Assembly: GCA_947625775.1 (NCBI GenBank)
Contig: CANQPM010000013.1
Location: forward strand, 1-64,000
DNA: 64,000 nt
Direction of reading: 5' to 3'
DNA from: an uncultured Lachnospiraceae bacterium
GTDB taxonomy: Bacteria; Bacillota; Clostridia; Lachnospirales; Lachnospiraceae
Of the stretch, positions 1 through 64,000 are shown piece after piece (the stretch's first letter is position 1; each line of letters begins with the position of its first letter). Position numbers and translations under genes: made by a program. The notes under the pieces were generated by a model that saw only the letters and a program-made list of their open reading frames with translations, had not been told where the DNA came from and made no database searches.

Positions 1-127
1 CGTGTCATTCTGCATGATTTAAAGCATGGAAAACAAGGGAAATTCAAGAAAAAGTGATGAAAAATGATGAATATGTACTTGACAAGTTGCAACAGGAAAT
101 GCAGTTAAAAATTTTTTGAAAAAAGGC

Positions 128-178
128 TTGCAATACGAACATATGTGTGATATTATACAAAAAGCAAACAAATGTTTG
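128..178 (+). promoter_or_regulatory. Promoter with two LexA-like dyads
   Basis: A -35 TTGCAA (128-133) and -10 TATTAT (151-156) are 17 bases apart. Inside the spacer lies CGAACATATGTGTG (136-149), an imperfect match to the Firmicutes SOS box GAACNNNNGTTC. Just downstream lies CAAACAAATGTTTG (165-178), a perfect 5-bp-arm dyad with N4 centre. The dyads are seen directly; repression by LexA is an inference supported by the DNA-repair families that follow. Confidence 0.55.
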
Positions 179-231
179 AAAAGTGATTAAATGTGTTTTA
201 ATACCTAAATATATGAAAGGCATACAGCATT

Positions 232-1584
232 ATGCGCCATTTTAACAGTACCTCGGTTGAATTGTATGAGCCACAGCAAAAAGGCATTATGGAAAAGCTG
301 TCCATATTGAGCGACGCGGCTAAATATGACGTTTCCTGCACAAGCTCAGGAGTGGAGCGCAGAGGGAACGGCAGGGATATGGGCAGCTGCAAGGCTGCGG
401 GGATATGTCACAGCTTTTCCTCGGACGGCAGATGCATCTCGCTGCTCAAGATACTTATGTCGAATGAGTGTGTCTATGACTGTAAGTATTGTGCCAACCG
501 CAGAAGCAACGATATAGAGCGCGCCACCTTCACGCCTGACGAGATATGTGAGCTTACTATGAATTTTTACAAGCGCAATTATATAGAAGGGCTGTTTTTG
601 AGCTCTGGCATTGTGAACAATCCAAGCTACACTATGGAGCTGATATATACTACCCTGTATAAGCTTAGGAATGAATACAGATTCAGGGGCTATATCCATG
701 TAAAAGGCATACCTGGCGCGGACGCGGCGCTGATACAGCAGACAGGGTATCTTGCTGACAGGATGAGCGTAAATCTTGAGCTCCCTACTGCGGAGGGCTT
801 GGCTCGCCTTGCGCCCAATAAGCATAGAAAGACTATACTCGCGCCGATGCGCCAAATCCAAAACGGCATAGCCCAAGGGAAAAATGAACTTATGCTCTAT
901 AAAAACGCGCCTGCTTTTGTGCCTGCGGGACAGTCAACACAGATGATTATAGGCGCTACGCCTGAGAGCGACTATCAGATAATGTCTGTGGCGGAGGGAC
1001 TTTATGATAAATTTGGGATGAAAAGAGTTTTTTATTCGGCGTATGTCGGCATAAACGAGGACAAGGAGCTTCCCGCGCCCCAGACCGCGTCGCCGCTTCT
1101 TAGGGAGCACAGGCTTTACCAGGCGGACTGGCTGCTTCGGTTTTATAATTTTAGGGCGGAGGAGCTGTTGAGCGAGAAGAAGCCGAATTTTAATATCCTG
1201 CTTGATCCTAAATGTGACTGGGCGCTGCGCCATTTGGAGCAGTTTCCCGTGGAGGTAAATAGGGCGGATTACAATACGCTTCTGCGCGTGCCAGGAATAG
1301 GGGTTAAGAGCGCGCAGAGGATATGCAAGGCAAGGCGGAGCGGAGTCCTTTGCTTCGAAGACCTTAAAAAGCTGGGGGTAGTGCTAAAGCGCGCGCTGTA
1401 TTTCATAACCTGCGGGGGCAGAATGATGTACAGGACAAAGCTTGACGAGGATTATATCACTAGAAATCTTCTTTCCCAGCATGAAAAGCTGCCATTTGAT
1501 AAAGACGGAATAACATATAAGCAGCTGTCCCTGCTTGACTACGCAAATGGGCAGGCGTCATTTGAGAGCTTTACAACGGCTTAA
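232..1584 (+). CDS. Radical SAM protein, putative DNA modification/repair (rSAM_link_UDG type)
   Basis: A radical S-adenosylmethionine enzyme of the family annotated as putative DNA modification/repair radical SAM protein. The [4Fe-4S] motif CxxxCxxC reads CVYDCKYC near residues 79-86, after the conserved phrase AAKYDVSCTSSG. The C terminus holds a helix-hairpin-helix (LLRVPGIGVKSAQ) typical of non-specific DNA binding. The exact reaction is unknown. The family normally sits beside the DUF4130 protein found next. ATG 232 has AAGG ten bases upstream; ATG 289 starts where family members usually begin and may be the true start. It is probably co-transcribed with the next gene, 48 bases away. Confidence 0.85.
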   Translation: MRHFNSTSVELYEPQQKGIMEKLSILSDAAKYDVSCTSSGVERRGNGRDMGSCKAAGICHSFSSDGRCISLLKILMSNECVYDCKYCANRRSNDIERATFTPDEICELTMNFYKRNYIEGLFLSSGIVNNPSYTMELIYTTLYKLRNEYRFRGYIHVKGIPGADAALIQQTGYLADRMSVNLELPTAEGLARLAPNKHRKTILAPMRQIQNGIAQGKNELMLYKNAPAFVPAGQSTQMIIGATPESDYQIMSVAEGLYDKFGMKRVFYSAYVGINEDKELPAPQTASPLLREHRLYQADWLLRFYNFRAEELLSEKKPNFNILLDPKCDWALRHLEQFPVEVNRADYNTLLRVPGIGVKSAQRICKARRSGVLCFEDLKKLGVVLKRALYFITCGGRMMYRTKLDEDYITRNLLSQHEKLPFDKDGITYKQLSLLDYANGQASFESFTTA

Positions 1585-1632
1585 GCCGTTAAAGGCAGCA
1601 TAAAAATAATCTAAAAGGAAACGGCGGCATTT

Positions 1633-2412
1633 ATGGGAAATGAAACAGTTTTGATATGTGAGGACACTTTAGACGGGGTATTCACGGGAATATATGAGGC
1701 ATACAGGCTTAAAAAGGATAACTCTATCGAAAGCCATGATTTAATACACCTTGCCGTAAACGAGCCGTTTTCACAAAAACTTTTTACGGACTATATCAGC
1801 ATAGAAACAAATCTTGAAAAATCAGAAAAGGTGTCACGGACATTGAAAAAAAGCCTCGGCAGTGTGACATACTATAATTTGTGTCTTGCCGCATCGTCAG
1901 TATTTGAAGACAAGGCGGACGCTGTTTACCATACGGTTGTGCTCGGGTTAAGGGAGCAAGACGTAAATGTGCTTGACAGGCTCTGTGACAGCTATGTACA
2001 AAGCGCGTTTAAATGTTTTAGGGCGGCAAACAATGAGGTATGCCATTATATAGAGTTTATTCGCTTTTCGGAGCTGGACAACGGCATACTTTACGCCAAA
2101 ATCAATGCAAGGCACCACATTCTTCCTTTTATTATGCCGCATTTTGCCGACAGGCTCCCTGCAAACGATTTTGTTATATATGACGAGGGCACACAGGTGT
2201 TTGGGCTTCACCCTGGCTTTAAAAAGTGGTATCTTGTACAGGGAATGGATTTTGACGAAGACAGTCTCACATACTCTCAGGCGGAAAAAGAATACCGTGA
2301 GCTGTTCAGGCGCTTCTGCGGCAGCATTTCCATAGAGGAGAGAAAAAATGAAAAGCTGCAGCAAAGCGTTCTTCCCCTGCGTTTCAGGCCAAATATGACG
2401 GAATTTAATTAA
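1633..2412 (+). CDS. Probable DNA metabolism protein, DUF4130/TIGR03915 family
   Basis: The partner of the preceding radical SAM gene in many Firmicutes; family membership is recognised from the overall sequence and the pairing. The N-terminal part resembles the DUF4130 domain, which in other proteins is fused to a uracil-DNA-glycosylase domain, so a role in base-damage repair is likely but unproven. No signal peptide or membrane segment is visible, so it should be cytoplasmic. AAAAGGAAACGG precedes ATG 1633. It has no promoter of its own that I can see, so the pair is probably one transcript under the SOS-like promoter at 128-178. Confidence 0.8.
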   Translation: MGNETVLICEDTLDGVFTGIYEAYRLKKDNSIESHDLIHLAVNEPFSQKLFTDYISIETNLEKSEKVSRTLKKSLGSVTYYNLCLAASSVFEDKADAVYHTVVLGLREQDVNVLDRLCDSYVQSAFKCFRAANNEVCHYIEFIRFSELDNGILYAKINARHHILPFIMPHFADRLPANDFVIYDEGTQVFGLHPGFKKWYLVQGMDFDEDSLTYSQAEKEYRELFRRFCGSISIEERKNEKLQQSVLPLRFRPNMTEFN

Positions 2413-2460
2413 AATTTGACTAGAACAAAAAAGATACTTGAAAAAGATAAAAAAGTTTGA

Positions 2461-2489
2461 TTGTAAATTGCTCCGATTTCACTTATACT
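2461..2489 (+). promoter_or_regulatory. Sigma-A type promoter for the TPR-DUF4037 gene
   Basis: TTGTAA (2461-2466) and TATACT (2484-2489) with a 17-base spacer, 60 bases before the start codon. Confidence 0.6.
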
Positions 2490-2551
2490 ATATTTTAGTG
2501 AAGGTTTGAACCTTTGAAAAATGGTTTTGTTATTGAATGGGGGTAGCTTCA

Positions 2552-5500
2552 ATGGATATAAACCAAGTGATGAAGGAGCTTGATACGCTGTTTGACGAAG
2601 AGAAAACAGGACAGATAGGTGCTTTTTTGGAGGAGCATATCGCGCTTGCCGCAGCGGAGCAGGATAATGAGGCGCTGCTTATGCTCTACAATGAGGCGAT
2701 AGGTTTTTTCCGCGAGACAGGGGAATATGACAAGGCGGTTTCAAACTGTTATAAGGCGACAGAGCTTATTGACGCGATGAATCTGCAGGGGACTATACCA
2801 TATGCGACCACGCTTTTGAATGTGGCAAACGCGCATAGGGCGGCGGGACTTCTGCAGGAGTCGCTCGAATATTACAACAGGGTTCTGCCGATATATAATG
2901 CGCAGCTTGCGCCTGATGATATGTATTATGCGGGGCTTTACAACAATATGAGCCTGCTTTACCAGGAAATGTCGGATTTTAAATCGGCTAAGGAGTACCT
3001 TGAAAAAGCGCTTGACATAGTTATAAAGAAAAAAGATGCGCAGTTTGAAATAGCCGTGACGCATGCCAATCTTGCCAATACATGTATAGAGCTTGGCGAA
3101 GATGAGGAGGCTAAGGCGCGCGCTGAGGAGGCAATCAGGATTTTTGAGGAGATAGGAGTGGACGATGCCCATTACAGCGCCGCGCTTTCCGCACTTGGAA
3201 GTCTGTATTATATGGATAAAAACTATAAGCAGGCATGCGAGGTTATGGAAAAGAGCAGAGCCTGCGTGGCTAAGTATCTTGGCACAAACAATATACAGTA
3301 CCAAAGACTGAGCGAAAATATAGCGATAATCAAGGCAAAGCTTGAGGCAGAGCAGCCGACAGAGGCAAATGGGCAGGACATTTTAAAAAAAGAAGAATAC
3401 GCAGAAAGCGCGCCAGAGCAGGCGAAAGCGGATTCGGCAGATATAATGGCGCAGAATAAAGAAAGCTTTTCGGTGACAGACACTGCTGAAGATTTGGGAA
3501 CGGAAAAGCTGAATGAAAACGCAATTGACTATAATATGAGCTCAGAAGAAACAGCTGGCAGCCGACAGTCAAAAGAACCAATTATTGCTGATGGGCAAAG
3601 TGAAACGCAGGAGGCGATGATTGCTGGTGAGCAGAATGAGATGCAAGAACCAATCATTGCTGACGCGCAGAGCGAGTCACAGGAGGCAATGATTGCTGGT
3701 GAGCAGAGTGAGCCACAAGAGGCGATTATTGCTGGCGCGCAGAGTGAGCCGAAAGAGCAAATTATTGTTGGTGCGCAGATGGAGTCACAGGAGACAATAG
3801 TGGCAGCAGACGCAGCGCAGAAGGAGGATACAAACATTTCTGACGGCAATCAGCTTTTGCAGGAAACACTATATGCGGAAAATGATCCAGATGCCGACAA
3901 TGCCAGTCAGACATCAGCAGATAAAGATGGCGCTGACGAAGGACAATCAGTGCCAGATGCTCCTGAGCCGATGTCTGTTTATGCGGATCTTACACCCGAG
4001 ATTACAGGGCTTGAACTGTGCCGCAGGTATTACGAGGAATACGGCAGGCCCATGATTGCCGAAAAGTTTCCCGCATATGAAAGAAAAATAGCTGTAGGTC
4101 TTGTAGGAAAAGGCTCAGACTGTTTTGGGTTTGATGATAAACAGTCCGCAGATCACGATTTTGGCCCACGGTTTGTCATGTGGCTTACGAGGGACAATTA
4201 TGAGCGCATAGGTGCCGAGCTGCAGCGCGCGTATGATGAGCTGCCGAACACATATATGGGCTATACACGCAATGAAACAGCGCATGGCAAGGACAGATGC
4301 GGCGTCATGGTTATAGAGGATTTTTACAAAAATATCCTTGGCTTTGACCTCCTTGGCATGCTTGAACAGAGCGGTAATAAAGAAAATATTAACACTATTA
4401 AATGTTGGCTTGCGGTGCATGATTATGCGCTCGCTACGGCTGTAAACGGTGAGATATTTAGGGACGACGAGGGAATATTTACAGAGTATAGAAGCCGTCT
4501 GCTGAAATACTATCCAAAGCCTGTGTGGTACAGGAAGATTGCGCAGGCGTGCGCTATGTTTTCGCAGAGCGGCCAGTATAATCTTCCGCGTATGCAGCGG
4601 CGCGGGCAGCTTGTGGCGGCGGAGATGGCAAAGGCAGAATGTATGCGTTATGCCATGAAGCTTACCTATCTGCTAAACAGGAAATATTCGCCGCATGATA
4701 AATGGCTGTTTAAAGGTATGCCGAATAATCCCGAAATGTGCATTGACGGCATTGACGGCGGCAAATTTGATGTTGTCAGTTTGCTGGAGCGGATGAGTGT
4801 CTTGTCTGTGTCGCAAAAAGATGAGCAGGAACTTGCGATTACAGTGGAGGCGCTTGCCGTAATATTTGCCAATGAGCTTGAGCGGCTGAATATTATAGGG
4901 AAAAGTAACGTTTACCTTGACGCAAACACGGCTGAGCTCACGGCTAAAAGCGACGCGCTGCTGACTGCCGTAATAGCTGAGACGCCTGTGATTTCCGCGC
5001 TTTCGCTCTCTATAGCGAAGGCGGAGTTTGAGGCGTTTGACAAGGTGCAGAATGAGGGCGGCAGGGCAAGCTGCCAGAACAACTGGCCCACCTTCAAGGT
5101 AATGCGCATGAGCCAGTATATGACATGGAGCGAGGATATGCTTCTGCAGTACCTGTATGAGTTCAAGACGAACTATGCAAACGGCAGGAATATGATAGAG
5201 GAAAAATACGCCAGAATGATGGAGTCGACCGCGCCGCTGGAATACGCGCGCTTTGCGGATCTGCTCCCGCCTCTTGACGAGGAAAAGAAAAATATCATAG
5301 AGAATATCGTAAAGCTGCAGGTGCGCGACATGGAGGAATTTGCAAAACGCTATCCCAAGCTTGCGGGAAATGCCAGAATTATCCACACAAGGGATGACCT
5401 TCCTTATGACACATCGTATGAAACATATTTGAGGGGCGAGCTTGGCACATATTCAGATAAAATGCTTGATATGTACGGGCGCTATATAGTAAGCCACATA

Positions 5501-5605
5501 CAGGCGGGCAAAAATGTGGCGCAGGAAATAATGGAAAACACTATACATTTTTATGGATATAAGACATTGGACGAAGCAGACAAAAAAAACATTAACGAGC
5601 TCTAA
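2552..5605 (+). CDS. TPR protein with C-terminal DUF4037 nucleotidyltransferase-like domain
   Basis: Residues about 25-260 are tetratricopeptide repeats (for example the segment ALLNVANAHRAAGLLQESLE), a protein-interaction scaffold. Residues about 280-475 are an acidic linker holding six clear and one decayed copy of a 12-residue repeat. The rest is a DUF4037 domain with a nucleotidyltransferase-like signature, GKGSD followed by SADHDFGP near residue 530. The substrate is unknown. No signal peptide is seen. ATG 2552 has GGGGGT seven bases upstream and is preferred over ATG 2537. The gene is monocistronic with its own promoter. DUF4037 proteins usually lack so long a TPR/linker extension, which is the odd point here. 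Confidence 0.8.
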   Translation: MDINQVMKELDTLFDEEKTGQIGAFLEEHIALAAAEQDNEALLMLYNEAIGFFRETGEYDKAVSNCYKATELIDAMNLQGTIPYATTLLNVANAHRAAGLLQESLEYYNRVLPIYNAQLAPDDMYYAGLYNNMSLLYQEMSDFKSAKEYLEKALDIVIKKKDAQFEIAVTHANLANTCIELGEDEEAKARAEEAIRIFEEIGVDDAHYSAALSALGSLYYMDKNYKQACEVMEKSRACVAKYLGTNNIQYQRLSENIAIIKAKLEAEQPTEANGQDILKKEEYAESAPEQAKADSADIMAQNKESFSVTDTAEDLGTEKLNENAIDYNMSSEETAGSRQSKEPIIADGQSETQEAMIAGEQNEMQEPIIADAQSESQEAMIAGEQSEPQEAIIAGAQSEPKEQIIVGAQMESQETIVAADAAQKEDTNISDGNQLLQETLYAENDPDADNASQTSADKDGADEGQSVPDAPEPMSVYADLTPEITGLELCRRYYEEYGRPMIAEKFPAYERKIAVGLVGKGSDCFGFDDKQSADHDFGPRFVMWLTRDNYERIGAELQRAYDELPNTYMGYTRNETAHGKDRCGVMVIEDFYKNILGFDLLGMLEQSGNKENINTIKCWLAVHDYALATAVNGEIFRDDEGIFTEYRSRLLKYYPKPVWYRKIAQACAMFSQSGQYNLPRMQRRGQLVAAEMAKAECMRYAMKLTYLLNRKYSPHDKWLFKGMPNNPEMCIDGIDGGKFDVVSLLERMSVLSVSQKDEQELAITVEALAVIFANELERLNIIGKSNVYLDANTAELTAKSDALLTAVIAETPVISALSLSIAKAEFEAFDKVQNEGGRASCQNNWPTFKVMRMSQYMTWSEDMLLQYLYEFKTNYANGRNMIEEKYARMMESTAPLEYARFADLLPPLDEEKKNIIENIVKLQVRDMEEFAKRYPKLAGNARIIHTRDDLPYDTSYETYLRGELGTYSDKMLDMYGRYIVSHIQAGKNVAQEIMENTIHFYGYKTLDEADKKNINEL
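3575..3826 (+). repeat. 36-bp in-frame tandem repeat in the DUF4037 gene linker
   Basis: Six consecutive 36-base units (3575-3790) encode 12-residue repeats of the pattern E-x-I-I-A-x-x-Q-S-E-x-Q; a seventh, degenerate unit runs to 3826. The unit length is a multiple of three, so copy-number change would keep the frame. Confidence 0.9.
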
Positions 5606-5645
5606 GGCGGTACAAAACGTTGCCTAAGGCTTCTTAAATGCTTGG

Positions 5646-5671
5646 GAAATGTCATGTGCGGACATTTTTCA
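5646..5671 (+). terminator. Possible terminator between the DUF4037 gene and trpS
   Basis: AAATGTC (5647-5653) pairs with GACATTT (5661-5667) around a 7-base loop, followed by TT. The stem is short, so this is a weak call. Confidence 0.35.
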
Positions 5672-5725
5672 TAATGCTTTGGGACTAGAGCGGAATAAAG
5701 AAATTTAAAAGGAGAACACAGAGAA

Positions 5726-6820
5726 ATGAGTAAAATTATATTGACAGGCGACAGACCGACAGGAAGGCTCCATATAGGGCATTATGTGGGCTCGCTCAGA
5801 CGCAGGGTGGAGCTGCAGAATTCAGGGGAATACGACAAAACCTATATAATGATAGCTGACGCCCAGGCGCTCACAGACAATATAGACAATCCTGAAAAGG
5901 TGCGCCAGAACGTCATAGAGGTGGCGCTTGATTATCTTGCATGCGGTTTAGATCCGGCAAAATCGACGCTGTTCATACAGTCGCAGATTTCCGAGCTCTG
6001 TGAGCTTACGTTTTACTATATGGATTTAGTGACAGTGTCGCGCTTGCAGCGAAATCCTACAGTAAAAAACGAGATACAGCTTAGAAATTTTGAGGCGAGC
6101 ATACCGGTAGGTTTTTTTACCTATCCGATAAGCCAGGCGGCGGACATAACCTTCTGCAAAGCGACGACAGTGCCCGTGGGCGAGGATCAGCTCCCGATGA
6201 TAGAACAGACAAAGGAAATAGTCCATAAATTTAATTCAATCTATGCTCCCGAAAGTCCTGTGCTTGTAGATCCGCAGGCGCTCATACCGGAAGATGAGGC
6301 ATGCAAGCGTCTGCCCGGCACCGACGGAAAGGCTAAGATGAGTAAATCTCTCGGCAACTGTATTTATCTTGCAGATACTGCTGATGAGGTCAAGGCTAAG
6401 GTGATGAGCATGTACACTGACCCGCTTCATCTGCAGGTGAGCGATCCCGGGCATATCGAGGGCAATACAGTGTTTACATACCTTGATGCCTTTGCAAGAG
6501 ATGAGCACTTTGAACGCTATCTGCCTGATTATGCAAATTTAGATGAGCTGAAGGCTCATTACACAAGAGGCGGGCTTGGCGATGTCAAGGTAAAGAAATT
6601 TTTGAACAATGTGCTTCAGGAGGAGCTTGAGCCCATCAGGAACAGACGTCTGGAGTTTGCTAAGGACATTCCCGAAATTTACAATATACTCAAAAAAGGC
6701 TCAGACACGGCAAGAGAAGCAGCGGCGCAGACATTGTCTGAGGTAAAGCATGCCATGAGGATAGACTACTTTGCCGATGAGGAGCTCATAAAGGCGCAGA
6801 GTGAGAAGTATGCAAGGTAG
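5726..6820 (+). CDS. trpS: Tryptophan--tRNA ligase
   Basis: Class I aminoacyl-tRNA synthetase that charges tRNA-Trp with tryptophan. The HIGH signature is present as LHIGHYVG (H16-H19) after GDRPTG, and the second signature KMSKSLGN lies near residue 207, followed by the C-terminal anticodon-binding helices. At 364 residues it is slightly longer than the roughly 330 of the Bacillus enzyme. AAAAGGAG lies nine bases before ATG 5726. Only 120 bases separate it from the preceding gene and I see no T-box leader there, so regulation by uncharged tRNA is not supported. Confidence 0.97.
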
Positions 6821-6900
6821 CGAAATAAGCAAAAAATAAACATAAAAAATAAATTTTAAAAAAAAGTAAACACTAAAAATAATAAACATATTATAATATA

Positions 6901-6935
6901 AAAGCCGCCGCCATAGAACATTAACGGTGGCTTTT
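6901..6935 (+). terminator. Rho-independent terminator after trpS
   Basis: AAAGCCGCCG (6901-6910) pairs with CGGTGGCTTT (6925-6934), one G-U pair, 14-base loop. The stem is self-complementary at its A/T ends, so it could act in both directions. The rest of 6821-7098 is very A+T rich, with a candidate -10 TATAAT at 7032-7037 for the pel operon but no convincing -35. Confidence 0.7.
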
Positions 6936-7098
6936 GTGTACTATTCCCCAAAAAGCAAGCATGAAAATAGGCAGATTATACAGAATTAATTAAATATATC
7001 AAATCAGGTAGAATATCTATGCAAAAGAATGTATAATAAATATTAAATATATATTAAATTTACTATCAATAAACCATTAAAAAGCGAGGAAGATAAAT

Positions 7099-9201
7099 TT
7101 GGAGGCGTTGGTATTAGGAAATTTAAAATACATTGAAAATGACTTTTTGGAGACGCTCGCGGAGCGTGCCAAGATAGTTGTATGCGGCAGCGATATTGAT
7201 AAAAAATCTGCCAAGGGTGTTTCAGCCTACAGCTATGAAATCAGCCAGCCTGAATTTGATAAAATGTTTATGACATTTGAGTTTGATTACATAATATATA
7301 TGTCATGGGGATTAAGCGGCAAGGCGTATGAAGAAATTATGTATCTTGACAGAATTTTTGAAATGTGCGGCAGAAGGAGGAAAACCAAGCTGATTTATAT
7401 TCAGCCGCAGGAGAGCGCCGCGGCTATTTGGGGAGATGCCTATAATGTGGTGGAAAAAGCGGGAGGCGAGCTTTGCCGCCGTTTTTGTGAAAACGGCGGG
7501 AGCGTAGTCAGGGTACTGGTGCCGTATCTGGTGCTGGACAATGAATGTCCCGCAGAAATTTTCAGTATATATGATGAGCTGCTGCAGAAAAAGCAGTTCA
7601 CGACAAAATTCAGCGAAAACAGCATAGTAGATTTTTTGTTTGTAAGTGATCTGGCGTGGTTTGTCCGCGCGGCAATGGACGAAGATGAGAGCGGCTATGT
7701 TGAGTGCGTGCTGGACGGCGGCAATGATATGACCATAAAAGACTGGTTTTATATAGTGGAGCGCTCCGCGGGCATGAAAGAGTATGACATAAACGAGCAT
7801 TATGGCGCAATATGCTTTGACGGGGAAAGCGATGCAAAGGCGGAAGAAAGACATCATTACATACGCAAGCGCTACGGCTGGTTCCCAAAGAAAAACATAG
7901 AGGACAGCATAGACGGCTGGTACAGAGCCTACTGTGAGCTTGAAAAGCCGCGAGAGCTTACGTTCAGGGAGCGGATTGCATCAGGCAAGTATGCAGATAT
8001 AAAGAAAAAAATAGTTGATTTTTCGGAGGTTTTTATACTTTTTTTGCTGTGCGAGGTGCTTACGCATGCCACAAGGGGGATGGAGCTTGTTGATTTTGCC
8101 GATTTCCGCCTGTTTTTCGTGGTGATAGTGGGTACAATGTACGGGCTGCGCTATGGCATAGGCGCGTCGATAGCGGCGTGCGTTATGTATTTCATCAGCC
8201 TGAGCGCGGGCTTTAGCTGGCAGATACAGTTTTACAACATTATCAACTGGCTGCCGTTTGCCACGTATGTGCTTACGGGCGCGATAGCGGGCTATACAAA
8301 GGATAAGTATTCAGACGAACTTAAAAGCCTTAAAAAAAGCCAGGAAATTATAGAGGAGAAATACGGCTACTTAAATGAGCTCTACACTCAAACCCTTGAA
8401 AATAAGGAAAGCTTTAGCAATCAGATAGTAAACTACAAAAACAGCTTTGGACGCATTTATGCCGCAACAAAGCAGCTCAACTCCATGCGTCCGAGCGAGA
8501 TTTTCTATCACGCCATAGTAGTCCTTGAGGATATGCTGGAGACGCAGAGCGTGGCTATTTATTCGCTTGACGGCGGGCAGTTCGCGAGGCTTAACGCATG
8601 TTCGCGCAAGCTTGCCAATTCGCTTACAAAATCCCTGCGCCTTGGCGATATACCTGACTGCAGGCGTGCGATTGAAGCGGGCGAGACCTGGGTAAACCGT
8701 GAAATGCTTGCAGGGCAGCCTGATTATGCCTTCGGCATATGCAAGGATAACCGTCTTGTGGGCATTATTGTCATACAGCAGGCAAGATATGACCAGATGA
8801 GCATGGAGTACATGAACCGCTTCAACATCATATCAGGGCTTATCTCCGACACGCTTATACGCGCGGCGGATTATCAGGAAATGTCCGAGCGGGAGGTTAT
8901 GCTGGAAAATACAAAGCTTATGAAGTACAGCTTTTTTGCAAAGGAGGTCGAATCCTACAAGCAGCTTAGCGACAACAATCAGGCAAGCTATATCCTGCTG
9001 AAGGTTGACACTGGCGACAGGGATTATGCGGCAATGAGCAGGAGGCTTATCGGCATCACGCGTAAAAATGACATTATGGGCATAGGCTCAGACGGCAAGG
9101 TTTACGTGCTTATGACGCAGGCAAACATGGACAGCATGGAAATAATAAACCGCCGCTTTGAAATCGGAGGCGTGAAGATACAGGTAGTAAATAATATTTA
9201 A
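7099..9201 (+). CDS. pelD: PelD-like c-di-GMP receptor with N-terminal SDR-like domain
   Basis: A membrane regulator of Pel-type polysaccharide synthesis. Residues 1-270 resemble an NAD-dependent epimerase/SDR fold, probably without catalysis. Hydrophobic helices lie at about 308-390, a coiled coil at about 385-430, a GAF-like domain at about 450-575 and a degenerate GGDEF-like domain at about 590-700. In the latter the GGDEF position reads SDGKV (664-668), while the inhibitory-site motif RxxD is kept as RKND (655-658), five residues upstream as in real diguanylate cyclases. This predicts c-di-GMP binding without cyclase activity. The start is TTG 7099 with GAGGA eight bases upstream. First gene of the operon. 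Confidence 0.8.
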   Translation: MEALVLGNLKYIENDFLETLAERAKIVVCGSDIDKKSAKGVSAYSYEISQPEFDKMFMTFEFDYIIYMSWGLSGKAYEEIMYLDRIFEMCGRRRKTKLIYIQPQESAAAIWGDAYNVVEKAGGELCRRFCENGGSVVRVLVPYLVLDNECPAEIFSIYDELLQKKQFTTKFSENSIVDFLFVSDLAWFVRAAMDEDESGYVECVLDGGNDMTIKDWFYIVERSAGMKEYDINEHYGAICFDGESDAKAEERHHYIRKRYGWFPKKNIEDSIDGWYRAYCELEKPRELTFRERIASGKYADIKKKIVDFSEVFILFLLCEVLTHATRGMELVDFADFRLFFVVIVGTMYGLRYGIGASIAACVMYFISLSAGFSWQIQFYNIINWLPFATYVLTGAIAGYTKDKYSDELKSLKKSQEIIEEKYGYLNELYTQTLENKESFSNQIVNYKNSFGRIYAATKQLNSMRPSEIFYHAIVVLEDMLETQSVAIYSLDGGQFARLNACSRKLANSLTKSLRLGDIPDCRRAIEAGETWVNREMLAGQPDYAFGICKDNRLVGIIVIQQARYDQMSMEYMNRFNIISGLISDTLIRAADYQEMSEREVMLENTKLMKYSFFAKEVESYKQLSDNNQASYILLKVDTGDRDYAAMSRRLIGITRKNDIMGIGSDGKVYVLMTQANMDSMEIINRRFEIGGVKIQVVNNI

Positions 9202-9221
9202 TAAAAGAATAGCGGTAAAAT

Positions 9222-10133
9222 ATGTTTACATTTTTTATTATAATAATTTTGTTGATAATCCACGTTATAATCTGCATAATGGCATGGTTTGCCAAGCGCA
9301 GGGAGGACAGCCTGCTGCTTGAAAATCTTATGCCTATTGTGATTGCAGTGCCGTTTTTCGGGGCGCTTGCCTTTATGCTGCGCTATCGGCAGGTAAGGAT
9401 GACAAAGGCAAAAAGACGCGAGATAGGCCTTGAGGATTTCAATGTCATAACAGGACATTACAAGCGTATAGAGGTTGACGACAACGCTAACCTGGAGGTC
9501 GTGCCGCTTGAGGAGGCGCTTGCTGTAAACGATTCCAAGACAAGACATTCGCTTATGCTGAATATTCTAAACGGCTCGCCCGACGAGCATATAGATATGC
9601 TGCAGAAGGCGCGCAACAGCAATGACACAGAGGTAACGCACTACGCCACTACTATGATGATGGAGATACTCACGGAGTATGAGACTAAGCTGCAGGACTA
9701 TGAAAAGCGGCGCAGTGAGGAAAAGGAAAACGGCGGGGAAGCCGATAAAAATCTGCTCAAGGAGTACATAGAATACATAAACCGTTTTATAGAATCGGGG
9801 CTTGTGAGCGGCGCCATAGAACGCGAGTACCGCTTACGGCTTGCCGCGCTCTGCGAGGAGTATGAGCAGACTGGGGAGAGCATGGGCAGGCTTATTTTTA
9901 TAAGCATCAGGAATTATCTGCAGCTTGGCGATAATGACAAGGCGCAGGCGCAGCTGCAGAGGGCGGCTGGGGAATACCGCGGCGACGAGAGAGTGCTGCT
10001 GCTGTACGGGCAGTATTTTGACGGAATCCATGATTATGGCGCTATCCGCGATATGATTGCGTATATAAAAGAAAATGACATTTATCTTAGCCGTGAAGGC
10101 AGGGAATGGATTGAATTTTGGGGACATTATTAA
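9222..10133 (+). CDS. pelE: PelE-like membrane protein
   Basis: Two N-terminal hydrophobic segments (residues about 2-22 and 36-53) precede a soluble helical part ending in TPR-like repeats (AQLQRAAGEYRGDERVLLLY). This two-helix-plus-TPR plan and the position between pelD and pelF/pelG match PelE, which in known systems links PelD to the synthase complex in the inner membrane. The start ATG 9222 lies 20 bases after pelD with a weak ribosome site, suggesting coupling to the upstream gene. The assignment rests on architecture and context more than on diagnostic residues. Confidence 0.7.
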   Translation: MFTFFIIIILLIIHVIICIMAWFAKRREDSLLLENLMPIVIAVPFFGALAFMLRYRQVRMTKAKRREIGLEDFNVITGHYKRIEVDDNANLEVVPLEEALAVNDSKTRHSLMLNILNGSPDEHIDMLQKARNSNDTEVTHYATTMMMEILTEYETKLQDYEKRRSEEKENGGEADKNLLKEYIEYINRFIESGLVSGAIEREYRLRLAALCEEYEQTGESMGRLIFISIRNYLQLGDNDKAQAQLQRAAGEYRGDERVLLLYGQYFDGIHDYGAIRDMIAYIKENDIYLSREGREWIEFWGHY

Positions 10134-10171
10134 TCAAAATTAGGTGTGCAGACACAGGGCATGCATAGCGT

Positions 10172-12031
10172 ATGCGGATTGGAGATAGAGTGCGCAAAGA
10201 CGTTTTCTTAAAGGAATTGAAGAAAAAGTTTCAGATATTGTGGCCGCTGGTTGCCCTGCTCATTATAGGGGTGGTGCTCTACTGTGAACGGCAGGGAATT
10301 GTGAACAGGGGAGCTTCTGCCAAAAAGCAGGATACAGCGAGTATTTCCACAGAGCGCACGCCAGCGGTAAGCGCAAAGGTGGATACGGCGGTCATAGTGA
10401 ACAGCGGCGATGAAACCTCGGATATGCTCTACGGCGAAATGTCGCTTATTCTTGACGGAATGAAGGTGGCTTATGATACTGTAGAGGCCAGCGGCGCGGC
10501 AGAGATGGATTTGACCAAATACAATAAGATGGTGCTGTGCATAACAGACCTTGACTTATTTGGAGATACCATTCAGGACATTATTGCATGGGTAAAATCC
10601 GGCGGCGCGCTTATGAATATGGTTACATACGATTTATCTTCAAGTTTTAGGGTTCTGCGCAGCAGGCTTGGCATTATCGAGGGCGGCGAGGGCTATGCGC
10701 CTGTGAGCGGCTTTACCGTAGAGGAAGGCTTTATGGTGGCGGGCGACAAGCATGAATACAAATATGATGAGGAATACTGGTTCAGCCTGAGTGTCCTGCT
10801 TGACGAGCATGCCAAGGTTTATGTCAGGGAGGCGGAAAGCGGGCTGCCCTTGATGTGGGAGTACGGTTATGGCTACGGCGTCGGCAAATTTGTGGTGATT
10901 AATCAGGCGCTTACCAGCAAGGCGGGGCGCGGCTTTTGGGCAGCGGCGTTTACACTTCTGGACAGGGTGAGCGTATATCCCGTGATTAATGCGTCTGCGT
11001 TTTATCTTGACGACTTTCCAGCTCCTGTGCCGGGCGGCAATGGTGAATACATAAAAAAGGAATACGGAATGGACATAAGCAACTTTTATGCAAATGTCTG
11101 GTGGAAAGATATGCTTGACTGGGAAAAGGAGTACGGCATAATACATACAGGGCTTATCATAGAGGATTATTCAGATATTGTAGAAGCGCCATTTCCCCGA
11201 ACGGAATCGGTCGAGCGCTTTAGGTTTTTCGGCAATATGCTTTTAAACAACGGCGGAGAGCTTGGCTTCCACGGGTACAACCATATGCCGCTGTGTCTGG
11301 AGAATTTTGATTACAAGGGGCTTTACGACAGCTACAAGCTCTGGAAATCCACAGATGAGATGATAGCTGCGCTTGACGAGTTAAAAAGCTTTTCGTCCGA
11401 GCTTTTTGAAGGCTGTGAGTTCCGTGTATATGTGCCGCCATCAAACATTCTTTCACAGGAGGGGCGCAAGCTTCTTGCTTCGCAGCTGCCTGAGCTTAGG
11501 GCGATAGCCTCCACTTATCTGCCAGGCGACTGTGTGTATGAGCAGGAGTTTGGCATAGCAGACGACGGCATAATAGAGACTCCGCGCATCACGTCAGGGG
11601 CGATTATGGATGAATACACTTACTTGATAGCGTTCTCGGAGCTTAATTTCCACTATGTACAGTCGCATTTCATACACCCTGATGACGCGCTTGACGAGGA
11701 CAGGGGCGCGGCGCTGGGGTGGCACGTGATGAGCCAGAATCTTGAGGACTATCTTTCATACATATATGAAAGCGCGCCGAATATTGAAGACGTGACAGGC
11801 AGCGGCATGGCAGATGCGGTGGAAAACTATTCGCTTATCACGCTGGACCGTCAAAAGAGAAGGTCAGGGCTTGCGTTTGACATAGGCGGCTTTAATGGAA
11901 AAGCGTCTTTTATGCTGCGCGTAAACAACGGAGAGATTACCGCGATAGAGGGCGCGGATTATGAGAATATAACAGGCGATTTGTACGTGCTTACGGCGTA
12001 TGACAGCCATGTGGAAATTTCAGTCAGATAA
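10172..12031 (+). CDS. DUF2194 protein, PelA-like deacetylase candidate
   Basis: An N-terminal membrane anchor (residues about 22-40) precedes a flavodoxin/amidotransferase-like segment and a DUF2194 region. That region shows features of a polysaccharide-deacetylase fold: paired aspartates in FYLDDFP (D280, D281) and HGYNH (H367-H371), the D-H-H metal set expected of NodB-like enzymes. In pel operons this place belongs to PelA, which deacetylates the polymer, so the same role outside the membrane is inferred. ATG 10172 is possible; GTG 10190 has GGAG six bases upstream and may be used. I see no separate glycoside-hydrolase domain of the kind found in canonical PelA. Confidence 0.65.
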   Translation: MRIGDRVRKDVFLKELKKKFQILWPLVALLIIGVVLYCERQGIVNRGASAKKQDTASISTERTPAVSAKVDTAVIVNSGDETSDMLYGEMSLILDGMKVAYDTVEASGAAEMDLTKYNKMVLCITDLDLFGDTIQDIIAWVKSGGALMNMVTYDLSSSFRVLRSRLGIIEGGEGYAPVSGFTVEEGFMVAGDKHEYKYDEEYWFSLSVLLDEHAKVYVREAESGLPLMWEYGYGYGVGKFVVINQALTSKAGRGFWAAAFTLLDRVSVYPVINASAFYLDDFPAPVPGGNGEYIKKEYGMDISNFYANVWWKDMLDWEKEYGIIHTGLIIEDYSDIVEAPFPRTESVERFRFFGNMLLNNGGELGFHGYNHMPLCLENFDYKGLYDSYKLWKSTDEMIAALDELKSFSSELFEGCEFRVYVPPSNILSQEGRKLLASQLPELRAIASTYLPGDCVYEQEFGIADDGIIETPRITSGAIMDEYTYLIAFSELNFHYVQSHFIHPDDALDEDRGAALGWHVMSQNLEDYLSYIYESAPNIEDVTGSGMADAVENYSLITLDRQKRRSGLAFDIGGFNGKASFMLRVNNGEITAIEGADYENITGDLYVLTAYDSHVEISVR

Positions 12032-12046
12032 GGATGGATAGACAAA

Positions 12047-13483
12047 GTGAAAATCTGTATGATTTTGGAGGGCAGCTATCCCTTTGTAAGGGGAGGCGTT
12101 TCCTCATGGATGCACAACTATATACAGGCGATGCCCGAGTATGAGTTCGTGCTTTGGTGCATAGGCGCGCACAGCAAGGACAGGAATGTCTTTAAATATG
12201 AGCTGCCCAAAAACGTGACGGGCGTATATCAGATATTTCTTGATGATGCGCTGCGCATCGTGCCCAGCGGCGGCAGGGTAAAGCTGCAGGAAAATGAAGT
12301 GCATGCAATCTATACGCTGATAGCGGGTGAGTCAACGGACTGGGATCTTGTTTTTGAGCTTTTTCAGGAAAGGCAGCTAAATCCCGTTTCCGTGCTTACC
12401 AGTGAGCAGTTCCTAAAGATAGTCCAGCGTGTATGCCTTGAAAAATGTCCATACATATCGTTTGCTGATTATTTCCATACCGTGCGCTCAATGATATTGC
12501 CGGAGCTTTATATCATGACGGGTGATGTGCCAAAGGCGGATATTTACCACTCGACTGCGACAGGCTACAGCGGCATACTTGGCAGCCTTGGCAAATGGAA
12601 AAACAAGAAGCCGTATATACTTACTGAGCACGGCATTTACACGCGTGAGCGCGAGGAGGAGCTTATCCGCGCAAAGTGGGTGCTGCCGAACTTTAGAAAT
12701 CAGTGGATACAGCTGTTTTATAATTTTTCAAGCTGCGCGTATGAGCATGCCGACATGGTGACGAGCCTTTATGACGGGGCGAGCAGGCTGCAGGGCGAGC
12801 TTGGCTGCAGCCATGAAAAGCTTAGGGTAATAGCAAACGGCGTGGCGTATGATCGCTTTAAGGCTGTGCCGCCAAAGGCTGACGATGGCTGGATAAGCAT
12901 AGGGGCGGTGGTGCGCATAGCCAAGATAAAAGACGTGAAGACTATGATTTACGCCTTTGCTGAGTTAAAGACGCGTTTCAGGCTCAAAAATTTCCCAAAG
13001 AAGGCGCGCCTCTTTATCCTTGGCGATACAGACGATGAGGAGTACAAGGAGGAATGTGTGCGGCTTATAGAGATGCTCGACGTAAAGGATATTATTTTTA
13101 CGGGCTCGGTAAATGTCGTGGAGTACCTCGAAAAATTTGACTTCACCATACTGACGAGCATATCGGAGGCGCAGCCGTTGTCGGTGCTTGAATCGTTTGC
13201 GGCGGCGCGGCCTGCTGTGGTGACAGACGTAGGGTGCTGCCGCGAGCTTATCTACGGCAGGGGCGATGATGATCTGGGGCAGGCAGGCTTTATAGTCACT
13301 CCTATGGGGCGCGATGAGCTGGCAAACGCTCTGGAGCGCATGTGCGAGGACGACGCGCTACGTGAGCGAATGGGAAAGATAGGGCAGAAAAGGGTTGAAA
13401 ATTATTACACGCAGGAGATAAGCATGAACCAGTACAAGGAGCTTTACAAGGAGGTGCGCGGACATGGCAGGAATTGGGTTTGA
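12047..13483 (+). CDS. pelF: GT4 family glycosyltransferase PelF
   Basis: Cytosolic GT4 glycosyltransferase that polymerises the Pel chain from UDP-sugar. The N terminus CMILEGSYPFVRGGVSSW is characteristic of PelF. Further family features are ANGVAYDRF in the hinge region and SEAQPLSVLESFAAARP, the E-x7-E nucleotide-sugar motif, near residue 375. Length (478) is normal. The start is GTG 12047 with AAGGAT upstream. The 3' end overlaps pelG by 20 bases, so the two are translationally coupled. This is one of the two most secure anchors for calling the locus pel. Confidence 0.92.
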   Translation: MKICMILEGSYPFVRGGVSSWMHNYIQAMPEYEFVLWCIGAHSKDRNVFKYELPKNVTGVYQIFLDDALRIVPSGGRVKLQENEVHAIYTLIAGESTDWDLVFELFQERQLNPVSVLTSEQFLKIVQRVCLEKCPYISFADYFHTVRSMILPELYIMTGDVPKADIYHSTATGYSGILGSLGKWKNKKPYILTEHGIYTREREEELIRAKWVLPNFRNQWIQLFYNFSSCAYEHADMVTSLYDGASRLQGELGCSHEKLRVIANGVAYDRFKAVPPKADDGWISIGAVVRIAKIKDVKTMIYAFAELKTRFRLKNFPKKARLFILGDTDDEEYKEECVRLIEMLDVKDIIFTGSVNVVEYLEKFDFTILTSISEAQPLSVLESFAAARPAVVTDVGCCRELIYGRGDDDLGQAGFIVTPMGRDELANALERMCEDDALRERMGKIGQKRVENYYTQEISMNQYKELYKEVRGHGRNWV

Positions 13484-14942
13484 GCTTAAAAAGCTTTTTG
13501 CAAAAAAGGGCCTGTTTGCCTTGATACGCGCCTACGGCTATTCGGGAATTATCTGTACAGGACCTATGCTGCTTGGCATGGCGCTTTTATTTGGGGTTAA
13601 GCTGATTGCGATGTCCAGCGGCATGGCAAAAGACAATCAGGAGCTTTTGAACTGCATGATAACATACACGCTGCTTGCTTCGCTTATGACGACCAATATT
13701 CTGTCCATGGTGACGACGCGATATGTGGCGGACGTGCTTTTTGTCGGGGATGATGGCAAGGTAATGCCTTCGTTTTACGGCAGCATTGCCATAATGCTTA
13801 CGGGCGGCGGGTTTCTGTATGCTGTTTTCCTGCATTTTTCGGGAGTGGGCATTGCGTATCAGCTTTGCTGCCTCATATTTTATATGGAGCTTATAGTGGT
13901 GTGGACACAGATAAATTACCTCACGGCGGTCAAGGATTACCGCGGCATAATGCTTGCGTTTGCGGCGGCTATATGTGGCGCGCTGATCGTAGGCTGGATT
14001 CTTGTGCGCGTGCTCCACAGGGAGGCGATACTGTCGCTTATGGTATCGGTAATCATAGGCTATGGCATAATGCTTGTGTGGTATTATAAGCTTTTAATTG
14101 AATACTTCCCCGAGTGTACGTCAAGCTCCTTTGCCTTTTTGAAATGGCTTGATAAATATCCGCAGCTTGTCGGAGTGGGTACATTTATAGGAATAGGTCT
14201 TTTTGCGCATCTGGTGCTGATGTGGGCAAGTCCGGCGGGCGTGCAGGTGAAAGGGCTGTTTTACGGCGCGCCGATATATGATGTGTCGGCGCTTATGGCG
14301 TTTTTGTCAATACTGATAACCACGATAAATTTTGTCACGTCAGTGGAGGTCAAGTTTTATCCTAAGTATAGGATATATTACGGGCTGTACAATAAAGGCG
14401 GCACGCTTATAGACATACAGAATGCAGAGAAGGAGCTTATTTCTACGCTCAACCGCGAGCTGGGATATACGTTTGCCAAGCAGTTTTTTGCAAGCGTCAT
14501 ATTCATAGTGCTTGGCACGCTGCTGATACCGAGGCTGCCGCTTGGGTTTACGGAGGAGATGCTCGGCATTTACAGGGTGCTCTGCGTAGGCTATGCGTTT
14601 TATTCAGCGGGCAACTGTGTAATGCTTATGTCACTTTACTTTGCAGACAATGCGGGAGCGCTTGTCGATACGGCGATATATGCCGCTTGCAGCGTCATAG
14701 GTACGATAATCACTATGCATATGGATGTAAGGTTTTACGGTTTTGGTTTTTTGGTGGCAGGCATTGTCTTTACGGGAATATCGCTGACGAGGGTTACGCT
14801 TTTTACGAGAAAGCTCAGCTACCATGTAATAAGCTGCCAGCCGTTTACAAATGTGGAGGTAACGGGCGTTATGACGCGGCTGAGCGAAAAATTGGAGGAG
14901 AGGTATCTTGAAAGGGAAAAACGTCTTAAACAGGCACGGTAA
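13464..14942 (+). CDS. pelG: Pel exopolysaccharide transporter PelG
   Basis: Polytopic membrane protein with about twelve hydrophobic segments, member of the PelG family that moves Pel polymer across the cytoplasmic membrane. The opening MAGIGFELKKLF followed by YGYSGIICTGPML is typical. It overlaps both neighbours (20 bases with pelF, 35 with the CotH gene), indicating tight translational coupling. The absence of the outer-membrane genes pelB and pelC is expected in a monoderm cell. Confidence 0.93.
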   Translation: MAGIGFELKKLFAKKGLFALIRAYGYSGIICTGPMLLGMALLFGVKLIAMSSGMAKDNQELLNCMITYTLLASLMTTNILSMVTTRYVADVLFVGDDGKVMPSFYGSIAIMLTGGGFLYAVFLHFSGVGIAYQLCCLIFYMELIVVWTQINYLTAVKDYRGIMLAFAAAICGALIVGWILVRVLHREAILSLMVSVIIGYGIMLVWYYKLLIEYFPECTSSSFAFLKWLDKYPQLVGVGTFIGIGLFAHLVLMWASPAGVQVKGLFYGAPIYDVSALMAFLSILITTINFVTSVEVKFYPKYRIYYGLYNKGGTLIDIQNAEKELISTLNRELGYTFAKQFFASVIFIVLGTLLIPRLPLGFTEEMLGIYRVLCVGYAFYSAGNCVMLMSLYFADNAGALVDTAIYAACSVIGTIITMHMDVRFYGFGFLVAGIVFTGISLTRVTLFTRKLSYHVISCQPFTNVEVTGVMTRLSEKLEERYLEREKRLKQAR

Positions 14943-16779
14943 AAACAGGACAGTATGCCTTGCGCTTATGCTTTGCGCGGCTTTTGCGGCATGCGGCTGC
15001 GCCGTGTCGGAGGATTCGCCGTGGGCGCAGAACCGTAGTGACACGGAAACGCTGTCAGAAAGCGTAAACGGGCAGATGGCGGAACAGGGCGACGATGAGG
15101 GCGCGCAGGCTGCAAAGGGATACATAAACGAGAGCGGGAACTATGAGCAGAGCGGAAATGCGCCAATACATGATAACAAATCGCTGTATGAGCTTGATGA
15201 TGATTTCAGGGTGGTGACAATGTACCTCACTGTCCAGAGCGGCAATGCGTCTGACAACACGGATCACACATGGGCGGAGATAAACCAAAATTCCGCGTAC
15301 TATTATGATGAGCTTGGCATTGAGCGGTACAAGGTTGACGGAATATTAAAGATAGGCAATGAAAATGGACCGATTATGGGTGATTTCGGATATGATGATT
15401 TTACTCCGAACGTTACAGTGACGATAAGAGGCCAGACATCTACAAGAAACGCGCAGAAGAACTACCGGATCAAGATTAAAGACGGAAAAGGAAGCTACAA
15501 GGATCAGACAGTGATCAACCTCAATAAGCATGTGTCAGAGGGGCTGCGTTTCAGAAATAAGCTCTGTTATGATTTAATGGAGGAACTCCCTGGAATGATG
15601 AGCGCCCGCACGCAGTTTGTTCATCTCTATGTGAAGGACAATACGGCGGGAGGCAGCGGCGAGTATCAGGACTATGGCATATACACACAGGTGGAGCAGA
15701 TAAACAAAAAGTACCTTAAAAACCATGGGCTGGATAACAACGGACAGCTTTACAAGATTAATTTTTTTGAGTTTTACCGTTATGAGGATGTGATAGTGCC
15801 CGCGTCAAGCCCTGACTACGATTTGGACACATTTGAGAGCTATATAGAGGTCAAGGGAAGTGATGACCACACTAAGCTCATACGTATGCTTGATGAATTA
15901 AATGATGAGACAATACCGATAGAGCAGACCTTCTCCAAGTGGTTTGACGAGGAAAATGTGTTTTCATGGCTTGCGTTTCATATACTTGTGGGCAATAAGG
16001 ACACACAGGCGAGGAACTGTTTCATATACAGTCCGCTGAATGTTGACAAATGGTATTTTATCTCCTGGGATAATGACGCGTCATTTATGGATACGGAAAG
16101 GCAGATACTGAATTGGAATGACGGGCAGGAGTGGGAAAGCGGCATAAGCAATTATTGGGGCAATGTGCTTTTCAGGAGAGTGTTAAAATCAGACGAATAC
16201 CGTCAAAAGCTTGACGATAAAATCAAGGAATTTAAGGCATTTATGACGCCTGAAAAAATAAATTTTTTGATAGAGGGCTATGATTCGGCGTTGCTGCCGT
16301 ATCTGCAGAGCGTGCCTGACGTATATTATATGCGGCTTAGCTTTGCTGACAGGGAGCGCGTCAAGGCGTCAATCGCAGGGGAAATAGAGGGCAATTACCA
16401 GAAATATCTTCAGTCCCTGCAAAATCCTCAGCCGTTTTTTATCGGCACGCCTGAGATTACGCAGGAGGGCATGCACGTAAGCTGGGATGTATCATATGAT
16501 TTCCAGAATGATGACATATCATATACGGTTGAAGTGGCAGACGACTACTCCTTTAAAGATCCGATATATAAGGAGGAGAATGTATTCCTGCCCGAAGTCC
16601 TGATAAAGACTGAGCTGCCGTCAGGACAATATTTTGTGCGCGTCAAGGCGACGGACAGCGAAGGCAACAGCTCATATGCGTTTGACGCATACATGGGGGA
16701 GAATGGAAAGGTATATGGCACAAAGTGCTTTTACATTCTTGTTGACGGTACGGTAGCGGAGGATATATATGTTGAGTAA
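14908..16779 (+). CDS. CotH-family protein kinase-like lipoprotein
   Basis: An exported protein with a lipobox at the end of its signal peptide (AAFAAC near residue 30), so probably a membrane-anchored lipoprotein. The body is a CotH domain, an atypical kinase fold that phosphorylates spore-coat protein CotB in Bacillus. Visible landmarks are HILVGNKDTQARN and ISWDNDASF (metal-binding D-x-D region). The last about 110 residues look like a fibronectin-type beta domain. The start is TTG 14908, supported by GGAGGAG seven bases upstream and inside pelG. In this setting the target may be a pel-associated surface protein or polymer; that is inference. Confidence 0.82.
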   Translation: MKGKNVLNRHGKNRTVCLALMLCAAFAACGCAVSEDSPWAQNRSDTETLSESVNGQMAEQGDDEGAQAAKGYINESGNYEQSGNAPIHDNKSLYELDDDFRVVTMYLTVQSGNASDNTDHTWAEINQNSAYYYDELGIERYKVDGILKIGNENGPIMGDFGYDDFTPNVTVTIRGQTSTRNAQKNYRIKIKDGKGSYKDQTVINLNKHVSEGLRFRNKLCYDLMEELPGMMSARTQFVHLYVKDNTAGGSGEYQDYGIYTQVEQINKKYLKNHGLDNNGQLYKINFFEFYRYEDVIVPASSPDYDLDTFESYIEVKGSDDHTKLIRMLDELNDETIPIEQTFSKWFDEENVFSWLAFHILVGNKDTQARNCFIYSPLNVDKWYFISWDNDASFMDTERQILNWNDGQEWESGISNYWGNVLFRRVLKSDEYRQKLDDKIKEFKAFMTPEKINFLIEGYDSALLPYLQSVPDVYYMRLSFADRERVKASIAGEIEGNYQKYLQSLQNPQPFFIGTPEITQEGMHVSWDVSYDFQNDDISYTVEVADDYSFKDPIYKEENVFLPEVLIKTELPSGQYFVRVKATDSEGNSSYAFDAYMGENGKVYGTKCFYILVDGTVAEDIYVE

Positions 16780-17494
16780 CGGCGCAAAAAAAAGCTATAC
16801 ATTCCGCCACGAGCTAAAATACCTGATTAAAAGCTGGCAGCAGGAGATAATCGCTGCGAAGCTTGGCTGTTTTCTTGAAAAAGACGCCCACGTCAAAAAC
16901 GGCATTTATACGATCAGAAGCCTTTACTTTGATGACAGGATAAACTCAGCCTATGAGGAAAAGCTGATGGGCACGGCGGAGCGCAAAAAATACAGGATAC
17001 GCCTATACAATTACAGCGACAAAAAAATCAGTCTTGAGTGCAAAAATAAGCAGGGCAACTACATTTTTAAAGAAGGCGCGCCGCTGACGCGTGACGAGAC
17101 GGAGAAAATAATCGCGGGCGACTATGATTTTCTGATGGATAGAAAAGAGGACGTGTGCAAAACCTTCTATTACCAGTGCATGGTAAATGAACTGAGACCG
17201 CGGGTAATCGTGGATTATGAGCGTATTCCGTTTGTATATGACTTGGGGACAGTGCGTGTCACGTTTGACAGCAATATACGCGAGTCCGTGCTTACGGGAA
17301 GCCTGTTTGACGAGGAACTGCCCTACTTTGACGTGATGGCTCCTGACGAGCTTATTCTTGAAGTGAAGTACACGGAACTTCTGCCCGAGTTTATAAGCGA
17401 TGTGCTTACGACGCAGGAGGCGGTGTATGTGGCGGCGTCAAAATATGTAATGTGCTGCGACAGCATAATAAGGCGGAACGGGATTTTGCTGTAA
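16769..17494 (+). CDS. VTC-domain polyphosphate polymerase-like protein
   Basis: A VTC domain of the CYTH/triphosphate-tunnel superfamily. The hallmark basic and acidic strands are present: FRHELKYLI at the N terminus, IRSLYFDD, RKKYRIRLYN, ECKNKQG and LEVKYTELLPEF. In yeast Vtc4 this domain makes polyphosphate from ATP; bacterial stand-alone versions are poorly characterised. No signal peptide, so cytoplasmic. It overlaps the CotH gene by 11 bases and is followed by DUF4956, a trio that recurs in other bacteria. A role in supplying phosphate modification to the exported polymer is possible but not shown. Confidence 0.85.
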   Translation: MLSNGAKKSYTFRHELKYLIKSWQQEIIAAKLGCFLEKDAHVKNGIYTIRSLYFDDRINSAYEEKLMGTAERKKYRIRLYNYSDKKISLECKNKQGNYIFKEGAPLTRDETEKIIAGDYDFLMDRKEDVCKTFYYQCMVNELRPRVIVDYERIPFVYDLGTVRVTFDSNIRESVLTGSLFDEELPYFDVMAPDELILEVKYTELLPEFISDVLTTQEAVYVAASKYVMCCDSIIRRNGILL

Positions 17495-17551
17495 AGCGGC
17501 GGGGAAAGATTAAAAGCTGCGCAAAAGACAGCGCGGAAATGAGGTATAAAA

Positions 17552-18238
17552 ATGAGTGTTCAGGATATGATTAAAAAATCGGTGCTGGAGGCGGACAATT
17601 TCAGCAATGCGATTAATTTCGGCACATTTTTCACAATAATTTTAAATATGGCTGTTGCCGTGCTTGTAGGATATCTGATTTTCAGGATATACCGCAAGTA
17701 TTACAACGGCGTCATTTACAGCAGGACATACGGGCTTACGCTTGTCGGCATGACGATACTTACCTGCATGGTTACGCTTGCAATCTCGACAAACATAGTA
17801 ATATCGCTTGGTATGGTAGGCGCGCTCTCCATCGTGCGCTACAGGACCGCGATAAAGGAGCCGCTTGATCTGCTGTATATGTTCTGGGCGATTACGTCAG
17901 GTATAACCGTCGGCGCAAATATGTATGTGCTTGTAGCAGTAGGCTTTTTGGTGATGTATCTGTTTGTTTCCGTGACATTTGGCAAAAAGGCGGTTGCAAA
18001 TACATATATCCTGATGGTGCGTTATGAAGGCGACGAAAATATCAGTGATAATATAATGCGGGAATTTAACAGCATGAAGCATACTGTCAAATCAAAGCTG
18101 TATAAAAACGGTACATATGAGATGACTGTGGAAGTTACATGCAAGGAGGAGCAGCTTAGCTTTGTGGAGCGCATTGAGAGGGTAATGGGAGTGACGCAGG
18201 TAAGCTTTGTGAAGTACAATGGTGAGTATCATGGTTAA
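17552..18238 (+). CDS. DUF4956 membrane protein
   Basis: Small integral membrane protein: hydrophobic segments at about residues 24-46, 61-83, 87-105 and 110-140, then a soluble C-terminal domain of about 75 residues. The block ISLGMVGALSIVRYRTAIKEP is the conserved core of DUF4956. Function unknown; it commonly accompanies VTC and CotH genes, and the C-terminal domain may face the VTC protein in the cytoplasm. A GAGG ribosome site precedes ATG 17552. It overlaps the next gene by 20 bases. Confidence 0.85.
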   Translation: MSVQDMIKKSVLEADNFSNAINFGTFFTIILNMAVAVLVGYLIFRIYRKYYNGVIYSRTYGLTLVGMTILTCMVTLAISTNIVISLGMVGALSIVRYRTAIKEPLDLLYMFWAITSGITVGANMYVLVAVGFLVMYLFVSVTFGKKAVANTYILMVRYEGDENISDNIMREFNSMKHTVKSKLYKNGTYEMTVEVTCKEEQLSFVERIERVMGVTQVSFVKYNGEYHG

Positions 18239-19685
18239 GCTGCTGAACATTGCGGTGTCCATCGCGATTGCAGGGATTGCGCTCGTCTCATGCGGCATGC
18301 TTTTCAAGACAAAATATTCCATATCTATGGAGAAAAATAATTCAGCCCCGGGACTTAAGCTTAGCGGCGCTCTTGATAAATATGCCGTAAAGCATGTCGG
18401 GGAATATTCAGACGCAAATGATACACAGATACTCTATAATCCTCTTATCGGCTATGCGCCGAACGCTGAAAGCCGCACGGCTGTAGGCGACAATACGCTT
18501 GTCTACATAGATGCGTACTGGAGAGAGCTTGAACCGCATAAGGGTGAATACACATTTGAAAAGCTTTATGCAGAGAACCATATAGAGGAGTACAAGGCAG
18601 AGGGGAAAAAGGCTGTTTTCAGGCTTGTATGCGACTGTCCGGCGGAAAATGAGCACATGGATATTCCCGACTGGCTCTATGAGGAAACAGGCGACGGCTC
18701 ATTTTATGATGTGTCGTATGGCAGGGGCTATTCACCCGATTATTCAAATCCTACATTTATCGAGGCTCACGGCAGGCTTTTGGAGGCGATAGCAGAAGAG
18801 TTTGGCGGGGACAATTTTTTTGCCTATATAGAGCTTGGCAGCCTTGGACACTGGGGCGAGTGGCATGTAAAGTATGACGACGGCATCGTAAGGCTTCCGA
18901 AGGAGAAGGTTTGCATGGAGTATGTAAACCAGTATGTTGACGCTTTTCCAAATACATGCCTTTTGATGCGCAGACCGTTTCTCGGCGTGAAGGAATATGG
19001 CCTGGGCGTATATAATGATATGGTGGGAGAGCCTGATTCTACGCAGGAGTGGCTTGGCTGGCTTTATGACGGCGGGGAATATACTGAACCTGCTGATACT
19101 CATAAATTATATGCCCTTCCTGATTTTTACAGGACAGCGCCCGTAGGCGGCGAGTTTACAAGCCGTCTCAGCTGGGGTGAGATGCTTGGCGATAAGCTTG
19201 ACAGGACAAAGGATTTGATACAGAAGTCGCATATGACGTTTATAGGCCCTAAGTCGCCGCATATAAAATCGGCAGATGAATTTCAGGAGCAGGCTGACGA
19301 GCTACGCCAGCTCTTAGGCTATAAAATCGGCATAGAAAGCGCAGTGACAGGTTATTATGACCTTACAAACAGCTGGTTTTTTGATGTGACGCTCAACAAT
19401 AAAGGCGCCGCGCCGATAAGCTATGATTGGGACTGCTGTCTGTATTTTTACGGCAATGACGGCGCTGTGCTGCAGAGGACACGGCTGCCCGTAAATATCA
19501 CGCAGCTTATGCCTGACGAGAGCGTGTCCATGCGGACACTTGTATCGCCTGACGCGGAGCCTGAGGATATAGCTTGTGTCACAATCGGCATAGAAGATCC
19601 ATACACTGGGCAGCCTGCCATACATTTGAATAATTCAAAGGGTTCTGTAAAAGACGGCTTGGAGATAGTCATTTACCAGCCGTAA
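18219..19685 (+). CDS. DUF4832 domain protein, exported, glycoside-hydrolase-like
   Basis: An N-terminal hydrophobic signal or anchor (IAVSIAIAGIALVSCGMLF) leads into a (beta/alpha)8-like domain with strings typical of DUF4832 proteins, such as YIDAYWRELEP, FAYIELGSLGHWGEWH and the acidic motif around DMVGEP. The last about 110 residues form a beta-sandwich. The likely role is binding or cutting polysaccharide outside the cell, consistent with its place as the last gene of the pel operon, but no activity can be assigned. ATG 18219 overlaps DUF4956; ATG 18231 is an alternative. The 3' end overlaps the convergent TetR gene by 17 bases. Confidence 0.75.
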   Translation: MVSIMVKLLNIAVSIAIAGIALVSCGMLFKTKYSISMEKNNSAPGLKLSGALDKYAVKHVGEYSDANDTQILYNPLIGYAPNAESRTAVGDNTLVYIDAYWRELEPHKGEYTFEKLYAENHIEEYKAEGKKAVFRLVCDCPAENEHMDIPDWLYEETGDGSFYDVSYGRGYSPDYSNPTFIEAHGRLLEAIAEEFGGDNFFAYIELGSLGHWGEWHVKYDDGIVRLPKEKVCMEYVNQYVDAFPNTCLLMRRPFLGVKEYGLGVYNDMVGEPDSTQEWLGWLYDGGEYTEPADTHKLYALPDFYRTAPVGGEFTSRLSWGEMLGDKLDRTKDLIQKSHMTFIGPKSPHIKSADEFQEQADELRQLLGYKIGIESAVTGYYDLTNSWFFDVTLNNKGAAPISYDWDCCLYFYGNDGAVLQRTRLPVNITQLMPDESVSMRTLVSPDAEPEDIACVTIGIEDPYTGQPAIHLNNSKGSVKDGLEIVIYQP

Positions 19686-20289
19686 ATGTCAGATAATTGA
19701 GAGTGCCGGGGGCAATGTCCGTTCCTTTTTCGAGGAGCGCGATAAGCCCCTTTAGTGTTTCCGCCGTTTCCTCAGGCGATGTCGGAAAAAGCGAGTTGTC
19801 AAGCTTTACGGCAATCACGATAAGAACTATTTCGGCAAGCGCCGCGGGGTGGTCAAAGTGGATCTCCCCGTTTTCTATTCCCTGTTTTATAATCTCGGTC
19901 AGGTCGGGCTTTAATTCCGACACAAGGCGCGTGAGATATTTCTGGTGCAGGAATGCAATGTCCTGCGCGCTTGATATTGGAGTTTCAGGCTGCATAAGGA
20001 ATGCCGTCGATGAATTTTGGCACGCCTGAAACAGCATAGCCATGCGCGTAAACGGCGCTATGTCTGTCTGCGAGGCGAGATTTTTTGCCGTCTGCAGCGT
20101 CTTTTCATAGCTGCGCTCTATAAGCGCGTCAAGAATAGCCTCTTTTGAAGGAAAATAATAATAAAGGCTCCCCTTTCCCATGCCCGCCTTTTGGGCGATC
20201 TCACTTACGGAAATGCTTTGGATAGTCCTGTCCTCTAAAAGCTGCTGGAGGGCGTCGAGAATGATATCATATTTTTTTGAATCTGGCAT
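19669..20289 (-). CDS. TetR/AcrR family transcriptional regulator
   Basis: Typical size (206 residues) and N-terminal helix-turn-helix: SISVSEIAQKAGMGKGSLYYYFPSKEAI at about 20-48. The C-terminal domain is all-helical and would bind a small, probably lipophilic ligand. It is divergent from the SCP2 gene, and two identical 16-base operator-like sequences sit in the intergenic region next to that gene, so it most likely represses the SCP2-hydrolase-condensation-carrier-ligase genes. Whether it also represses itself is unclear since both sites are nearer the other gene. Confidence 0.9.
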   Translation of the reverse strand: MPDSKKYDIILDALQQLLEDRTIQSISVSEIAQKAGMGKGSLYYYFPSKEAILDALIERSYEKTLQTAKNLASQTDIAPFTRMAMLFQACQNSSTAFLMQPETPISSAQDIAFLHQKYLTRLVSELKPDLTEIIKQGIENGEIHFDHPAALAEIVLIVIAVKLDNSLFPTSPEETAETLKGLIALLEKGTDIAPGTLNYLTFTAGK

Positions 20290-20418
20290 AAATGTTTCCC
20301 CATTTCACAAATTCGTATTTTAAGAGTGATTTATTATAGCACATTGTAACATTGCATACAATTGTGAATATAAACGGAAAAAATTTTTATTTTTGGTGGA
20401 ATTTTGAGAAAAATGTAC

Positions 20419-20480
20419 TTGACCGACGGTCGAAAAGTGTGTTATTGTTAATTAGATTAAAATCGACCGACGGTCGAAAA
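20419..20480 (+). promoter_or_regulatory. Promoter with twin TetR-type operators
   Basis: GACCGACGGTCGAAAA occurs twice, at 20421-20436 and 20465-20480, 44 bases apart. Each contains the imperfect palindrome CGACCGNCGGTCG-like core typical of TetR-family sites. The first copy overlaps a -35 TTGACC (20419-20424) paired with TTATTG (20442-20447) at 17 bases; the second lies between the start point and the ribosome site. Binding by the adjacent TetR protein is inferred. Confidence 0.75.
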
Positions 20481-20495
20481 ATGAGGAGGAGAAAA

Positions 20496-20927
20496 ATGAC
20501 CTACGCAGATTTATTTTATGAAATCAAAGGAAAATTTATGGGAGCTGACGTGAGTGATATTAAGGAGCACCTTGCATACCAGTTCAGCATTGAGGACGAG
20601 GAGGCTGGCGGCGCGTTTTACGTGGAAGTAAAGGACGGGCAGCTTTTTGTCGAGCCGTATGAATACTATGACAGGGACGCTATGTTTATCTGCTCGCCCG
20701 ATACGCTTTTCAAGATAGCGGACGGAAAGCTTGACCCTGTATTGGCGTTTACAATGCAGAAGCTCAGAGTGGAGGGCAATATCGACAAGGCGCTCAAGCT
20801 CAAGGACATTATAGAGAAAAAGCAGGCGCAGCTTAAAGAAGAGAGAAAAGCGGCAAAGGCTGCTGAGAAAGCGGAAAAAAAGGCGGAGAAGCAGCAGGCA
20901 AAGGATAAAAAATCCGCAAAAAAGTAA
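20496..20927 (+). CDS. SCP2 sterol-binding domain protein with Lys/Ala-rich tail
   Basis: A 143-residue protein; residues about 5-105 match the SCP2 lipid-transfer fold (AFYVEVKDGQLFVEP, then ICSPDTLFKIADGKLDPVLAFTMQKLRVEGNIDKALKL in pieces). The last about 35 residues are almost all Lys, Ala, Glu and Gln, a charged helical tail. Such proteins bind long acyl or sterol-like ligands in the cytoplasm. GAGGAGGA precedes ATG 20496; an in-frame ATG at 20481 lies in the ribosome site and is unlikely. First gene under the TetR operators, which suggests that its ligand is linked to the product or substrate of the downstream enzymes. Confidence 0.85.
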   Translation: MTYADLFYEIKGKFMGADVSDIKEHLAYQFSIEDEEAGGAFYVEVKDGQLFVEPYEYYDRDAMFICSPDTLFKIADGKLDPVLAFTMQKLRVEGNIDKALKLKDIIEKKQAQLKEERKAAKAAEKAEKKAEKQQAKDKKSAKK

Positions 20928-21007
20928 GGTACTGTAAAAGCATCATAAAGGCATCATATAAAAGCAGCATATAGTTTTTAAAAGTCACATAAACGGAGGG
21001 CACAATC

Positions 21008-21979
21008 ATGAAATTTTGGAAGAAGGCGGCAGCAGCTACAGGAATTATCGCGGCGGCGGGAGTCGGCGCGGGAGTTGGGGAGACGGCTTATTTTTACCGC
21101 AGGACTATGAAACGCAACAAAACCGACGTAGAGCGGGCAATCAAGATGTCTGGCACGGACTGGTCGCAGTACGCGCCGATTATGGAGGAGCGCAAAAGCT
21201 TTATGCTGGCGCAGCCCCACAGCGACATACAGCAGATATCGTATGACGGCTTAAAGCTGCACGCCACATATTTTGCGCCGATAAATGACAAGCAGGGCAA
21301 AAAAAGGGCGGTAATTTGTTTTCACGGCTACACCAGCGAGGGAATAGCGGATTATATAGGGCTTTCGGACTATTATTTAAAGAACGGCTACGCTATGCTC
21401 CTGCCCGACGCGCGCGCGCACGGCTCAAGCGAGGGGGAGTATGTAGGCTTTGGCTGTCTTGACAGAAAAGACGCGCTTGTATGGATTAACTGGATTATCG
21501 GTCAGTGCGGCGAGGATGTTGAGATAGTGCTACACGGCACTTCGATGGGAGGCGCGACGGTGCTTATGGCAAGCGGGCTTGATTTGCCTTCGCAGGTGAA
21601 GGGCATAGTTTCCGACTGCGGTTTTACTTCTCCCAAGGAGGTATTTACGCATGTGCTCAAAAATATGTACCATCTTCCCGCTTTTCCTGTAATTCCAGGG
21701 GCGGATATTTTGAACAGGCGGCTTGCAGGCTACGGCATGGACGAGTGCAACGCAAAGCGCGAGGTTAAAAACGCAAAAGTGCCCATTCTCTTTATACACG
21801 GCTCAAACGACAACTTCGTGCCTGCCGCAATGTGCGATGAGCTGTATGAGTGCTGCAGCGCGCCAAAGAGGAAGCTTATCGTCGAGGGCGCGTCGCACGC
21901 CGAGAGCTACTATAAGGCGACAGACGAATATGAAAATGCATTAAACGGGTTTTTTGACGAATTGGTTTTTAAGGGCTAG
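21008..21979 (+). CDS. Alpha/beta hydrolase, membrane-anchored
   Basis: A serine hydrolase with an N-terminal hydrophobic segment (residues about 7-25). The nucleophile elbow is GTSMG with Ser179; the acid is probably Asp in HGSNDNFVP and the base His in EGASHAESY near the C terminus. This subgroup is often annotated as alpha/beta hydrolase or acylaminoacyl-peptidase-like. In the cluster it could act as a thioesterase or as an export-side hydrolase of an acylated product; that is inference. GGAGG precedes ATG 21008 by about eight bases. It is followed after 12 bases by the condensation-domain gene. Confidence 0.85.
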   Translation: MKFWKKAAAATGIIAAAGVGAGVGETAYFYRRTMKRNKTDVERAIKMSGTDWSQYAPIMEERKSFMLAQPHSDIQQISYDGLKLHATYFAPINDKQGKKRAVICFHGYTSEGIADYIGLSDYYLKNGYAMLLPDARAHGSSEGEYVGFGCLDRKDALVWINWIIGQCGEDVEIVLHGTSMGGATVLMASGLDLPSQVKGIVSDCGFTSPKEVFTHVLKNMYHLPAFPVIPGADILNRRLAGYGMDECNAKREVKNAKVPILFIHGSNDNFVPAAMCDELYECCSAPKRKLIVEGASHAESYYKATDEYENALNGFFDELVFKG

Positions 21980-21991
21980 TTCGGGAAAGGT

Positions 21992-23401
21992 ATGGTATTA
22001 TCAATGAAGACTAGAAACGGACACAAGACCTATCCGCTTACAGTAGCGCAGAAATTTCACTTTTACTATATGAACTTCTGCCCGTACAAGGAGGTTGTAA
22101 ACGTAGGCACGAGCCTGACAATCGAGTACGAGCTTGACATAGACGAGCTGAGGCGTGCCATTTACAAGGCGTATGAGCGCTGCGAGTCTATGAGGGTCCG
22201 CTTTTGCTATGACAAGAAAGAAGACAAGTGGTATCAGTATCTGGTTGAAAAGGAAGAGCGCGAGATAGAGTATGTGGACTTCTCAGGCAAGACTATGGAG
22301 GAAGCCGAGGAGATAATGACCGCGTGGACAAGAGTGCCGTTTGAGCGCGAGGATTCGCCTATGAACAGAATCGTTATTATAAAAACTCCCGACGGGTGTC
22401 AGGGTGTCTATTTGCTTGGCGACCATATGCTGCTTGATGCCCAGTCGCTCATCTGCTTTTTGAGTGATGTGATACAGATTTACTGTAATGTTAAATTTGA
22501 GGGAATACCATACCCTTCGGAAATGCGTTCGTATTTTGAGCAGCTGCAGAAGGACTTGGAGTATGAGGCGGGCAGCAAGGCGCAGCAGCGCGACAGAGAG
22601 TATTTTTACAAAAAAATAGAGGAGTCGGAGCCGATTTTCAACGGCATAGACGGGCCTGGAGCTTTGGAGGTTATGCGCAAGACAAATCCTAATGCGAGGG
22701 CGGCGTATTCAGCTACGGCAAATATGAAGTCGGCGCTTGACATTTTTCATCTGGAGGAGGAGCCGACGCAGCGCCTGATGAAATTCTGCGAGGAGAAGCA
22801 TATTTCGCTGCAATGCCTGCTTATAATGGGAATACGCACATATCTGCAGAAGATGAATGGAAATGATGATGTTTCGATAAATGTGGCATATGCAAGGCGC
22901 GCTACGCTTTTGGAGAAGAAGTCTGGCGGCACGAGAATACATTCGTTCCCGTTTAGGACGATAATTTCGCAGGATAAGACGTTTATGGAGGGGATTTACG
23001 CTATACGCGATGGGCAGAATGAGGTGTTTAGGCATACGAATTTTGACCCTGTGGAGTATTTCGCGCATAGAAGCGAGGTTTTCCCTGTGCCAGATGGCGC
23101 GGCTTATGAGCCTATGTCGCTGACTTATCAGCCTGCGACTTTAAAGGAGAGAGGGCTTACGCAGCTTGGCGATGTCAAGTACAAGACGAAGTGGTATCCG
23201 AACGGGGCGACTACGCAGGCGATGTATTTGACTGTAATGCACAGACCTGATGATAACGGGCTTGACTTTAACTTTGAGCATCAGGTGGAGGCGATTACTA
23301 AGGAGAAGTTGGAGTATTTTTACTATTATATGTGCAAGATTATGTTTAAGGGGATAGAAAATCCTGATTTGTCTATTGGGGAGATAATTAAGCTGGTATA
23401 G
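21992..23401 (+). CDS. Stand-alone condensation-domain protein
   Basis: A single free-standing domain of the NRPS condensation/acyltransferase superfamily (469 residues, the normal length for one such domain). The active-site motif HHxxxDG appears as DHMLLDA near residue 146-152: the catalytic second His and the Asp are kept, while the first His and the Gly are changed. C-terminal features include NVAYARRATL and DFNFEHQVEAIT. Expected activity is transfer of an acyl group from a carrier protein to an amine or alcohol. Neighbours are a carrier protein and an AMP ligase. ATG 21992 or ATG 22004 may be the start. Confidence 0.8.
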   Translation: MVLSMKTRNGHKTYPLTVAQKFHFYYMNFCPYKEVVNVGTSLTIEYELDIDELRRAIYKAYERCESMRVRFCYDKKEDKWYQYLVEKEEREIEYVDFSGKTMEEAEEIMTAWTRVPFEREDSPMNRIVIIKTPDGCQGVYLLGDHMLLDAQSLICFLSDVIQIYCNVKFEGIPYPSEMRSYFEQLQKDLEYEAGSKAQQRDREYFYKKIEESEPIFNGIDGPGALEVMRKTNPNARAAYSATANMKSALDIFHLEEEPTQRLMKFCEEKHISLQCLLIMGIRTYLQKMNGNDDVSINVAYARRATLLEKKSGGTRIHSFPFRTIISQDKTFMEGIYAIRDGQNEVFRHTNFDPVEYFAHRSEVFPVPDGAAYEPMSLTYQPATLKERGLTQLGDVKYKTKWYPNGATTQAMYLTVMHRPDDNGLDFNFEHQVEAITKEKLEYFYYYMCKIMFKGIENPDLSIGEIIKLV

Positions 23402-23542
23402 TGAAGCTTTGGAGAGAAATTCTTATTGCCAGAAGTGGTTTTAGTCTGGTAAAATGGCGGTATCAAAATGCGGTCGTAGCGTTTTAGAGTAATATTTGAA
23501 ATGTCTGGGTGCTGCAAAATATAATGAAAGGCGGATAATAGA

Positions 23543-23767
23543 ATGTTTGATAAGTTGGCTGATATTATTGTTAATTATGTGGAGGTAAATAGGGAGGATA
23601 TTAAGCCTGAGTCTAGGTTTATGGAGGATTTGGGGTTTACGTCGTTTGACTTTATGAGTATGCTTGGGGAGATTGAGGATGAGCTTGATGTGGAGATAAA
23701 TCAGGAGGAGGCGGCGAATATCCGAACTGTGCAGGAGGCGGTCGAGTATTTGGAAAAGATATCATAG
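23543..23767 (+). CDS. Acyl carrier protein
   Basis: A 74-residue acidic four-helix carrier protein. The phosphopantetheine attachment serine is in DLGFTSFDF (Ser34), a variant of the usual DSL motif. GGCGG precedes the ATG. It lies between a stand-alone condensation protein and an AMP ligase, so it is a dedicated carrier rather than the fatty-acid ACP. No phosphopantetheinyl transferase is in the window, so a housekeeping one must serve it. Confidence 0.93.
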   Translation: MFDKLADIIVNYVEVNREDIKPESRFMEDLGFTSFDFMSMLGEIEDELDVEINQEEAANIRTVQEAVEYLEKIS

Positions 23768-23827
23768 AGATTATTTTACAGAGTTGTTATTTATACTAAA
23801 CAGGCATTTATAACAGGTGTTCTCAAC

Positions 23828-24070
23828 CGTCCGAATTTAGTCAAAATATATAAAAACGCGACTTGGTGCGCGATGCGAATCGTCGCTGATTTTATATATT
23901 TTGCCTAAATTCTACGTTATCGAATATGGACTTGGTGTAGTATCTAGTACATAGATAATTGCGGAATGTTTTCTATGCCGTCCGAATTTGTGTGAAATAT
24001 ACAAAAACGCGACTAGTGCGCGGGGCGAATCGTCGCTTATTTTGTATATTTCCCCCAAATTCTACGTTAT
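23828..24070. repeat. Two copies of a 93-bp palindromic element, plus a partial third
   Basis: Copy 1 is 23828-23920 and copy 2 is 23978-24070. Both begin CCGTCCGAATTT and end AAATTCTACGTTAT, and each folds on itself (AAAATATATAAAA on the left against TTTTATATATTTT on the right in copy 1, with core CGCGAC...GTCGC). A right-end fragment lies at 24111-24137. A core-deleted relative lies at 38552-38592. The remaining part of the 485-base gap up to the ligase gene holds no gene I can support. Confidence 0.85.
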
Positions 24071-24252
24071 GAAAAAAACTTCGTAGGTATGTCTGTAATG
24101 TATGCGGTTGGGAATTTTCCTCCAATTTTACGTTATGGATAAGACTTTGTAGAGTAATGTTGTAGGATAATGAGAAGTAGTGTAATTTTCTCTATGTATT
24201 TGATGTCGGCTTATAGCTGGTAATTGTTATAGGCAGATGAGGAGGAGTTAGT

Positions 24253-25785
24253 ATGGTTGGACTTTGCAAAAACTTGAGGGAGCTGCTTGTGGCGGCGGAG
24301 GCTGAATTTAATGTGCGCGATGCGTTTCGATATAAGGTAAGGGGCGCGGGCGGCGGTAAGAAGGAAATAAGCATAGAAAGCAAGAGCTATACGCAGTTAA
24401 AGTGTGACAGTGAAAAGATGTCGGCTGCTTTGGAGGCGCTTGGCGAGCTGGGGAAGCATATTGCGATAGTGGGCGCGACTTCGTATTCGTGGGTTGTGTC
24501 GTATTTGGGTACGGTGAACAGTGCGAGTGTTGCGGTGCCGCTTGATGCAAATCTGCCAGCGGAGGATTTATGTGAATTGATTGAACGCGCTGATGTCACT
24601 ACGCTTATTTTTGACGAGGGTAAGGAGCAGCTTGCGGAGCTTGCTGCTGAGAGGTGCGGCAATTTGAAGCATATTATCTGTATGGGCGAGGCGTTTAATG
24701 ACAGCCAGCTTTCTCTTTGGAAGCTGCTTGATGAGCAGAGTGAGGGCTTTGAGTGTGGGATGGAGCCGCAGCAGCTTGCGACGATTATGTTTACGTCAGG
24801 CACGACGGGCAAGAGCAAGGGCGTAATGCTTACGCATCAAAATCTTGCGGAGAACGCGACTTGTCTTGATATGGGGTTTGAGCCTAATCAGGTGCTTTTG
24901 TCGGTGCTTCCGATACATCATGCGTATTGTCTGAGTATGGATATTTTAAAGGCGCTGTCGCTTGGCAGCACTATCTGTATAAATGATTCTCTGCTTAGGG
25001 TGGCAAAGAATATAAAGCTTTTCAAGCCTAATATGATGCTTATGGTGCCGCTTATGATAGAGACGCTTGCAAAAAAGCTTGAGGAAGCAGGTCCGCTACC
25101 TGCGGCGGTAGTAAAGGCGGCGGTTTTTGGGAAACAGTTTCACACGATATGCAGCGGCGGCGCGTACTTAAATCCCGCATATATTGATTTGTTTGCAAAG
25201 TATGATATCGAAATCAAGCAGGGCTACGGCATGACAGAGTGCTCGCCTGTTATCAGCACGAACTATACAGGCAACACGAAAGCTGGTTCTGTAGGAAAGC
25301 TTATGCCGAATTGCGAGGCAAAGGTGGTTGACGAGGAAATCTGGGTTAAGGGTACAAGCGTAATGCAGGGCTACTATAAGATGCCCGAGGAGACGGCGCA
25401 GACGCTTGAAGACGGTTGGCTAAAGACAGGCGATTTGGGCTATGTGGACGATGAAGGCTATGTATTTCTCACAGGCCGCAAGAAAAACCTCATCATTACG
25501 CCAAACGGCGAGAACGTATCGCCTGAGGAGATTGAAAACAGGCTTGGCGAAAACAGGCTAGTGCAGGAGGTGCTTGTGCGCGAAAGCGACGGCGCTATCG
25601 AGGCAGAGATATTCCCCGACTACGAGTATGCCAAAAAGAAAAAAATAAAGGACATACAGGCAGAGCTGCAGAAAATAATCGACGACTACAACAAGACCGC
25701 GCCGCTTTATAAGCGTGTATTCAGGCTTAAAGTGCGCGAGGTAGAGTTTGAAAAGAACACTACTAAAAAGATTAAGAGATTTTAA
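24253..25785 (+). CDS. AMP-dependent acyl ligase (ANL superfamily)
   Basis: A 510-residue adenylate-forming enzyme. Core motifs are visible: MFTSGTTGKSKGV (P-loop, about 177-189), YGMTECSP (about 327-334), TGDLGYVDDEGY and GRKKNLI in the hinge, and a C-terminal Lys in NTTKKIKRF. It should activate a carboxylic acid with ATP and load it on the nearby carrier protein or on CoA. It resembles long-chain acyl ligases more than amino-acid adenylation domains, but specificity cannot be read safely. GAGGAGGAG precedes ATG 24253. It is separated from the carrier gene by the hairpin-repeat region, so co-transcription is uncertain. Confidence 0.9.
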   Translation: MVGLCKNLRELLVAAEAEFNVRDAFRYKVRGAGGGKKEISIESKSYTQLKCDSEKMSAALEALGELGKHIAIVGATSYSWVVSYLGTVNSASVAVPLDANLPAEDLCELIERADVTTLIFDEGKEQLAELAAERCGNLKHIICMGEAFNDSQLSLWKLLDEQSEGFECGMEPQQLATIMFTSGTTGKSKGVMLTHQNLAENATCLDMGFEPNQVLLSVLPIHHAYCLSMDILKALSLGSTICINDSLLRVAKNIKLFKPNMMLMVPLMIETLAKKLEEAGPLPAAVVKAAVFGKQFHTICSGGAYLNPAYIDLFAKYDIEIKQGYGMTECSPVISTNYTGNTKAGSVGKLMPNCEAKVVDEEIWVKGTSVMQGYYKMPEETAQTLEDGWLKTGDLGYVDDEGYVFLTGRKKNLIITPNGENVSPEEIENRLGENRLVQEVLVRESDGAIEAEIFPDYEYAKKKKIKDIQAELQKIIDDYNKTAPLYKRVFRLKVREVEFEKNTTKKIKRF

Positions 25786-25817
25786 GCGAGATTTTTCAAC
25801 CTGCCCCCTATTTTTCC

Positions 25818-25872
25818 CCGCTTTATGAAACATACCCCCAACAGACATAAAATTGTTTCATAAGGCGGGTTT
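25818..25872 (+). terminator. Long-stem terminator after the AMP ligase gene
   Basis: CCGCTTTATGAAACA (25818-25832) pairs with TGTTTCATAAGGCGG (25854-25868) with one G-U, 21-base loop, followed by GTTTTC. An upstream run TTTTT before the left arm means that it could also act in the minus direction. Confidence 0.75.
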
Positions 25873-25887
25873 TCTGTGCCTATAATA
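25858..25887 (+). promoter_or_regulatory. Candidate forespore sigma-G promoter for spoVAD
   Basis: TCATA (25858-25862), 18 bases, then TATAATA (25881-25887). This differs by one base in each box from the Bacillus sigma-G consensus gHATR-N18-CATWHTA. The -35 lies within the right arm of the terminator above. It may equally be read as a weak sigma-A promoter. Confidence 0.4.
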
Positions 25888-25965
25888 AAATCCTTGATTT
25901 TGGAAACATTAATTGCATAAAGGCAGGGCGTTAATGCCTGTTTAAGAAAACGGAGGTATTTTATT

Positions 25966-27036
25966 ATGGCAGAAAATAAGGCGCTTGGCAAATCAAGCAT
26001 AAGCTTTGGAGAGCCTGTGCTTATAATGGGAAGCGGCTCAATCGTAGGACAGATGGAAAACGAAGGACCGCTTGCGGGGAGCTTTGACAAGGTAAGCGAT
26101 GACAAAAACGACATGTTTGGCGAGGATTCATGGGAAAAGGCGGAGAGCGCGCTGCAAAAGGAGGCAATCGCCATAACGCTTGAAAAGACAGGGCTTGACG
26201 CAAACGAGGTGCGCTATTTGTTCGCGGGGGATTTGCTCGGACAGACGATAGCAAGCTCATTTGGCGTGCTCGACTACAATATCCCATTTATGGGATTGTA
26301 CGGCGCCTGCTCCACCTGCGGCGAAGCGCTGTGCGTGGGCGCTATGACAGTGGCGGCAGGCTACGCGGACACAGTTATGTGCCTTACGTCAAGCCACTTT
26401 GCAAGCGCGCAGAAGGAATTTCGCTATCCGCTCGAATACGGCGGGCAGCGACCTCTCTACGCATCATGGACAGTCACAGGCAGCGCGGGCTTTCTGCTGC
26501 AGTCGCAGGCAATAAGCCAAAGCGCCAATAAAGCGGCAAAAAACAACTACAGCTGCAAAATTGCAATAACAGGTGTTACGATTGGCAAGATTGAGGATTT
26601 TGGCATAAAGGACTCTTTCAATATGGGCTGCGCGATGGCGCCAGCCGCCGCATGGACTATTTCCACGAATCTAAAGGACTTTGGCAGGACAACAGACGAC
26701 TACGACGCAATTTTTACAGGTGATTTGGGCAGCGTCGGCAGCGACGCGCTATACACGCTTTTAGACGAGCAGAAAATTGATGTCTGTTCAAAGCACTATG
26801 ACTGCGGTATGCTTATCTACGACCTGAACTCACAAGACGTACACGCAGGGGGAAGCGGCTGCGGCTGCTCCGCAGTAGTGCTTTCAGCCCATATCCTGCA
26901 CAAAATCGAGCAGGGCGAATGGCGGCGCATACTCTTTGTCCCCACAGGCGCGCTGCTGAACAAAACCTCCTTCAACGAAGGCCAGAACGTACCGGGGATA
27001 GCGCATGGCGTGGTGATTGAAAGGATAGAAATGTAA
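25966..27036 (+). CDS. spoVAD: Stage V sporulation protein AD
   Basis: A thiolase-fold protein that binds dipicolinic acid and helps to load it into the forespore in Bacillus. Family phrases include GEDSWEKAES, LFAGDLLGQ, LYGACSTCGEAL, SSHFASAQKEFRYPLEYGGQ (in pieces) and WTVTGSAG. It is clearly SpoVAD and not a ketoacyl synthase of the neighbouring ligase cluster. GGAGG precedes ATG 25966. Its usual partners spoVAC and spoVAE are not adjacent: spoVAE is 1.5 kb downstream and spoVAC is not in the window. Confidence 0.95.
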   Translation: MAENKALGKSSISFGEPVLIMGSGSIVGQMENEGPLAGSFDKVSDDKNDMFGEDSWEKAESALQKEAIAITLEKTGLDANEVRYLFAGDLLGQTIASSFGVLDYNIPFMGLYGACSTCGEALCVGAMTVAAGYADTVMCLTSSHFASAQKEFRYPLEYGGQRPLYASWTVTGSAGFLLQSQAISQSANKAAKNNYSCKIAITGVTIGKIEDFGIKDSFNMGCAMAPAAAWTISTNLKDFGRTTDDYDAIFTGDLGSVGSDALYTLLDEQKIDVCSKHYDCGMLIYDLNSQDVHAGGSGCGCSAVVLSAHILHKIEQGEWRRILFVPTGALLNKTSFNEGQNVPGIAHGVVIERIEM

Positions 27037-27054
27037 ACTTTTTTATATTAGACA

Positions 27055-27083
27055 TTTAAAAGCTGGCGAAAATATGATATAAT
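27055..27083 (+). promoter_or_regulatory. Promoter for the 76-residue protein gene
   Basis: TTTAAA (27055-27060), 17 bases, TATAAT (27078-27083). Confidence 0.5.
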
Positions 27084-27185
27084 TAATCCATTACAGGCTT
27101 CTGCCATATTTGCAGGGAAAACAAAAAATGGTGGCAGCGATTCTGCATATGTTTTGAGCCGCGGATAGCGGCATGGAGGATTAAT

Positions 27186-27416
27186 ATGCGTCAGATGGAG
27201 TTTAAGATGGAGCGGCCGGGGCTTGTGAAGGAGGGCGATACCGTCACAGTCACGGAGAGCAATCTTCCCAGCAGCTATTATTATACGATAGATCCTGCCG
27301 TGGCGATGTCGGGCAACATACCCTTCAGGGAGCGCCTGCTGTCGCGGACAGGAAAGGTAACATCAATAGAGGAAAACACGCGCGGCTATTACGTCACAGT
27401 AGAGTTTGACGAGTAG
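27186..27416 (+). CDS. Small conserved-looking protein of unknown function
   Basis: A 76-residue protein that I do not recognise. It has a credible ATG with GGAGG seven bases upstream, its own promoter, and codon use like its neighbours. The sequence looks like one small beta barrel: two Thr/Val-rich strands (DTVTVTESN and [19 protein letters not shown]) around a central turn. No signal peptide or membrane segment. It lies between spoVAD and ridA but is not clearly co-transcribed with either. Confidence 0.65.
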
Positions 27417-27546
27417 CCTGCGTTTTTTGCCGTTACTTAGCATGCATTGATATGTAATTGAAAAACGCGTTCTAATTTCTATGCTGTCAAATAGAGTTTT
27501 TCAAATTTCTAATTGATAATATAAAAAGAAAAGAGGTAATCACAAA

Positions 27547-27924
27547 ATGAAAAAAATCAGCACAGACAAAGCGCCCGCGGCAATAGGGCCGTATTCACAG
27601 GCAATCGAGGCAGGAAACTTCCTGTTCGCGTCAGGGCAGATACCCATTAATCCCGCGACAGGCAATGTCGAGGCGCAGGGCATCACAGCGCAGGCAGAGC
27701 AGTCAATGAAAAACGTAGGCGAAATATTAAAGGCAGCAGGCTTAACCTACGACAATGTGGTAAAAACCACCTGTTATCTTGCGGAAATCGCAGACTTTGG
27801 CGCATTCAACGAAGTATATGCCAAATATTTCACGCAAAACCCCGCGCGCAGCTGCGTAGCCGTAAAGGATTTGCCCAAGGGCGTACTCTGCGAGGTAGAG
27901 GTAACAGCATACCGTGAGAATTAA
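27547..27924 (+). CDS. ridA: RidA family enamine/imine deaminase
   Basis: A 125-residue RidA/YjgF protein, normal length. RidA hydrolyses reactive 2-aminoacrylate and related enamines released by PLP enzymes. Landmarks are APAAIGPYSQAIEAG, FASGQIPINPATG, the active-site arginine in PARSCVAV and the C-terminal CEVEVTAYREN with its conserved Glu. GAGGT precedes ATG 27547. The 3' end overlaps the kinase gene by 11 bases, so the two are translationally coupled. Confidence 0.95.
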   Translation: MKKISTDKAPAAIGPYSQAIEAGNFLFASGQIPINPATGNVEAQGITAQAEQSMKNVGEILKAAGLTYDNVVKTTCYLAEIADFGAFNEVYAKYFTQNPARSCVAVKDLPKGVLCEVEVTAYREN

Positions 27925-28423
27925 AAACATAATACTTATAGGAATGCCCGGCGCAGGCAAAAGCACGATAGGCGTGGTGCTTGCCAAAAACCTCGGAATG
28001 TCCTTCATTGACGCGGATCTAGTCATTCAGGAGCGGGAGGGAAAAAAGCTGCACGACATCATAGAGGAGCGCGGTGAAAACGGCTTTATAGAGATAGAAG
28101 GCCGCGTAAATGCATCGCTTAATCCCAAGACGGCGGTAATCGCCACGGGCGGCAGCGTAATCTACAGCCCAAACGCCATGGAGCATTTTGAACAGCTTGG
28201 ACTGATATGCTACTTAAAGCTTTCATATGAAAGCATAGCAGAGCGCCTTGGCGACCTGGCAGAGCGCGGCGTCATACTCGGCAAAGGCCGCACATTAAGA
28301 AACTTGTACGACGAGCGCGTGCCCCTGTATGAAAAATATGCGAATATTACGCTTGAATGTGAAAACAAGAACATACGCGAAATAGTAGTCGAGCTTTCAA
28401 AATGGATAGAAAGGCTAAGATAA
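27914..28423 (+). CDS. Shikimate-kinase-like small-molecule kinase with altered substrate residues
   Basis: A P-loop kinase of the shikimate kinase fold (169 residues). Walker A is GMPGAGKST (10-18), the DxD is FIDADLV (D33, D35), and the lid arginine is in LYDERVPLY. Two substrate-site hallmarks differ. The arginine of the GFRxxE motif is Ile59 (GFIEIE), and the usual TGGG loop reads TGGS. In characterised shikimate kinases that arginine holds the shikimate carboxylate, so this enzyme may act on another substrate. No other aromatic-pathway gene is nearby. The start is GTG 27914, inside ridA. Confidence 0.75.
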   Translation: MRIKNIILIGMPGAGKSTIGVVLAKNLGMSFIDADLVIQEREGKKLHDIIEERGENGFIEIEGRVNASLNPKTAVIATGGSVIYSPNAMEHFEQLGLICYLKLSYESIAERLGDLAERGVILGKGRTLRNLYDERVPLYEKYANITLECENKNIREIVVELSKWIERLR

Positions 28424-28450
28424 TTTAAACTGAATAAAAAACAGAAAATT

Positions 28451-28505
28451 CCACATACTTTTCCTATAGGCGGCATATGCCGCAATATTTAGGAAAGGCA
28501 TGTGG
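28451..28505 (+). promoter_or_regulatory. 55-bp inverted repeat enclosing the spoVAE ribosome site and start
   Basis: An inner perfect palindrome GCGGCATATGCCGC (28470-28483) is flanked by 16-base arms (28451-28466 and 28490-28505) with two imperfect pairs. The right arm contains the ribosome site AGGAAAGG and the GTG start codon. In RNA this would close the start of spoVAE; it may also terminate the kinase transcript, though no U-run follows directly. Confidence 0.7.
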
Positions 28506-28876
28506 TTTTTGATATGATGGATTATATCAATGCTTTCTGGGTAGGCGGCGTCATCTGCGCCCTCGCACAGATATTTCTCGACCGTACTAAAATGCTGCCC
28601 GGCCGCGTAATGGTGCTGTTAGTGTGCCTCGGCGCAGTCATAAGCTTTTTCGGGCTTTATGAGCCGTTCTCCGAGTATGCGGGAGCGGGCGCAAACGTGC
28701 CGCTCTTAGGCTACGGCAATATACTGATGAAAGGCATCAAGGAAGCAGTCGATAAAGACGGCTTTATAGGACTTTTCAAAGGCGGCTTTACAAACGGCGC
28801 AGTAGGCTGCAGCGCCGCGCTCATTTTCGGTTATCTTGCAAGCCTTGTATTCAAATCCAAGGTAAAAAAGGCGTAA
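28502..28876 (+). CDS. spoVAE: Stage V sporulation protein AE
   Basis: A short membrane protein (124 residues, three to four hydrophobic segments) of the SpoVAE/SpoVAEB family, part of the forespore channel for dipicolinate. Family strings are FWVGGVICALAQIFLDRTK and LGYGNILMKGIKEAVDKDG. The start is GTG 28502 with AGGAAAGG just upstream; ATG 28514 is an alternative. The start region is buried in an inverted repeat. It is detached from spoVAD by three unrelated genes. Confidence 0.9.
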   Translation: MVFDMMDYINAFWVGGVICALAQIFLDRTKMLPGRVMVLLVCLGAVISFFGLYEPFSEYAGAGANVPLLGYGNILMKGIKEAVDKDGFIGLFKGGFTNGAVGCSAALIFGYLASLVFKSKVKKA

Positions 28877-28884
28877 CAGGGGCG

Positions 28885-29391
28885 CTACTCCTCAAAATCA
28901 AGCCCCATATCAGTGAAAAGCCTGCGGACATACGAATCCCACACACGCTCAGCGCTTTTGTCCATTATAAATGTACTGAACGCGCTGCCCGTCACACAGC
29001 TTACTCTGGCATTGTCATATCGTATATTGAGCGCGAAGGAGCGTATCAGATTAGCCTGTACCTCGCATTCCTCGCTCTCCGCAAGCTTTTCAATAAGCGC
29101 CCGTTTCGCCCTTAGCACCACATGAAACGACACAGGCGTCTTTTTTCCCTTTATAAGCTGAAAACACACAGGCCGAATATCGCGCCATTTGGAAAACTCA
29201 GCAAGCTCACCTTTCTCCTCCAATTCCCTAATCTCGTCTTCACTAAAAAAGTCCCTCACAATACGCCCGTCAATATGAAAGGCATTAAAGGTAGTCACCG
29301 TCGCCTCCTCCACCTCAAAATCATCAAATTCACCATTAACCAAAAGCATATTCATAAAATTCTTTGTATTCTTAATTTGCAGCGCAGTCAT
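28885..29391 (-). CDS. DUF5721 family protein
   Basis: A 168-residue cytoplasmic protein I place in DUF5721, a family I know mainly from Lachnospiraceae; the opening MTALQIKNTKNFMNMLL and the block FNAFHIDGR fit. Function unknown. It is convergent with spoVAE, only eight bases apart, with no terminator between them. GGGGG lies upstream of its ATG (minus strand, after 29391). No catalytic motif can be seen. Confidence 0.7.
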   Translation of the reverse strand: MTALQIKNTKNFMNMLLVNGEFDDFEVEEATVTTFNAFHIDGRIVRDFFSEDEIRELEEKGELAEFSKWRDIRPVCFQLIKGKKTPVSFHVVLRAKRALIEKLAESEECEVQANLIRSFALNIRYDNARVSCVTGSAFSTFIMDKSAERVWDSYVRRLFTDMGLDFEE

Positions 29392-29520
29392 AAAATCCCC
29401 CCATAGGTTGGAATAATTTATAGTTATAAAATATTACTGTAAACTATTCCGCACTTTAATATATTTCTATTACTTTAATAATATCACAAAAATTCACAAC
29501 ACCAGCATGCCAACAACCTA

Positions 29521-29686
29521 GCCCGAGCAGGGGAATATACCCCATGAAGACCCTTGAAAAGCGTCGGTACTTAGCGAAGTAAGCTTTAAAAGCGCAGCTC
29601 CTTTTAAAGCGCCACTGAGCTTAGTACCGTTACGCTTTTCACGGAGTGCAAACGAGTCTTCATGGGGTATATTCCCCTGCTCGGGC
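29521..29686. repeat. 166-bp palindromic element, copy A, with 31-bp perfect arms
   Basis: Bases 29521-29551 are the exact reverse complement of 29656-29686. The outer end is GCCCGAGC and the inner end ATGAAGAC. The interior is itself partly palindromic. It is a close relative of the element at 44959-45131, in opposite orientation, and of fragments at 37351-37420 and 41827-41860. The rest of the 454-base gap to degV is A+T rich with no gene. Confidence 0.95.
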
Positions 29687-29845
29687 GACCTGCTTGCCAT
29701 TAACACAGCATAAAAACACCTTAATTCTAACACAAATACAACAATCTGTAAAATACCTCTTTTCAAAACCCTCACAATGTGCTACTATGTAATATGGTAA
29801 TGAAAACTACATAAAATAGTTAATAAAAATGGAAGGTGTAATTAT

Positions 29846-30685
29846 ATGAGCTATAAAATAATACTGGACAGCTGCGGGGAGCTGCCAAAGGATTTAAAAA
29901 ACGACCCGCGTTTCGAGCGCGTACCGCTCACGCTCATAGTGGGCGACATATACGAAAAACTTGACGATGAAAGCTTTAACCAAAGAGAATTTCTTGACGC
30001 CGTAGCGTCCTGCCCCACATGCCCCAAGTCGGCATGCCCCTCGCCTGAGCGGTACATGCAGTCATACCAGACAGACGCAGACCACGTATATGCGGTAGCG
30101 CTGTCCTCAAAGCTCAGCGGCAGCTACAACAGCGCCGTCCTCGGCAAAAACCTTTACCACGAAAAATTCGGTGCAAAGGACATCTGCGTAGTAGACTCAA
30201 AATCAGCCTCCTGCGGACAGACACAGATTTTATACAAGATAGTCGAGTGGGAGGAGGCAGGCTTCTCATTTGATGAAATCACAAAAAAAATCGAGGAGTA
30301 CGTCAAAGGGCTTCACACATATTTTGTCCTCGAAAACCTTGAAACCCTGAGAAAAAACGGACGCCTTTCAGCGGTAAAGGCATTTGTGGCATCAACGCTC
30401 AACATCAAGCCCGTAATGGGCGCAGACCAAGGTACAATAATACAGCTCGGACAGGGCTTAGGAATGAAAAAGGCGCTTGCCAAAATGGTGGAATACGCCA
30501 TTAAAGACGCGGTGGACACTGAAAAAAAGGCGGCAATGATTTCACATTGCAACAATCCGCAGGCAGCCGAGAGCGTCAAAGAGCAGCTTGAAGAAAAAGC
30601 AAAATTTGCACGGATTCAGATTATGGACACAGGCGGCATAAGCAGCATGTACGCAAACGACGGCGGGGTAATCCTTACAATATAA
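29846..30685 (+). CDS. DegV family fatty-acid-binding protein
   Basis: A 279-residue DegV/FakB-type protein, normal length. Such proteins bind a fatty acid and in some species present it to a kinase (FakA) for incorporation in phospholipids. Landmarks: IILDSCGELP at the N terminus, SCPTCPKSACPSPERYMQSY loop, ALSSKLSGSYNSAV, and the C-terminal MISHCNNPQAA. GGAAGG precedes ATG 29846. Monocistronic. No fakA gene is in the window. Confidence 0.93.
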   Translation: MSYKIILDSCGELPKDLKNDPRFERVPLTLIVGDIYEKLDDESFNQREFLDAVASCPTCPKSACPSPERYMQSYQTDADHVYAVALSSKLSGSYNSAVLGKNLYHEKFGAKDICVVDSKSASCGQTQILYKIVEWEEAGFSFDEITKKIEEYVKGLHTYFVLENLETLRKNGRLSAVKAFVASTLNIKPVMGADQGTIIQLGQGLGMKKALAKMVEYAIKDAVDTEKKAAMISHCNNPQAAESVKEQLEEKAKFARIQIMDTGGISSMYANDGGVILTI

Positions 30686-30725
30686 TTTTATCAGGGCTGC
30701 CCCTCGGTAAATACATAATGCAAGA

Positions 30726-30831
30726 GTGAAAGTATTTGCAGCTGCAAGGTAAGACTGCAAATATTTTCATATTCAAAGAAATGTGAAAGTATTTGTAGTT
30801 ATCAAGGTAAGATTACAAATATTTTAATATT
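30726..30831. repeat. Two tandem 57-bp hairpin units
   Basis: Units start at GTGAAAGTATTTG 30726 and 30783. Each pairs GTATTTGCAG or GTATTTGTAG with a downstream CTGCAAATATT or TTACAAATATT. The C-to-T change in the left arm of unit 2 is matched by G-to-A in its right arm. They lie between convergent degV and the LytTR gene, so tandem terminators are a simple explanation. Confidence 0.7.
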
Positions 30832-30877
30832 TAAAAAATGCGACATATGTTGCAGCCGCCACAGAAATGCAAAGCCA

Positions 30878-31603
30878 TTATTTCATTGTACTGTCAATAT
30901 TCGCCTTATGCAGCTTAAATTCCCGAAAACGAAGCGGTGAAATGCGAAATTCGCGGTAATCCTGCATCATCACGGTGAAAAGCATTACCGAAGCCACATA
31001 TTTAAAGTTGACAAAGCAATCCTGGTTTATAAGCCTAAATTCTTCATGCGGTTCAAGGATTTGCCTTACCGCAGAAATATCATCTTCAATTTCCAAGGCA
31101 GGTCCGTCGGAAAGAAACAGCTTATATCCGCCATTTGCACTCTCAGACGGCACAGCGTACATGAGCTGGTTTTTAGGCACATGCTGCGCCGTGCCGTTTA
31201 TATGCACCGTCACAGTCACAATATTTCCCAGCACATTTTTGTCGCCCAAAGCCAGAAACTGCGGCAAAGGATCAGGGATATACGGCTTTTTTGCATGGAC
31301 AACATACGCAGGCAGATTTTGCAGCCGTGTGTAATCATACTTTGACGAATACAGCACAAGCGGCGCATTAAAGCTCATTTCCTCAAGCCTTTCAATAATC
31401 TCCTCCACCAATCCCCCGCGTGAGCACATATCCATAAATACAATATTGTATTTCAGCGGATTTTTCAAAAAATGCTCCTTGTCGCCGAACGATTCAATAT
31501 ACAAAATATTCGGCGTCCCCGCGCGCTTGTCAGACTCCCTCGAAAGCAATCGCTCTAAATGCTTCCTGTCCGCCACATTGTCATCACAAATCGCAACATG
31601 CAT
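30878..31603 (-). CDS. LytTR family response regulator
   Basis: A receiver domain (residues 1-120; acidic pocket D7, D8 and probable phosphoacceptor D58 in VFMDM) followed by a LytTR DNA-binding domain (about 145-235; EFRLINQDCFVNFKYV is the conserved strand-turn). Such regulators usually control quorum-sensing, bacteriocin or surface genes. No histidine kinase is adjacent, so it is an orphan in this window. A hairpin at 31646-31686 lies just upstream of its start, after the DUF1294 gene. Confidence 0.92.
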   Translation of the reverse strand: MHVAICDDNVADRKHLERLLSRESDKRAGTPNILYIESFGDKEHFLKNPLKYNIVFMDMCSRGGLVEEIIERLEEMSFNAPLVLYSSKYDYTRLQNLPAYVVHAKKPYIPDPLPQFLALGDKNVLGNIVTVTVHINGTAQHVPKNQLMYAVPSESANGGYKLFLSDGPALEIEDDISAVRQILEPHEEFRLINQDCFVNFKYVASVMLFTVMMQDYREFRISPLRFREFKLHKANIDSTMK

Positions 31604-31645
31604 AACCCCACCCCCATAAAAACATTCAAAGCACTCAAAACATTT

Positions 31646-31686
31646 AGAAGGTCTTAGGCTGCGTCTTTTGCAGCCTTAGAGCTTCT
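31646..31686 (-). terminator. Hairpin between DUF1294 and LytTR genes
   Basis: AGAAGGTCTTAGGCTGC (31646-31662) pairs imperfectly with GCAGCCTTAGAGCTTCT (31670-31686). Probably the DUF1294 terminator, although no strong U-run follows on the minus strand. Confidence 0.45.
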
Positions 31687-31697
31687 TAATGTTTTTT

Positions 31698-31994
31698 TTA
31701 CATTATGGAAAATTCAATCGGCGATAAATAGACAAACGCCACAACCGCCAAAATCTCAATTATAAGAATAGCAGGCATACCATACACAAAATACCAGTGC
31801 TTTGTCTTATGATGAAAAACCCTCATGCCAATAATCGAGCCAAGGCTGCCGCCGATAATCGCGACAACAAAAAGGGTAGACTCTGAAATTCTCCAGAGTC
31901 TTTTTACTGCCCTGCGCTTGTCAATCCCCATAAGCGCAAATCCAATGATATTCATAATCAACAAATAAGCCGCAATAATTCCAACCACAACCAT
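31698..31994 (-). CDS. DUF1294 membrane protein
   Basis: A 98-residue protein with about three hydrophobic segments and the DUF1294 core: GIDKRRAVKRLWRISE, GGSLGSIIGMRVFHHKTKH. Function unknown; the family is widespread, sometimes fused to a cold-shock domain, which is absent here. It lies downstream of argG on the same strand but is separated from it by a 72-bp tandem repeat, so a separate promoter is likely. Confidence 0.9.
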   Translation of the reverse strand: MVVVGIIAAYLLIMNIIGFALMGIDKRRAVKRLWRISESTLFVVAIIGGSLGSIIGMRVFHHKTKHWYFVYGMPAILIIEILAVVAFVYLSPIEFSIM

Positions 31995-32011
31995 CTTTTC
32001 AGTATTTCACC

Positions 32012-32191
32012 CTTTTTATATCGCAACATTTCAGCCTATAACTTCCGAAACGCTTCATTATCGTAACGCTTTGAATTTTCATTCTTTTTATATCGCAATA
32101 TTTCAGCCTATAACTTCCGAAACGCTTCATTATCGTAACGCTTTGAATTTCCACTCTTTTTATGCCGCAGCGTTTCAGCCATTGGCTTCCT
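32012..32191. repeat. 72-bp tandem repeat, 2.5 copies
   Basis: Units start at 32012, 32084 and 32156 with CTTTTTAT; the first two are almost identical (CAGCCTATAACTTCCGAAAC in both), the third is partial and diverged. Occupies the whole gap between the argG stop and the DUF1294 start. Confidence 0.9.
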
Positions 32192-32207
32192 TTTCATATA
32201 TTAGCAG

Positions 32208-33431
32208 CTAATTTTTACCCTCTTTGTTCTGCTGCATCTTCATAGCGCGGACCTTGCATGAAAGTCCAAACAGGTTAATAAAGCCTTCAGCGTCATGATG
32301 GTCGTACAAATCGCCAGTTGTAAACGATGCAATGCTTTCATTATATAAGCTGTAAGGACTTGTCTCGCCTGCCTTGATGATATTGCCTTTGTAAAGCTTG
32401 AACTTAACCTCGCCAGTGACGTATTCCTGCGTCTTTTCGATAAACGCCTGAATAGCTTCGCGCTTGGGAGTGAACCATTTGCCTTCGTACACCGTGTCGG
32501 CAAGCTTGTTGCCCATCTCTTTTTTCAGCGTGTATGTATCGCGGTCAAGGATAAGCTCCTCAAGCTGCTGGTGCGCTTCCATGAGGATAGTACCGCCAGG
32601 AGTTTCATATACGCCGCGCGATTTCATGCCTACTACGCGGTTCTCAACAATGTCCACAATGCCTATGCCGTGCTTGCCGCCGAGCCTGTTCAGCTCCCTG
32701 ATAATGTCGGAAACCTTCATCTTTTTGCCGTTTACAGATGTCGGCACGCCTTTTTCAAAAGTCATGGTGACATATTCGCCCTCGTCGGGAGCTTTTTCAG
32801 GCGTAGTGCCAAGCACGAGAAGATGGTCGTAATTTGGCTCGTTTGCGGGATCTTCAAGCTCCAGCCCCTCGTGGCTTATGTGCCAGATGTTCCTGTCGCG
32901 GCTGTATGATGAGTCTGCAGAGAAGGGCAGATGTATGCCGTGCGCCTTGCAGTATTCAATCTCGGACTCACGCGAATCCATAGTCCACTTGTCATTTCTC
33001 CAAGCGGCGATAATCTTGATGTCGGGCGCGAGCGCCTTTATGCCAAGCTCGAAGCGTATCTGGTCGTTGCCCTTTCCCGTAGCGCCGTGGCAGATAGCCG
33101 TAGCGCCCTCTTTCCTTGCAATTTCCACAAGCTTCTTTGCGATAAGCGGTCTTGCCATAGAAGTGCCGAGAAGATATTTGTTCTCGTATATGGCGTTTGC
33201 CTGCACGCAGGGCACGATATATTCGTCGCAGAACTCGTCAACTACATTTTCGATGTAAAGCTTTTCAGCGCCGCAGGATTTTGCCCTCTCCTCGAGCCCG
33301 TCAAGCTCCTCCTCCTGCCCGCAGTCAACGCAGACGCAGATTACCTCGTAATCAAAATTTTCCTTGAGCCAGGGAATGATGGCGGTAGTGTCCAGACCGC
33401 CTGAATAAGCAAGTACAACCTTTTCTTTCAT
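32208..33431 (-). CDS. argG: Argininosuccinate synthase
   Basis: Joins citrulline and aspartate with ATP to give argininosuccinate, the penultimate step of arginine synthesis. The PP-loop is [10 protein letters not shown] at the N terminus; also [13 protein letters not shown] and [12 protein letters not shown]. Length about 407 residues, normal for the family. The ATG at 33431 with GGAGG ten bases upstream is chosen over a TTG at 33440. It runs opposite to the argJ-argB-argD genes 2.7 kb away, so the pathway is not one operon here. argH and argF are not in the window. Confidence 0.97.
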
Positions 33432-33529
33432 AAAAACCAATCCTCCGTTTTCAATTTTTTGTATTTTGCCGCTTTAGCCGTTCAAAATCCACCATCCGCG
33501 CAGCGGCATAAATTTTCGGACTTAAAACA

Positions 33530-33558
33530 AATATACATCATTATCCAATATAAATCAA
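33530..33558 (-). promoter_or_regulatory. argG promoter
   Basis: On the minus strand TTGATT (33558-33553), 17 bases, TATATT (33535-33530), about 100 bases before the start codon. Upstream A+T-rich words around 33566-33583 (TTATGCATTATTTATGCG) could be ArgR-type half-sites, but this is not secure. Confidence 0.55.
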
Positions 33559-33695
33559 GTGAAAATTTATGCATTATTTATGCGAAAATGATAGGATAAA
33601 TTTGAATAAAATAAATGAAATAGAAACTAGACGAAAATAAAATAATGAATATTATGCGCGACAAAAGCATAAAAATACAATGCAGCGCAAAAAAA

Positions 33696-33791
33696 TACCA
33701 AAAAATTATCGGCGGGTGTGCCCCTTCCCGCATTTCTTTTGACCGCGAGGGTGCGTAGCAGCACAGTCTCTACTTCAATAATTTTTTGGTA
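33696..33791. repeat. 96-bp three-stem palindromic element
   Basis: Outer arms TACCAAAAAATTAT (33696-33709) and ATAATTTTTTGGTA (33778-33791) are perfect complements. Inside are two further hairpins: GCGGG/CCCGC (33712-33731) and GTGC/GCAC (33751-33764). It may be a MITE-like element or a structured RNA. No coding sequence. Confidence 0.75.
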
Positions 33792-33845
33792 ATTGTATGT
33801 ATATATTACACTAATTGTTTGCCGTTGTAAATGATTTTGATGCTT

Positions 33846-33904
33846 TATCGTAAATTTATTGTAAATTTTATCGTAAATTTGTTATCGTAAATTTATCGTA
33901 AGTT
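33846..33904. repeat. Five iteron-like 11-bp repeats
   Basis: TATCGTAAATT or a one-base variant starts at 33846, 33857, 33869, 33883 and 33894 in the same orientation. They lie about 60 bases upstream of the toxin-antitoxin promoter and may bind a regulator. Confidence 0.75.
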
Positions 33905-33962
33905 ATCTATTTCATAATAGTTAAATTTTCAGCATACCGTTTTATTTTTTGTGCGAGGCTTA

Positions 33963-33991
33963 TTGATAAAAGCGTCCTTTTTTGCTATACT
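33963..33991 (+). promoter_or_regulatory. Promoter of the DUF2281/PIN pair
   Basis: TTGATA (33963-33968), 17 bases, TATACT (33986-33991), a near-consensus sigma-A promoter. Confidence 0.7.
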
Positions 33992-34058
33992 AACTAAACA
34001 AACACAGAGAAAATAATTATATATGTTTCATCTTAAATTTTGAAAGAGAGGCATGCCT

Positions 34059-34298
34059 ATGTCATATGAAATGTTGGAAAAAGAATTAAAAGATTTGCCA
34101 GAGGCAAGTCTTGATGAAGTGATTGAATATATAAAGTTTTTAAAATATAAGCTTTTAAATGCGGACAATAGCTTATCTGATTTATCCTCTGCTACAGAAA
34201 AAAAACATCCCAAAAGAAAATTAGGCGTTTTGCAGGGAACATTCATTATGAGCGATGATTTCGACGAAACGCCGGATTGTTTTAAGGAGTATATGTAA
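34059..34298 (+). CDS. DUF2281 family antitoxin-like protein
   Basis: A 79-residue protein; SYEMLEKELKDLPEASLDEVIEYIKFLKYK is the DUF2281 core, a family found paired with PIN-domain toxins. It would bind and neutralise the toxin and probably bind the promoter region. ATG 34059 has GAGAGG seven bases upstream; ATG 34053 is too close to it. The toxin start ATG 34300 follows after one base. Since the toxin reading frame is broken, the antitoxin is probably a relic or acts in trans. Confidence 0.75.
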   Translation: MSYEMLEKELKDLPEASLDEVIEYIKFLKYKLLNADNSLSDLSSATEKKHPKRKLGVLQGTFIMSDDFDETPDCFKEYM

Positions 34299-34299
34299 T

Positions 34300-34676
34300 A
34301 TGTATCTGCTGGACACACATACGCTGCTTTGGGCATTGTTTGATGAAAATTCGCTTTCAGAGAATGTTAAAAAAATTATTTTAGATGACAATGATATTTT
34401 TGTAAGTATTGCTTCATTATGGGAATTGCCATAAAACAGAGTATAGGAAAATTACAGATAAATGAGTCCATTGAAACTATTGCTCGAGTATGCAATGAGG
34501 AGGATTTTTATATGCTTTCCATAATGCCTGCGCATTTGGATTATCTCAAGCAGCTCCCGCATATACACGGAGATCCATTTGACAGGCTCATTATATCACA
34601 GGCAGCCACGGAAAAGCTTGTTATTGTTACAAAAGATTCTGAAATCCCATTATATGGAATAAAAACAATATGGTAG
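34300..34676 (+). pseudogene. PIN-domain (VapC-like) toxin, frameshifted
   Basis: The first part reads from ATG 34300, opening YLLDTHTLLWALFDEN with the first catalytic Asp, and continues to SIASLWELP before a stop at 34432-34434. The expected continuation IKQSIGKLQINESI, up to DPFDRLIISQA with the later acidic residue and VTKDSEIPLYGI, is in another frame from about 34430 to 34676. A single missing base in the GAATTGCCATAAAA stretch (34423-34436) explains both parts. Family PIN toxins are ribonucleases; this one should be inactive unless frameshifting or a sequencing error intervenes. Confidence 0.8.
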
Positions 34677-34979
34677 TCCAACAGCCTTTGCGCATCACGT
34701 ATGTGAGAGGCTGTTTTTTGTCTACGCCAAATTTACAGCTTGACAAATCCTCCTGAAAGTGTAAAATAAACACATAACTGAATAATATGCACGAATAATG
34801 AATAAAAATACAAGCAACACAAAGAATACCTCCAGCATTAGCGCGGCTTTGCAAATGGACTGCGCTTAATTGCCAGGGTTTGATACTAATTTCATACCAA
34901 ATTCAAAATTAATTTAACAAAATTAATTTCACAGCAAAAACAGTTGTTTTTCCGCCGATAATATACTATTATATAAATA

Positions 34980-35310
34980 TTGCGGTCAGTAAAAAGTTAA
35001 GAGTAAAAAATTAAAAAGTGAAGAATTAAAAAGTAAAAAATTAAATACGTGCTGCAGGAACATTTAGGTAAATTAAAAAAATAGGAATGTAGCTAAACAC
35101 AAAAATGTAGCTAAGTACAAAAATACAATTAAATATAAAAATACAGCTAAGTACAAAAATACAGTTAAATATAAAAATACAGCTAAGTAAAAAAGGCAGT
35201 TAAATGAAAAATGCAATTAAATACTAAAATGCTGCTAAAGACAAAATGCAATTAAACTACGAAAATACAGCTAAATACAAAAATATATTTAAATACGAAA
35301 ATACAGCAAA
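34980..35310. repeat. A-rich degenerate repeat array upstream of the GNAT gene
   Basis: The 740-base gap 34677-35417 holds no gene. From about 35060 to 35310 it is built from a dozen imperfect units of about 16-18 bases like AAAATACAGCTAAGTAC, preceded by AAAAAGT-type units at 34985-35045. The plus strand is strikingly A-rich and T-poor. Confidence 0.75.
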
Positions 35311-35417
35311 AATACATTTAATCCAAACACAACCCAAAATAAACCTAAAATACACCACAGTTATAATAAAAGTACACATAGAAACACATAGAAAATAGAA
35401 ACGAGGTAACACATAAA

Positions 35418-35861
35418 ATGATAAGGTTAATGACCACAGCTGATTACGCCCAAGTCCACGCACTCTGGATGCGCATAAAAGGCTTTGCGATACGCAGCAT
35501 AGACGACTCGCAGGCAGGCGTTGAAAAATTCATAAAACGAAACCCAAACACAAGCGTAGTAGCAGTCGAGGACGGAAAAATCGTCGGCGCAATACTCTGC
35601 GGGCACGACGGCAGGAGAGGCTGTCTGTATCATGTATGTGTAGATCCAGATTACCGCAGGCGCGGCATAGGCAAATCCATGGTAGTATTCTGCATGGACG
35701 CATTAAAAAAAGAAGGCATAAATAAAGTAAGCCTCATCGCTTTTACTAAAAATGACATAGGCAACGCTTTCTGGCACAACGTCGGCTGGGTACAGCGCGA
35801 AGACTTGAATTATTATGATTTTGTCTTAAATAATGAAAATATAGAGGCATTTAATAATTAA
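35418..35861 (+). CDS. GNAT family N-acetyltransferase
   Basis: A 147-residue GNAT acetyltransferase. The acetyl-CoA binding motif A is visible as VCVDPDYRRRGIGKSMV (about 72-88), followed by a C-terminal NVGWVQREDLNYYDFV. The substrate is not evident. It precedes argJ in the same direction but across a 266-base A-rich gap. ArgJ already supplies N-acetylglutamate, so this gene need not belong to the pathway. GAGG precedes ATG 35418. Confidence 0.92.
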   Translation: MIRLMTTADYAQVHALWMRIKGFAIRSIDDSQAGVEKFIKRNPNTSVVAVEDGKIVGAILCGHDGRRGCLYHVCVDPDYRRRGIGKSMVVFCMDALKKEGINKVSLIAFTKNDIGNAFWHNVGWVQREDLNYYDFVLNNENIEAFNN

Positions 35862-35879
35862 AAATGCAGAAGAACATTA

Positions 35880-36100
35880 AAAACACTCAAATGCGGTATT
35901 ATTTAGTAAAAAAAATAGACATTAAATAAAAATATAGAAAATAACAAAAAAGATAGACATTAAATTTAGAAAGATAGAAAACAACAAAAAAGATAAGCAT
36001 TAAATAAAGATAGAAAATAACAAAAAGATAGGCATTAATTAAAAAGATAAAAATTAATTAAAAAGATAAAAATTAAATAAAAAAACAGACACTTGAAACA
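35880..36100. repeat. A-rich degenerate repeat array between the GNAT gene and argJ
   Basis: Repeated words such as AAAAAGATAGACATTAAAT and AGATAGAAAATAACAAAAA recur several times. No gene or terminator is evident. Confidence 0.7.
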
Positions 36101-36127
36101 AAAGGGGAAGAAAGGGGAATTAATGCT

Positions 36128-37351
36128 ATGGAAATAGTAAAAGGCGGCGTAACAGCCGCAAAAGGCTTTGAGGCGGCAGGCGTGGAGGCTCAGATAAAAT
36201 ACCAGAATAGAGTAGACATGGCGCTGATATACAGCACAGCTCCCTGCAAGACAGCAGGCACCTTCACTACAAACGTAGTAAAGGCAGGTCCCGTAATCTG
36301 GGACAGAGACATAGTAAACAAAAGCCCATACGCACAGGCAGTAGTAGTAAACACGGGCATAGCAAACGCCTGCACGGGGCAGCAGGGCTTGGACTACTGC
36401 AGACAGGAGGCGCAGACAACAGCGGCGCTTTTAAACATTCCCGAAAATGCAGTGCTGGTAGGCTCCACAGGCGTCATCGGTAAGCAGCTCCCAATAGACC
36501 GCATAAAGGCAGGCATTGAGCAGCTCGTAAAGGCAAAAGCCGATACCATAGAGGCAGGCGCCATGGCAGCAAAAGGCATAATGACCACAGACACAATAAG
36601 CAAGGAAATAGCAGTAAGCTTTGACATAAACGGCAAAAAAGTCACTCTCGGCGGCATGTCAAAAGGCTCAGGAATGATACACCCCAACATGTGTACAATG
36701 CTCGCCTACATCACCACAGACGCGGCAATCAGCAAAGCTCTCTTACAGGAAGCACTAAGCGCAAGCGTCGCGGACACCTACAACATGATATCCGTTGACG
36801 GCGACACCTCCACCAACGACACCTGCCTTATACTCGCAAACGCCCTCGCAGGCAACGAAGAAATCACACAAAAAGGCGAAGCCTACGACAAATTCTGCGA
36901 AGCCCTCAACTATGTAAACACCTTCCTCGCAAAAAAAATGGCAGGCGACGGCGAAGGCGCGACAGCCCTGTTTGCGACAAAAGTATACAACGCGCCCACA
37001 AAACAGGACGCGAAAACCCTCGCCAAATCCGTAATCGGCTCAAACCTCACCAAAGCCGCAATCTACGGACACGATGCCAACTGGGGCAGAATCCTATGCG
37101 CCCTAGGCTACTCAGGCGTACAATTCAATCCCGAAAAGGTTGACGTATTCGTAGAAAGCAAAGCAGGCAAAATACAGCTCTGCAAAGACGGCTTAGAAGC
37201 AGACTACAGCGAAGAACAAGCCACAAAAATCCTCTCCGAGCCCGAAGTCACAGTCCTCGTAGACATGAAAAACGGCACCTCCGAAGCCACAGCCTGGGGC
37301 TGCGACCTAACCTACGACTACGTAAAAATAAACGCCGACTACAGAAGCTAG
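36128..37351 (+). CDS. argJ: Bifunctional glutamate N-acetyltransferase / amino-acid acetyltransferase
   Basis: ArgJ moves the acetyl group from N-acetylornithine to glutamate (and can use acetyl-CoA in bifunctional versions), making the arginine pathway cyclic. The precursor self-cleaves before a Thr nucleophile: here Thr190 in HPNMCTMLAYI, with KGSGM just upstream. Length 407 is normal. GGGGAAT precedes ATG 36128. It is the first of three collinear arg genes. Its stop codon abuts a decayed copy of the 166-bp palindromic element. Confidence 0.97.
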   Translation: MEIVKGGVTAAKGFEAAGVEAQIKYQNRVDMALIYSTAPCKTAGTFTTNVVKAGPVIWDRDIVNKSPYAQAVVVNTGIANACTGQQGLDYCRQEAQTTAALLNIPENAVLVGSTGVIGKQLPIDRIKAGIEQLVKAKADTIEAGAMAAKGIMTTDTISKEIAVSFDINGKKVTLGGMSKGSGMIHPNMCTMLAYITTDAAISKALLQEALSASVADTYNMISVDGDTSTNDTCLILANALAGNEEITQKGEAYDKFCEALNYVNTFLAKKMAGDGEGATALFATKVYNAPTKQDAKTLAKSVIGSNLTKAAIYGHDANWGRILCALGYSGVQFNPEKVDVFVESKAGKIQLCKDGLEADYSEEQATKILSEPEVTVLVDMKNGTSEATAWGCDLTYDYVKINADYRS

Positions 37352-37427
37352 AGTGTCCGCTACGCTTTCCACGGAGTGAAAACGCGTCTGACAGAGGTAT
37401 ATAGTCGCATCTGGGCGACCTGTCAGA
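37351..37427. repeat. Fragment B of the 166-bp palindromic element
   Basis: GAGTGTCCGCTACGCTTTC starting at 37351 and CTGGGCGACC ending near 37420 align with the distal half of copies A and D. It also contains the inverted repeat TCTGACAG (37387-37394) / CTGTCAGA (37420-37427). Confidence 0.75.
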
Positions 37428-37488
37428 AACACAAACACAAACAAAAACCAGAAACACAAACAAAACCGAAAAGAGGTATAATAAAAAA

Positions 37489-38382
37489 ATGAACGAACAA
37501 GACATGAACAAAATATTAGCCAAAGCAGAAGTCCTAATCGAAGCCCTCCCCTACATACAGCAGTTCAACAGAAAATACATAGTAGTAAAATACGGCGGCA
37601 GCGCCATGAGTAACGCAGAACTTCAAAAAAACGTCATAAAAGACGTCACCCTCCTAAAACTCGTAGGCTTCAAACCAATAATCGTCCACGGCGGCGGCAA
37701 AGAAATCAGCCGCTGGGTAGAAAAAGTCGGTAAAGAACCCAAATTCGTAAACGGCCTGCGTGTCACCGACGATGAAACAATGGAAATCGCAGAAATGGTG
37801 CTGAACAAAGTAAACAAAAGCCTCGTCACTATGGTACAGGAACTCGGCGTAAAAGCAGTCGGCGTAAGCGGCAAAGACGGCGGACTCTTGAAAGTAGAAA
37901 AAAAATACTCCGATGGTCAGGACATAGGCTTTGTAGGCGACATCAAGGAAGTAAATCCCAAAGTGCTGTTTGACCTGATAGAAAAGGACTTCCTTCCAAT
38001 CGTAGCGCCAATAGGCTTTGACGACAATTTCCAGACATACAACATCAACGCCGATGATGCAGCCTGCGCCGTAGCCAAAGCAGTCGGCGCGGAAAAACTC
38101 GCATTCCTCACGGACATAGAAGGACTTTATAAGGACGTCAACGATAAATCCTCATTTATTTCAAGACTTTCAGCCTCAAAAGCGGATGCCCTGATAGAGG
38201 AAGGCTTTATCGGCGGCGGCATGCTGCCCAAACTCAATAATTGCACAGACGCGATACGAAACGGCGTAAACAGAGTGCATATACTTGACGGGCGTATTCC
38301 CCATTGCCTGCTGCTTGAAATATTTACACGAAAAGGCATCGGCACAGCGATAATACGCGACGAAGATGTAGAAAATATGTAG
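37489..38382 (+). CDS. argB: Acetylglutamate kinase
   Basis: Phosphorylates N-acetylglutamate, the second and often feedback-inhibited step of arginine synthesis. Amino-acid-kinase landmarks: [17 protein letters not shown] (glycine-rich phosphate loop), [12 protein letters not shown] and IGGGMLPKL near the C terminus. The N-terminal extension of about 25 residues before VKYGG carries the helix seen in hexameric, arginine-sensitive enzymes, so arginine inhibition is plausible. GAGGT precedes ATG 37489. Confidence 0.97.
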
Positions 38383-38394
38383 AAACCGAGAATA

Positions 38395-38520
38395 ATTAAA
38401 AAATGTTTTTCACTTTCAGAAACATAGAAAGAATATAAAGAACAAAAAGAATAGAGAGAACAAAAAAATAGAAAAAACAAAAAAATAGAAAGAACAGAAA
38501 AAATAAAAAACAAACAAGAA
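38395..38520. repeat. A-rich degenerate repeats between argB and argD
   Basis: Repeated AGAACAAAAAAATAGAAA-type words fill 38400-38515. Beyond them, 38552-38592 is a core-deleted relative of the 93-bp palindromic element (GTCCGAATTAGTGTGAA joined to TTTTCACCCCAATTC). Confidence 0.75.
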
Positions 38521-38646
38521 CATACAGGCAATTGTGAAACATGTTCTAAACTGTCCGAATTAGTGTGAATTTTCACCCCAATTCCATACTATTTAATAAA
38601 GTTTCACAAATGCCTAATAGAATATAACAGAAACGGAGAAAAAATA

Positions 38647-39843
38647 ATGGAAACAATGAAGCAATACATTGACGACGCGGAAGCGGCGCTCCTTCACACC
38701 TACAACCGCTACCAGATTGTATGGGACAGAGGCGACGGCATGTATATGTATGATATTGAAGGCAAAAAATACCTTGACTTCGTGGCGGGCATAGCGGTCT
38801 TTGCACTCGGCTACAGCAACAAGGCATACAACGACGCGCTCAAAGCCCAGATAGACAAGGTAATCCACACGTCAAACTATTATTATAATATCCCCGCGAT
38901 AGAGGCGGCAAAAAAGCTTAAAAAAATATCCCAGATGGATAGGGTATTCTTCACAAACAGCGGCGCGGAGGCAGTCGAGGGCGCATTAAAGGCGGCAAAA
39001 AAATACGCGTATCTGCGCGACGGCAGCACAGACCATGAGATAATAGCTATGAACCATTCATTTCATGGCAGAACCATGGGCGCTCTTTCCGTCACAGGCA
39101 ACCCGCACTACCGCGAAGCGTTTGAACCGCTTATCGGCGGCGTAAAATTCGCCGATTTCAACGATTTTGACAGCGTAAAGGCACAGGTCACTGACAAAAC
39201 CTGCGCGGTAATAATGGAAACCGTGCAGGGCGAGGGCGGCATTTACCCCGCAGACGAAACATTCCTCAAAAATGTCCGCGAACTCTGCGATAAAAATGAC
39301 ATTCTCCTTATCCTCGACGAAATCCAGTGCGGCATGGGCAGGACAGGCTATATGTACGCATGGCAGAAATACGGTGTAAAGCCTGACATAATGACGACGG
39401 CAAAGGCGGTAGGCTGCGGCGTGCCAGTCGGCGCGTTTATGATGACTGAAAAAGTGGCTTCACAGTCGCTTACAAGCGGCGACCACGGCACGACCTACGG
39501 CGGCAACCCGCTTGCGTGCGCGGCAGTCTCAAAGGTAATAGACCTGTTCGAGGAAATGGACATACTAAGCAATGTAAAGCAGACAGGCGATTATCTCTAT
39601 GAAAAGCTTGATGTGCTCGCGGCAAAATACCCCGCAGTCAAGGCGCACAGAGGAATAGGGCTGATACAGGGCTTAGAGCTTGACAAGCCCGTCGGCGGCA
39701 TAATACAAAGCGCGATAGACAAGGGACTTCTGCTGATAAACGCGGGCGCGAATATTATCCGCTTTATACCACCGCTCATTGCCACAAAAGAGAATGTTGA
39801 CGATATGCTTGCGATTTTAGAGGAAAGTATCAATGAAAACTAA
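38647..39843 (+). CDS. argD: Acetylornithine aminotransferase
   Basis: PLP-dependent class III aminotransferase converting N-acetylglutamate semialdehyde to N-acetylornithine. Landmarks: NSGAEAVEGALKAAKKYA (phosphate binding), NHSFHGRTMGALS, LDEIQCGMGRTG and the PLP lysine in TTAKAVGCGVPVGAF. Length 398 is normal. Overlaps the following solute-binding-protein gene by 11 bases, so the two are translationally coupled. argC, which makes its substrate, is not in the window. Confidence 0.97.
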   Translation: METMKQYIDDAEAALLHTYNRYQIVWDRGDGMYMYDIEGKKYLDFVAGIAVFALGYSNKAYNDALKAQIDKVIHTSNYYYNIPAIEAAKKLKKISQMDRVFFTNSGAEAVEGALKAAKKYAYLRDGSTDHEIIAMNHSFHGRTMGALSVTGNPHYREAFEPLIGGVKFADFNDFDSVKAQVTDKTCAVIMETVQGEGGIYPADETFLKNVRELCDKNDILLILDEIQCGMGRTGYMYAWQKYGVKPDIMTTAKAVGCGVPVGAFMMTEKVASQSLTSGDHGTTYGGNPLACAAVSKVIDLFEEMDILSNVKQTGDYLYEKLDVLAAKYPAVKAHRGIGLIQGLELDKPVGGIIQSAIDKGLLLINAGANIIRFIPPLIATKENVDDMLAILEESINEN

Positions 39844-41329
39844 ATATAAAAAACAGTTTGTGCATGCGCTTGTGATTTTATTGCTGATAGCGGCTCTGCT
39901 GTTTGCATATTTCTGCTTTACGGAAAGCTCATCAGATAGCGTCACACCAAGCCTTGGAGGACTGAAAAAGGAAACTCTAATCATATGGTACACTGACGAT
40001 GCGCTCACGGAGTTTCTCAATAACCGCGCGCTGGCTTTTTATGACGAGACGGACATCCGCGTGGAAACAAAGCTTGTGTCAGGGCTTGAGTACCTTGAGG
40101 AGATAAACAGGACAAGCATATATGAACAGGACAAGCTGCCAGACATTTATATACTGACAAATGATTCGCTTGAAAAGGCGTACCTTGCAGGGCTTGCCGC
40201 GGATATTTCGGACAGCGGCATTGTCACGCAGGACAGGGGCTTTTGCAGTGCGGCTGTCAATGCCGTGACATACAAGGATAAAATATTGGGCTGTCCGTTT
40301 TATTTTGAGACAAGCGCGCTGCTCTACAACAAGACATATCTGGAGCAGATAGCCGCGCAGACAAATGAGGCATATGCGGCATCGGAGAACGCTGGCGCGG
40401 CGGCGGAAAATGCTGATGCATCGGGAGAAAACGCTGGCGCGTCGGAAAACGCGGGCGTAAGATTGACCGCGGAGGATTTGATACCGTCTACGATAGCGGA
40501 TATTTTGAATATTTCCGACACCTATTCAATGCCTGAAAATGCTGAGTATTTTTTCCGCTGGGACGTGTCGGACATTTTCTATAATTATTTTATAGTGGGC
40601 AATTATATTACGGTAGGCGGCGAAGCGGGCGATGACAAAAACAGCATAGACATTTACAATGAGGATTCGATAGGAAGCCTTGAGGCGTACCAGCAGCTCA
40701 GCCAGTTCTTTTCGATAGACATAAAGGAGACAAGCTATGAGAGTATTCTGCAGGAGTTTATTGACGGCAAGACTGTGTACACCATAGCGACGAGCGACTG
40801 CATAGATAAGCTTGGCGAGGCGGCGCAGGACGGCAGCTTTCCATATGAATATGGGCTAACAAAGCTGCCAGACATAAACAGCGGGCTTGCCACTCGCGGA
40901 ATGTCCGTGACGGATGCGCTTGTGGTAAATGGCTATTCGCGCCACAAGGAGTCGGCGGTGCGTCTGGTCAAGTATCTTTCTGAAAATTCGGTGGACAGTC
41001 TGTACACGATGGCAGGCAAAGTCGCGGCGCTGCCGTCGGATGAATACGCTGACAGCCATATGGAGGCGTTTATACGCAACTATGCGTTATCAGCGCCAAT
41101 GCCCAAAATGGTGGAGACGAGCAATTTCTGGATTGAGCTTGAAACGTGCCTTGAGCGTGTCTGGGGCGGGGAGGAGCCGAACGGGCAGCTTAAAGCGCTT
41201 TCGGAAAAGATAAAATCGCAGCTTGCGGGCGAACAGGTAAGCGAGCAGGCGCTGGATTCTCCTGACATAAAGCTTATAAACGCGGTCGAATATGAGGACA
41301 GCGGCGAAACATCGGCGACAACTGAATAA
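39833..41329 (+). CDS. Extracellular solute-binding protein, membrane-anchored
   Basis: A family 1-like substrate-binding protein (498 residues). The N-terminal segment VILLLIAALLFAYFCF is an uncleaved anchor or signal peptide without a clear lipobox. LIIWYTDDALTEFLNNRA starts the mature fold. An Ala/Glu/Asn insert of about 27 residues (four SENAGA-like units, bases 40382-40459) interrupts the middle. No ABC permease or ATPase gene is adjacent; the gene is instead coupled to argD by an 11-base overlap. The ligand is unknown; a scavenging role related to arginine metabolism is only a guess. Confidence 0.75.
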   Translation: MKTKYKKQFVHALVILLLIAALLFAYFCFTESSSDSVTPSLGGLKKETLIIWYTDDALTEFLNNRALAFYDETDIRVETKLVSGLEYLEEINRTSIYEQDKLPDIYILTNDSLEKAYLAGLAADISDSGIVTQDRGFCSAAVNAVTYKDKILGCPFYFETSALLYNKTYLEQIAAQTNEAYAASENAGAAAENADASGENAGASENAGVRLTAEDLIPSTIADILNISDTYSMPENAEYFFRWDVSDIFYNYFIVGNYITVGGEAGDDKNSIDIYNEDSIGSLEAYQQLSQFFSIDIKETSYESILQEFIDGKTVYTIATSDCIDKLGEAAQDGSFPYEYGLTKLPDINSGLATRGMSVTDALVVNGYSRHKESAVRLVKYLSENSVDSLYTMAGKVAALPSDEYADSHMEAFIRNYALSAPMPKMVETSNFWIELETCLERVWGGEEPNGQLKALSEKIKSQLAGEQVSEQALDSPDIKLINAVEYEDSGETSATTE

Positions 41330-41336
41330 TATTTAT

Positions 41337-41398
41337 AAAAAAATCCAATCATAAAAGAAAAACTTGAAGAAATGAGGTAAATTATGATTGGATTTTTT
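41337..41398 (+). terminator. Inverted repeat spanning the solute-binding-protein stop and the DMT start
   Basis: AAAAAAATCCAATCATAA (41337-41354) pairs with TTATGATTGGATTTTTT (41382-41398), 17 pairs and a U-rich end. The right arm includes the ATG and first codons of the next gene, and its ribosome site GAGGT lies in the loop. It may be a terminator, a translational switch, or both. Confidence 0.6.
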
Positions 41399-41812
41399 AT
41401 AGCTTTGGTTTCGGGCGCGCTGATGAGTATTCAGGGGGTATTTAATACGAAGGTTACGGAGGCTACGAGTATTTGGGTGGCAAATTCGTTTGTGCAGCTT
41501 ACGGCGTTTCTTGTGTGTCTTGCGGCGTGGGCGTTTACGGACAGGAGTTCGTTTAAGGGAATTTTGTCGGTGGAGCCTAAATATTTTCTGCTTGGGGGAG
41601 TGATTGGGGCGTTTATTACGCTTACGGTTATAAAAAGCATGGACGCTCTGGGACCTGCGAAGGCGGTGATGCTGATTGTTATTGCGCAGCTTATTGTTGC
41701 TTATGTGATTGAGCTTTTTGGGATGTTTGGGGTGGAGAAGCAGCCGTTTAGCTGGAGGAAGCTGATGGGGGCGGTTGTGGCGATTGTGGGGTTTGTGTTG
41801 TTTAAGTGGTGA
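41384..41812 (+). CDS. DMT family transporter, half-size (DUF606/YdcZ-like)
   Basis: A 142-residue membrane protein with four to five hydrophobic helices, half the size of a usual ten-helix drug/metabolite transporter. It resembles the DUF606 group (ALVSGALMSIQGVFN, WVANSFVQL, LGGVIGAFITLTVIKSMDALGPA). Such proteins work as dimers; the substrate is unknown. GAGGT is six bases before ATG 41384 within a hairpin loop. Monocistronic. Confidence 0.85.
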   Translation: MIGFFIALVSGALMSIQGVFNTKVTEATSIWVANSFVQLTAFLVCLAAWAFTDRSSFKGILSVEPKYFLLGGVIGAFITLTVIKSMDALGPAKAVMLIVIAQLIVAYVIELFGMFGVEKQPFSWRKLMGAVVAIVGFVLFKW

Positions 41813-41826
41813 GTGTTGTGGCCAAG

Positions 41827-41860
41827 AGGTCGCCCCAGCGGGGACATATGCTGTTGGAAA
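41827..41860. repeat. Terminal fragment C of the 166-bp palindromic element
   Basis: GGTCGCCCCAGCGGGGACAT resembles the outer left end of copy D (GGTCGCCCGAGCGTGGGCAT). Short and decayed. Confidence 0.55.
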
Positions 41861-41986
41861 GGGCTTTGGGTAAAATGTGGTGAAATGTAAAAATTAATTC
41901 TTGTAATAGTTAAAAATATAGAATAGAATAATAGACAGATAGCGTAGAGGGACCTTTATCCGAGGAAGGGTAGGGGAGCTATTGAA

Positions 41987-42688
41987 ATGAAAAACAGAAT
42001 AATTAAATATATGCCTGTTATGCTTACGGCGGCGCTTGTGCTTTGCGCGTGTGGCTCAAATGTGTTTGGAAATGGGGAAGGCGAGGTGCTTATGCAGCTT
42101 GACGCGGGCAAAGGCTTGGTGACGGAAGAAAACAGCGGAGCGGAAAAAGCGCAGGGCGCTGAAGCGGGCAGCTCGGATAAAGAGCAGAGTGCTGCAGCGG
42201 AAAAAACGGCGGACACAGTTGCGGAGAATGCTGGCGGTGAAGCATTGGCGAAAGATACGCAGATATATGTATATATATGCGGGGCTGTAAAAAATGCTGG
42301 CGTGTATGATGTGCCGCAGGGAAGCAGACTGTATGAGATAGTAGAGCTTGCGGGAGGCTTTACGGAGGACGCGGACGAGACGTGCCTGAATTTGGCGAGA
42401 CAGGCGCAGGACGGCGAGCAGATTGTGATACGCACTAAGGAGGAGCAGGCGGCTTTGCTGCAGCAGGAACAGACGGCGCAGGGCGCGGTTTCTGGCGGTC
42501 TGGTGAATATCAATACAGCGACAGCGACGGAGTTGTCCACGATTTCAGGCATAGGCGGCACCAGGGCGCAGGCGATAATTGACTACCGTGAGAAGAATGG
42601 CAGCTTTAAGACGATAGAAGATATAAAAAAGGTGGACGGCATAAAGGACGGGCTTTTTTCAAAGATAAAGGATAAGATTACGGTATAA
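41987..42688 (+). CDS. comEA: ComEA family DNA-binding lipoprotein
   Basis: Surface DNA receptor of natural competence. Signal peptide with lipobox LVLCAC (about residue 20), an acidic Ala/Glu linker, an SLBB-type domain (IYVYICGAVKNAGVYDVP, about 88-145) and a C-terminal double helix-hairpin-helix (VNINTATATELSTISGIGGTRAQAIIDYR in pieces, about 170-233). ComEA usually has a membrane anchor; a lipid anchor is a variant. comEC lies 3.6 kb downstream, with a signalling module between. AGCTATTGAA precedes ATG 41987, a weak ribosome site. Confidence 0.9.
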   Translation: MKNRIIKYMPVMLTAALVLCACGSNVFGNGEGEVLMQLDAGKGLVTEENSGAEKAQGAEAGSSDKEQSAAAEKTADTVAENAGGEALAKDTQIYVYICGAVKNAGVYDVPQGSRLYEIVELAGGFTEDADETCLNLARQAQDGEQIVIRTKEEQAALLQQEQTAQGAVSGGLVNINTATATELSTISGIGGTRAQAIIDYREKNGSFKTIEDIKKVDGIKDGLFSKIKDKITV

Positions 42689-42777
42689 ATTTACGGATGA
42701 GGCAAAGGGGAAAATTTGGGCGTATGCCTTGGATTTAATATTGCGGCCGACGGCAGGCGGCGGAATGAGAGGGAAAA

Positions 42778-43464
42778 ATGGCAAAGAGGGTATTGGTAGT
42801 TGACGATGAAAAGCTTATCGTGAAGGGAATACGTTTCAGCTTGGAGCAGGATGATATGGAGGTAGACTGTGCATATGACGGCGAGGAAGCGCTTGAAATG
42901 GCAAAAAACAACAAGTACGACCTTGTGCTTTTGGACATAATGCTCCCAAAGCTTACGGGGCTTGAGGTATGCCAGCAGATACGTGAATTTTCAGATGTGC
43001 CCATTGTGATGCTCACAGCCAAGGGCGAGGATATGGATAAGATAATGGGGCTTGAATACGGGGCGGACGACTATATCACGAAGCCGTTTAATATTTTGGA
43101 GGTGAAGGCGCGCATAAAGGCGATAATGCGCCGTACCTCCGCAAAGCCTGAGGCGCCGAAGAAAGCGCAGATAGTGGAGGCGGGTGACTTAAAGCTTGAC
43201 TGCGACGGCAGGCGCCTGTACATAAACGACAAAGAAATAAACCTGACAGCCAAGGAATTTGACTTATTGGAGCTTTTGGTGTTAAATCCCAACAAGGTAT
43301 ATAGCCGCGAAAATCTTTTAAAGCTTGTATGGGGCGCTGATTACCCAGGCGATGTCCGCACGGTTGACGTACACATCAGGCGTCTGCGCGAGAAGGTGGA
43401 GGACAACCCGAGCGAACCTAAGTATGTTCATACAAAATGGGGAGTGGGGTATTACTACAAATAA
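42778..43464 (+). CDS. OmpR/PhoB family response regulator
   Basis: Receiver domain (D9, D10, phosphoacceptor D53 in LLDIMLPK, K in TKPF) plus a winged-helix DNA-binding domain (DVRTVDVHIRRLREKVE). At 228 residues it is a standard OmpR-type regulator, close in layout to WalR or MtrA. It is followed directly by its kinase and by a GerMN lipoprotein. GAGGGAAAA precedes ATG 42778. Confidence 0.96.
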   Translation: MAKRVLVVDDEKLIVKGIRFSLEQDDMEVDCAYDGEEALEMAKNNKYDLVLLDIMLPKLTGLEVCQQIREFSDVPIVMLTAKGEDMDKIMGLEYGADDYITKPFNILEVKARIKAIMRRTSAKPEAPKKAQIVEAGDLKLDCDGRRLYINDKEINLTAKEFDLLELLVLNPNKVYSRENLLKLVWGADYPGDVRTVDVHIRRLREKVEDNPSEPKYVHTKWGVGYYYK

Positions 43465-43475
43465 GCAGGAAAGGC

Positions 43476-44942
43476 ATGGCTGTCGGCGTGGAAAATCCGT
43501 TAAAGAGATTGAAAAAGTTTAAGGGCGTGAGAAGCCTTAGCGTGAGAATTTTTCTTATTATAATAGTATCGGGACTGATTCCGTGCGTCATACTTCACTA
43601 TGGCATATTGGGGCGGTATATGGACAATGCCGTCATGGTGAGGACAAATGAGGTGCAGACGCAGGTCAGGATTATTGCGGATCATCTCACCACATACAAT
43701 TATCTTCTTGACAACAGCAGCGATGTCGTAAATGCCGAGCTTTCACAGCTGTCAAACCTTTATGACGGCAGGGTGCTTATAATCAACAACAGCCTGCGCA
43801 TTATAAAGGATACGTATGCCATAAGCGAGGGTAAGACAATCATATCTGAGGAGATAATAAAGTGCTTAAACGGCGGCGGCATTTCAAATCGGCTGCGCGA
43901 CAACCGTTACATAGAGATAGTGGTTCCCATAGAGGAAAAGCTTGACGGCGTTTCGCGCATAATCGGGGTAATGCTCACGAGCGTGTCAATGGAAAGCATA
44001 CTTTCAAGCTACGAGTATCTTCAAAGCAGGGCGCTGCTTATTGAAATACTTGCGCTTGTCATTATTTTTGGGATAGCCATGTTTATGAGCCGCTTTATCC
44101 TGCGCCCGTTTGACAAGATTACTGACGCGATAAATGAGGTGAAGAATGGATTTACTGACGAGGAGATAAGCGTCACCGATTATCTGGAGACTGAGCGGAT
44201 TGGCGATGCGTTTAACCAGCTTATGGGCAGGATGAGGACTTTGGACGCGTCACGGCAGGAGTTTGTTTCAAATGTCTCACACGAATTAAAGACGCCGCTT
44301 GCATCGATGAAGGTGCTTGCGGATTCCCTGCTTGCTCAGGAGGATGTGCCTGCGGAGCTTTACCGTGAATTTATGGGTGATATTACTACTGAGATTGACA
44401 GGGAAAATAAGATTATTACGGATCTGCTTTCACTGGTGAAGATGACGCGCACGGCGGCTGATATGAATGTGGAGACTGTGGATATAAACGCGCTGCTTGA
44501 GCTTATGCTTAAGCGTCTGGGACCGATTGCGGCGAGGTCGAATATTAAGCTGATATATGAGAGCCGCAGGCAGGTGAATGCGGAGATTGATGAGGTGAAG
44601 CTTACGCTGGCGCTTTCAAATCTGGTGGAGAATGGGATTAAGTATAATACGGAGAATGGATGGGTTAAGGTGGTGCTGGACGCTGACCATCAGTTTTTTA
44701 GCGTGGAGGTTTCGGACAGCGGGATAGGGATACCGCAGGAGTCGATTGAGCATATTTATGAGAGGTTTTATCGGGTGGATAAGTCACATTCTAATGAGAT
44801 TGGGGGGACTGGATTGGGGCTGGCGATTACTAGGAGTGCGATACTTATGCATCGGGGGTCTATTTTGGTGGAGAGTGAGGAAGGGAAGGGGACGACGTTT
44901 ACTGTTAAGATTCCGATTACTTATATTGAGGTGGCGGGGTAA
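43476..44942 (+). CDS. Membrane sensor histidine kinase with HAMP domain
   Basis: Two membrane helices (about residues 20-40 and 190-212) enclose an extracellular sensor of about 145 residues, followed by HAMP, a HisKA domain with SHELKTPLASMK and an ATPase domain with NLVENGIKYN, DSGIGIPQE and GGTGLGLAI. It is the cognate partner of the regulator just upstream. ATG 43476 (AGGA five bases upstream) is chosen; an ATG at 43437 would overlap the regulator by 28 bases. The codon use becomes more T/G-rich near the 3' end. Confidence 0.95.
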   Translation: MAVGVENPLKRLKKFKGVRSLSVRIFLIIIVSGLIPCVILHYGILGRYMDNAVMVRTNEVQTQVRIIADHLTTYNYLLDNSSDVVNAELSQLSNLYDGRVLIINNSLRIIKDTYAISEGKTIISEEIIKCLNGGGISNRLRDNRYIEIVVPIEEKLDGVSRIIGVMLTSVSMESILSSYEYLQSRALLIEILALVIIFGIAMFMSRFILRPFDKITDAINEVKNGFTDEEISVTDYLETERIGDAFNQLMGRMRTLDASRQEFVSNVSHELKTPLASMKVLADSLLAQEDVPAELYREFMGDITTEIDRENKIITDLLSLVKMTRTAADMNVETVDINALLELMLKRLGPIAARSNIKLIYESRRQVNAEIDEVKLTLALSNLVENGIKYNTENGWVKVVLDADHQFFSVEVSDSGIGIPQESIEHIYERFYRVDKSHSNEIGGTGLGLAITRSAILMHRGSILVESEEGKGTTFTVKIPITYIEVAG

Positions 44943-44958
44943 GGTGTGTGTAAGGAGG

Positions 44959-45131
44959 TCGCCCGAGCGTGGGCATATATCCCATTCAGACATCGCTTGC
45001 GCTCAGTTGAAAGCGTAGCGGACACTAAGCTCGGCGGCGCTGTAAAAGGAGCTACGCTTTTACAGCTTGCCTCGCTAAGTGCCGACGCTTTCAAAGGTCT
45101 TCATGGGATATATGCCCACGCTCGGGCGACG
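44959..45131. repeat. 173-bp palindromic element, copy D, with 28-bp perfect arms
   Basis: GTCGCCCGAGCG... (44959-44986) is matched exactly by ...CGCTCGGGCGAC (45104-45131). The interior aligns along its whole length with the reverse complement of copy A at 29521-29686. It lies 17 bases after the kinase stop. Confidence 0.95.
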
Positions 45132-45234
45132 TTTTTGGCTGTAGCTTGGAAGGAATGAGGGATTTTGGTTGTTTTTTAAAGGTCTTTGCGGGATATATGC
45201 CCACGCTCGGGCTGCGTTTTGGCTGTAGCTTGGG
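45094..45234. repeat. Direct duplication of the right end of copy D with its flank
   Basis: About 57 bases (45094-45150: AAAGGTCTTC... to ...GGCTGTAGCTTGG) recur at 45178-45234 with a few changes. The repeat includes flanking DNA outside the palindrome. Confidence 0.8.
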
Positions 45235-45286
45235 GGGGAATGTTTTTAACAGTTGTCTTAACAGTTGGGAATGATTGAGGATAGGT

Positions 45287-46225
45287 ATGGGTAGAAAAGG
45301 GATTGGGAAATTTGCGATTTTTATAGTTGCTGTCGTTATGTGTGTTATTGCTGGGTGTGCTTGCGGGGCGGAGAAGAAGAGCGGTACGCCGGTGGAGATT
45401 TCGTATTTGAATAATGATGAGACTAAGCTTGTGACGGAGACGCATTATCTTCAGAGTACGGATGTGAAGGAGATGATAGTCGAGGTGCTGACGCTTTTGT
45501 GCTGTGTGCCTGAGAATAGGGAGTTGAAGGCGACTATACCGAGCAATATTAATGTTGTGAATTATTCTTTTGACGGTGAGCAGGTTACGGTTTCTTTGAG
45601 TGAGAAGTACAGGGAGCTGGCGCGGACTACGGAGGTGCTTACCAGAGCGGCGATTGTGCGGAGTCTTACGGCTGTTCCGGAGGTTAATTATGTTATGCTT
45701 ACGATAAATGGGGAGCCGCTTATTGACGGCAGCGGCGCGCCTGTGGGGGTTATGACGGCGGATATGTTTGTGGACAATGCGGGGACTCAGCAGGTTGAGG
45801 CGGTTGGAAAGGTTACGTTGAAGCTGTATTTTGCAAATGAGGACGGTGACGGTCTTATAGAGATTAACAGGGAGCTTGTGCATAATGCTGACGCTTCAAA
45901 TGTGCCGATGGAGAGATTGGTGATTGAGCAGCTTATAAGCGGGCCTGCAAATGGAGAGTCTTATCCGACTATTAATCCTGCTACGAAGATATTGGGCGTG
46001 ACGGTCAGGGACGGGGTCTGCCATATTGATTTTGACAGTACGTTTATGACGCCGGTTAATAATGTGACTAGTGATGTTACTATTTATTCAATTGTAAATT
46101 CGCTGGCGGAGCTTAGCAATATAAATAAGGTGCAGATTTCAATAGATGGGAACGCCAGCGGTAAGTTTAGGGATAAGTATGATTTGGGAACTGTGTTTGA
46201 GAGAAATTTGGAGATTGTGGAGTAA
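45287..46225 (+). CDS. GerMN-domain lipoprotein
   Basis: Signal peptide with lipobox VIAGCAC (about residue 20), then two GerMN domains (about 55-160 and 175-300), each with the TLLCCVPENRE or LISGPANGESYP type loop. GerMN domains occur in sporulation protein GerM and in actinobacterial LpqB. Position directly after an OmpR regulator and a HAMP kinase copies the MtrA-MtrB-LpqB order, where LpqB modulates the kinase at the membrane surface. ATG 45287 with GAGG six bases upstream is preferred over TTG 45275. Confidence 0.85.
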   Translation: MGRKGIGKFAIFIVAVVMCVIAGCACGAEKKSGTPVEISYLNNDETKLVTETHYLQSTDVKEMIVEVLTLLCCVPENRELKATIPSNINVVNYSFDGEQVTVSLSEKYRELARTTEVLTRAAIVRSLTAVPEVNYVMLTINGEPLIDGSGAPVGVMTADMFVDNAGTQQVEAVGKVTLKLYFANEDGDGLIEINRELVHNADASNVPMERLVIEQLISGPANGESYPTINPATKILGVTVRDGVCHIDFDSTFMTPVNNVTSDVTIYSIVNSLAELSNINKVQISIDGNASGKFRDKYDLGTVFERNLEIVE

Positions 46226-46310
46226 GGATATTTGAAAAAGCGGGCTGTCCAAGCGGGCTGTCTGGGCTGTGGAAATATTAAAAATAAATTTATGGAAAGG
46301 GTACTATTTT

Positions 46311-48464
46311 ATGAAAAGACCACTATGCGCGGTCTGTGTGGCGTTTGTGGCGGCGGTTTTTGTCAGCTTGAAGATTGGTCCGCCTGTGACGGAGCAGGCT
46401 GCGCCGTCGGGGGATATGACGGCGGTTTATATTGGCGAGGTCTGCCAAAGGGAATACAAGGGCGATAAGCTGGTAATTTATCTGAAAAATGTCAAGGTTC
46501 AATCGGGCATATCTGATTATGATGTCTTTAGCGCAAATTCTGCGCGGGAAATATCAGGAATAATCTGTTATATGAAAAATCCCCTGTCAGGTGAGTCGGT
46601 AAAACAGGGAGCGACGGTAGCGGTGCAGGGCAGTGCGGCGTATTTTGATGTTCCGAGAAATTATGGTGAATTTAATGCAAGGCTGTATTACAAAACGCTG
46701 GGTTATGATTTGGCTGTTTACAGCGCCGAGATTCTGGCGCAGAGCAGTACGTATTCGCCATATAAAGAGATGCTGTGCCAGATAAAGCTGCGGCTGGAGG
46801 GCGCTTTGGACTGTGCGCTTGATGAGGAGGACGCCGCTGCGATGAAGGCTATCCTGCTGGGCAGCAAATCACAGCTTTCGGCAGGCGCAAAGGAGCTTTA
46901 CAGGCAAAGCGGCATATATCATATTTTTGCAATATCAGGCCTGCACATAACTATAATCGGAATGTCGCTTTACCGCATTTTGCGCAGAATACGCCTGCCA
47001 GCAGCATTGGCGGCTGCCGTGTCGGTTTCGGTGATGTTTTCGTATGGCGTGATGACTGGTATGAGCGCTTCGGCTGTGCGCGCGGTAATAATGTTCGCCT
47101 TAAAGCTGCTTGCGGACTTTTTCAATAGAAGCTATGACATGCTGACGGCGCTTGCGCTTGCGGCGATATTGATGCTTATGGAGCAGCCGCTGTATATTCT
47201 GCATACGGGTTTTCTGCTGTCGTTTTCGGCGATAATAGGCATATGTATTTTTTCAAATACTGTTCTGGTGCATTTCCCGATATTTCTGTGTACATATTAT
47301 GAATTTCCCATATACAGTTATCTGATAAATCTGATTGTCATACCGATAATGCCTGCGCTTATGTGCTCTGGTCTGCTCTGCATGGCCTGCGCGCTGCCGC
47401 CTGCGGGTGGAATTTGGGGACTATTGGCGTCGTTTTTTGGCGCTGTCTGCCATATAATATTGAAAGCGTTTGAGCTGATAAGCGCTTTTTCGCTAAAGCT
47501 GCCGTTTGCGCAGTGGATAACGGGCAGGCCGGAGAATTGGAGGATAGTGTGTTATTATGCCGTTTTATTGTTTTTGGCGATTACAGGGAAAAGGCTTGGG
47601 AGCGCATTGAAATTACCATTAATAACAGCTGCTATTGTATTGCTTTCGGCAGGCGCGGCGGGGGAACTCAAAATATCTTTCCTTGACGTGGGGCAGGGCG
47701 ACTGTATATGGATAGAGACGCCTGATGACAGGCATTACATGATTGACGCGGGCAGCTCGTCGGAAAGCGGCATTTCGCAATATACGCTGACGCCATTTTT
47801 GAAATATACAGGAACCTCAAAAATAGATGCCGTATTTATCACGCATCTTGACAGCGACCATACATCGGGAATTATAGGACTTTTGGAGGAGGATGAGGGT
47901 ATAGAAATAGGGCAGATTGTGCTGGCGGAGGCGGCGATAAGGGACGAGGCTTATTATGAGCTGGAAGGGCTGTGCGGCGCAAATGATGTTTTGTTGAGGA
48001 CAGCGAAGGCGGGTGATATTTATGCGCTTGGCGAAGATATATCGCTTGAAGTCCTGCATCCGTCTGCGGATTATGAAACGCAGTCAAGAAACGCGTATTC
48101 GCTGATTATGCGGCTTGAATATAAGGACTTTTCCGCGCTGTTTACAGGAGACGCGGAGGCTGACGGCGAGGCTGCGGCTGCCGAATATCTGGCGCAGGCA
48201 GGAAAGGGCGCGGACATATATAAGGTCACTCACCATGGCTCGAAATATTCGAACACTCAGGTGCTGCTTGAAGCCGTCATGCCAAAGCTTGCGGTGATTT
48301 CCTGCGCTGAGGACAACAGCTATGGACATCCGCATGACGAAGTCATAGAGGCGCTAAAAAGCATAGGAAGTGAAATCCTAATCACTAAAGACACAGGCGA
48401 AATCACAGTCACAGTCAGGAATAATCAGGCGGAGGTATCGGTGTTTTATAATAGTGAGCAGTAG
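46311..48464 (+). CDS. comEC: ComEC/Rec2 family DNA uptake channel
   Basis: Membrane channel that brings single-stranded DNA into the cell during competence. It has an N-terminal DUF4131-like part, a multi-helix competence domain (YHIFAISGLHITIIG is the family hallmark, about residue 205), and a C-terminal metallo-beta-lactamase-like domain (FLDVGQGDCIWIE, THLDSDHTSGI, THHGSKYSN), thought to degrade the non-transported strand. ATG 46311 has GGAAAGGG about ten bases upstream and is preferred over GTG 46269. Full length at 717 residues, so competence machinery seems intact. Confidence 0.95.
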   Translation: MKRPLCAVCVAFVAAVFVSLKIGPPVTEQAAPSGDMTAVYIGEVCQREYKGDKLVIYLKNVKVQSGISDYDVFSANSAREISGIICYMKNPLSGESVKQGATVAVQGSAAYFDVPRNYGEFNARLYYKTLGYDLAVYSAEILAQSSTYSPYKEMLCQIKLRLEGALDCALDEEDAAAMKAILLGSKSQLSAGAKELYRQSGIYHIFAISGLHITIIGMSLYRILRRIRLPAALAAAVSVSVMFSYGVMTGMSASAVRAVIMFALKLLADFFNRSYDMLTALALAAILMLMEQPLYILHTGFLLSFSAIIGICIFSNTVLVHFPIFLCTYYEFPIYSYLINLIVIPIMPALMCSGLLCMACALPPAGGIWGLLASFFGAVCHIILKAFELISAFSLKLPFAQWITGRPENWRIVCYYAVLLFLAITGKRLGSALKLPLITAAIVLLSAGAAGELKISFLDVGQGDCIWIETPDDRHYMIDAGSSSESGISQYTLTPFLKYTGTSKIDAVFITHLDSDHTSGIIGLLEEDEGIEIGQIVLAEAAIRDEAYYELEGLCGANDVLLRTAKAGDIYALGEDISLEVLHPSADYETQSRNAYSLIMRLEYKDFSALFTGDAEADGEAAAAEYLAQAGKGADIYKVTHHGSKYSNTQVLLEAVMPKLAVISCAEDNSYGHPHDEVIEALKSIGSEILITKDTGEITVTVRNNQAEVSVFYNSEQ

Positions 48465-48676
48465 GGCAATTTTATAAAAATACTTCTGAGATGCCCAAAT
48501 AACTCCCCAAAGTGCCAAAGCATTTAGAAGTATTAAGCTTTACGCCGAAAAATACGGAGACAGCGTTTAATTTAAGCTGCTAAAGCGGCAGGCGGGATTA
48601 ACGGGATTAAAATGACGCAATTACATAAATATGAAGTGTTGTTAAATACAGTAAAATAAAACAAAAAGGCTGTTTA

Positions 48677-48705
48677 TTGATATTGTTATATAAATAAAGT
48701 ATAAT
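48677..48705 (+). promoter_or_regulatory. Promoter for the 61-residue protein gene
   Basis: TTGATA (48677-48682), 17 bases, TATAAT (48700-48705), near consensus. The gap 48465-48676 also has an inverted repeat AATACTTCT (48479-48487) / AGAAGTATT (48526-48534) that may end the comEC transcript. Confidence 0.7.
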
Positions 48706-48775
48706 GATAATAACAGGTCTGGAAATGGAGTAATGAATGATAATGACGATTGATTTGGAAGGGAGGATAAATTCC

Positions 48776-48961
48776 ATGTGTAATTTATCAGAGTGTATTA
48801 TAGAGGAAGGCATACAGCTCATGATAGAATCCAGCCAGGAGTTCGGGATTGCAAAGGACGCGGTCTGCGCAAAGCTGATTGAGAAATATAAAATAGACGC
48901 CGAACAGGCGCAGCGTTATATCGAAAGCTACTGGAATGACGAAATAGACAAGAATTATTAA
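48776..48961 (+). CDS. Small protein of unknown function
   Basis: A 61-residue, acidic, helical protein beginning MCNLSECIIEEG. I have seen MCNLSE-type openings in small proteins and nuclease C-terminal tails of gut Clostridia, but no function can be given. ATG 48776 has GGAGG eight bases upstream; an ATG at 48737 lacks a ribosome site. It has a near-consensus promoter of its own, so it is likely well expressed. Confidence 0.65.
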   Translation: MCNLSECIIEEGIQLMIESSQEFGIAKDAVCAKLIEKYKIDAEQAQRYIESYWNDEIDKNY

Positions 48962-49070
48962 AAATAAATAACATATAAATAAATTAAGTATAAACGATTG
49001 AATTTAATCCTGATAAGTGCTATTATAATTAACAAGAGAAATGACATATAACTCAGTTTTTGTGACAAAT

Positions 49071-49095
49071 TGCACAAAAGTGTGCAGAGTGTGCA
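49071..49095. promoter_or_regulatory. Triple half-site upstream of the pilus operon
   Basis: TGCACA (49071-49076), AAAG, TGTGCA (49081-49086), GAG, TGTGCA (49090-49095): one dyad plus a repeated half-site about 70 bases before the promoter. Candidate activator or repressor site. Confidence 0.4.
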
Positions 49096-49161
49096 AAAAA
49101 GCGCGGCGTATTGGCATAGAGGGCATAATCTTCAAAATTTTGTCAAAAATCAACAAATACA

Positions 49162-49190
49162 TTTACAAAAAGCAGATTTCATTTTATAAT
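49162..49190 (+). promoter_or_regulatory. Pilus operon promoter
   Basis: TTTACA (49162-49167), 17 bases, TATAAT (49185-49190), 51 bases before pilB. Confidence 0.7.
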
Positions 49191-49241
49191 ATATTATAAA
49201 TACCCGCATAGTACATAAACCAAAATTCGGAGTGAACAACA

Positions 49242-50948
49242 ATGCGTTTGACCATTCAACCTAAAAAAATCAACAAAATAAGGCTTGGCGACCTTCTGGT
49301 GCAGAGCGGCTCGATTACAGTGGAGCAGCTCGAAACAGCCCTTGCCAAGCAGAAGCAGCGCAATATGAAGCTCGGCGAGGTGCTCGTAGACGAGGGCGTC
49401 ATATCAGAAGACGACATAGCAAACGCCCTCTGCAAGCAGCTTGGCCTTGAAAAAATCGACCTGCAGAACATCAATATCGACAAGGCGGTGACGGCGCTTA
49501 TCCCCGTCACGCTTCTCAAAAAATACATAATGATGCCCTTCGCATTCAGCGAGGACAACAAAAACATACTCAGGGTTGCGATGGAAAATCCGCTCGACAC
49601 CTACGCGCAGGAGGACATCTCCATAGTCACGGGCTATCAGGTGGAGCCCGTAGTAGCCACGACGCGCAGCATCATGCTCGCGATAGACAAATACTACGGT
49701 CAGGACGAGACAAAGACAGCCCTCGACCGCTACGCCAAGGAGAAAAAGCTTGACGTGGAAAAAGACGAGCGCGAGGAGGAGGACGTAAACAGCTCCCCGA
49801 TAGTAAAGCTTGTCAAGGAAATGATAGACCTTGCAGTGCGCCAGAGGGCGTCAGACATACATATAGAGCCGATGGAGGAGTATATCCGCGTGCGTTATCG
49901 TATCGACGGCGTGCTCCAAAATAAGGGCAAGTACAACGTTTCAGTCCTCCCGTCAATTATCGCGCGTATCAAGATAATCGGCGGCATGGACATTTCGGAA
50001 AAAAGAAAGCCGCAGGACGGACGCATCACGCAGGTGGTAGACCATGTGGAGTACGATATCCGTGTTTCCATACTTCCCACAGTGTTCGGGGAAAAAGTTG
50101 TTATGCGACTTACGGCGAAAATGGCGCTCACAAGGGAAAAGAGCCAGCTCGGCTTAAAGCCCTATGAGCTTGAGCAGTTTGACTACATTATCAAAAACCC
50201 GCATGGCATACTCCTCGTTACGGGACCTACAGGAAGCGGCAAGTCCACGACGCTTTACACGGCGCTCAGCGAGCTGAATACGAGCGATGTAAACATCATC
50301 ACCGTCGAAGATCCTGTCGAGGCGAATATAGACGGCATCAATCAGGTGCAGGTAAATCCCAAGGCGGAGCTTACGTTTGCAAGCGCCCTGCGCTCAATTC
50401 TGCGCCAGGATCCTGATATCATAATGATAGGCGAGATACGAGACACTGAGACGGCAGCCATAGCGGTACAGGCGTCAATCACGGGGCATCTCGTGGTGAG
50501 CACGCTCCACACCAACTCGGCGGCAAGCTCCATCACGCGACTGGAGGATATGGGCATAGAGTCTTACCTGATAGCCGATTCCGTCATAGGCGTCATAGCC
50601 CAGCGACTTGTGCGCCGTCTCTGCCCTGTATGCAAAAAACCGCGCCCTGCGACTGACGAAGAAAAAGAATTTATGCAGCAGGACGTAAATAAGGACATCA
50701 CCATATATGAGCCGTGCGGCTGCCCCAAGTGCGACGGCACGGGCTTTAAGGGGCGTATCGGCGTGTATGAGATAATGAAGATGACTCCCGCGCTCAAAAG
50801 GATTATCAGCAAGCGCGAGGGCGCTGACGTGCTCAAGGAGCAGGCTATGAAGGAAGGCATGAGGACGCTTAGGATGAGCGGTTCTGATTATGTGCTTGAC
50901 GGCACTACTTCGATGGCGGAGGTTGTTAAGATTTCGTTTGATATATAA
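49242..50948 (+). CDS. pilB: Type IV pilus extension ATPase PilB with MshEN domain
   Basis: GspE/PilB ATPase that powers pilus assembly. Residues 14-68 form an MshEN c-di-GMP-binding module: RLGxxLxxxG (14-23) to ALAKQ (33-37), and KLGEVLVDEG (43-52) to ALCKQ (62-66). This fits the published RLG...Q-type double motif very closely. Walker A is GPTGSGKSTT (about 326), the Walker B region is DPDIIMIGEIRD, and the zinc-binding pairs are CPVC and CPKC. Length 568 is normal. First gene of the pilus operon; no pilT retraction ATPase follows. Confidence 0.95.
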   Translation: MRLTIQPKKINKIRLGDLLVQSGSITVEQLETALAKQKQRNMKLGEVLVDEGVISEDDIANALCKQLGLEKIDLQNINIDKAVTALIPVTLLKKYIMMPFAFSEDNKNILRVAMENPLDTYAQEDISIVTGYQVEPVVATTRSIMLAIDKYYGQDETKTALDRYAKEKKLDVEKDEREEEDVNSSPIVKLVKEMIDLAVRQRASDIHIEPMEEYIRVRYRIDGVLQNKGKYNVSVLPSIIARIKIIGGMDISEKRKPQDGRITQVVDHVEYDIRVSILPTVFGEKVVMRLTAKMALTREKSQLGLKPYELEQFDYIIKNPHGILLVTGPTGSGKSTTLYTALSELNTSDVNIITVEDPVEANIDGINQVQVNPKAELTFASALRSILRQDPDIIMIGEIRDTETAAIAVQASITGHLVVSTLHTNSAASSITRLEDMGIESYLIADSVIGVIAQRLVRRLCPVCKKPRPATDEEKEFMQQDVNKDITIYEPCGCPKCDGTGFKGRIGVYEIMKMTPALKRIISKREGADVLKEQAMKEGMRTLRMSGSDYVLDGTTSMAEVVKISFDI

Positions 50949-50966
50949 TGAATGGAGCTGTGCGAG

Positions 50967-52181
50967 ATGACAAAATACGGGTATCAGGCTATAAACAAGC
51001 TTGGAAAAGTGGTAAGCGGGACTATTGAGGCTGATGGCGAGGCCGAGGCGATTATAAACATCAAGAGCCAGGGGCTTACCGTCATAGAGGTTAAGCAGCA
51101 GAACTTACTTACTCAGGATTTGAACATAGAGATTGGCGGGTGGCCTACTCCGCGCGATTTGAGCGTTATGTGCCGCCAGTTTGTGAGTATGAACAAGGCG
51201 GGCGTGACTATCATCGAGACGCTCAGGATGCTCTATGAGCAGACGGAGAACAAGCGGCTGAAGGAGGCGCTGCGCGAGGTCAGGCTTGCGATTGAAAAGG
51301 GCGATACGTTGGCGCAGGCGTTTTCGGCGCACCCGAAGGTTTTCCCGAGCATTATGATTAATATGGTGGCTGCGGGCGAGGCTTCGGGCACTCTGCATAT
51401 TGCGATGGAGAGGGTTTCCACGCAGCTTGAGCGCTCAAACCATACGCGGTCGCTTGTGAAAAAGGCGATGATTTATCCGATTGCGGTGCTTATTATTGCG
51501 ATTATTATTTCTATTGTCATGCTGGTGAAGGTTATTCCGTCGTATGAGGATATGTTCTCGCAGCTGGGGACGGAGCTGCCGTGGATTACGAAGTTTTATG
51601 TATTTTTGAGCGATTCGCTTATTGCGCACTGGCTGCTGGTGGTAATTGCCGTGATTGCGATTGTCGCGGGCGTGAGCGCGTTTTCAAAGACTAATACGGG
51701 CAAGCATTTTTTTGGAAAGCTTGCGCTGCAGATGCCGATTGTTAAAAATCTGGTGGTTAAGTCGGCGTCGTCGCAGATGGCAAGGACTATGGGGACCTTG
51801 ATGGGTTCTGGCGTGTCACTTGTGGAGGCTACCAATATTGTGGCTGATATTATGAGCAATGTGTATTTTAAGGAGGCTTTGAAGGGGGCGGCGGAGCAGG
51901 TGTCGATTGGTATGCCGTTGTCGCGGCCGCTCGAGGATTGCGGGATGTTTCCGCCGATGGTTTATCATATGCTGAGGATTGGCGAGGAGTCGGGCAATAC
52001 GGAGGAGATGCTGGATAAGCTTGCCGACTACTATGATGAGGAAGTGGAGATGGCTGTGCAGTCGCTGATGGCGGCTATGGAGCCGATGATTATTGTGGTG
52101 CTGGCTGTGGTTGTCGGAGGATTAGTGGCGGCTTGTATGGCACCGATGCTGACGATGTATCAGGCGCTTGATACTATGTAG
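50967..52181 (+). CDS. pilC: Type IV pilus inner-membrane platform protein PilC
   Basis: GspF/PilC family platform with two homologous T2SF halves (about 60-185 and 265-390) and three membrane segments. Landmarks are SVMCRQFVSMNKAGVTI, VAAGEASGTL and the mirrored IGEESGNTEEMLDKLADYYDEEV. It couples PilB to the growing pilus. ATG 50967 with GGAG nine bases upstream is preferred over ATG 50952, which has none. 18 bases after pilB. Confidence 0.95.
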   Translation: MTKYGYQAINKLGKVVSGTIEADGEAEAIINIKSQGLTVIEVKQQNLLTQDLNIEIGGWPTPRDLSVMCRQFVSMNKAGVTIIETLRMLYEQTENKRLKEALREVRLAIEKGDTLAQAFSAHPKVFPSIMINMVAAGEASGTLHIAMERVSTQLERSNHTRSLVKKAMIYPIAVLIIAIIISIVMLVKVIPSYEDMFSQLGTELPWITKFYVFLSDSLIAHWLLVVIAVIAIVAGVSAFSKTNTGKHFFGKLALQMPIVKNLVVKSASSQMARTMGTLMGSGVSLVEATNIVADIMSNVYFKEALKGAAEQVSIGMPLSRPLEDCGMFPPMVYHMLRIGEESGNTEEMLDKLADYYDEEVEMAVQSLMAAMEPMIIVVLAVVVGGLVAACMAPMLTMYQALDTM

Positions 52182-52219
52182 GAGAATTGGGCAGGCTTTG
52201 GGCAGCGGGAGGTTTTTGT

Positions 52220-52498
52220 ATGAATGATGATTATAATTATAAAGTGATTGCGGAGTTGAGGGGAGATTTGTCTGATAGTGAGAGACGGTTTATAGATGAG
52301 AAGATAGAGATGCTGAAGCGGAAGATGGATATTGTGAAGGTCGGAAGTGATATGTATTGTAAGGCGCAGCCTATAGTGAATTACAATGATTTTGGTCCTG
52401 TGGGGTTTTTCTTTGTTGAGTTGGGAGAGTTTAAGGAGTATTTTTCAAAATTGGAATATTACAATATGTGGAGGGGAGAAGTAGACGTTGCAGTTTGA
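52220..52498 (+). CDS. Small protein of unknown function in the pilus operon
   Basis: A 92-residue acidic protein (start ATG 52220, GGGAGG about eight bases upstream). I do not recognise it. It contains a heptad-like helix (RRFIDEKIEMLKRKMDIV) and an aromatic C-terminal part (FGPVGFFFVELGEFKEYF). No signal peptide. Its place between pilC and the major pilin suggests a pilus-linked role. The 3' end overlaps a further short frame. Confidence 0.6.
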   Translation: MNDDYNYKVIAELRGDLSDSERRFIDEKIEMLKRKMDIVKVGSDMYCKAQPIVNYNDFGPVGFFFVELGEFKEYFSKLEYYNMWRGEVDVAV

Positions 52499-52658
52499 TG
52501 AGGGGCTGGAGTTGGTTGGCGTGAGGGTGACGCCTTTACGCTTTGGCAGGGTGGAGTTGAATTATGGGCTTTGGGTGCGGAGCGCTGCGGTGCGTGTGAA
52601 GCATACGACATGCGGACTGGCGGCGCGAGGTATGCAAGGGCTTGTAAGATATATGTAA
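52488..52658 (+). CDS. Possible 56-residue protein
   Basis: An open frame from TTG 52488, with GAGGGGAG nine bases upstream, to TAA 52656. It overlaps the preceding gene by 11 bases, the same overlap style seen elsewhere in this genome. The product is basic and beta-like (LELVGVRVTPLRFGRVELNY). It may be real or a decayed gene; evidence is limited to the ribosome site and the overlap. Confidence 0.3.
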   Translation: MQFDEGLELVGVRVTPLRFGRVELNYGLWVRSAAVRVKHTTCGLAARGMQGLVRYM

Positions 52659-52702
52659 CTATTAACCAAATTAAATTTATTATGGAAAAGGAGATAAATC
52701 CC

Positions 52703-53155
52703 ATGAAAAATGAAAAGAAAATGAATAACAAAGGTTTCTCCCTTGTGGAGTTAATCATTGTTATTGCTATTATGGCGGTACTTATTGGTGTGCTTGCTCC
52801 GCAGTATTTGAAGTATGTGGAGAAGTCAAGAAAGTCGGCAGATCTTGATAATTATCAGCAGATTATGACAGCAGTGCAGGTATATTATTCAGATGTATCA
52901 AATTCACTTCCAGCTGCGAATAGTTATAATTTGACAGTTGATGCAGATGGAAAGGTTACTGCGGATGAAGCAATTAGTAAGGCATGTGCGGATGCAGGTG
53001 TAAATGTAGAAAATATTACAATGAAAAGCAGTGCGTATAAAAACAAGACATTAGTTTTCACAGTAACAAGTAAAGGTTTGAGCGGTTTTTCTTGCAGCGA
53101 TGCGACATTAGCTGAGGCATTGTCAATTTCTACGACAGCAGTATCTGACTCATAA
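52703..53155 (+). CDS. pilA: Type IV major prepilin
   Basis: A 150-residue prepilin. A short basic leader ends in NNKG, then FSLVELIIVIAIMAVL: cleavage after the Gly, Phe +1 and Glu +5, the classic class III signal. The rest is a small globular head with two Cys. GGAG lies eight bases before ATG 52703; upstream in-frame ATGs at 52571 and 52682 lack that support. Best candidate for the major subunit because of its size and its position before the peptidase. Confidence 0.93.
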   Translation: MKNEKKMNNKGFSLVELIIVIAIMAVLIGVLAPQYLKYVEKSRKSADLDNYQQIMTAVQVYYSDVSNSLPAANSYNLTVDADGKVTADEAISKACADAGVNVENITMKSSAYKNKTLVFTVTSKGLSGFSCSDATLAEALSISTTAVSDS

Positions 53156-53194
53156 TATTTGGCTAAACATACCACACTGAAAGGACACTCCACA

Positions 53195-53944
53195 ATGCCA
53201 ACCACAATATTCTCCACAATCATATTCCTCTACGGAATAATAATCGGCAGTTTCCTAAACGTATGCATCTGCCGAATACCTAAAAAAGAGAATATCGTAA
53301 CCACCCGCTCACATTGCATGAGCTGCGGTTATCAGCTGAAATGGTATGACCTTATACCGCTTTTCAGCTGGCTGGCATTGAGGGGGAAGTGCCGTGAGTG
53401 CGGGGAGAGGATTTCCGTTCAGTACCCTGTTGTTGAGGCGCTGAACGGTGTCCTTTACCTTTTGGTGTTTTGGCGGTATGGCGTGAGTCTGGTGGCTTTG
53501 CTGTATTGCTTTATGGCGAGCGCGCTTGTGGTTATCAGCGTTATTGACTGGAGGACGTTTGAGATACCTGTCGGGGCGAATGTGTTTATTGGCGCGCTGG
53601 GCGTGGTTAGGTTAGCGGCTGATTTGGGGAATTGGCAGGATTATGTGGTTGGATTTTTTTCGGTGAGCGCGCTGCTGCTGGTTATTTATGTCGTGACTAG
53701 GGGCAGGGGTATTGGCGGCGGCGATGTTAAGCTTATGGCGGCGAGCGGTCTGCTGATTGGCTGGGAGTGCAATGTGCTTGCTTTTGTGATTGGGTGTATT
53801 GTGGGCTCTGTGGCGCATATTATCAGGATGAAGGTGTCGGGGGCGGAGCATGTGCTGGCGCTGGGACCTTATCTTTCCATAGGGATTTTTGTGAGCGCGC
53901 TGTGGGGGGACTTGATGATTGGCTGGTATTTGTCGATGTTTTAG
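53195..53944 (+). CDS. pilD: Prepilin peptidase
   Basis: Aspartyl A24 membrane protease that removes prepilin leaders and N-methylates the new end. The methylase-side tetracysteine motif is intact (CMSC ... CREC), the two catalytic aspartates are in VIDWRTFEIP and GGGDVKLMAA, and about seven membrane helices are visible. ATG 53195 with AAGGA nine bases upstream is preferred over TTG 53159. Normal length (249). Confidence 0.94.
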   Translation: MPTTIFSTIIFLYGIIIGSFLNVCICRIPKKENIVTTRSHCMSCGYQLKWYDLIPLFSWLALRGKCRECGERISVQYPVVEALNGVLYLLVFWRYGVSLVALLYCFMASALVVISVIDWRTFEIPVGANVFIGALGVVRLAADLGNWQDYVVGFFSVSALLLVIYVVTRGRGIGGGDVKLMAASGLLIGWECNVLAFVIGCIVGSVAHIIRMKVSGAEHVLALGPYLSIGIFVSALWGDLMIGWYLSMF

Positions 53945-54064
53945 GGGTATTTAATGTGTGCCTGAGTGTGGCGGTTTGGGCATAAATTAAATAGCCTTAC
54001 GGCTGTTTTGGAAAGAAGGCTGCGGCTGTCCCGTCGGGGCGGCTGCCATAACGGGAGGAAGGAA

Positions 54065-55624
54065 ATGGCAAAAAAGGTACTCTGCATAGAGCTTGGTGTC
54101 TTTACCACCAAAATAGTGGAGATGGATTATCAGGCGAAGAAACCCAAGGTTTACAAGTGTGTCGAGATTGACACGCCGCACGAGGCGGTGGAGGACGGAT
54201 ACATAAATATGGATATGTCGGGCGCAATCTGCACATCCATCCGCAATGCCCTTATGCATAATAAGATTAAGACAAGGCGCGTGCTTTTTACGGTATTTTC
54301 GAGCAAAATCATAAACAGGGAGGTAATAATACCGGGGGTAAAGCCTTCGCAGATAAAGACTGTGGTAAAGGCGAATATTTCAGAGTATTTCCCGATAGAG
54401 CTTGAGGATTACAAGATAGGCTCAATATTGCTTGAAACCATAAAGGAGGGCGAGAACGCGGGCAGGCACAGGGTGCTGGTGGCGGCTGCCGAGAATGAGC
54501 TTATAACGTCGTATGAAAAGCTTGCGGAGGAAATGGGGTTTGAACTGGTTGACGTTGATTATTCGGGCAACAGTCTGTATCAGGCGTCAAAGAAGATGAC
54601 TAGCGGCGATGAGGCGATAATGGTTTTAAAGGCGGAGGAGGAAGGCGCGGTAGTCAGCATTATGAGGAATGAAACGCTTGTCCTGCAGAGGAACATACAA
54701 TATACGGTGGGAAGCTTTGACACGCTTTCGGAAAGGGTGGAGCTGATTAACTCCGTGGTAAACAGTCTGTTGAGGGTGTCGGATTTTTACCTTTCGAGGA
54801 ATGAGGGCGTTAAGATTGCGCGGCTTTACGTGACCGGGGAGCTTTCGCGTGAGCACGATGACGTGGAGAGGCTTTCGGAGCTTACCATGCTTTACGGCAC
54901 GGAGTTTGACATAGTAAAGGGTGTAGGGATAGGGCGCATGGCAGAGGGCGCGCCGATAAATCTTTTCACTGCGGCAATAGGCGCGGGGCTTTCGAGCATA
55001 GGTTTTGCCAACGAGAAGGAGCTGCAGCGGCATGAGACGAATTATGGCGCGGCGAGCGCCCTTATGGCGGTGCTTGCGCTGGTGGTCGTGGCGGCGATAG
55101 CGGCGGCGTCAGTGGTGCCTTATGAGATGGCTCTTACAGAGCAGAAGGATTTGAAGCGCCAGGAGCAGATATACTCGCAGGCGGAGGCCGTGCATAACCA
55201 GTATTTGGGCATGGTGGAGCTTTATGACATGGTGGAGTATGGAAACCTGCTCACGCAGCACAGTAATGACGGCATACTTGATTTCCTGAAGGAACTGGAG
55301 CAGAAAATGCCGAGTGACGTGGAGATGACGGAGTTTGCTTCTGACGATGAGCTGTGCGTGATGACTATGAGGGTGGCGGACAAGGAGACGGCTGCGGGCG
55401 TCATAGATATGCTCAGGGGCTTTGAAACCCTGATGAATGTCACGGTGGAGAATATTTCCGAGGAAAGTCTTGACGACGGCACGGAACTGTCTATGGACAG
55501 CGGCGATACTGTGTGCTATTTCAGCGTGAGCTGTTATTATTACCAGAATGTTTATGAGGATCCTGCCACGGCGGCGCAGCCTGCGGCAGACACGGCGGCG
55601 GCGGATGCCGATGCGCTTGAATAG
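54065..55624 (+). CDS. PilM-PilN fusion protein
   Basis: Residues 1-330 are a PilM-like actin-fold ATPase (CIELGVFTTKIVEMDY, SEYFPIELEDYKIG, VDYSGNSLYQA). A single membrane helix at about 352-372 (ALMAVLALVVVAAIAAASVV) and a coiled coil plus ferredoxin-like domain follow, which is the layout of PilN. The two proteins normally contact through PilN's cytoplasmic N terminus; here that contact is built into one chain. The start ATG 54065 has GGGAGGAAGG upstream. Acidic Ala-rich C terminus. Confidence 0.85.
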   Translation: MAKKVLCIELGVFTTKIVEMDYQAKKPKVYKCVEIDTPHEAVEDGYINMDMSGAICTSIRNALMHNKIKTRRVLFTVFSSKIINREVIIPGVKPSQIKTVVKANISEYFPIELEDYKIGSILLETIKEGENAGRHRVLVAAAENELITSYEKLAEEMGFELVDVDYSGNSLYQASKKMTSGDEAIMVLKAEEEGAVVSIMRNETLVLQRNIQYTVGSFDTLSERVELINSVVNSLLRVSDFYLSRNEGVKIARLYVTGELSREHDDVERLSELTMLYGTEFDIVKGVGIGRMAEGAPINLFTAAIGAGLSSIGFANEKELQRHETNYGAASALMAVLALVVVAAIAAASVVPYEMALTEQKDLKRQEQIYSQAEAVHNQYLGMVELYDMVEYGNLLTQHSNDGILDFLKELEQKMPSDVEMTEFASDDELCVMTMRVADKETAAGVIDMLRGFETLMNVTVENISEESLDDGTELSMDSGDTVCYFSVSCYYYQNVYEDPATAAQPAADTAAADADALE

Positions 55625-55636
55625 GGGGGGCTGGGC

Positions 55637-56560
55637 ATGAACCTGACTAAGAAAAAGGCAAAGGAAATCGCGGCGGAAACGCCATTGGATGAGAACAGGG
55701 ATTTGTCGGAGCTTACCGCGCTTAGCGGCCGTGAGCTTCGGAAAAAGCAGGCGCAGCTGAAGAAGGAGCAGAAGGCGCGGCTGGCGGCTGAAAAAAAAGG
55801 GAGGAAAGCGAAGAAGAAGTTTACGCAGCAGAACTTTATGCTCGTGGCGGTTGTGTGCCTCGTGCTGATGGTTTTTGCTTATGTGTTTATTTACCTTGAT
55901 TTTTCAGAGAGGACAGAGGAGGTAGAGGCATCTAACCAGCAGCTTAGGACGAAGCTCAACGAGCTGGAGGCATACTACAACAATATGCCGCATTATCAGG
56001 AGGAGATAGAGAATTATAAGGTCGCGATAAGCGATATTTTGAAGGAATATCCTGCAGACGCCAAGGAGGAGGATATCATTATGCTTGCCGTGGGGCTGCA
56101 GAAAAAAAATGATATTACTTATGAGAGCATATCAATGGAGGAAACGGAGTCTGTCTATACCATCGCGCAGGAAAAGATTGCGCCCGCGGGGATAGAGGGG
56201 CTTGACAAGGCGATTAGCTTTAACCAGAAGCACGCCGCCTACAATAACATAACGAACTATGCCAATTTAAAGGACTGCATTGAGGACATTTACGCTTCCC
56301 CAAACCGTATAGGCATAGACAATATTATTTACAGCAAGAACGAGGAAGACGGCAGTCTTAAGGGAAGCATAAATCTTTATTTCTACAGCGCGGCGGGCAC
56401 AGACAAGGAGTACACTCCTCCCGATATGGCTGAGTACATAAGCGGCACTAGTGATTTGTTCAGGTCAAGCAAGGTGGTAAATAATGATGAAAATGCTGAG
56501 GAAGGCGAAGATGGCGAGGGCGGAGAGGATGCCGAGAACGCCGAGGGAGCCGAGGAGTAA
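55637..56560 (+). CDS. pilO: PilO-like pilus alignment protein
   Basis: A basic cytoplasmic N-terminal region with a Lys/Ala/Glu coiled coil (about 35-65), one membrane helix (about 72-92), a second coiled coil and a ferredoxin-like periplasm-side domain. This is the usual plan of PilO, partner of PilN. The last about 25 residues are almost all Glu, Gly, Asp and Ala; that stretch also encodes, in another frame, the basic leader of the next prepilin. 12 bases after pilMN. Confidence 0.75.
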   Translation: MNLTKKKAKEIAAETPLDENRDLSELTALSGRELRKKQAQLKKEQKARLAAEKKGRKAKKKFTQQNFMLVAVVCLVLMVFAYVFIYLDFSERTEEVEASNQQLRTKLNELEAYYNNMPHYQEEIENYKVAISDILKEYPADAKEEDIIMLAVGLQKKNDITYESISMEETESVYTIAQEKIAPAGIEGLDKAISFNQKHAAYNNITNYANLKDCIEDIYASPNRIGIDNIIYSKNEEDGSLKGSINLYFYSAAGTDKEYTPPDMAEYISGTSDLFRSSKVVNNDENAEEGEDGEGGEDAENAEGAEE

Positions 56561-58004
56561 AGGTCAGTTATTTGGCGGCAAATTAAATAACGGCGGTATG
56601 AGCTTAGTGGAGGTAATAGTCGCGATTACGATTTTGTCAATCGTCATAGTGCCTGTCATGCAGTCGCTTACCTCTGCGGCATTTTACAACGCCAAGGCGC
56701 GCAGGCGGCAGAATGTCATGCTTGTGGCGGAGAGCCTTATGGAGACGTTTAAGGGGTATGACCTTGTGGCTCCCGATGGCAATCCGGGCGCAGAGTGCCT
56801 GGTAAAGATGTTTGACGGCAGCAGTCTGGAGATACTGGATAAAATAGGGGCAAAGCAGGCGGAGGATGGGCGTGTCACAAGCGTGTCGGTTCAGAATGAT
56901 GCGTCGGCTGCGAATGGAGGGAGTTATACCTTTAACATAGAAAATATGCAGACCGAGGACAATAAAATATATAATGTAAAGATTACGGCAACACCCGCGG
57001 GCACGTCTGAGGTGTATGAGGTGGTTAATGTTTCGCCTGAGAAGGATTTGGTATATACAAGTACGGATAAAAATTACAGTGATGGGGAGATTATAAATGC
57101 AATAAAAAATGATTTCAATGATAAACAGTTGACAAACTTCCTGACCGGCCTGACATCGGTAAAGGCGCTTGACTCGGAGGGCAATCCGATAGACGCGGCT
57201 TATCTGCAGTCGGAGGCGCACAGACCGAAGCTGCTGCTGAGCTGGAGGGACATCACATACAAAATAGAGGGCGGCAGCGGCGGAGCGAAGCTGTCTGTGA
57301 CTATGAAATGCGAGTACACGGTGGATAAGTACACATATTACGTGCGCAAGGAGGAGCCTAGCTCGACAGAGCCGTCGACGGAGGGCGGCGGTGACATCGA
57401 CATAGACCGCGAGGACGACGGCGTTTTGAATGAGGAACAATATGAGGAAAAGACGGAATATGTGCCGGGGTTTGGGGAGAGTGACGGGATACCGGTTGAA
57501 TTGACGGCATCTCCCGAAAATGTGGAAAACAGTGCCATAACCGAGAAGCTGGAGCGGGTTTTTATTTATTATTATCCGCTTTACAACAGGAACGGTTATT
57601 ATGCGTCAGGCTGCAAGGATAAAATACATATATTAAATGACACGGGAAATGCGATAGAGTGCTACCTGATAAAGCAGCGCGCGACAGATTTGAGCGATAT
57701 ATCAATGTCGCTCAATGATGCAAACTACAGCCCTGATGTGGACGGCAGCGGCACCATTACGCTGTACCACAATCTCAGGGAGAACATCGGCGGCAATTCG
57801 GGCGCAAGCGACCCTCCAAAGCCGGGATGGGGCGCTCCGTTTAGTGAGACTGCGGGCCAGTTTTCCTATACGGGCAGCGAGTTAAAAAAGAAGAAGGTGC
57901 TTGCCTATATGCTTGAACTGACAATAACTGACGCTGATACAGGCGTTGAGGTGGCCAAGCTGGAGGGTTCCATGAGTGAGAACTTGAAGAATTTAGGACC
58001 GTAA
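56484..58004 (+). CDS. Minor prepilin, PilV/GspI-like, long
   Basis: A prepilin with an unusually long, strongly basic leader (38 residues, rich in Arg, Lys and Pro) ending NNGG, then MSLVEVIVAITIL with Glu +5. The ectodomain of about 470 residues is large for a minor pilin and contains a Ser/Thr/Glu-rich linker (SSTEPSTEGGGD). ATG 56484 has AGGTGG six bases upstream and overlaps pilO by 77 bases; no start codon exists after the pilO stop. Likely part of the initiating tip complex. Confidence 0.85.
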   Translation: MMKMLRKAKMARAERMPRTPREPRSKGQLFGGKLNNGGMSLVEVIVAITILSIVIVPVMQSLTSAAFYNAKARRRQNVMLVAESLMETFKGYDLVAPDGNPGAECLVKMFDGSSLEILDKIGAKQAEDGRVTSVSVQNDASAANGGSYTFNIENMQTEDNKIYNVKITATPAGTSEVYEVVNVSPEKDLVYTSTDKNYSDGEIINAIKNDFNDKQLTNFLTGLTSVKALDSEGNPIDAAYLQSEAHRPKLLLSWRDITYKIEGGSGGAKLSVTMKCEYTVDKYTYYVRKEEPSSTEPSTEGGGDIDIDREDDGVLNEEQYEEKTEYVPGFGESDGIPVELTASPENVENSAITEKLERVFIYYYPLYNRNGYYASGCKDKIHILNDTGNAIECYLIKQRATDLSDISMSLNDANYSPDVDGSGTITLYHNLRENIGGNSGASDPPKPGWGAPFSETAGQFSYTGSELKKKKVLAYMLELTITDADTGVEVAKLEGSMSENLKNLGP

Positions 58005-58025
58005 GCGACGGATGTAAAGAGGGTG

Positions 58026-58715
58026 ATGAAGGTGCGTATTAATGACAAGGGCTCGGCTATAGTGTCTGTGATAGTGGTTACGGCGTTTATTACGATACTT
58101 GCGACTACTATTCTTTACACGACGGGAATTAACTACCGTGTAAAAGCGAATGATTACCAGAACAAGCAGACCTTCTACAAGGCGGAGCAGGCGCTTGATG
58201 AGCTGAAGGCGGCGCTGGTGGATGACGTCTCGGAGGCATATGCCTATGCATACAGTGAGGTGGCGGCTGAATATTCGCAGCTGGGTGCGGGCGAGCGGAC
58301 GGCGGAGTACAACAGGCTGTTTGTGGAGTATCTTAGCAAGCTCTGGAAAGATGGGGCGGGCAGCCGTGTCAAGGTGGCGGGGGATGATGAGGTTAAGGCT
58401 CTAAAGGATTATTTTAAGTCAAAGACAGGGCTGGATGCGGAGGAGTGCCTTGATTATCCGGAAGGGACTGAGCCTGATGGCACTGTAGCCGCAGATTATG
58501 TTGTGTCATATGATGACAGTCTTGCTTCAAAGGGTCAGTTTATAATACGCAATGTTCATGTAAAGCATGCCGAGAATGGTTACATTACATATATACGCAC
58601 GGATATAGCCCTGAATGCGCCCGATTATAACTGGAATGCAGCTGCCAGCACGTCTGGCGACGGGGTTTTGCGCATGAGTGATTATGTAGTGTATATGAAT
58701 TGGACTAAGTATTGA
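58026..58715 (+). CDS. Minor pilin-like protein, PilX/GspK-like
   Basis: Leader MKVRINDKG followed by SAIVSVIVVTAFITILATTIL: a prepilin-type signal in which position +5 is Ser rather than Glu. Loss of Glu +5 is typical of GspK/PilX subunits that sit at the very tip. The remaining about 200 residues are mostly helical, then beta. GTG 58023 is a possible start, but ATG 58026 is favoured. It lies between two Glu +5 prepilins. Confidence 0.75.
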   Translation: MKVRINDKGSAIVSVIVVTAFITILATTILYTTGINYRVKANDYQNKQTFYKAEQALDELKAALVDDVSEAYAYAYSEVAAEYSQLGAGERTAEYNRLFVEYLSKLWKDGAGSRVKVAGDDEVKALKDYFKSKTGLDAEECLDYPEGTEPDGTVAADYVVSYDDSLASKGQFIIRNVHVKHAENGYITYIRTDIALNAPDYNWNAAASTSGDGVLRMSDYVVYMNWTKY

Positions 58716-58716
58716 T

Positions 58717-59280
58717 ATGGGGGGACGGCAGGTGCGCGGCACAGGATTTGGATTTAATAAGGACGGCAGGGGAATGTCGCTTGTTGAAATCATAATAGCT
58801 GTAGCGATATTGTCGCTGCTTATAGGAATAGCAGGATATGGACTGTCCCTTTCGAGCGGTAAGCCGGCTGAGAAATGTGCCCAAAAGCTTGCAAGCGTCA
58901 TACAGCAGGCGAGAACAGCTACAATGGGAAAAAACACGACGATAGTCACTATAAAGATGGACAGTTCAAAAGGTGTTGTGGTTGAACAGGAGGTAACTAC
59001 AGTGGGGGCTGACGGCAAGCTTGAACCTCAACCGAAGACGGAAGAAGTGGTTGGCTCAAATGATGTAAACATTGAATTCAGGCTTAACGGTACGGATGAC
59101 AGCACGCTTGTATCAGAGCTTAAGCTTGAATTTAACAGGGCAAATGGCGCATTGCGGAATGTCAATGACGCAGATGCAAGCAGCTATATGCCCACAATAA
59201 AAGTTTCAAAGGGTAACACAACAAGGCTTATTGAAATCTTTCCGCTCACGGGGAAGCTTTCGGTAGGGGCAATGCCTTAG
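58717..59280 (+). CDS. Minor prepilin, GspH/FimT-like
   Basis: Leader ends KDGRG, then MSLVEIIIAVAILSLL (Glu +5). The 187-residue length and the block KCAQKLASVIQQARTATMGKNTTIVTI match GspH/FimT pseudopilins. One base after the preceding stop, so translationally coupled. ATG 58717; a GTG at 58732 is an alternative. Confidence 0.88.
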   Translation: MGGRQVRGTGFGFNKDGRGMSLVEIIIAVAILSLLIGIAGYGLSLSSGKPAEKCAQKLASVIQQARTATMGKNTTIVTIKMDSSKGVVVEQEVTTVGADGKLEPQPKTEEVVGSNDVNIEFRLNGTDDSTLVSELKLEFNRANGALRNVNDADASSYMPTIKVSKGNTTRLIEIFPLTGKLSVGAMP

Positions 59281-59314
59281 GGCAGCGTCTGGTTTGGAAA
59301 CGGAGTGGTTATTT

Positions 59315-62300
59315 ATGGAAGGAAGAAGGAAAAACAAAGGTTTTTCGCTGGTTGAGATAATATGCGCGGTTGCCATATTTTCTCTTGTCACCGTGACGAT
59401 AGGAACGGTGATAGTATTCACGGCAAGGAGCTACCGCAGTGGCACCTCGGAAACTAAGGTGCAGCAGGAAGCGCAGTTCGCGGCAAACCGCATTGGCGGC
59501 ATTATACAGAATGCGACAAAGGTTCATACCGAACCTGGTTCAAGCGGGAATGTTACCGCCGAATTCGTTATTGACGATAAGCACACCATAAGCTACGATG
59601 AGACCGCAAAAGAGTTGACATATTCAGTGGCTGACGGCTCACAGTCGCAGCTGCTTGCGGAGAACATAGAGAAGTTTTTCGTCGATTCGAGCAAGTTTGA
59701 TGAGAGCAAAACAGTAGGGCTTGAACTGACTGTAGGAGATGGCACAAGGAGTTACAGCTTTGCGTACACAATGAACTCGCGCAATGACGAGGTGACACAA
59801 ACCTCCGTACCTGCATTTGAGAGTTCTTCGATAATAGTGGACAGTACTATTGTAATGGTTCCGGGCGAAACCTACGAGATACCCGTAAGGGTACGCGGCA
59901 CGGCAAGAAGGTTTACCGCGGTGAGCTCGGATCCGAATATTGAGAGTGTTGTGCCGCTCAATGATGGCGTGCAGGTGACGCTGAAAAAGGATGCCGGCAT
60001 GGATACGGACGAGGCTCATTTTGAAATCAGACTGTTGAACAATGATGATTCAGAGGTGGCTGGCGGGGCAACAAATATTACAGTGCTTATAAGGCGGGTC
60101 AAGGCGGTAAAGGTGACTGTAAGTTCAACGACAGAAGGCGAGGATAAATATTATGTTTTCCGCGCGAGCGTTGAGGGCTCGAATATGAGCAAGCTGATGA
60201 GCGCCAGCGACAATAATTGGAAGAATCCGTATCAGGTAGACTGGAATAAGATTGCGCCAAAGCTTTACCAAAATTATGGTGAGGCAGGCGAGTCTGACAT
60301 TACGGCAGGCAGGCTTGGCGAATTTTTTGATTTTGAAAATATAGAAATTACCAGTGACAAAGAGAGCCAGATAATGAAGGTCAGACAGAAGCCCGGGAAG
60401 GCGCTTGAAAAGAATATGGCGCTTGTGGTTACGGCGGTATCCATGCATGCGAACGGTGAAAATAAAGCGGGCATAGATTATGATGAAGCTGACAATGTCA
60501 AAGGCGAGGGCGTGCTGAGGGGAACTGGATTCAACGTGGATACACTGACGGCAGTGCTTGAGCCTGGAGAGGAGAAAGAGTACACTGTCACAGGCACCGG
60601 CTCGGAGAATTGGGAATGTGACATAAAGGATAAGGATAAACTCAAAGACCCCGATGATATAGATGTACAGCTGAAAAACGGCAAGCTTACGGTAAAAATT
60701 GGAGATGACGAAACAGGCTACCATACTGACGAGGCTGTAGACGGCGAATATGACGGAAACATTATAATTGAGATAAAGCCCGAGGGCAGCGATCAGGTGG
60801 CGGCGAAGGTGTATGTAGGCGTGAGAAGGGTGACTGAGATTGCCATTCAGGATAAGCTCCTGTATGACGGAGATAAGCACCCAGTAAGTGATCCGTTGAA
60901 AAAAGGAGCAGACCATCAGTTTGCCACTACGGTTTATGGCACGCACCTTAAACTTAGCAGCGAGGAAATAAATGCGCTTGCTAAGGATAGTAAAAATAGA
61001 AGATACGGAGACCAGCCGTTTGCGGTTGAGTTTTCATGGACTATTACATATAATGGTGCGGTCGTGGCAAAGGATAATGCGTCATATCCCAGTGAAAATG
61101 GATATAATTCGTCCAAAGTCTGGAATGTGTACTGGGAGTCGGAAAAAGATGCTGAAGAAACAATTACATATGGGAGCGCTGCCACTGAGAATAAAAAATA
61201 TGCCAAGCTAATAGATTTTGGCGCAAATAACAGGAAATACAGTCGTAGTACGCCTGATTATGAGGAGAATAAGAATGTGACTAAAGTGCCAAACCATCCC
61301 TGCATTAATTTTTCACTCGTGGATGATTTGCCGAAGGGCGCTGTAATCAAGGTGACGGCGAAAGCGCTCTATCCATATACGCCGAAGGAAGGAAAAGCGA
61401 CATACGGCGATGACAGCGTGCATATTGCAAGCGTGGAGCTAGGCGGCGCGGGCGGCGATGATTTTGAAGTTGTAAGCCTTGCCGGTTTCCGCCGTGGGCA
61501 GGATCAGTTTGTGTTTGAGGGTTCTCCGAAAGAGCTTGGGAATGTTCCATATGACGATGGCATCGACCAGAATGATCTTAGATGGTTTATGCGTGTCAGG
61601 GAGGTATTTTATGATGAGAATGGAAACAAATCCTACGGCGCATGGTCGGCATACAGAAAAACGATAGAGAACAGCAAGGATGCCAAAAAGCTTAATGCTA
61701 CGGAAACAGCGTCATTCCTTCCAGACAGAGGATATCAGATAGAAATGGCTCTTATGGCCGTGAAGGACAATAAAGTACTCTGGCCGTATAATGACTCGGT
61801 TATAGAAAGCGGTTCTGGATTTGTAAAAGGATGGACGAATGGAAAGACAACGCCAAAGGAAGATTACAGGACTGTTTATGAGATTGGTCTGCCGCATGTT
61901 TCATTTATAGATCCAAAAAATACAAGTCCACAGGATCAAAGCGAGACGCTGGATAATTATGGCTCAGTGGAAAACCCCATAGAGATGCATAAGGGTGACA
62001 CGATTGGCAATATCACGCTTTATGACAAGGGTAAAGTGATAGAGATGGGGCATTTTCAGAATGCGCTTGTAGCGCGTTTGGAAAAGCAGATTTTGCCAGA
62101 GGGAACATGGCAGGAGTGCTCAATGCCGTCGGGTATGAATATAGAGGATCATAAGCTTGGCCCAGTCATAAAGTATGACCAAAATAATAATATACCGGCT
62201 GGAATTTACAGAATAAGTTTCAAGCTTGAAAACAGCAGCGGCTGGTATGAGTGGAATGGCTCGAAGTATGAGTCGGTAAGCGGTATCAATGCACGGCTAT

Positions 62301-62344
62301 ATGATGGCACGAACGGATATATTTACATAAAAATTATGGATTGA
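59315..62344 (+). CDS. Giant minor prepilin, PilW/GspJ-like N terminus with about 950-residue ectodomain
   Basis: Leader MEGRRKNKG, then FSLVEIICAVAIFSLV (Glu +5). Residues about 10-200 look like a GspJ/PilW pilin (QEAQFAANRIGGIIQ). The next about 800 residues are beta-rich, Asp/Lys/Gly-rich and probably several Ig-like or adhesin domains (SIIVDSTIVMVPGETYEIPV, VTVSSTTEGEDKYYVF). No LPXTG or further membrane helix. Such a size suggests a tip adhesin. ATG 59315 with GGAG nine bases upstream is preferred over TTG 59294. Last gene of the operon, followed by a strong terminator. Confidence 0.85.
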   Translation: MEGRRKNKGFSLVEIICAVAIFSLVTVTIGTVIVFTARSYRSGTSETKVQQEAQFAANRIGGIIQNATKVHTEPGSSGNVTAEFVIDDKHTISYDETAKELTYSVADGSQSQLLAENIEKFFVDSSKFDESKTVGLELTVGDGTRSYSFAYTMNSRNDEVTQTSVPAFESSSIIVDSTIVMVPGETYEIPVRVRGTARRFTAVSSDPNIESVVPLNDGVQVTLKKDAGMDTDEAHFEIRLLNNDDSEVAGGATNITVLIRRVKAVKVTVSSTTEGEDKYYVFRASVEGSNMSKLMSASDNNWKNPYQVDWNKIAPKLYQNYGEAGESDITAGRLGEFFDFENIEITSDKESQIMKVRQKPGKALEKNMALVVTAVSMHANGENKAGIDYDEADNVKGEGVLRGTGFNVDTLTAVLEPGEEKEYTVTGTGSENWECDIKDKDKLKDPDDIDVQLKNGKLTVKIGDDETGYHTDEAVDGEYDGNIIIEIKPEGSDQVAAKVYVGVRRVTEIAIQDKLLYDGDKHPVSDPLKKGADHQFATTVYGTHLKLSSEEINALAKDSKNRRYGDQPFAVEFSWTITYNGAVVAKDNASYPSENGYNSSKVWNVYWESEKDAEETITYGSAATENKKYAKLIDFGANNRKYSRSTPDYEENKNVTKVPNHPCINFSLVDDLPKGAVIKVTAKALYPYTPKEGKATYGDDSVHIASVELGGAGGDDFEVVSLAGFRRGQDQFVFEGSPKELGNVPYDDGIDQNDLRWFMRVREVFYDENGNKSYGAWSAYRKTIENSKDAKKLNATETASFLPDRGYQIEMALMAVKDNKVLWPYNDSVIESGSGFVKGWTNGKTTPKEDYRTVYEIGLPHVSFIDPKNTSPQDQSETLDNYGSVENPIEMHKGDTIGNITLYDKGKVIEMGHFQNALVARLEKQILPEGTWQECSMPSGMNIEDHKLGPVIKYDQNNNIPAGIYRISFKLENSSGWYEWNGSKYESVSGINARLYDGTNGYIYIKIMD

Positions 62345-62357
62345 CAGTGATAAAAAT

Positions 62358-62396
62358 AAAACCACTCTTGGCATATCAAAGCCAAGGGTGGTTTTT
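62358..62396 (+). terminator. Pilus operon terminator
   Basis: AAACCACTCTTGGC (62359-62372) pairs with GCCAAGGGTGGTTT (62381-62394), one G-U, followed by TTTTT. Strong on the plus strand and able to serve the convergent gene too. Confidence 0.9.
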
Positions 62397-62412
62397 CTTT
62401 TATTTTGAATTG

Positions 62413-63060
62413 TTATGATATCCTCTGCAGCTGTTCACTGTGCTCAGTGACTACGTTTTTCAGTATGGATATGTCCTGTTTCATAGCATCATAGTCATCC
62501 ACGCTTGTCTTGTATCTGTCATAGGTTGATGTGTAGCATGCCTCAATATTCTGCAGCCTGGGGACAATATTGTTTTCCTGGGTAAGTTCAATCTTTTTAA
62601 CCCTGTTTTCTACATTGTGCAGCCCTTCTTTTACATCACGCATATCACCTTCAAGGTTTTGCACGCGAACCTTGACTTCATGCAATTCGTCTTTCATGCC
62701 CTGCATATCATCTTTTACGCCCTGCACATCATCTTTTACGCCCTGCACATCATCTTTTACGCCCTGCACATCATCTTTTACGCCCTGCAATTCGTCTTTC
62801 ACGCCTTGCATATCATCTTCAAGGTTTTGTACGCGAACCTTGACTTCATGCAATTCGTCTTTTACGCCCTGCACATCATCTTTTACGCCTTGCAATTCGT
62901 CTTTCACGCCTTGCAATTCGTCTTTTACGCCCTGAATATCAATTTTCATGTCACGCACATCATTTTTGACATCCTGTAATTCGATTTTAATGTCTTGTAT
63001 GTCGTTTCTCATAGGTTCAATCATATTTGATATTGCCAATAATAATTCATTGTCGCTCAT
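62413..63060 (-). CDS. Heptad-repeat coiled-coil protein
   Basis: A 215-residue protein that is almost one continuous coiled coil. Residues about 40-140 are built from 7-residue units of the type GVKDDVQ or GVKDELQ, encoded by 21-base tandem repeats, with two longer blocks HEVKVRVQNLE. N- and C-terminal parts are diverged heptads. No signal peptide or membrane helix. Function unknown; similar proteins are annotated only as coiled coil. The repeats make copy-number change likely. A ribosome site GAGGT precedes the ATG on the minus strand. The 390 bases beyond (63061-63451) hold no gene. Confidence 0.75.
   Translation of the reverse strand: MSDNELLLAISNMIEPMRNDIQDIKIELQDVKNDVRDMKIDIQGVKDELQGVKDELQGVKDDVQGVKDELHEVKVRVQNLEDDMQGVKDELQGVKDDVQGVKDDVQGVKDDVQGVKDDMQGMKDELHEVKVRVQNLEGDMRDVKEGLHNVENRVKKIELTQENNIVPRLQNIEACYTSTYDRYKTSVDDYDAMKQDISILKNVVTEHSEQLQRIS
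62685..62945. repeat. 21-bp tandem repeats inside the coiled-coil gene
   Basis: Units such as ACGCCCTGCACATCATCTTT recur about twelve times in two blocks, including a near-duplicate of the block encoding HEVKVRVQNLE. The repeats also hold open the opposite strand. Confidence 0.9.
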
Positions 63061-63451
63061 ATTAATACCTCACTTCTAATGTATAGTCTGCGAATGGTTA
63101 CAAGCATATAACAGCATAGGAAAAATTTATTTCCTACGCGGGTTATCATGCTTTAGTTTCGGATACGGTATTGCTGCGCATATATCAATTTCTGCCTGCA
63201 TTAAGCCTAAATATTAATTCTATTATATTGGCTGGCGGAAAATTTTGCAATACAATATCAGCACTATACCAAAAATTTAAAAACTTGTCCAATCGAGATG
63301 TAAAAATTCGTACTAAATAATTTATAAATATTATAAAAATTTTATAAACTGATTTTTATATTCTTATTTTCAATGCGTAAGCGTTTCCAATAAGCATACT
63401 TCGCCAATTTTTTAATATATTTATAAAAAACGAACAGGACAGGAAAATTTT

Positions 63452-63750
63452 ATGTTGTGGAAAAGCAATAAGAACGCGAATATCGATATGGGCAAAGGCA
63501 TAAAGGGCAGGCTTAAACAGAATTTGGAGGACATAAGCGCATATCTGTGCGAAAAAAGCATATCAAGAAAAGCCGTGACAATGGCGGCGGCGCTCCTTGC
63601 GCTCGCAGGATTGGTAGGTGTGAAATACAGTGACAGCGGCATTTTCACGGCTTCAAGCTCTGCGGTAAACGGCAGGGAGCTGCCGATATACTGTGTGCAG
63701 ACAGATGAGCCGAAAATTGCGCTGACGTTTGACGCGGCGTGGGGAAACGG
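63452..63750 (+). pseudogene. PdaB-like polysaccharide deacetylase, 5' part, interrupted
   Basis: The N terminus has a membrane helix (about residues 42-60) and then LPIYCVQTDEPKIALTFDAAWGN, the start of a PdaB-type NodB deacetylase domain of sporulation. Homology stops at Asn99 (bases 63746-63748); the frame then runs to a stop at 63784 without family resemblance. Adjacent DNA encodes the C terminus of a serine recombinase on the other strand, so a mobile element has been inserted in the gene. The rest of the deacetylase should lie beyond the element, outside the window. Confidence 0.8.
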
Positions 63751-64000
63751 TAACTTGCGGAGAACTTATTCGGCTGATGCCTGATACATCAGCCGATATT
63801 TTCTTTTTCTGTATATACTGTTTTGAAAAGCGCTTCCAACTCGCTTGAAAAATTGTAGGTAATCTTGATTTTGTGGTTTTCAAATACTGTTATTTCATGT
63901 ATCATTTCCACCACAATATTCCTGTCCAATTTTTCAATAGTCCTAAGCTCTAACAGGCGTTTGATCCACGGGCTCTCGAAAATATCCGGCGTGGCTTCTT
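63751..64000. mobile_element. Left end of an integrated element carrying a serine recombinase
   Basis: The element probably starts at 63749-63751, where the deacetylase homology ends. It contains an inverted repeat TCGGCTGATG (63770-63779) / CATCAGCCGA (63787-63796) followed by a T-rich run, and a recombinase gene pointing at this end, as is usual for elements moved by large serine recombinases. The right end is outside the window. Confidence 0.65.
63789..64000 (-). CDS. Large serine recombinase, C-terminal part (partial)
   Basis: Read on the minus strand from the window edge to the TGA at 63791-63789. The product ends ...ELRTIEKLDRNIVVEMIHEI, then TVFENHKIKITYNFSSELEA, then about 15 more residues. 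The LDRxIVVxMI-x-I-x-V-x-E-x-x-KIKI pattern is typical of the C terminus of resolvase/integrase serine recombinases in Clostridia elements. The catalytic domain lies outside the window. No start codon is in view. Confidence 0.75.
   Translation of the reverse strand, partial: EATPDIFESPWIKRLLELRTIEKLDRNIVVEMIHEITVFENHKIKITYNFSSELEALFKTVYTEKENIG

Follow-up and report, generated by a model that had tools for sequence, protein, structure and literature searches.

A conserved Lachnospiraceae gene cassette of probable fatty acid amide type with a putative TetR switch

A stretch of 64,000 nucleotides of contig CANQPM010000013.1 from an uncultured Lachnospiraceae bacterium (the window) carries six genes at positions 19669–25785 which very probably form a regulated cassette for fatty acid amides, of the CTA/FAA type and from a branch with three extra parts acting as in the mechanism proposed below. 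The cassette most likely couples small amines to fatty acids, chemistry that related gut bacteria are known to carry out. A preliminary description of the same DNA had suggested that its free-standing ligase, carrier and condensation proteins, together with the other genes, could make an N- or O-acylated small lipid. Judged from the sequence an N-acylated product is very likely right, but the pathway is already in print: the condensation, carrier and ligase genes correspond to the fatty acid amide ('CTA') pathway published for gut Clostridia, as kinship to OaaC in the PDB and the literature indicated, and the proposal of an undescribed system was abandoned. Likewise, the core of the supposedly unmatched gene set is known, while its shell of SCP2 protein, hydrolase and TetR with operators was undescribed in the literature examined.

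The gene set and its conservation, the OaaC kinship, the preserved catalytic residues and the TetR–operator association are read in the sequence itself; we infer the reaction of the window copy, its acyl and amine substrates and the roles of the alpha/beta hydrolase (ABH) and the SCP2 protein as follows. ABH, probably a membrane-tethered esterase, would free fatty acids from esters, and the SCP2 protein would bind them in the cytosol. The ligase (A) would activate the fatty acid with ATP and load it on the acyl carrier protein (ACP), from which the condensation protein (C) would hand the acyl group over to an amine that diffuses freely, releasing the N-acyl amide. We also infer that TetR is a repressor sitting on two operators, the first overlapping a putative -35 box, and that it should be released by a lipid, whether fatty acid, acyl thioester or the cassette's own product, turning the operon on when fatty acids are plentiful. 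The benefit could be fatty acid detoxification and/or host signalling.

Gene layout, SCP2 protein and hydrolase

All six genes named in the preliminary description were found with their Pfam domains, in the layout TetR (minus strand), then SCP2, ABH, C, ACP and A (plus strand). The span given there, 20289..25785, encloses the operon, whereas the divergent TetR gene (19669..20289; TetR_N 5.3e-14, TetR_C_39 5.5e-07) lies outside it. A link of the cassette to SpoVA (spoVAD starts at 25966) was rejected: among the 71 loci of the named set (L002–L072), only L002–L004 have a spoVAD match after the ligase, several of the others having short downstream DNA.

The first gene of the operon encodes an SCP2-fold lipid-binding protein of 143 aa (20496..20927; Pfam SCP2 6.7e-15). 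Its start codon was placed at 20496, where a Met is invariant in 20/20 aligned rows, in preference to the TTG at 20352. The predicted structure has the SCP2 fold and matched a fatty-acid-bound SCP2. The following gene encodes ABH (21008..21979; Pfam Hydrolase_4 1.4e-14), an esterase- or monoglyceride-lipase-like protein with an N-terminal hydrophobic stretch.

Instead of supplying fatty acids, ABH might act as an editing thioesterase or as an amidase breaking the product, the operon then setting a reversible balance. We consider this rather doubtful: the top fold matches of the ABH model were an esterase and monoglyceride lipases, although the fold is too widespread to decide the role, and amidase families were absent from the 10 Pfam families listed for ABH. 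Hydrolases related to ABH (184–196 bits) also lie near OaaC-type C genes in 5 of 12 loci, plus 2 further loci. This was given no weight as a shared feature, because an unlinked ABH paralogue in the window's own genome scores equally (198.8 bits).

Condensation protein, carrier and ligase

The C protein (21992..23401, plus strand; 469 aa; Pfam Condensation 1.3e-35) is free-standing and of the FAA type. OaaC (PDB 12KH) is its best solved relative, matched over nearly the whole length with an E-value of 9.1e-108, the next solved structure reaching 4e-08. A 39-sequence tree, which left aside starter domains and other named C subtypes, separated (100/100) the FAA-type C proteins, those of the window and OaaC among them, from 10 NRPS C domains of Clostridia. 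The window C sits in a sister branch to OaaC.

The active-site motif DHMLLDA (C residues 144–150; 22421..22441, plus strand) aligned to DHRLMDS of OaaC. As first described, it has another residue in place of the first His; it retains the second His and the Asp of the (D/H)HxxxD pattern, and position 7 falls within Ser/Ala/Gly. The motif is altered with respect to the canonical first His, yet usual for the FAA-type family: among the 127 FAA C domains summarised in the main text of PMC13142362, the second His is conserved at >99%, and position 7 is Ser in 42%, Ala in 36% and Gly in 17%. In our C tree (146 proteins, after removal of 6 identical ones from 152), position 7 is Ala in 112/112 leaves of the window's Lachnospiraceae branch, including one leaf with ambiguous bases (L025) which is gapped elsewhere in the motif, and mostly Ser in OaaC's branch. 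In the C-only loci L115–L117, neither ligase nor carrier was found at threshold; the annotated neighbours in L116 are of the LacI and xanthine-dehydrogenase type.

Since C shares only about 38% of its residues with OaaC, the acyl donor or the nucleophile could differ. The product might accordingly be another N-acyl or O-acyl lipid, with an alcohol, amino sugar or membrane head group acylated and SCP2 and ABH handling it, a reading favoured by the low identity, by the change from Ser to Ala in step with the branch and by the extra lipid-handling genes. It is nevertheless improbable, since Ala is already common at position 7 of FAA C domains in the main text of PMC13142362, and the same cassette occurs in a presumed Eubacterium rectale (E. 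rectale) genome, a species cited for lauroyl tryptamine in excerpts of PMC11561910.

The ACP (23543..23767, plus strand; Pfam PP-binding 1.7e-11) passes the acyl carrier protein model NF002150 with 67.9 bits against a cut-off of 66. Its Ser34, at least 97% conserved in 127 rows, is likely the phosphopantetheine site. In the AMP-forming ligase (24253..25785, plus strand; Pfam AMP-binding 3.3e-64), the motif TSGTTGKSKG and K506 are conserved (120 rows). The ligase had been thought closer to acyl than to amino-acid enzymes, and indeed its best NCBIfam models are acyl ligases, the best 25 of 103 all lying below their curated cut-off; the long-chain acyl ligase model PRK06187 matches at 2e-72, below the model's cut-off. 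An operon in which C, carrier and acyl-type ligase are each encoded as free-standing proteins corresponds to the FAA/CTA gene set. An ordinary remnant of a split NRPS making a small acyl-peptide on amino acid acceptors would suit the general Condensation domain given by Pfam and the weak matches to NRPS models, but it is very hard to believe with those models far below cut-off (AA-adenyl-dom 148.5 bits against 317.4), with one ligase and one carrier only, a further adenylation domain of the amino-acid type and an acceptor carrier protein both missing from the cassette, and the C protein in a clade apart from NRPS domains.

Conservation and the putative TetR operators

Gene order and strands were identical in 89/89 related loci where the complete six-gene set was detected (named and sampled sets overlapping in species, duplicates kept), a conservation far beyond chance. 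The preliminary description had named two observations that would refute its proposal, co-occurrence limited to this genome and a ligase kept without the condensation gene. Instead, the cassette was found in further genomes (first look with at most 4 candidates scored per genome), and all 50 close-ligase matches adjoin a C gene (397 family genomes, frames <600 aa, at most 3 candidates scored per genome). Among 38 family-sample loci of the window's type (duplicates kept), 8 miss a part at threshold (TetR 7, SCP2 2, ACP 1), and neither SCP2 nor TetR was found in the 15 loci read outside Lachnospiraceae. The shell is thus not strictly needed.

Between the TetR and SCP2 genes, the palindrome GACCGACGGTC occurs twice, as putative operator 1 (20421..20431) and, 44 bp downstream, operator 2 (20465..20475). 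These are the only exact copies in the 3.75-Mb genome (assembly of 98.77% completeness), and a wider TetR regulon was therefore rejected; a relaxed 14-mer was found at 3 other places in the genome, its reversed control at 1 and 5. For the window alone the result is weakly significant, as 2 matches were also reached in 4/100 shuffles. An inverted-repeat finder detected no repeat of 8 bases or more in the intergenic region, because the palindrome arms are short.

A relaxed dyad, defined after inspecting the gaps of six other loci, had 172 matches in the gaps between TetR and first gene (24.7 kb) versus 32 in the other 1275 kb of the loci. This is a rate ratio of 277, compared to 1.8 and 1.1 for two control dyads (100 TetR-bearing loci, duplicates kept, named and genome-sample sets sharing some contigs). 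Two or more dyads are present in 73/100 loci, and the last two are 43–45 bp apart in all 73. The relaxed operator lies upstream in 93/95 TetR-bearing loci versus 1/10 without TetR (Fisher 1.8e-10, uncorrected for kinship; C of at least 600 bits only, 6 identical loci dropped and 7 with short upstream DNA excluded). TetR presence changes at least 8 times on the C tree, with leaves off the TetR-minus list taken as plus.

A putative operon promoter, TTGACC-18-TATTGT (20419..20448, plus strand), has its -35 box overlapped by operator 1. Its 9/12 matches are weak by themselves, with 16 such sites in the region versus 10.6 in shuffles; TTGAC(C/T)-16..18-TANNNT is found in the gap of 99/100 TetR-bearing loci, a figure that has no control pattern beside it.

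From these patterns the operators look like a dedicated TetR switch for the operon. TetR is absent from the main text of PMC13142362 and PMC13060934. OaaC is a homodimer opened by holo- or acyl-ACP, and the control proposed for it in the main text of PMC13142362 acts at the enzyme level, by acyl-ACP opening this dimer, and needs no TetR. The conserved two-site operator makes the question of transcriptional control directly testable with one protein and a short DNA. As a tentative idea, possible rather than probable, the SCP2–ABH–TetR shell might turn the amide synthase into a self-contained circuit, in which TetR detects fatty acid of external origin, or the thioester formed from it, and the operon's products release this fatty acid, carry it and render it harmless as a host-active amide. 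If true, dietary fat would directly set the output of GPCR-active lipids in a good share of Lachnospiraceae via the two-site operator. Fatty acid amides of gut Clostridia act on host receptors according to the main texts of PMC13142362 and PMC13060934, and the apparent DNA switch of the cassette indicates where to seek the trigger of host-active lipid production.

Comparison with known amide synthase systems

FAA clusters of gut Clostridia were reportedly described by Chang in 2021, a work which may also draw the flanking genes. It is cited in excerpts of PMC12479983 and PMC11565975. Among the matches listed from the open-licence literature, screened by title and start of abstract, no description of the SCP2/TetR shell was found. 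Searches of the same literature gave no match where SCP2 was combined with fatty acid amides and biosynthetic gene clusters, or with Clostridia, nothing relevant among the matches listed for fatty acid amide, TetR, Lachnospiraceae and gene cluster, and only PMC13060934 as relevant for the CTA operon.

Among the closest known systems is the shell-bearing locus L187, whose genome we take to be E. rectale ATCC 33656. Its six genes and their order are those of the window's cassette, an operator dyad lies upstream, and its C is 64.7% identical to that of the window; it differs in the motif, HHMVVDA, and in its TetR, which reads in two overlapping frames. The strain cited as lauroyl tryptamine producer in excerpts of PMC11561910 is E. 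rectale DSM 17629, another strain than ATCC 33656, the one presumed for L187.

The CTA operon of Blautia wexlerae, which occurs in 36 species that all belong to the Lachnospiraceae, resembles the window's cassette in grouping condensation, carrier and ligase genes together, and its products are acyl amines (main text of PMC13060934). In a comparison of isolates given there, CTA-positive Blautia and Coprococcus produce larger amounts of acyl amines than their CTA-negative counterparts, and B. wexlerae exposed to fatty acids is rescued by amines, which offers a detoxification rationale. SCP2, TetR and hydrolase are all absent from that main text.

For OaaA, OaaACP and OaaC of Coprococcus eutactus, the OaaC structure (PDB 12KH) and a reconstitution are in print, OaaC converting ACP-bound acyl groups and free amines to fatty acid amides in vitro (main text of PMC13142362). 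Ligase, carrier and C are likewise free-standing in this system, with a DHxxxD-type motif and the second His kept, but the OaaC motif ends in Ser where that of the window C has Ala. Neither SCP2 nor a window-like TetR was present in any of 12 sampled loci of the OaaC branch, the C. eutactus locus itself not being among them. No operator dyad lies within 3 kb before C in 12/14 loci of this branch, and a lone dyad lies more than 2 kb away in 2/14. A TetR of another type, TetR_C_8, lies near C in L103, the one annotated locus of the branch. Set against the main texts of PMC13142362 and PMC13060934, a Lachnospiraceae branch with fixed layout, Ala at position 7 and an apparently dedicated switch is the part that these two papers do not contain, and layout and Ala marker let genome surveys split two amide-synthase branches which are now counted together.

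Composition and spread of the cassette

The six-gene set was located at positions 19669-25785, where a divergent TetR gene is followed by five co-directional genes coding for the SCP2 protein (gene start at 20496), the alpha/beta hydrolase (ABH), the free-standing condensation protein (C), the carrier protein (ACP) and the AMP-forming ligase (A). The DHMLLDA motif claimed for C in the preliminary description is present. The best solved-structure match to C was OaaC, the fatty acid amide (FAA) condensation protein of Coprococcus eutactus (PDB 12KH, 9.1e-108), with the second-best structure at 4e-08.

Homologues of C were detected at 1e-20 in 55 of 397 genomes of the window's family (Lachnospiraceae, judging by the named relatives), counting the window's own, and in 18 of 40 genomes from the genus of one relative. 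At 1e-15, 46 of 391 class genomes matched C, ordinary NRPS proteins being included in these matches. The 55 other loci of the family were sorted into 38 window-type, 12 OaaC-type, three with C alone and two others, and 71 loci were found in named genomes. The co-occurrence search initially suggested as a check showed that the set is not confined to this genome: all six genes are present in 30 of the 38 window-type loci (ABH 38, ligase 38, ACP 37, SCP2 36, TetR 31) and in 52 of the 70 C-bearing named loci (ABH 69, ACP 67, SCP2 66, ligase 61, TetR 60), many gaps in the 18 incomplete named loci lying at contig ends. Gene order and strands are identical in all 89 loci where six genes were detected. 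The 12 OaaC-type loci harbour ACP (12) and ligase (11), and no SCP2, TetR or ABH at threshold. Sixteen loci were fetched from outside the family, one of which ends within C and another of which (L233) is under the length limit of the script. Nine display ABH-C-ACP-A without SCP2 or TetR at threshold, and five C-ACP-A, including L230 with little upstream DNA.

Retention of ligase and carrier without C had been named earlier as a refuting outcome; for the close ligase it was not observed. A ligase search at 1e-100 in the same 397 genomes, scoring at most three candidates per genome, gave 56 matches, and all 50 located outside long frames adjoin C, as judged by a repeated visual comparison with the C matches. 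The remaining six sit in frames of 1199-1310 aa, another kind of protein, and their genomes (G369, G188, G067, G365, G325 and G023) gave no FAA C match at 1e-20. These ligase-like domains show 39-42% identity. FAA-type C genes with the motif DHRIMDS were seen in loci L115, L116 and L117; in the roughly 6 kb around them neither a ligase nor a carrier gene reached threshold.

The carrier-ligase gap (485 bp) appears by inspection wider than in most loci. It holds two copies of a hairpin repeat of roughly 90 bases (23825-23925 and about 23990-24075). The first copy has a folding energy of -33.5 kcal/mol (z -5.07), and the core pattern has only these two genomic occurrences. Upstream of the cassette lies a Pel-type exopolysaccharide operon (10172-19685; DUF2194, DUF3492 glycosyltransferase, PelG, CotH kinase, VTC domain, DUF4956 and DUF4832). 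At 25966-28876, spoVAD and a SpoVAC/SpoVAEB gene enclose a RidA-family gene and a shikimate-kinase-like frame; the spoVAD region adjoins the cassette in the closest relatives only.

Branches of the condensation protein tree

In a FastTree phylogeny of 146 distinct C proteins (rooting arbitrary), the smallest clade with all 103 SCP2-positive proteins has 112 leaves (support 0.977). Position 7, the last residue of the active-site motif, is Ala in 112 of 112 clade leaves, and Ser (29), Ala (4) or Gly (1) outside. The available text of PMC13142362 gives Ser 42%, Ala 36% and Gly 17% at this position (127 sequences), with the second His and the Asp conserved. The first motif position in the window's branch is D in 65 and H in 3 named sequences (n=68), and D in 27, H in 5 and N in 5 sampled ones (n=37). 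An IQ-TREE analysis of 39 sequences, in which 10 NRPS C domains served as the outgroup, separated FAA proteins from NRPS C domains at 100/100. The ABH-bearing and OaaC branches received 99.1/100 and 100/100, respectively, and the node uniting them was weaker (87.6/83).

Putative TetR switch and accessory proteins

Two palindromes, putative operators 1 and 2, lie between the TetR and SCP2 genes. Across the 3.75-Mb genome, GACCGACGGTC occurs at 20421 and 20465 only. The shorter site ACCGNCGGT has two matches in the window versus 0.27 expected, a number reached by 4 of 100 shuffles; this signal is weak, and the operator claim is therefore carried by cross-genome comparison. The exact core was found in 39 of 100 loci and the relaxed dyad GACYNNNRGTC in 99 of 100 gaps, 73 of which have at least two copies, with a spacing of 43-45 bp between the final two in every case. 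Among deduplicated loci with enough upstream DNA, a dyad at most 500 bp from the first gene was detected in 93 of 95 loci with TetR versus 1 of 10 without. The exceptions are L021, L148, which has a more distant dyad, and L181. The dyad is absent from OaaC-type, C-only and outside loci, bar three lone matches 1.9-2.7 kb before C (L112, L113 and L227), and TetR presence changes at least eight times along the C tree. Operator 1 overlaps a putative -35 hexamer, which fits the expectation for a repressor, and operator 2 lies about four helical turns further along, a spacing that hints at TetR binding in pairs. TetR very probably acts on both putative sites, and its ligand is somewhat more probably a lipid than another compound. 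In L187, the cassette locus of genome G418, the TetR region (about 3850-4732) shows two overlapping frames; a relative, L188, has TetR in a single frame. Either a sequencing error or a genuine break may explain this, and in the latter case expression of the operon there might be constitutive.

The SCP2 protein, single copy in the genome (E 0.01), was modelled with a pLDDT of 90.4 and aligns with SCP2 structures, one with a bound C16 fatty acid; the top fold match is to an alkylsulfatase, in its SCP2-like part. In ABH the Ser-Asp-His set is conserved, and the best fold matches are esterase Pf2001 and monoglyceride lipases, a thioesterase scoring slightly lower. Its N-terminal helix was modelled with low confidence. 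By 19-residue hydropathy (cut-off 1.4), an N-terminal hydrophobic stretch is present in 98 of 128 ABH rows, the window's ABH being just under the cut-off at 1.35. This hydropathy result makes membrane tethering of ABH likely. The chances that ABH supplies the fatty acid appear evenly balanced.

Relation to known fatty acid amide systems

The full cassette is present in G418, which we take to be E. rectale ATCC 33656. In the available part of PMC11561910, E. rectale DSM 17629 is cited as a lauroyl tryptamine producer. If the name of G418 is right, a product of the window's branch is already known from this species, and because of this the set is not classed as a new kind.

The proposal of an undescribed system is not upheld, the core being known; of the regulatory and accessory layout around it (SCP2, ABH and TetR), no account was found in the literature searched. 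In the available text of PMC13142362, the OaaC preprint, free-standing ligase, ACP and C proteins couple fatty acids with free amines. The accessible part of PMC13060934, also a preprint, names the set the CTA operon, reports it in 36 species, all Lachnospiraceae, associates it with acyl amines found in cultures, and puts forward fatty acid detoxification as its role. The cassette very likely makes an N-acyl amide. Its core chemistry is known, and the core is of a known kind, since the OaaC and CTA papers already describe the C-ACP-A set.
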